Source: a virus. From it: a stretch of 20,544 nt of DNA. The translations under genes and the position numbers were made by a program. The stretch lies in IMG/VR virus record IMGVR_UViG_3300047668_001543, positions 1 to 20,544 of that record; one strand, given 5' to 3'. This document shows positions 1 through 20,544 of the stretch, one piece after another. Within the stretch, counting starts at the first letter, position 1. Every line of letters starts with the position of its first letter. The notes below the pieces were generated by a model. That model was not told where the DNA came from. It did no database searches and was given only the letters and a program-made list of their open reading frames with translations.

Positions 1-72
1 GCCGCCAGAAGAGCCGCCAGAAGAGCCGCCAGAAGAGCCGCCAGAAGAGCCGCCAGAAGAGCCGCCAGAAGA
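1..72 (+). repeat. 12-nt tandem repeat, six copies (PPEE)
   Basis: Six perfect copies of the unit gccgccagaaga encode Pro-Pro-Glu-Glu in the frame of the truncated gene. The array runs off the left edge, so its full copy number is unknown. The copies are identical at every base, which suggests recent expansion by slippage. Because the unit is a multiple of three, length changes would stay in frame. Confidence 0.95.
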
Positions 73-784
73 ACCACCTATTGTGCCACCTGTTGTGCCA
101 CCTGTTGTGCCACCTGTTGTGCCACCTATTGTGCCACCTATTGTGCCGCCTATTGTGCCGCCTGTTGTGCCACCTGTTGTGCCACCTGTTGTGCCACCTG
201 TTGTGCCGCCTGTTGTGCCACCTGTTGTGCCGCCTGTTAATCCCGGTGAGGTTCCCGGTGAGGTTCCCGGTGAGGTTCCCGGTGAGGTTCCCGGTGAGGT
301 TCCCGGTGATGGGCCTCCCGGCCCCAGCGAAGTTCCCGGTGATGGGCCTCCCGGTGAGGTTCCCGGTGAGGTTCCCGGTGATGGGCCTCCCGGCCCCAAT
401 GGAGAACCGTGTGATCCAGCGGTAGAAGATTGCGTTGAAGGCCCCGATGGAGAACCGTGTGATCCAGAGGACGTAGGCTGTATTACAACCGTTATCCCCG
501 GCCCCGGCGAGGAATGCGATCCTGAAACTGAAAACTGTGGCGAAGGCCCCGGCCCCGGCCCCGGCCCCGGCGGTATTACATTTCCCACCATTGGGGGCGG
601 CAGCGGCCAAACAACTAACACCAGAAGCTCCGCAAGGTCGGAAAAGAACGGATTAGCTGTAATTGATGTGCTACTATCACCCTATTCCTCAGAAGGGGAA
701 ACCCCATTGCAGACGTTACTAAAGTTAAAGAAAAGTGGTAAATTAACTAATAAATTAATGAAACAGATAGAGAGGGCTTCCTAA
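2..784 (+). CDS. Proline-rich tetrapeptide-repeat protein, 5' truncated
   Basis: The reading frame is open to the left edge, so the true start lies outside. The visible 260 residues start with about six PPEE units, then 14 PP(I/V)V units, then PGEV and PGDG/PPGP units. Three CDPxxxxC modules follow, then a (PG)n run, a Gly/Ser linker, and a non-repetitive C-terminal tail of about 70 residues that is basic and probably helical at its end. The stop codon overlaps the next ATG (TAATG), so the next gene is probably translationally coupled. Proline at every second to fourth position predicts an extended polyproline-like rod or spacer; the cysteine pairs could form disulfide loops. I recognise no family. 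From its place ahead of presumed virion genes I infer a structural or fibre-like role, with low certainty. The frame is supported by the unique 3' part and by the junction with the next gene. Confidence 0.75.
   Translation, partial: PPEEPPEEPPEEPPEEPPEEPPEEPPIVPPVVPPVVPPVVPPIVPPIVPPIVPPVVPPVVPPVVPPVVPPVVPPVVPPVNPGEVPGEVPGEVPGEVPGEVPGDGPPGPSEVPGDGPPGEVPGEVPGDGPPGPNGEPCDPAVEDCVEGPDGEPCDPEDVGCITTVIPGPGEECDPETENCGEGPGPGPGPGGITFPTIGGGSGQTTNTRSSARSEKNGLAVIDVLLSPYSSEGETPLQTLLKLKKSGKLTNKLMKQIERAS
74..241 (+). repeat. 12-nt tandem repeat, fourteen copies (PPVV/PPIV)
   Basis: Fourteen 12-nt units of the type cca-cct-gtt-gtg encode PPVV, with PPIV variants at units 1 and 5-7 and a final PPVN. Units differ only by a/g at the third base of the first Pro codon and by gtt/att. 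The array follows the PPEE array directly without breaking frame, so charged and hydrophobic tetrapeptide tracts sit side by side. Confidence 0.95.
242..400 (+). repeat. 12-nt PGEV repeats with PGDG/PPGP variants
   Basis: Five perfect cccggtgaggtt units (PGEV) at 242-301 are followed by a higher-order mix of PGDG, PPGP and further PGEV units. The block around 302-337 (PGDG, PPGP) is repeated in modified form at 338-397, so there is a second, longer level of duplication above the 12-nt unit. Confidence 0.9.
545..570 (+). repeat. (GGCCCC)4 hexanucleotide run
   Basis: Four uninterrupted ggcccc units plus a trailing gg encode alternating Gly-Pro. On the minus (template) strand this reads as four G4 tracts spaced by CC, a sequence type known to form G-quadruplexes. 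A shorter pair of the same units lies at 497-508. Confidence 0.9.
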
Positions 785-2241
785 TGGCTGAAGAAAACTG
801 GTACGATCCGTTAGTTGATCTTGGTTCAAGTGCATGGGATTGGCTACTTGATGGAGATAACGCTGCGGGTATAGGCAGTCTGCTTTCTGCTGGCGGAACA
901 GCTCTCGGTTTGTTTGAAAATGACCAAGCTACGGCTGGTTACCAAGGAAAAATACCCGAATACACTACCGTGCGAAAACAACTTCCTAACAGTAACCCCG
1001 GTAGAAGGCCGGGAGGCGGTGGTCAGCGGTACTTCACTGACACTTATTATGGACAAACCCCAGAAGATCAACAAACTGTAGGTAGCCTCGCAAATGCTCA
1101 AGCAGCCGCCGATGCCCAAAAGGTGGCTTTAGTTGCCCAAAACCCAGAACAATTTGCAAGGGGCGGCATTGTGGGTGCGTTAAATAGCATGTATGGCGGT
1201 GGCAAAGGGGGCGGTAGCGGGTACGGTAATAGTAATCGCGTGGGGCAACAACTGAGCGGGTCGGCTGATGATATAGGAAGCCCACCTCGCCGCAATCCTT
1301 ATGGAAACGTAGACAACTGGGATGCTTCTGCTTGGCAGAATATGGTAAGTCAGGTTCAAGCCACAGAACCACAAATGAGTGACCCGATAATGACTCAAGG
1401 GGGGCCAGCCGATGACCCAAGATTTCAACCGGGAGGTGCTTGGTATCAAAAACCCGGAATAATACCTTGGGGTAACGACGATATGGCACCACCAGCGTAC
1501 ATAATAAACGACATGGGCAACAGTCCAGCTTGGAAAGAAGCAATGACCAATAAGATGTACGGAAATGCTTTTGCAAAAAGTGGAGTTAGTGTAGAAGAAC
1601 TATATAGAAATGCAGGTATCCCGTTTAAGCCGAACGCTCCAACACCCACGATAAAACCCGACACAAACAGTCCAGCTTGGAAAGAAGCAATGACCAATAA
1701 GATGTACGGAGATGCTTTTGCAAAAAGTGGAGTTAGTGTAGAAGAACTATATAGAAATGCAGGTATCCCTAACCCAAATGTCCCATTGCCCCCATTGCCC
1801 GCAATCATCCCCAACGACGATGATTATGGTAATTATCCCGGTGGGCCGAATAACCCACTGCCCGATGTGTTTACTGGTGGCAGTCAATATTTTGATGAGT
1901 CAACTGGTCAGTATACAGGTGGCCCGAACGCTCCGAAATCAATGCCACCACGAGGCATGGCCCAAGGCGGAATTGTTAACGCGATGCCTAGAGCTTACCT
2001 CAATGGGTCTAGTGACGGCATGGGTGACCAAGTTCCCGCAATGATAGATAACCAACGCCCTGCTAGTCTCAGTCACGGTGAAATGGTTATTCCCGCAGAT
2101 GTGGTGAGTCACATGGGCAACGGTAACTCAGACGCAGGAGCGAAACAGTTCTACGACATGATGGACAGGGTACGAAAAGCACGTACAGGAAACAAACAGC
2201 AAGGCAAGCAAATTAACCCTAACAAGTTTATGCCGAGATAA
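784..2241 (+). CDS. Gly/Pro-rich phage protein with AxGGIV motifs and internal duplication
   Basis: A 485-residue protein, probably virion-associated. The start overlaps the upstream stop by one base and has a purine-rich GAGAGGG about 8 nt upstream. The N-terminal 90 residues carry GYQGKIPEY (52-60) and RRPGGGGQRYFTD (74-86), segments I remember from uncharacterised marine phage proteins. A Gly/Ser-rich linker follows, then two near-identical 35-residue copies starting NSPAWKEAM. AxGGIV motifs lie at residues 125-130 and 393-398. The last 75 residues form the most domain-like part, with LSHGEMVIPADVVSHMG, then SDAGAKQFYDMMDRVRKA; that block recurs in many phage proteins but I know no assigned function. 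There is no signal peptide or clear membrane segment. It could be an accessory tail, head or ejected protein; the sequence does not decide. Confidence 0.85.
   Translation: MAEENWYDPLVDLGSSAWDWLLDGDNAAGIGSLLSAGGTALGLFENDQATAGYQGKIPEYTTVRKQLPNSNPGRRPGGGGQRYFTDTYYGQTPEDQQTVGSLANAQAAADAQKVALVAQNPEQFARGGIVGALNSMYGGGKGGGSGYGNSNRVGQQLSGSADDIGSPPRRNPYGNVDNWDASAWQNMVSQVQATEPQMSDPIMTQGGPADDPRFQPGGAWYQKPGIIPWGNDDMAPPAYIINDMGNSPAWKEAMTNKMYGNAFAKSGVSVEELYRNAGIPFKPNAPTPTIKPDTNSPAWKEAMTNKMYGDAFAKSGVSVEELYRNAGIPNPNVPLPPLPAIIPNDDDYGNYPGGPNNPLPDVFTGGSQYFDESTGQYTGGPNAPKSMPPRGMAQGGIVNAMPRAYLNGSSDGMGDQVPAMIDNQRPASLSHGEMVIPADVVSHMGNGNSDAGAKQFYDMMDRVRKARTGNKQQGKQINPNKFMPR
1519..1769 (+). repeat. Near-identical 104-nt direct duplication, 147-nt period
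   Basis: Positions 1519-1622 and 1666-1769 differ at one base (a at 1564, g at 1711), which changes Asn to Asp. Each copy encodes about 35 residues (NSPAWKEAM to YRNAGIP). The 43-nt spacer encodes a Pro/Lys-rich linker. Conservation at synonymous positions points to a recent duplication or ongoing conversion. Confidence 0.95.
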
Positions 2242-2252
2242 GGGAGTAGAGT

Positions 2253-3215
2253 ATGTCTACGCACACACCGACCACCACTGAGCTACCAAACAGTTCACCA
2301 GACCCCATTAGCACAGAGTCTTCGCTATCAAACTGGGCTGGCGACTATGTAACTGGGCTGCTGGGTCAAGGGCAAGCCCTTACTCAAATGCCTTATGAGG
2401 GGTATCAAGGTGATTTAACTGCGGGTGCAAATGAGAACCAAACGAATGCCTTTGCAGGTATCGCAGGGCTTACGCTACCCACGGGTGGGTATACCGCAAA
2501 TAATAATAGGTTCGATCAGGCTGCTGCCAACCAATACATGAATCCTTATGTTGCCAGTGTGCTTAACCCACAGTTAGCGGAAATGAGCCGTCAGAATCAG
2601 ATACAGCAAGTCAGTGATAATGCGGCTTTTACCAAAGCGGGTGCTTACGGGGGTGGTCGGCAAGCCATTATGAACTCAGAACGCAATGACAACAATGCTC
2701 GCTTAATGAATCAAGCTACACAGGAAGGTTACTCAAACGCTTATAACTCAGCGTTCGATATGTTTACTTCAGACGAAAAGCGTTTAGACGATTCAAATAG
2801 ATTTGCGGCTGACTTTGGACTACAAGAATTGGGTGCCGAGACAGACATGTACGACAATCAGCTACGTGCTGGTGAGATGGAACGGGGAATTACCAGCGAA
2901 GGTCTTGCTGCGGATTACGCTCAGTTTAGAGAAGAACGCGATTACCCCTATAAACAAATTCAGTGGGGTATGGGTCTACTCAACGGTATGCCATTAGAAA
3001 CGCAGAACACAAATTACTCGCAAGATAGTACCCTGTCTCAGTATCTGCAAAATTCAGCGGGTGGTGGAGACCTATTGAGTAGCCTTCTTGGTATATTTGG
3101 TGACAGTGGTGGTAATTTGGCAGTCGACCCCCCCGATGCCCCCGGTGATTTTAGTAACGTCGACATACCTAATTTTGACCAAAGCGACCAAGTAATTGCT
3201 TTAGGTACAAGTTAA
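2253..3215 (+). CDS. Conserved phage protein with YMNPYV and GGGRQAIM signatures
   Basis: A 320-residue protein 11 nt downstream of the preceding gene; GGGAG lies about 7 nt before the ATG. A disordered Ser/Thr/Pro N-terminus (1-25) leads to a segment with YEGYQGDLTAG (48-58). YMNPYVASVLNPQL (95-108) then opens a long, Gln/Asn-rich, probably helical region with GAYGGGRQAIM (130-140) and DNNARLMNQATQ. The C-terminus is Gly-rich with a short hydrophobic LLSSLLGIFG stretch, then Pro/Asp-rich. The combination of a YMNPY motif with a Gly-rich GGGRQ loop is one I associate with a common but uncharacterised marine phage protein, usually next to the AxGGIV proteins seen here. A virion or ejected-core role is inference from position only. 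Confidence 0.85.
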   Translation: MSTHTPTTTELPNSSPDPISTESSLSNWAGDYVTGLLGQGQALTQMPYEGYQGDLTAGANENQTNAFAGIAGLTLPTGGYTANNNRFDQAAANQYMNPYVASVLNPQLAEMSRQNQIQQVSDNAAFTKAGAYGGGRQAIMNSERNDNNARLMNQATQEGYSNAYNSAFDMFTSDEKRLDDSNRFAADFGLQELGAETDMYDNQLRAGEMERGITSEGLAADYAQFREERDYPYKQIQWGMGLLNGMPLETQNTNYSQDSTLSQYLQNSAGGGDLLSSLLGIFGDSGGNLAVDPPDAPGDFSNVDIPNFDQSDQVIALGTS

Positions 3216-3260
3216 AACGAATAACAATCGTTGATAAGATAGAATTTTAAGGAGTGGAAA

Positions 3261-6200
3261 ATGATACCCCAAGGCGGAATAGACCGAAATATTCAGGCTG
3301 CAAAGCTAAGGGCGGGAAGTAACCCTAATGTATTAGCGCAAGAGTATAAGAAAACTCAGTCCATAGAGACTTTGTTAGCTATGCAGTCTTTAAAAGAAGA
3401 GTTGGGAAAAAGGGAACAAGAAATTGCCGCACAAATGCAAGGGCCAGAAGGTAGCATAATGGAGCAAACAGAAGCTCAATTAATGGCTCTGGTAAATCCT
3501 CAATCAGACAGCACTAATGATGTGTTAGGTCAAATGGCCCCCGTAATGGATCGTAGAGGCAAAGAGGAAGCAAAAGCTCAAATGATGCCCAGTGGCCCTA
3601 AACCTCCACCTCCCATTCAAGGCAAAGCCCCAGCCCCACCAAACGGCGCACCACAAGGAATAGCGGGACTTAATCCCCGTATGGGTATGGCTGAAGGTGG
3701 TATTGTCCCTCCCGCTGATCGTTATGCCGAAGGTGGATTCACAAAACTGCCTCCTCAAGACCCGACACCCGATTCCCTGAAATGGTTAATGACGGAAGCC
3801 CCTGAGACTACGGGTTATACAGCAGAACAGTTAACAAATGCCAACAACGTGTTTAGAGATTCTAACGGAAGAATGCAGATGGGGAGGCCACAGGGTATTC
3901 TAAAAAACCACATAGAGGGCTTAGACGGCCCAGACACAACTGACTATTCTGCACTGATACCATCTCAAGAAGAACAGGATGCAAGGGCAACTGATTTTTG
4001 GGGATCAAGCCCAAGTCTTATGTCTATCAACGCCTTATACCGAGGGGTTGCGCCAGAAGGACATTATACTAGATACTTAAATGATATAGAACAAAACACA
4101 GCGAGGGGTATTTTAAACGGAACTGTTGAATATACTCCAGACACTAGACTAGATAATCCTCTTTATGACCCCTACACGGGTTTGTATAGAAACGCGCCAG
4201 AACCCTACGTCCCCGGTACTCCAACATTCGGGCCTCAACCTGTACCTGTAGATCAGGGTAACAATCAAGTTGATGGATTTACGGCACCAATTGACTCAAA
4301 TAATCAAAACAACAATCAAGCTCCTGTTGTTGAATTGGCTTCATCAAATAATCAAAACAACAATCAAGCTCCTGTTGTTGAAACACCTTCATCGAATAAT
4401 CAAAACAACAATCAAGCTCCTGTTGTTGAATTGCCTTCATCGAATAATCAAGCATTACCGTATGGCGCTGATTTTTCAAACAAATCTGAAATCGAGATGA
4501 TAGATGAAGCGCTTGAAGCAGGTGTCACGCCAGAGCAGATTATCACCCATGCTCCTATGTTGTTGGAAGGTGGTTTGACTCCAGAGGGGCTTTCCTATTT
4601 AGAAGATACAACAGGTTACTCTCCAGACGGCATGGCCGAAGGTGGAATGGTTGGTTACGCAGACGGCGGAGAAGTTGCAGGTGAAGGTGAAGGTGAAGGT
4701 GCAAGCACTTTAGAAGGTGTTAATAGGATAATGGCGAAGCTAAGAGAAGGCGGAATGTCCACCAAAGATTTGCTTCCTATAAGAAAAAAACTCTTGCAGG
4801 ACTTGGCTGCAAAAATGGGGGCAAACACTGAAGCAATTAACGTGGCTTCCAATCCGAGAGGAGGAAGCTTGAATACGGCATTCGCGGCAGCGAACGCGCC
4901 AGAAAGAGAAGAAACCCCAAGCAAAAAAGCCGCATCCTCTGCTAGAGTCTACGATGACCCCACACAACAATTAATAACTGATTTGGGCAATGGGCGATCT
5001 GGCGTTCTTGGCCCTGATGGACTTACTTCAGATCAAGCAACTGATCCGACTTTAGAATTGCTTGATGTGTTTAGTCCTTATACAGATACAATTAATCGTG
5101 AAAATGCTGTGGGCCAAAAAATAAAAGACAATGTAGACAACTACATGACCCCACCCGATGCGAAAGTTGCGCCTCCGTTACAGCTTGGTCAGAGACCTGC
5201 ACCCCGTTCAGGTATAGCTTCGGCACTTGCTGCCCCCAATCCTAGCTCAATGCCTCGGTCAGAGATGTCGTTGCAGCAAAGAATGGATGATAGTGTTGCG
5301 AAAAGAATGCAAGCTGCGGGTTTACCAGCACCAGCACCGCGACAACCTTCCGCTATGACGGCAGCTCGTAAAGGGTTACAAATAGGTCGCCCAGCTATGG
5401 CAGCGGCAAACGCTCAGAGAATGGCTCCAGCCACCGCTCCCCCTGCTGGAATACCCGCCGCGATTCCGCAGCAAGGCGCAACTATCTCTTCACAAAGACC
5501 GCCTTTAATGGGGGCCGCTAACAATCCCGCGACTACCTCAATCACCGCCCCCACCTCTGCAATGGGAGCAACTGACACAACTGACACAACTGACACAACT
5601 AGCACAACTGCCGCAACTCAACCTGCTGAAACTGGATTAGCTGCTTTGGCTAAAGAACTTAAAGCTAACCGAAACGCCGCTACAGCCTATAACGCTAAGT
5701 TAAACGACCCTAAAAAATCAGCATGGGAGAGGTTCTCCGCTGGAGCTAGAAATGCAAGTGACGCGGGTGGAGGCACTGCTCTTGGGAATTATTCAAAAGG
5801 TAGCGCGAGTGAGCAAGCTAGGCAGGAACGACAGCAGCAAATGTTCTTAAACGAAAACGCTAGTATGATTGGTCAAGAAATGGAATACGGTTTGACTTCG
5901 GCCAAAAACAAAGCGTTAGCTGACCTAGCGGTTTTAGAATCACAGCAAACGGCGTTGGCTTCAAATGCTCAATATTTTGCCCAAGTTAACGCAACATTGG
6001 AAGATTTTTTAGCGGCTCGACAAGAGGCTATACAAAACAACGTGAGAAGCTCCGCCGATCCATCAGAAGACCCTGAACAGTACAACTTACTAATGGCAAA
6101 GTTTAACGAAAGTGCAGACGGGAAATATTATGCTAATGCAATTGCAAGGACAAACGCCATACTTAATAATATACAAAATCAGATGGGTGCAAATCCAACT

Positions 6201-6266
6201 ACACCGAAAGCTCCTGCGGGGGGTGTTAGTCAAAACCTACAAAATCTTATAGCACAAAGGCCATAA
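3261..6266 (+). CDS. Large low-complexity and helical phage protein, AxGGIV motifs
   Basis: A 1001-residue protein with AGGAG 7 nt before its ATG. The N-terminal 60 residues are predicted helical (KKTQSIETLLAMQSLKEEL), followed by a Pro-rich tract (about 113-135). AxGG motifs occur at 144-149 (AEGGIV), 156-161 (AEGGFT), 459-464 (AEGGMV) and 467-472 (ADGGEV), the last followed by an EGEGEG run. Asn/Gln-rich 16-residue repeats occupy 346-398, and TDT repeats lie near 771-783. The final 200 residues are rich in Ala, Gln, Asn and Glu and probably form long helices or coiled coils (NRNAATAYNAKL to ARTNAILNNIQNQ). There are no cysteine clusters or enzymatic motifs. The layout (helical ends, long flexible middle) fits an internal or ejected virion protein placed next to the giant gene, but that is inference. 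Confidence 0.85.
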   Translation: MIPQGGIDRNIQAAKLRAGSNPNVLAQEYKKTQSIETLLAMQSLKEELGKREQEIAAQMQGPEGSIMEQTEAQLMALVNPQSDSTNDVLGQMAPVMDRRGKEEAKAQMMPSGPKPPPPIQGKAPAPPNGAPQGIAGLNPRMGMAEGGIVPPADRYAEGGFTKLPPQDPTPDSLKWLMTEAPETTGYTAEQLTNANNVFRDSNGRMQMGRPQGILKNHIEGLDGPDTTDYSALIPSQEEQDARATDFWGSSPSLMSINALYRGVAPEGHYTRYLNDIEQNTARGILNGTVEYTPDTRLDNPLYDPYTGLYRNAPEPYVPGTPTFGPQPVPVDQGNNQVDGFTAPIDSNNQNNNQAPVVELASSNNQNNNQAPVVETPSSNNQNNNQAPVVELPSSNNQALPYGADFSNKSEIEMIDEALEAGVTPEQIITHAPMLLEGGLTPEGLSYLEDTTGYSPDGMAEGGMVGYADGGEVAGEGEGEGASTLEGVNRIMAKLREGGMSTKDLLPIRKKLLQDLAAKMGANTEAINVASNPRGGSLNTAFAAANAPEREETPSKKAASSARVYDDPTQQLITDLGNGRSGVLGPDGLTSDQATDPTLELLDVFSPYTDTINRENAVGQKIKDNVDNYMTPPDAKVAPPLQLGQRPAPRSGIASALAAPNPSSMPRSEMSLQQRMDDSVAKRMQAAGLPAPAPRQPSAMTAARKGLQIGRPAMAAANAQRMAPATAPPAGIPAAIPQQGATISSQRPPLMGAANNPATTSITAPTSAMGATDTTDTTDTTSTTAATQPAETGLAALAKELKANRNAATAYNAKLNDPKKSAWERFSAGARNASDAGGGTALGNYSKGSASEQARQERQQQMFLNENASMIGQEMEYGLTSAKNKALADLAVLESQQTALASNAQYFAQVNATLEDFLAARQEAIQNNVRSSADPSEDPEQYNLLMAKFNESADGKYYANAIARTNAILNNIQNQMGANPTTPKAPAGGVSQNLQNLIAQRP
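4296..4454 (+). repeat. 48-nt tandem repeat, about 3.3 copies
   Basis: Units start at 4296, 4344, 4392 and (partial) 4440. Each full unit encodes 16 residues of the type SNNQNNNQAPVVELAS. Copies differ at only a few bases (tcaaat/tcgaat, and the last three codons of the unit). It is a coding repeat, not an intergenic array, and changes in copy number would preserve frame. Confidence 0.95.
5571..5609 (+). repeat. 9-nt tandem repeat (Thr-Asp-Thr)
   Basis: Three copies of actgacaca followed by one variant (actagcaca) encode TDTTDTTDTTST inside a Thr/Ala/Pro-rich linker of the 1001-residue protein. Probably a flexible spacer between the middle and the helical C-terminal part. Confidence 0.9.
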
Positions 6267-6279
6267 AGGATTTAAATAA

Positions 6280-9200
6280 ATGGCAGAATACACTAGAGAG
6301 CAACTTGTAGACGCAGCTTACCGAGCGTATGACGCTGGAGATATTACAACTGCCAACGAAGCCGCCGCCATTGTTACTCGCATGGATGGCCAAGCTGCCC
6401 AAGATGTTGAAATGGCTGAGTTGGAAAAGGCGGCGGAGCTAGAGAGAAGGGGTAAGTCTGGCTTTTTTGAGAACGTAGGCGGTGGCTTTGGGGCAGGTTT
6501 TGTAGGAACACTGGAATCGGCTGCAACAGGAGCCGCAACGCTTCTTGATGAACAAGAAGAATTAGCCACTCGTAAGGTCATACAAGACTTAGCTGATTCT
6601 GCCACGCCTGAATTCGGAGACCAAGACTCAATAATTTACAATTTATCCAGTGGTTTGGGATCAGTCGCTGGTTTTGCCCTCCCTGCTATTGCCGCAAGTG
6701 CGTTGGCTCCCGCAGGTCTAGCCACCAGTGCAGTGGGTCTTGGTATCGGTTCCTTAATGGGAGTAGGTACTCAAGCAGGTGAAGCAAGTGAACGTGCCAG
6801 AGCGTCTGGCGTTAGCGAAGATGTGCGTAATGCCTCCATTAGAACAGCCTCTCCAATAGGTTTAATAGAAGCTTTACCGTTTACCCGAGCATTTAAAGCT
6901 TTCAAGATTAACCCCGTAAACGACCTTATTGAAAAGTTTGGCGTAAAAGAAGTAACCAATTTAAAAACACTTATCGCAAGTGCTTCATTTACAGGTGGTG
7001 CCGAAGCCGCTCAAGAAGTAGCACAAACATTTGTGCAGAACGCTGTTGAAAGTGGTTATAACCCTGACAGGTTACTGAAAGACGATGTAGCTGGGGCGGC
7101 GGGTTACGGATTTGGAACGGGTGCAATTGTTCAGGCTATAACTGAGGCATTTACCCCAAGAAAAGGCGCAGGTGGGGCTAGCTTTAGAGAGCGCAATGAA
7201 GATAACTTACCTGTTCCTCCAGATGACGGTACTGTTCCTCCAGATGACGGTACTGTTCCTCCAGACGAGACTCCACCACCCTTAACTTCTCAAGAGGAAG
7301 TGTTTGACGATGACGTAGATGCGCCTTCGCTGAGTCAAGTGGAAGAAAACGATGCTATTTTGCGAGAAGTGCAAGCGGCACAAGCGGCACAAGAAAAAGC
7401 TGACGAAGAGATAGCTACTGCAAACGTAACAAAAATGTATCGTGAATCTATAATTGATACCGTGATGAAGCAGAACAGAACTGCAACTCAAGAGCAATTA
7501 ATAGCCGCTGTTGCAGTGGAACTTAAAAATAAAGATCAAAACTTTGAGTTGCTTCCTGCCGAATTAGAAAGAATACGAAAATTTATTAGCGACAACGCAC
7601 CTGACCCCAGCGGTGACGATGCGAGTGAGCAAACTAACCCCGCCAATGTCCTTAATGTTGAAGCCGAAGCCGCTACCGAAGCTGAACCAGTTCAACCTGA
7701 TTTGTTTGACACACCAGCAGCCCCTGTTGTGGAACCTGCCGCACCCGCTGCCGTGGAACCTGACGCACCTATTGATTTTGATGTAAGTAAACCAGAAGAC
7801 GCTAGTGAAACTTTTAACGAGGCCGATAACCAGATTGTTACAATAACAGACCCCGCTTCAGGAGGGTCAATACAAATGCGAGTAAGACCCGACAACAAAC
7901 CTGCTTCGGTACTTTCGTTATCTGTGCCAGAAGAGTCTCGGGGGAAGGGGATAGGGGAAAAGTTGCAGCGTAAGGTATTGGAAATGTACCCAAATATGGA
8001 GGGTCAAGTTTCCAACAAGGCCGCAGCTACAACAGCTTATAGGATTGGTCGCAGACCTTATGGAGAACCTGACGCTACTTTAGAAGATGTTTATGCCAAA
8101 ATAGATAGTGCCACATCTGTGAACCTGTTAAGTGATCTTGCTCAACCAAGCCCAACAGAAACCACACCCCCTACCGTAGCCCCTGTTGCCGTAGCCCCTG
8201 TTGTGGAACCTGCTGTAGCCCCCGCTCAAGGTACGGAGACTTACGCTGTTGTCACCTCTGACAAAGAGAACATTGCACCTTTTACTGTTGTAACCACTGA
8301 AACTGACTTAGAAGAGATTCAACTAAAGGGCAAAGCAACAAAGCTTAAACCGTTTAGGGTGTTTTCTCCAAACTCAGCAAAATCAAATCAACGTCTTGGT
8401 GATTTTGATACTTTAGACGAAGCTAACACGTTTGCCTCGAATCAAACCCAAAAGGGTTCGCTGGGCGAAAATATGCCGTTGGTGGTTAAAAAAGCGGTAG
8501 TAGTTGATAAAGCGGTACGAGATTTAAGAGAGGCTCAAACTCCAGTTCAGGCTGAAAATGAACTAAACAAAATTAAGGCGTTTGTAGCCGAAAATCCACA
8601 GCCTGAAGGTGCTGGAGTCGAAGTCGAAGAAGATATTGAAGCTATTTATAACTCGGATGGTTCTGTTTCAGTAGGTGATATTACAATCACCGAGGTTTCA
8701 GGAGACGACTCCATATCAACGTGGAACGTAAGCTCTCCTCGCGCTAAAGAAGCTGATATTGAAGGTATTGAAGACGAACAATCGGCTATTACCGAAGCCC
8801 AAAATATTATATTCGCAAGGGGGGAGGGCGATGCTACCATTTTACCTGACAACGGAGGAGTTGAACCTAGCGTTTCGGATAGTGGGATTGCAGAAGAAGC
8901 CTCGCCACCTACCAACGAATCTAACAAAACTGAACCTAGCCCAGTGGGAGGAGGTGAGGTTGCTACTAATAGAGCTACAATCTCAAAAGCTCCAGAGTCG
9001 GATTCATTAGATATTAATGTCGCACCTGAAGCCGTAGCCGACGACGAAGTTGGTGCCTCCGGTACTACTGAAGCCAAAAAGGAAAAACGCAAAGCGCGAA
9101 AACAAAAACAAAACGCTAAAAAGAAAGACTACAAAAGAATAGAAGAGGCCAGAAAAGAATTCAATCCCGATAGTCTATTTGACGACGATGTTCAATACAC

Positions 9201-12200
9201 CACTTTAGAGCCAAATGATTATGGCACTGATGAGGATTTGGAAACAGTTGCTAACATTATTCTAAACAATGGGAATAAACTTACTCGTCCAACAAACGAA
9301 TGGGATGAGAGCAGATTTCCAACAATAAATAACGGGGAAGCTGCCCAGTTTTATTTCGGCAGAAATAAGGGCGCGAGGATAGTGGACACCATACTTGAAC
9401 TTGCACATGAAGTGTCTTATCAGCAACCTCGTCTAAAAGAAGGCCCAGACCGCGAAGGTCTTTCTGAAGCAGAAATAAAGTATTTTGAAAGCTCCAGTGC
9501 AGGTAACGCAGGCAAAGCTATAAAATGGGTGCAAAAAAATCTAAGCGCGGAAATAAATGAGTTTTTAACTAGAGAACTTAAAAAACCTGCCATCGCATAC
9601 GAAAAGTTTATTAAAGACGGGGCTTACTCTAATCAGATTGATCTAAAAACTTTAGACAGCAAAGCTAAACAAGAAGCTCAACAAAAAGCTGACGATAAAG
9701 CAATAAGCGCACTTGTTAATAATGTTGATATGCAACTTAAAGCGGGTGGCACCTTATCCGCAGAGAAAATAGCCGAGTATGAAGCAAGCCCACAGGCGGC
9801 TGAAACTAGAGCCGCTGCCATAGCCGCTGAAGAAGCTAACAAAAAACCTAAGAAAACTAAAATAATTGCTTCTTCGGCTGATTCTTCTGTAGGTTTAAAT
9901 ACAGTAATAGAAAATGAAGCGACTAACATTTCCGCTCAAGAGGAATTGAACGCAGACTATACGGACGCTGTTTCTGAGATACCAACAAACGCCGAGTTAG
10001 AGTCTGGGGAAATATTGTCAGGTGAGGGGATAAGAGAGGCGGTTTCTGAGTCGGCAGAGGGTTCTGTTGAAATAGATCAACAAGCAAGAGATGCTGAAAA
10101 TAGGTTTATTGATTATGTTGTGATGCTGGGAGACGATTTAGAGATAGCCTCCAGTGCAATTAGTTCGTTGGATATGCCCGTTCACCCTGCGGTGCGTAAA
10201 GCTTTAGAAAAAGGTGACCTAAAAACTGCATACGAAATCATTGCAGCCACATCTCAAAACCCACTTATACGGCGATTTGCTTTAGCCATAAGTAAAAATA
10301 TCGGTAATACCACTGTTGAGATAGTAGAGTCTTTAGAAAACACAGACTCAAGCGGAAACTTTTCACCTAAGAACAACAAGATAACTTTACGCGCTAGTGC
10401 GGCTAACTCAACGCAAGTAATCATACACGAAGGTATACACGCTGTTATTTCGGAAACTTTGAACAACAAGTCGCATCAATTAACCAAGCAGCTAAATACA
10501 ATATTTGAACAGTCCCGCGACAAGTTAAGTAGCTATTACGGTTCTCAGAATTTAGATGAGTTTATATCAGAAGCTATAGGTAACCCTGCTTTTCAAAGAA
10601 GATTAGTCGCCATATTTGCGGATAAATCCGCCAAAGAAAGTTCTTGGGACAAGTTTGTTACTGCTATATCTAACTTCTTAAAGCGAATGGTAAGAAAACC
10701 CCCTTCAATTAACACGTATGAAGACTTTAATAACGTCATAGAAAAGATGTTGTCTCCAGCCCCTGATTCGCGTTCTGGAGAAGACTTAAACATAATTACG
10801 CAGAACAACAAAGAAGAGCAGGTGCTCGCTCAAATCGGAAGAAATGTTTTTGCTGGTTCGTCCGAAGAAAAATCTAAATCGGTAGCGAGGAAAATTTTCG
10901 ATGCCATTTATTCAAAACAATTTCTCCATGAAGACTTGCCAACTTTTGTAAAAAGCAATTTCGGAGGGTTTTTAAGTTCTCATATGACAGCCGAAGTTAG
11001 CGAAATAGCCAAAGTCCCTTCGGCAATGGAGCTTCACAATCTTTTTAACGAGCAAGAAGGCTCTTACGGTATAAAACAAGAGTTTTTGAGAGCTATTATC
11101 GAACCGATAGCAGCGTGGAGTGGTAAAAGTGCAAATAAAACTAAAATATTTAATTGGTTAGTTCACGACAGTACGCGGAATCAAGTTGACCCGTCCATGC
11201 CTGAATTTATTGAAACCAATGGCATAAAAGAGCGATATTATAAAGACGAGAAGTATCTTATATGGAAAGATTATCAAGATGCTTGGGACGCTTTGGGGCC
11301 AGAAGGTCAAAAACATTACGTCACCCTACGAAAAACTTACCGAAAAATTTATGATGAAATGCTCGAAAACATTTATTTTAAAATAGACAATTTGATTGAA
11401 GATAAAGCTGTGCGAAAAAGTTTAAAAGCTGATGTTTTCAAAAAAATGTTTGATAATGGTGTAATTGAACCGTTCTTTCCATTAACACGTTCTGGTAAAT
11501 ACTGGATTGAATACAATACTATTGGTGGTAAAAGCGGGATTCAATCTGAATATGTAGTACGTGCATTTAAAACAAAGGAAGACCGAGATAACTTTATAAG
11601 AGTTCTCGAAAGCAACCCTGAAGTTATTGATGTTCCCACTATAAGCACTTTTCGATCTGAGCAACTTAAAAAACCAACTGGGGACAAAGTACCGCCAACT
11701 TCTTTCGTTGCTAACTTATTAAAATCTTTGGACAAAAACTTATCAAACATAGAAGGAGTGGACAACGCCGCTAAAGAGGCCATTTCACAAGACATAACAA
11801 AACTGTTTCTTGACACGTTACCAGAAGCTTCTTTTATGAAATCCTTGCAAAAAAGAAAATCTGGCAAAAGTGGATTGGCTGAGTTGTACGGCTCCACTGA
11901 GGATGGTATAGCAGGATTTAACGAAAGTGCAATAGAAGCTTTTAATGAACGCGCATACAGTCTGCAACGTCAAAGCGTCAGTATTAAATACTCAGAAATG
12001 CTACGCAAGCAACTTGATGTTGTTGTTGGCGAAATAGATGAAGCGAGAAGAAAGGGAACACTAACTGACGAAAACGCGCTGATATTAAAAACCGAGTGGG
12101 AAAAAAGAGTTAAGTTTGCCATAGAGCAGCCCAACACTCCGATGAATAAACTGGCTCAAGGGCTTAACAGATTTGCATTCTTTGGCACTATTGGATTTAA

Positions 12201-13839
12201 TGCGTCTTCGGCTCTCGTTAATACTACACAAATTCCTTTAGTGGTTTTACCTTACATGGCGGGAATAACGTCAGTGGTAGATGCTACTAACTTCTTATAT
12301 ATAGCCAACAAGCTGGTTCTTAATTCCAGCAACCATCACAAAATAGAAACCGTTAACGGTCAGTCATTCGATCAGAAAACTTATATACCTTCTGTCGATA
12401 ATCAATACGTTCAAGACGCTGATGGGAATTTAACGTTACGAGAAGATTTGAACATCACTGATGAGCATATGCAGTTGCTAAGGGACGTTTTGCCTATAGT
12501 GCAAGCGGGTAAAAAATACGGTCTTCTTAATAGGACATTGCTCAATGACCAACTCAGCGTTACTGAGAAAGGTGGAGTGGAAAGCGCAGCGGATAAAGCC
12601 ACTAGATTGTCAGCTTTGTTTTTTCACACAACGGAACGATACAATCGGCAAATCGCCTTGATTGGTAACTTTCTAAATCAAAAGAGCGCACTTGAAGCCA
12701 AAAGAAAGTCAGGTTCCAATAAAGAAAAAGACCTTACAGATGCAGAACTTATCAAGTTAGCTGTTAATAATGCCTTGAGCGACACTCAGTTAACTAATGG
12801 GGGAGCAACTTTACCCACAACGGCTCGTTTTGCCCAGCAGAATATCGGTCGCGTGGCAATGATGTATAAAATGTTTGGCATACAAATGTGGTACACCCAG
12901 CTAAAATTAATGGGGCAAATGGCTAGGAACTCTAGGTTTTTTGAGGATGGCGATGCTGAAGCGTTTAGAACAGCCCGACAACAAATGGGTGGTATGCAGT
13001 TAGCGGGACTGTTTCTTTCTGGTATTGCGGGTAACAGCTTCTATGGAGTTGCTGCTGCTTTGTACAATATGTTTCACCCTGACGATGAAGAAGACGCGGA
13101 TACTCAAGTTCGTAAAATTTTTACAGAATTGGTTTACAAAGGTGGCGTTAACGAGCTATCAAAAGTTCTGGGAGGAGAGGGTTTTGATGCGGCTACAAGA
13201 ATAGGTTTGTCCAACCTTTTAATTGCCCATAACCGTTATGATTTTGACCCCAGTGCCGAGAAAAGTTTGGTTAAACTTTTAGGTGGCCCCACATACGGTG
13301 TTGCAAGCAAAATGGGAAGAGGGTTTGGGGACTTGTATGAAGGCGAATATGTTCGTGCTTTTGAAAGCATCGTGCCTTCTGCGTTTGGTAACATGTCAAA
13401 AAGCTATAGGTATGCTACAGAAGGCCCATCAACGAGACGGCGTGATCCAATAATGGGTGAAGTGGGGAATGGATTAGCTGCCGCACAATTCTTTGGATTT
13501 GCCCCTGCCGAGTACAGTTACAATCAAGAACGTAACCAAGCTTTAAAAGGAATTGACACCAACATTAGTGAGCAAAGCACAAAACTAAAGAAGCGATTTT
13601 ACTTAGCTTACGCTTACGGGGATACTGGTTCATTGCAAGAAATCAATGAGAACATAATAGAGTTTAATCGAAAACATCCCTTTGCAAGCATAAATAGTCA
13701 GAGTATAAAAGACTCTCTTGAAAGACACATGGCCAGTACAATTGCTATGCACAACGGGATTTTACTTAGCCCTAAAAACAGGCGCTATCTAAATGATCTT
13801 TCGAGGGAAATGGAATCAGGTAAGAGTATGTTCGATTAA
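6280..13839 (+). CDS. Giant polyvalent-type phage protein with GNAT-like and HEXXH zincin segments
   Basis: A 2519-residue protein (about 275 kDa), 13 nt after the previous gene, with AAAGGAT before its ATG. In order: a helical EQLVDAAYRAYDAGD segment (8-22); a Gly/Ala-rich hydrophobic region (about 123-162) that could insert in a membrane; acidic Pro-rich linkers; a compact GNAT-like segment (about 528-610) with the acetyl-CoA loop RGKGIG at 554-559; linker and small alpha/beta segments; a Lys-rich stretch; a zincin segment with HEGIH at 1383-1387 and candidate third ligands E1427 or E1431; a long helical region with IEPFFPLTRSGKYW (about 1729); and a C-terminal helical, partly hydrophobic region from about 1960 (FGTIGFNASSALVNTTQ) like LPD38-type domains. 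Polyvalent proteins of this kind are thought to be co-injected with DNA and to act against host defences. The domains are visible; delivery and targets are inference. Confidence 0.9.
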   Translation: MAEYTREQLVDAAYRAYDAGDITTANEAAAIVTRMDGQAAQDVEMAELEKAAELERRGKSGFFENVGGGFGAGFVGTLESAATGAATLLDEQEELATRKVIQDLADSATPEFGDQDSIIYNLSSGLGSVAGFALPAIAASALAPAGLATSAVGLGIGSLMGVGTQAGEASERARASGVSEDVRNASIRTASPIGLIEALPFTRAFKAFKINPVNDLIEKFGVKEVTNLKTLIASASFTGGAEAAQEVAQTFVQNAVESGYNPDRLLKDDVAGAAGYGFGTGAIVQAITEAFTPRKGAGGASFRERNEDNLPVPPDDGTVPPDDGTVPPDETPPPLTSQEEVFDDDVDAPSLSQVEENDAILREVQAAQAAQEKADEEIATANVTKMYRESIIDTVMKQNRTATQEQLIAAVAVELKNKDQNFELLPAELERIRKFISDNAPDPSGDDASEQTNPANVLNVEAEAATEAEPVQPDLFDTPAAPVVEPAAPAAVEPDAPIDFDVSKPEDASETFNEADNQIVTITDPASGGSIQMRVRPDNKPASVLSLSVPEESRGKGIGEKLQRKVLEMYPNMEGQVSNKAAATTAYRIGRRPYGEPDATLEDVYAKIDSATSVNLLSDLAQPSPTETTPPTVAPVAVAPVVEPAVAPAQGTETYAVVTSDKENIAPFTVVTTETDLEEIQLKGKATKLKPFRVFSPNSAKSNQRLGDFDTLDEANTFASNQTQKGSLGENMPLVVKKAVVVDKAVRDLREAQTPVQAENELNKIKAFVAENPQPEGAGVEVEEDIEAIYNSDGSVSVGDITITEVSGDDSISTWNVSSPRAKEADIEGIEDEQSAITEAQNIIFARGEGDATILPDNGGVEPSVSDSGIAEEASPPTNESNKTEPSPVGGGEVATNRATISKAPESDSLDINVAPEAVADDEVGASGTTEAKKEKRKARKQKQNAKKKDYKRIEEARKEFNPDSLFDDDVQYTTLEPNDYGTDEDLETVANIILNNGNKLTRPTNEWDESRFPTINNGEAAQFYFGRNKGARIVDTILELAHEVSYQQPRLKEGPDREGLSEAEIKYFESSSAGNAGKAIKWVQKNLSAEINEFLTRELKKPAIAYEKFIKDGAYSNQIDLKTLDSKAKQEAQQKADDKAISALVNNVDMQLKAGGTLSAEKIAEYEASPQAAETRAAAIAAEEANKKPKKTKIIASSADSSVGLNTVIENEATNISAQEELNADYTDAVSEIPTNAELESGEILSGEGIREAVSESAEGSVEIDQQARDAENRFIDYVVMLGDDLEIASSAISSLDMPVHPAVRKALEKGDLKTAYEIIAATSQNPLIRRFALAISKNIGNTTVEIVESLENTDSSGNFSPKNNKITLRASAANSTQVIIHEGIHAVISETLNNKSHQLTKQLNTIFEQSRDKLSSYYGSQNLDEFISEAIGNPAFQRRLVAIFADKSAKESSWDKFVTAISNFLKRMVRKPPSINTYEDFNNVIEKMLSPAPDSRSGEDLNIITQNNKEEQVLAQIGRNVFAGSSEEKSKSVARKIFDAIYSKQFLHEDLPTFVKSNFGGFLSSHMTAEVSEIAKVPSAMELHNLFNEQEGSYGIKQEFLRAIIEPIAAWSGKSANKTKIFNWLVHDSTRNQVDPSMPEFIETNGIKERYYKDEKYLIWKDYQDAWDALGPEGQKHYVTLRKTYRKIYDEMLENIYFKIDNLIEDKAVRKSLKADVFKKMFDNGVIEPFFPLTRSGKYWIEYNTIGGKSGIQSEYVVRAFKTKEDRDNFIRVLESNPEVIDVPTISTFRSEQLKKPTGDKVPPTSFVANLLKSLDKNLSNIEGVDNAAKEAISQDITKLFLDTLPEASFMKSLQKRKSGKSGLAELYGSTEDGIAGFNESAIEAFNERAYSLQRQSVSIKYSEMLRKQLDVVVGEIDEARRKGTLTDENALILKTEWEKRVKFAIEQPNTPMNKLAQGLNRFAFFGTIGFNASSALVNTTQIPLVVLPYMAGITSVVDATNFLYIANKLVLNSSNHHKIETVNGQSFDQKTYIPSVDNQYVQDADGNLTLREDLNITDEHMQLLRDVLPIVQAGKKYGLLNRTLLNDQLSVTEKGGVESAADKATRLSALFFHTTERYNRQIALIGNFLNQKSALEAKRKSGSNKEKDLTDAELIKLAVNNALSDTQLTNGGATLPTTARFAQQNIGRVAMMYKMFGIQMWYTQLKLMGQMARNSRFFEDGDAEAFRTARQQMGGMQLAGLFLSGIAGNSFYGVAAALYNMFHPDDEEDADTQVRKIFTELVYKGGVNELSKVLGGEGFDAATRIGLSNLLIAHNRYDFDPSAEKSLVKLLGGPTYGVASKMGRGFGDLYEGEYVRAFESIVPSAFGNMSKSYRYATEGPSTRRRDPIMGEVGNGLAAAQFFGFAPAEYSYNQERNQALKGIDTNISEQSTKLKKRFYLAYAYGDTGSLQEINENIIEFNRKHPFASINSQSIKDSLERHMASTIAMHNGILLSPKNRRYLNDLSREMESGKSMFD
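7213..7271 (+). repeat. 21-nt tandem repeat in the giant gene
   Basis: Units begin at 7213, 7234 and 7255 (last one partial) and encode VPPDDGT twice, then VPPDET. They form an acidic proline linker between the N-terminal hydrophobic region and the rest of the giant protein. Confidence 0.9.
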
Positions 13840-13842
13840 AGA

Positions 13843-13890
13843 AGCCCCAGCAAAACAACCACGATCAAAGAGGAGAGCCAAGCTGGGGCT
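13843..13890. terminator. 9-bp inverted repeat between convergent genes, possible bidirectional terminator
   Basis: The perfect arms agccccagc (13843-13851) and gctggggct (13882-13890) flank a 30-nt loop, starting 4 nt after the stop of the giant gene. The minus-strand gene facing it ends at 13956. The plus-strand side lacks a T-tract after the stem; the minus-strand side is followed by TTCTTT. The location fits a shared transcription end, but the long loop and weak T-tracts make this uncertain. The rest of the gap to 13955 shows nothing I can name. Confidence 0.4.
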
Positions 13891-13955
13891 AAGTTTACCT
13901 TTCAGGAGAATCCATCGCAAATTGTGGTAAATCAATAAACGATGGTCAAACTATA

Positions 13956-14177
13956 TCACAGAATTCTCCAGATACGAACACCGTACCGCTCATTTTCTAT
14001 AACAACTGCTGTTTTTATGGTGATATTTCGCTTTTTAAACAGGTTGTGTGCCTGTTTTTTAGCTTCAGTAGTGTCAATACAGGGTAAAAAGAAAGATGCC
14101 CCCACCACAAACGGCTTAATTGCAACCGAAATAGGGATGGTGTCGGGGGCAAGATTCAATACACCCTCATTGTTCAT
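13956..14177 (-). CDS. Small conserved-looking phage protein, 73 aa
   Basis: The start overlaps the stop of the upstream 87-residue gene by 11 nt (ATGAACAATGA), so translation is probably coupled; a GGTGGG lies about 13 nt upstream, too far to be a strong Shine-Dalgarno sequence. The protein has a hydrophobic first half with VGASFFLPC (about 25-33), a Lys-rich helical segment (TTEAKKQAHNLFKKRN), and a C-terminal beta-like end ENERYGVRIWRIL. A short protein of this shape (SFFxPC, then GVRxWR near the end) is one I have seen beside phage replication genes, without a known function. It is the last gene of the minus-strand unit. I assign no function; it could be a small nucleic-acid-binding protein, but nothing proves it. 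Confidence 0.65.
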   Translation of the reverse strand: MNNEGVLNLAPDTIPISVAIKPFVVGASFFLPCIDTTEAKKQAHNLFKKRNITIKTAVVIENERYGVRIWRIL

Positions 14178-14430
14178 GGTCTAGGATGCACCCACCTATT
14201 AAGCTCGCTGATTGATTAGAGGTCTTTACGTTTTCGCACAAAACCAAAGCGTACTCTTTTGCAAACGTGAACTCTCTAAAATACTCTCGCCAGCGAGTGT
14301 GTTCTTCAATATGATACTTGTTAAATCCCAACAAAGAGTACCGTAAATGGACAACGTACTTATATCCAAAAAGTGTAAATAACCAATTAGACTTTTCAAT
14401 TATCACTCTAGGGTTAACCATCATCCTCAT
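14167..14430 (-). CDS. Small phage protein overlapping the primase-helicase end, 87 aa
   Basis: This frame starts inside the last codons of the primase-helicase gene and ends inside the start of the 73-residue gene, giving a chain of overlaps typical of coupled phage genes. Three ATGs are possible (14430, 14424, 14421); I chose the first, but none has a well-spaced Shine-Dalgarno sequence, so re-initiation after the upstream stop is likely. The protein is rich in aromatic and basic residues: WLFTLFGYKYVVHLRYSLLG (about 17-36), then KYHIEEHTRWREYFREFTFAKEYALVL, a compact alpha/beta-like composition without cysteine clusters. I recognise the general look of a short uncharacterised phage protein but no function. 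Alternative: a non-coding overlap; against this, the composition looks protein-like along its full length. Confidence 0.7.
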   Translation of the reverse strand: MRMMVNPRVIIEKSNWLFTLFGYKYVVHLRYSLLGFNKYHIEEHTRWREYFREFTFAKEYALVLCENVKTSNQSASLIGGCILDHEQ

Positions 14431-17290
14431 CCTCGTCTGAGTTGTAATATATCACTAAGCAGTTTGTCACCGAAGCGTTGGCCATACCCGTATTGGCATA
14501 CATCCTCACTCTTTTAATCTCGCCTTTGCACTCAGATACCATGTCTTCTAAGAAGGATGTCGTGTCTAACTGACGCTCACCAAACCACTTGTTCAAGGCA
14601 TTTGTTGATATACTCATCGTGTTAGTGTCTTGATCTTGCCGAATAACCAATTTGCCCCTCGGCGCTGAAGATGGAACAAAATTCGCATCGTATGTTGACA
14701 TAGTTTTGCCACCTCTCATTACTAACATGTTACTGTAGTTATCGTTAATAAAGTCGCCAAGCTGTTCTTTAGCTGTCTTAACCCGTACCTCACCTCTGCT
14801 TTTATTTTCTAAAACTAACGTGCCAACCCAGTTTTTAAGCTTACGAATATCATAAGGGAGAAGTCCAATCTCTATCGCAATCATAGTCCCCGTGAGAACG
14901 CAGGTAATGTGAGCAGACCAGTACCTATTTGAAGCATCTAATCCGTAAGTCTTGTCTACCCACGCTTGCACCTCTATTAAACGCTCCTTAACAGCGGGTA
15001 AATTAGCCATAACGTGGCGTATATAAATCGGCCCTGCGTGTCCGTAGTGTTCTTCCATTTGTCGGTTAAACTCTTGAGTTTCAAAGGTATCGTCAAAATG
15101 AAACTTCTTAGCGCGGTACTCCATAACCCTCTGAGCTTCAGCCAAAGGTGCGTCCTTATACGCACTAACCTTGTTGATTACGCTTGTGTTTCCAGTGCTA
15201 ATCGAAAGAAAGGCCCAAGGCTCCCCTCTTACACGCGCCCTATTGGAGACTCCCCCCATCCTGTCTCGTTGCTTACCGTCAGCACTACTTGCATCATAAA
15301 TGTGATCGCTAAGAGGTTTCCCTTCAAGATTAGTTATCTCATCAACCAGATAGGCTATGTTCTTAAAAGCCTCCGCTCTGTTTAACTGAGCGTTTTTAGT
15401 GTCTCCCGCTTTAATTACAAGGTCTTGGTATTTGCCCCAAAGCGTAGATGCCGCAAACATAGAGGTGGACTTACCGTAACCTGTGTTCTTGTTCCATATA
15501 TGAAAAGACGCTGACGATAGCCCCGACATATACTGCATAAGAGGTGAGCCGAAACCACTCCCAACAACGTACTGATGCATCTCCATCCCGTCTCTGTTAT
15601 AAAAGTTAATCATGTTTTTCCAACCGTCCAATGTTCCTTTTTGTCCAAACATAGGGAAATACTCCTGTGTGACAGATGATGGGTAGTTTGAGCTAACTCC
15701 AGTAGCGGAGTACCTCTTATTACCCGCGACAAACGCTTGATCGTTCTCTGCCCAGCCGAATTGTCGGCAAGCGTCTTTAGCGGCAGCTTTGTGTTGTAAA
15801 TGATTTATCCATTTCATAGAGTAATCCTGTAATGCACCTATCTGGTGTGTAACCACTCCCTTCATAGCCAAGGCTTTAATAAGCTCTTGTTTCGACATGA
15901 CCGCAGCTATGGGAACTGTAAACGTGACCATTTCATCGTGCGGTAAATGTAGACAATAAACCACACACTCTCCCTGCTCTGGGTCTCTTACCCTTTCTAC
16001 AATGTATAAGTCGTTCTCATAAACACATTTTTCTACAACGTCTCCTTGTTGATCTGTGTCTTTTACATATATCCCACCCATCTTTGGTCTGAAATAAGGT
16101 CTGGGGTACTCGGGTATGGTAACAATCCCTGTTGATTTTTCTTCTTCGGGTAGCATGACAACACCTTCATGCACCTTTACCGCCTTTGTTTCCTTCGGCT
16201 CTTTCGGCTTTTTCGCCACTACATTGTCTTCGGGGGTGGCTTCCAAAACCCGATTACCTAATTGAATGGGGGCTGTGATCTTACCCCAGTGTGGGCAGTC
16301 GGGGCAGACTTTTGGATTCAGGTCGTTAAAAGTAGTGCAGTGATACGGCTTACCATAAAGATTGTCTAACTTCTTATAGGTCTCTTCAAGATTGTAGTCC
16401 GGGTGGTCTTTTGATATTTTCTTTGCCCATTTTTCTTTGTCAGTGCATTGGGCAACGATTGAAAGCCCAGCTCTCCACAGAGGTTCTTCAATAGTGGCTT
16501 GCTCTTTCGCTATAATGCCCAGTTGGTTGCAGCCTTTTCCCGCAATGGTTTTGGACATTAATAATTTAAAATCGCCTTCGGTATTGCCAGCCAACCTATC
16601 CCTCGCGGGGTCACTTCCCGCAACAGCGGGTTGGTAAATACGAGCAACTGGTATCGGGTCATCACCGAGAAGTTTTGTAAATTCATCAAAGTCTACTGGC
16701 GGCTGAATCCCGTCTCCCAACATGAACACTGGAGCGGGTGGATCATCTTTGTAGTTATGAGTTTGGGGAAGTCTTAGTACCCTAGCACCATCGGCTGTTA
16801 CCGCCAAATCGGTGAGCATGTCTTGTTTTATTGTAAGATGTTTTAGACGCTCTGCTACGGGCTTCCACTCTTCGTAACTAACTGATTCGGTAAACGTCCA
16901 GTAAACATGCAGCCCTCTGCCAGAACAAACTAACGTAGGTGCTGGTAATTTATTCCCCTTGCAAAAATTCTGTAGTGATGAAGTGGCAGTGGCTCGGTCT
17001 TTATATTTTTTTGGTTTCTCTCCCTCTTTTAAAGTCTCCGTACCACAATCCAAGTCTAAGAAAAACGAACTCAAATATTTAATGTTGGGTACTGTTCGGC
17101 TTTGATCTGTTTCAAATGTGGCTAAAGCAAAGTATGTATCATATCCGTTACTATCTAAATCCATCGCAGCTTGTATTGCTAAATGAGAAGTTTCGTACAA
17201 CTTTTGTCTAAGCTTGCCGTCCTTCGCTGCGAAAATGCAATACCATCCATCGTCTGGGACTATTGCATCCATGAAGCGTTTTGCGTCCAT
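14414..17290 (-). CDS. AEP-type DNA primase fused to DUF927-like helicase
   Basis: A 958-residue replication enzyme that should lay primers and unwind DNA at the phage fork. N-terminal primase: FFLDLDC with D79 and D81 (metal-binding DxD), SGRGLHVYW with H128 (nucleotide-binding motif) and DGARVLRLPQ (168-176) match the three archaeo-eukaryotic primase motifs. A cysteine-bearing linker follows (C254, C318, C329, C332, in CTTF...CPDCPHWG), which could bind zinc or an iron-sulfur cluster. After a disordered, Lys/Glu-rich segment (350-395) comes the ATPase: Walker A TGYGKST (603-609), Walker B YLVDE (647-651) and an ISTGN sensor-like element (697-701), as in DUF927 helicases. The C-terminus ends in an acidic DEDEDDG tail. 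AAGGGG lies 7 nt before the ATG. An intrinsic terminator sits just upstream, so expression may rely on read-through. It overlaps the next gene. Confidence 0.9.
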   Translation of the reverse strand: MDAKRFMDAIVPDDGWYCIFAAKDGKLRQKLYETSHLAIQAAMDLDSNGYDTYFALATFETDQSRTVPNIKYLSSFFLDLDCGTETLKEGEKPKKYKDRATATSSLQNFCKGNKLPAPTLVCSGRGLHVYWTFTESVSYEEWKPVAERLKHLTIKQDMLTDLAVTADGARVLRLPQTHNYKDDPPAPVFMLGDGIQPPVDFDEFTKLLGDDPIPVARIYQPAVAGSDPARDRLAGNTEGDFKLLMSKTIAGKGCNQLGIIAKEQATIEEPLWRAGLSIVAQCTDKEKWAKKISKDHPDYNLEETYKKLDNLYGKPYHCTTFNDLNPKVCPDCPHWGKITAPIQLGNRVLEATPEDNVVAKKPKEPKETKAVKVHEGVVMLPEEEKSTGIVTIPEYPRPYFRPKMGGIYVKDTDQQGDVVEKCVYENDLYIVERVRDPEQGECVVYCLHLPHDEMVTFTVPIAAVMSKQELIKALAMKGVVTHQIGALQDYSMKWINHLQHKAAAKDACRQFGWAENDQAFVAGNKRYSATGVSSNYPSSVTQEYFPMFGQKGTLDGWKNMINFYNRDGMEMHQYVVGSGFGSPLMQYMSGLSSASFHIWNKNTGYGKSTSMFAASTLWGKYQDLVIKAGDTKNAQLNRAEAFKNIAYLVDEITNLEGKPLSDHIYDASSADGKQRDRMGGVSNRARVRGEPWAFLSISTGNTSVINKVSAYKDAPLAEAQRVMEYRAKKFHFDDTFETQEFNRQMEEHYGHAGPIYIRHVMANLPAVKERLIEVQAWVDKTYGLDASNRYWSAHITCVLTGTMIAIEIGLLPYDIRKLKNWVGTLVLENKSRGEVRVKTAKEQLGDFINDNYSNMLVMRGGKTMSTYDANFVPSSAPRGKLVIRQDQDTNTMSISTNALNKWFGERQLDTTSFLEDMVSECKGEIKRVRMYANTGMANASVTNCLVIYYNSDEDEDDG

Positions 17291-17297
17291 ACGCTAT

Positions 17298-17303
17298 CCC
17301 CTT
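17298..17303 (-). promoter_or_regulatory. Shine-Dalgarno site of the primase-helicase
   Basis: AAGGGG on the minus strand, 7 nt before the ATG at 17290. It lies about 10 nt downstream of the T-tract of the intrinsic terminator, so a transcript that stops at the terminator lacks this site altogether. Confidence 0.75.
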
Positions 17304-17312
17304 AAAAAGTGC

Positions 17313-17338
17313 TTAAAAAACCGCCCGAAGGCGGCTTG
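17313..17338 (-). terminator. Intrinsic terminator with UUCG tetraloop
   Basis: On the minus strand, aagccgcc, loop ttcg, ggcggttt form a stem of five G-C pairs extended by one G-U and two A-U pairs, followed by a run of T. This is a textbook rho-independent terminator. It lies 20 nt after the stop of the 307-residue gene and 23 nt before the primase-helicase ATG, closing the upstream transcript. Confidence 0.9.
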
Positions 17339-17357
17339 TATTTAAAGCCAGAGGCTA

Positions 17358-18281
17358 TTAATCTTTCTCATCGTCCCATTGAGACATCAGTGAGGATAGC
17401 TTCTTATCTTCTTCAGGGGGAGTTTCTTCAACCTTCTTGCTAACTTTTTTTGCTGGCTCTTCTACCTCTTCTGCTTCTTCCACCACTTCAAGGACAGGTG
17501 CTGCCTTTTTCTTGCGGGGGACTCGCTCAACAACAACCTCTTCTTTTGGTTTTTTGTTCTTATCAGTGTCGAACACGCGCATCTCTATCGCGTTTTTTGT
17601 TGCGTCACTCTCAACAGAAGCCACCGCTTTATTCAACTCAACCTCTTCTAGTGGTCGTGAAGGTGAGAAGAACAACTTAGGTACAGATGAGTTCTCATCA
17701 AACTTCATCTCAGTAACAACCGCAATCACTGGAGTGTTGTGCGCTTTCAAAAAACGAGCATAAGCTTGCATAGGCATTTTGCCTTCTTTGGTATCCCCAA
17801 AAATGCTAGTCGCTGGCAGTTGCATTTGGTAGACGTTATCCATGTCCTCTTCCAGAGATACTGCTATCTTTTGACTATAGCGACACGCTCGACTTTCGCC
17901 TTTACCAGAACCTTTTACATTCTGCTCACAATCGGCACAGCGACTTGCTTGCGGGGCATCTACGTTATCGTCAGGTTTGTCGGTATCAGAAGACCAGCAG
18001 GTGGGGGCGGTCACCACTTCAGGATTATACTCCCCATCGTAGAACGTCCTACTAACAGGAGCTGCGTCAATGATTACAACATTTAACGTATCGTTGTTAC
18101 TGACACTGACTTGATCCCCATTCACAAGATTGCGAAACTTGCCGCCCTTGAGACTGATCCTTCTGGTGGTTCCAAATGAACCCCCGCCAAGCTTGTCGTT
18201 AGTATCCTGCAAAGATTTATACAGGTCGCTGTTTACCAAAGCATTGTTTTCAAACAATGATGAAACTTCTTTATTAGACAT
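17358..18281 (-). CDS. Cys4 protein with acidic tail, possible ssDNA-binding replication protein
   Basis: A 307-residue protein; AGGAG lies 7 nt before the ATG and overlaps the stop of the HTH gene. The N-terminal half is beta-rich (RRISLKGGKFRNLVNG, then LNVVIIDAAPVSRTFYDG at about 66-83). A zinc-ribbon-like cysteine set follows: C95, C115, C118 and C133, within CADC and GESRACRYSQK. The segment YQMQLPATSIFG (151-162) and AYARFLKAHNTPVIAVVTEM complete the fold. The last 70 residues are charged and low in complexity, alternating Lys and Glu runs, and end SSLMSQWDDEKD. A folded core with an acidic, probably disordered tail is the layout of phage single-stranded DNA-binding proteins such as T7 gp2.5 and T4 gp32, and the location between helicase genes agrees. 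The SSB role is inference; a recombination mediator or other zinc protein is possible. It precedes a strong terminator. Confidence 0.85.
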   Translation of the reverse strand: MSNKEVSSLFENNALVNSDLYKSLQDTNDKLGGGSFGTTRRISLKGGKFRNLVNGDQVSVSNNDTLNVVIIDAAPVSRTFYDGEYNPEVVTAPTCWSSDTDKPDDNVDAPQASRCADCEQNVKGSGKGESRACRYSQKIAVSLEEDMDNVYQMQLPATSIFGDTKEGKMPMQAYARFLKAHNTPVIAVVTEMKFDENSSVPKLFFSPSRPLEEVELNKAVASVESDATKNAIEMRVFDTDKNKKPKEEVVVERVPRKKKAAPVLEVVEEAEEVEEPAKKVSKKVEETPPEEDKKLSSLMSQWDDEKD

Positions 18282-18292
18282 CTTAGATTCTC

Positions 18293-18556
18293 CTAGTTTA
18301 ATTTAGACTCTTCGTACAATTTTATTGGTTCGCGCTCATCTTTTTTGTTTGGAGACTCCCGCGCATCGTGCATCAATAGAGCTTCGGTCATGTCTCTTAA
18401 ATTGAATCGGTAAGTGGTTCCTAACTTTATATAAGTTTCTTTGGGAATGACGCTATTCCTTACCCATGCCCTTACAGTTGATGTGGATACCGAGAAGTGT
18501 TGTGCCGCACGGTCAATGGTGACGTATGCTGGCGTTTCTGTTTTTTGTACAGTCAT
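18293..18556 (-). CDS. Excisionase/MerR-type helix-turn-helix protein, 87 aa
   Basis: A small DNA-binding protein. I chose the ATG at 18556 because AAGGAGAG precedes it by 4 nt; a start 14 codons further upstream would lie inside the preceding gene and lacks such a site. Residues 11-36 (YVTIDRAAQHFSVSTSTVRAWVRN) form a winged helix-turn-helix of the excisionase/AlpA/MerR N-terminal type (Thr-Ile-Asp-x-Ala-Ala, then Ser-Thr-Ser-Thr-Val-Arg-x-Trp). The following KLGTTYRFNLRDM (44-56) fits the wing. The C-terminal 30 residues are highly charged. It starts one base after the stop of the 135-residue gene. Likely roles are a regulator of phage early genes or a recombination directionality factor; no integrase is visible, so regulation or an origin-binding accessory role is as likely. 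Confidence 0.85.
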   Translation of the reverse strand: MTVQKTETPAYVTIDRAAQHFSVSTSTVRAWVRNSVIPKETYIKLGTTYRFNLRDMTEALLMHDARESPNKKDEREPIKLYEESKLN

Positions 18557-18557
18557 G

Positions 18558-18965
18558 TTACTCTCCTTTCTTCGTTGGTTTATAAATAGAAAGAACAAAC
18601 TCAGAATCCGCGTTAAGACCTTTCGGTACTATATCTGGATTATCTTCAAGAAATTCTTTCACATTACTTTGATTCAAAGACTTAGAAAAGAACTCAGGCA
18701 CATTGTGCTCCAACACAAATTTGTACATCTCGTCCCAATCGCTAGTCCAATACCTTGTCTTAATAGATCGTGTGACCCTCCCTGCTTCCGTAGTTAAAGA
18801 AGTGATTTCGCCCTCCTTAAAGAAAAACAATAGGTTTTCTTTTATAAGCTTTTGCTGATCTTCCAACACCTTGTCTTCTTTTTTAAATTCCGTTTTTATT
18901 CTTTCTCGCTCTGTTTTTATTTTGTGAAAAACCCTAGTCAAAGATTCAGCCGATTCGTCTGCCAT
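18558..18965 (-). CDS. Coiled-coil phage protein, Gp157-like layout, 135 aa
   Basis: First gene after the predicted promoter; AGGAG lies 7 nt before its ATG. Residues 10-50 are strongly charged and predicted coiled coil (HKIKTERERIKTEFKKEDKV). A short segment SLTTEAGRVTRSIKTRYWTSDWDEMYKFVLEHN (about 57-89) holds a beta hairpin and the signature RYWTSDWD, and the C-terminal part has KEFLEDNPDIVPKGLNADSEF. The order (coiled coil, then a T-x-x-G-x-V hairpin) resembles phage Gp157-type proteins, and the RYWTSDW block recurs in uncharacterised phage early proteins near recombination and replication genes. No enzyme motif is visible. A role in early DNA metabolism is inferred from its neighbours. 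Confidence 0.8.
   Translation of the reverse strand: MADESAESLTRVFHKIKTERERIKTEFKKEDKVLEDQQKLIKENLLFFFKEGEITSLTTEAGRVTRSIKTRYWTSDWDEMYKFVLEHNVPEFFSKSLNQSNVKEFLEDNPDIVPKGLNADSEFVLSIYKPTKKGE
18561..18568 (-). promoter_or_regulatory. Strong Shine-Dalgarno setting the HTH gene start
   Basis: AAGGAGAG on the minus strand is encoded within the last codons (Lys-Gly-Glu) of the upstream gene and lies 4 nt before the ATG at 18556. It supports the shorter, 87-residue form of the HTH protein and close translational linkage of the pair. Confidence 0.8.
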
Positions 18966-19000
18966 TGTATTCTCCTGTTTACTGCTGTGTCGGGATTACC

Positions 19001-19029
19001 ACTATAGTTATTAGAATTGCCCTAGTCAA
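19001..19029 (-). promoter_or_regulatory. Sigma70-like promoter, TTGACT-17-TATAGT
   Basis: On the minus strand, TTGACT (19029-19024) and TATAGT (19006-19001) are separated by exactly 17 bp; each hexamer matches the consensus at five of six positions. The -35 box overlaps the stop codon of the SNF2 helicase. Transcription would begin about 30 nt before the 135-residue gene and run through the HTH and Cys4 genes to the terminator near 17320. Host RNA polymerase use is inferred from the consensus match. Confidence 0.75.
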
Positions 19030-20544
19030 GCAATGCTTTGTATAAATCAATAATTCCTGAGTGAATGTCCATTTTATTGTCTAACATGTCGTAAACATGC
19101 TTTTCTGCGCGTGATCCTTCTAACTGAATCACTGTTGTGGAGCAAGTCTGTCCCGCTCTGTGAATCCTAGCGTTAGCCTGTGCATACGTTTCCAATGAAG
19201 AGGTTGGCCCCCACCAGACCACCGTAGTGGCCTCTGTCAGCGTTACTCCATGAGCCGCTGCCTGTGGTTGTATCACCAGAACTTGTGGGTCACTGTCCTC
19301 TTGGAAGCGTTTAAATATGGCTGTCCTTTTACTGGCTGAAACTGACCCATTGATAATGGCAGTGGCTATACCTTCCTCGTTTAACTTAGCATTTAACATC
19401 TCAATAATGTGTTTGAACTGGGCAAAGATTAAGACTTTTTTCTCTGACTCCTCAATGATTTCTTTAAGTACGTTGTAGCGATTCGATATGTCGAACTCCA
19501 AAGTCTCACCGTTGTCGGTGTACAAAGCCCCTGACGATAATTGTAATAACTTGTTAAGGTTAACAGCGGCATTAACTGCGGTCACTTCCTCCCCAGATGC
19601 AGCTATCATCATTTCGTTTTTCATTTCTTTGTAGTATTTCTTTTGCTGCCGAGTCAGTTCACAGATTCGTTTGGTGTAGGTCATCTCTGGCAGGTCTAGG
19701 CACTGCTCCTTTGTAAACCTAACCGCTGGCTGGAGTACCCTGTGAACAGTGTCCTTGGCGGTATCCTTCGGTATCCATCTAAACTGGCTCACTTTGTACA
19801 TGACTTGATCGCGGAATCGGCCAAACGCACGGGGTACTGCCATTGGGTTAAGAAGTTTAGCTATGCCAAAAGCGTCTGTAGGGGTCTGTGCGGCGGGTGT
19901 TCCAGTCATAAGCCATACCCATGTGTCTGGGCCTATCAAAGAGTTCATCGTCTTCCAGCGGCTTGTCTGGGCGTTCTTATAGGCGTTGCCTTCATCAATG
20001 ATTATTAGGTCAAAACCTCCAGCTTTTATCTCATCGTAAACTGTTGGGATTCCGTCATAGTTAATGACAACAAAATCGCTACCTCTCTCAACAATTCCTT
20101 TACGTTTAGCGGCTGACCCGTAGGCCACATCGACTGTTCGGTGCATGGCGAAGGTAAACAAGTCATTCCTCCAAGCCGAATCCATTATAGATAGAGGGCA
20201 TACCACAAGGACTCTGTTAATAACCCCTTGGTTTAATAGGTAATCTGCTGCCCATATTGCACTTGCCGTCTTACCTGTACCCATCTCACTAAAGCAGAAT
20301 GCTCGTTTGTTAAGAGTGAGAAATGCCGCTGTTGTTTTTTGATGCTCAAAGGGTTTGTGCTTACCTGTCCATTTGTATTTACCCATAATAGGTGAGGGTA
20401 CTTTTATATTTAGGTTCCTTAGCACTCTTGTTTCTTCTAAGCCCCAGTGAACCAACACTCCGTTGTCTACAACTTGGCTCTTAGGTATCACTGTTGTTAC
20501 TTTGTTAGGGTGTCTCAACCTCAAGTGAATGGCTTTGTTGTCTA
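19022..20544 (-). CDS. SNF2-family DEXH helicase, 5' truncated
   Basis: A superfamily 2 ATPase that translocates on or remodels DNA in phage replication or recombination. The frame stays open to the right edge. A TTG at 20524 is a possible start, but the first in-frame ATG is 46 codons further on and conserved-looking sequence precedes the TTG, so the real start probably lies outside. Numbering from the TTG: Q-like motif PFEHQKT (58-64), Walker A MGTGKT (81-86), motif Ia VVCPLSIMDSAW (107-118), DEGN box (177-180), motif III TGTP (207-210), helicase-C motifs KVLIFAQFKH, INGSVSASKR and HGVTLTEATTVVWW, and motif VI RIHRAGQ (453-459). The DEGN in place of DEAH/DEXH is of a kind seen in phage SNF2-like proteins. 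About 500 residues is short for SNF2 enzymes but usual for phage forms, which lack accessory domains. It is the first visible gene of the minus-strand module. Confidence 0.92.
   Translation of the reverse strand, partial: DNKAIHLRLRHPNKVTTVIPKSQVVDNGVLVHWGLEETRVLRNLNIKVPSPIMGKYKWTGKHKPFEHQKTTAAFLTLNKRAFCFSEMGTGKTASAIWAADYLLNQGVINRVLVVCPLSIMDSAWRNDLFTFAMHRTVDVAYGSAAKRKGIVERGSDFVVINYDGIPTVYDEIKAGGFDLIIIDEGNAYKNAQTSRWKTMNSLIGPDTWVWLMTGTPAAQTPTDAFGIAKLLNPMAVPRAFGRFRDQVMYKVSQFRWIPKDTAKDTVHRVLQPAVRFTKEQCLDLPEMTYTKRICELTRQQKKYYKEMKNEMMIAASGEEVTAVNAAVNLNKLLQLSSGALYTDNGETLEFDISNRYNVLKEIIEESEKKVLIFAQFKHIIEMLNAKLNEEGIATAIINGSVSASKRTAIFKRFQEDSDPQVLVIQPQAAAHGVTLTEATTVVWWGPTSSLETYAQANARIHRAGQTCSTTVIQLEGSRAEKHVYDMLDNKMDIHSGIIDLYKALLD

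Follow-up and report, generated by a model that had tools for sequence, protein, structure and literature searches.

The virion RNA polymerase (vRNAP) of phage N4 is known to be injected. A part in injection has been ascribed to its N-terminal region, and the protein is reported to be packaged unprocessed despite having a zincin (PMC5512222). When the 2017 survey of polyvalent proteins searched with the N4 N-terminal region and the polymerase domain, it reported hits to nothing beyond the RNAP module of related phages (PMC5512222). In CsCl-purified particles of Burkholderia phage JC1, 51 unique peptides came from the giant gp69 (PMC9144972).

We analyzed a 20,544-base virus record without host information (the window), which derives from a short-tailed (podovirus-like) phage of an environmental sample and encodes a 2519-residue protein, hereafter the giant (Table 1). 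A ribosome-binding-like AAAGGA lies 8–13 bases 5' of its ATG, and no rival ORF of comparable size overlaps the gene, the largest on the other strand inside it being 148 residues long. The giant is the final gene of a plus-strand run (b, c, d and the giant), an arrangement kept in relatives and probably corresponding to a late operon. The final ~95 residues of gene b are kept in 28 relatives and the remainder is not conserved; recognizable conservation of gene d is confined to its N-terminus; and gene c is a candidate for a smaller ejection or virion protein. At the left edge of the window, an open-ended ORF (2–784) encodes proline-rich repeats (PPEEPPEE..., PPVVPPVV..., PGEVPGEV...).

The opposite strand 3' of the giant encodes a DUF927 primase/helicase-like protein, small proteins (one of them DNA-binding-like) and a SNF2 helicase. 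Pseudomonas phage Rollin, the nearest isolate for the DUF927 protein, also encodes a related giant. An 87-residue ORF (14167–14430, minus strand) is present only in the near-identical contig L088 and absent from the family loci. Four records from other metagenome samples (L088, L089, L090 and L091) match the opposite-strand half, from ~13.9 kb, at 99.5–100%, so this half is not an assembly oddity. Three weak matches to contigs of metagenome-assembled genomes (MAGs) are likely viral contigs in bins, and we therefore claim no host for the virus.

Table 1. Features of the window (nucleotide positions refer to the window, residues to the giant).
Feature	Residues	Position	Strand	Remarks
Gene b		784–2241	+	AxGGIV/AxGGMV motifs
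Gene c (320 aa)		2253–3215	+	42–49% conserved within the giant's family
Gene d (1001 aa)		3261–6266	+	AxGGIV/AxGGMV motifs; equivalent position in relatives
Giant gene (2519 aa)	1–2519	6280–13839	+	Open over 2519 codons, ATG start
N-module	~60–300	6457–7179	+	Conserved, hydrophobic, all-helical
Variable segment	~301–1275	7180–10104	+	Acidic, few order-promoting residues
GNAT-like segment	~500–625	7777–8154	+	RGKGIG at 554–559
Recurring segment	~1007–1150	9298–9729	+	phmmer, about ten relatives, best E 7.8e-8, weak conservation
Zincin metallopeptidase module	1281–1520	10120–10839	+	Motifs, model, weak profile match
HEGIH	1383–1387	10426–10440	+	Predicted zinc-binding and catalytic motif
EFISE	1427–1431	10558–10572	+	Neither glutamate varies across the 36 aligned sequences
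C-module	1553–2519	10936–13836	+	LPD39/PLxRFG type
LPD39 (PF18858)	1616–1707	11125–11400	+	Pfam 29.3 bits, cut-off 27
PLxRFG-type motif, PLTRSG	1734–1739	11479–11496	+	
Zobellviridae-like region	1888–2514	11941–13821	+	hhalign to internal virion protein C-terminus
DUF927 primase/helicase-like protein		14414–17290	-	Nearest isolate relative Pseudomonas phage Rollin, 26.6% identity

Searching phage records with the whole protein returned 28 matches, every one to the C-terminal third at 20–25% identity, with annotations that include PLxRFG protein and DarB-like antirestriction. As a single sequence, the whole giant retrieved zero relatives from viral contigs; the productive query was an alignment of its C-terminal 980 residues with six proteins of this kind, which yielded 80 related viral loci at 30–40% identity. 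A complete giant gene, encoding 1929–2696 residues, is present in 35 of these loci. The relatives retain the order gene b (C-terminal ~95 residues), gene c and giant, all on one strand; their opposite strand encodes the SNF2 helicase, the primase, protein i and small genes, and one longer relative has structural-protein matches upstream. The first-pass annotation had suggested a distinct subtype beside AxGGIV proteins; a more apt description is a single large aquatic-phage family whose gene neighbourhood is fixed.

An alignment of 36 sequences reveals three blocks kept in nearly all members (residues ~60–300, ~1281–1520 and ~1560–2519) and a variable region between the first two (~301–1275). 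The conserved parts are probable delivery modules, not effectors. The homology of the window giant itself at its N- and C-modules is detected at the profile level, and since E-values of single profile–profile comparisons are not database E-values, we relied on reversed and unrelated profiles as controls.

The AlphaFold2 model of the C-module is confident, with a pLDDT of 81 and a pTM of 0.81. In a Foldseek search of viral models, this module matched many LPD proteins and, further down the ranking, a protein annotated as Internal virion protein D together with Zobellviridae relatives of it, a lead that we followed with a sequence-level comparison to the Zobellviridae. The C-module profile aligns with a ten-protein Zobellviridae profile over 553 columns, colinear to both C-termini (hhalign 99.1%, E 7.8e-19), and such comparisons ranged from 98.6 to 99.3% (E 5e-20 to 8e-16), as against 0.1–0.2% for reversed profiles and at most 0.4% for three unrelated phage profiles. 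A Zobellviridae HMM recovers 42 family members at E<1e-3 and does not match the window giant alone at E<10; only the profile–profile comparison is strong. By this comparison, the last ~630 residues of the C-module are homologous to the C-terminus of the Zobellviridae internal virion proteins. LPD39 proper lies outside the match, which begins at residue 1888. The relatives of the Zobellviridae phage ICP2 were taken from phage records, as a scan of viral contigs with ICP2 found nothing.

For other candidate relatives of the C-module, profile comparison detected no match to T7 gp16 (0.2–0.4%) or to the N4 vRNAP (0.1–0.6%; 0.3–0.6% for its C-terminus), and led us to reject JC1 gp69 (0.1%), which has the N-module in common instead. 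Against PDB structures, the best C-module match has a Z-score of 7.3 over 99 residues and the matches are helical membrane proteins; scores in this range mean only a common arrangement, and we therefore make no fold claim.

The N-module is all-helical in the predicted model of the relative L066 and displays a conserved pattern with the closing motif G..E..QE......QN.... Residues 121–160 include zero charged residues and have a mean Kyte–Doolittle value of 1.29, and only one 19-residue stretch, at residue 125, exceeds 1.6. Its profile matches nine N4-like polymerases at 49% and 39 diverse N4-like N-termini at 92% (hhalign; 94% with four more), compared with 0.2–0.3% for reversed profiles, the match spanning ~100–175 columns with E-values from a single comparison. 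An N4-type HMM also matches the giants of SopranoGao (L003, E 1e-15), Mwe-JY07 (L005, 5e-12), 1F273_PE002 (L004, 4e-9), JC1 (L205, 6e-6) and douglas 12A4 (L002, 5e-5), and matched no decoy or reversed sequence. At the level of profiles, the N-module is thus a relative of the N4 vRNAP N-terminus.

The N4-type N-module occurs in the giants of several unrelated 55–62 kb podophages. Contigs of ~26–64 kb (L260–L269) match only part 98–221 of the N4 N-terminal query, with proline-rich linkers after it, and are possibly further users of the module.

Two distant relatives of the giant have been detected in virions. Besides JC1 gp69, which shares only the N-module, gp60 of phage H66 matches the C-module HMM at E 9e-34, clearly shares only that module and is annotated in its record as 'verified by mass spectrometry as part ...'. 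The presence of these distant relatives in virions, together with ends that match N4 vRNAP and internal virion proteins, makes delivery of the window giant with the DNA plausible, and we infer that it is packaged in the virion.

Between the N- and C-modules lies a predicted zincin. All 35 complete relatives carry HExxH, which EFxxE follows in nearly all carriers of the module, and the invariant columns of the 36-sequence alignment are H, E, H, E, F and E; one glutamate of EFISE is likely the third zinc ligand. In the L066 model, this region has three strands besides its helices, which include the HExxH helix and others after it, a topology that agrees with the description of polyvalent metallopeptidases (MPTases; PMC5512222). 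Likeness to the lethal-factor catalytic domain is weak, at the right place and a statement of fold only (profile E 0.05; structure Z-score 5.4 over 141 residues, r.m.s.d. 6.6). The zincin profile clearly matches RHph_TM3_14A (98%) and probably the N4 vRNAP (hhalign 76%, with HExxH aligned to N4 HELVH). Judged by its zincin, RHph_TM3_14A is the closest relative in culture, and its C-module matches at 100%. Matches to Rollin and douglas are weak (6–8%) and no relation is detectable to the HExxH regions of SopranoGao (0.7%) and JC1 (0.3%), for which reasons we do not claim a single zincin lineage across LPD39 giants.

The middle of the protein is presumed to combine linker and cargo slot. It measures 459–1152 residues in relatives and carries a net charge of -0.089 per residue in the window giant (residues 301–1275) versus -0.001 for the C-module. 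Much of the equivalent part of the L066 model has a pLDDT below 50, and it also contains helical, better-predicted blocks. A Pfam scan of the middles of the 36 members identified ART-PolyVal once (L052) and one marginal family. At 78% overall identity, the giants of L047 and L052 are set apart by a single 156-residue insertion, which is the ART-PolyVal domain (L052 residues 1079–1234) and sits immediately before the zincin-core strands; in the RHph_TM3_14A giant, an InPase lies upstream of HExxH. As far as sequence comparison goes, these data indicate a variable slot with one clean effector insertion.

In the window giant, the sole candidate cargo is the GNAT-like segment, a weak match. Within the entire chain, GNAT scores E 0.21, and the isolated segment matches four GNAT models at E 0.004–0.013 (Acetyltransf_7, E 0.0044), all below curated cut-offs (17.8 bits for the best, with a cut-off of 27); the segment has no match in phage records and weak matches in the PDB, and any role that it may play is presumptive. 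Methylase–helicase domains are absent in a Pfam scan of the whole giant and its pieces. In many podophages (loci L204, L107, L202, L200, L201, L003 and L093), a stand-alone GNAT gene is separated by a few genes from that of the giant or internal virion protein, examples being CRP-5 gp41, P12053L gp44, SopranoGao_10 and RHph_TM3_14A EVB41_087, whereas the window has its GNAT-like segment within the giant itself.

These results bear out much of the layout proposed by the first-pass annotation: the 2519-residue frame is real, with 35 complete relatives, and so are the hydrophobic N-terminal region (uncharged at residues 121–160), the acidic linkers, the zincin and the LPD-like C-terminus. The GNAT-like segment that it named retains RGKGIG and weak matches but stays below every cut-off, and its statement that residues 620–1340 are unrecognized is largely right, except that 1281–1340 belong to the zincin and ~1007–1150 recur weakly.

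We propose, with a probability of roughly 0.7, that the giant is a virion-packaged ejection protein like the N4 vRNAP or internal virion proteins, equipped with a metallopeptidase and an exchangeable cargo slot. It would be packed in the head via the C-module and/or the N-module, exit first, before the DNA, and cross the envelope, in a manner resembling the usage of N4 vRNAP or gp16-like internal virion proteins. The N-module may take part in translocation and help the giant across the envelope, and the C-module may contribute to packaging and to the ejection conduit; these steps of packaging, exit and envelope crossing are suggested by homology. The zincin is predicted to be an active metallopeptidase, most likely cutting its own chain, either inside the head or once injected; the cut would free the segment upstream of the zincin, thereby releasing cargo. 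The homology of the modules and the invariant active site are supported by the alignments; the order of ejection and the self-cleavage are what we infer. Self-cleavage in particular is a conjecture, prompted by the invariant active site and by a proposal in PMC5512222, and it is uncertain because the N4 vRNAP is packaged whole despite its zincin; the cut may occur only after injection, or the protease may target a host protein. Weighing against the proposal are also the occurrence of ART in only one of the 36 members, the distance of both relatives detected in virions, the failure of the Zobellviridae HMM to match the window giant alone, the short span and single-comparison E-values of the N-module match, and the undetected relation of the C-module to T7 gp16 and to the N4 C-terminus.

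The reading nearest to this proposal, that the giant is a purely structural ejection protein whose middle is a flexible spacer devoid of enzymatic cargo and whose zincin is a maturation protease, denies only the enzymatic cargo and overlaps with ours in all else, so that confidence in the two is not exclusive. The acidic middle with few order-promoting residues, the largely low pLDDT (<50) of the equivalent L066 region and the lack of domains in most members agree with a spacer; the GNAT-like motif of the window giant, the recurring segment near 1007–1150, the helical, better-predicted blocks of the L066 middle, the ART of L052 and the enzymes of more distant giants do not, and we would sooner doubt a purely structural role than adopt it. 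The opposite emphasis, in which the main job of the giant is to deliver enzymes (GNAT, zincin, LPD) that disarm host defences, draws on LPD39 and zincin being typical polyvalent domains (PMC5512222), on ART-PolyVal in one relative and on P1 DarB, a comparable head-packaged giant that is antirestriction (PMC9024508). The first-pass annotation had likewise linked the polyvalent type to countering host defences, a link that is unsupported because no antirestriction or anti-CRISPR domain is recognized in the giant. With GNAT below threshold, and with a middle that varies and is mostly unassigned across the 36 members while the delivery modules are conserved, we consider an anti-defence role unlikely.

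The resemblance of both the N-module and the zincin to the N4 vRNAP raises the question of whether a divergent N4-like RNA polymerase is hidden in the middle. We find this barely credible, given that the middle profile scores 0.1% against the N4 RNAP core, that the middle shrinks to 459 residues in relatives when the N4 core has ~1100, and that it is the least conserved part of the protein. An intracellular late protein that stays out of the virion, such as a processing protease or a scaffold removed before maturation, would accommodate a zincin acting during assembly, and the proteomic data cover distant relatives only; those relatives were nevertheless found in purified virions and the modules are homologous to virion proteins, which makes such a protein improbable.

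The informative part of the giant is its chassis, with an N4-type front, an internal-virion-protein-type back and a zincin between them. Relatives of the N4 N-terminus are now found in a large aquatic-phage family and in the giants of several isolates, alongside an internal-virion-protein C-module and an invariant zincin, and the vague label 'large polyvalent protein' can be replaced by a testable assembly of a packaging end, a translocating end, a protease target and a released part, which, if true, would reveal the place in which phages in nature insert foreign domains that are to be injected. More tentatively, and at somewhat less than even odds, a single delivery chassis may extend across unrelated podovirus groups, combining an N4-type module, a slot, a self-cleaving zincin and a C-module, with enzymes swapped in the slot and released inside the host by the zincin. 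The cargo would then be an RNA polymerase in N4 and an ADP-ribosyltransferase, a pyrophosphatase, a methylase/helicase or perhaps a GNAT in others, and a single injection machine would serve in one use as the polyvalent protein and in another as the virion RNA polymerase.

Among known systems, the window giant resembles at its C-terminus the PLxRFG/LPD39 giants of 55–65 kb podophages, namely those of H66 (gp60) and Rollin (Pseudomonas), SopranoGao (Klebsiella), douglas 12A4 (Vibrio), PBC5 (Sinorhizobium) and RHph_TM3_14A (Rhizobium). The C-modules are homologous over 640–950 residues at only ~22–25% identity, the giants are likewise the last gene of the virion operon, and in several of them HExxH or HExxxH precedes the C-module. 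They often carry a methyltransferase, helicase, transglycosylase or InPase, whereas none of these is recognized in the window giant. The Zobellviridae internal virion proteins (ICP2, CW02, VpV262, Cobavirinae; ~1400–1670 residues) share the colinear C-terminal ~630 residues and the late-operon setting; the N-module and the zincin are undetected in them (0.1–0.4%), that of ICP2 has no HExxH, and in several a separate GNAT gene lies upstream.

The N4 vRNAP (gp50) and its Schitoviridae counterparts have an N-terminal module followed by a zincin, in the same order as the window giant, and the N4 gene follows two smaller virion proteins, a similar operon position. Unlike the N4 vRNAP, the window giant has no RNA polymerase core in its middle, and the two C-terminal regions are without detectable relation. 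The DarB-like JC1 gp69 (4515 residues) has the N4-type N-module in common with the window giant and, unlike it, contains SLT, methylase/helicase, LPD3 and LPD38 domains and a C-terminus unrelated by profile. P1 DarB, which is large, packaged in the head and believed to enter the cell (PMC9024508), is alike by description; it is a methylase–helicase antirestriction protein, and those domains are not found in the window giant. The label polyvalent-type, given by the first-pass annotation, is a fair one for a multidomain protein at the end of a probable late operon: the LPD and MPTase domains of the polyvalent proteins of Iyer et al. (2017, PMC5512222) are present as LPD39 and zincin, and of the several disparate activities that define the class, the second catalytic domain (GNAT) is sub-threshold. 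As described for polyvalent proteins (PMC5512222), the window giant is encoded close to late and virion genes.
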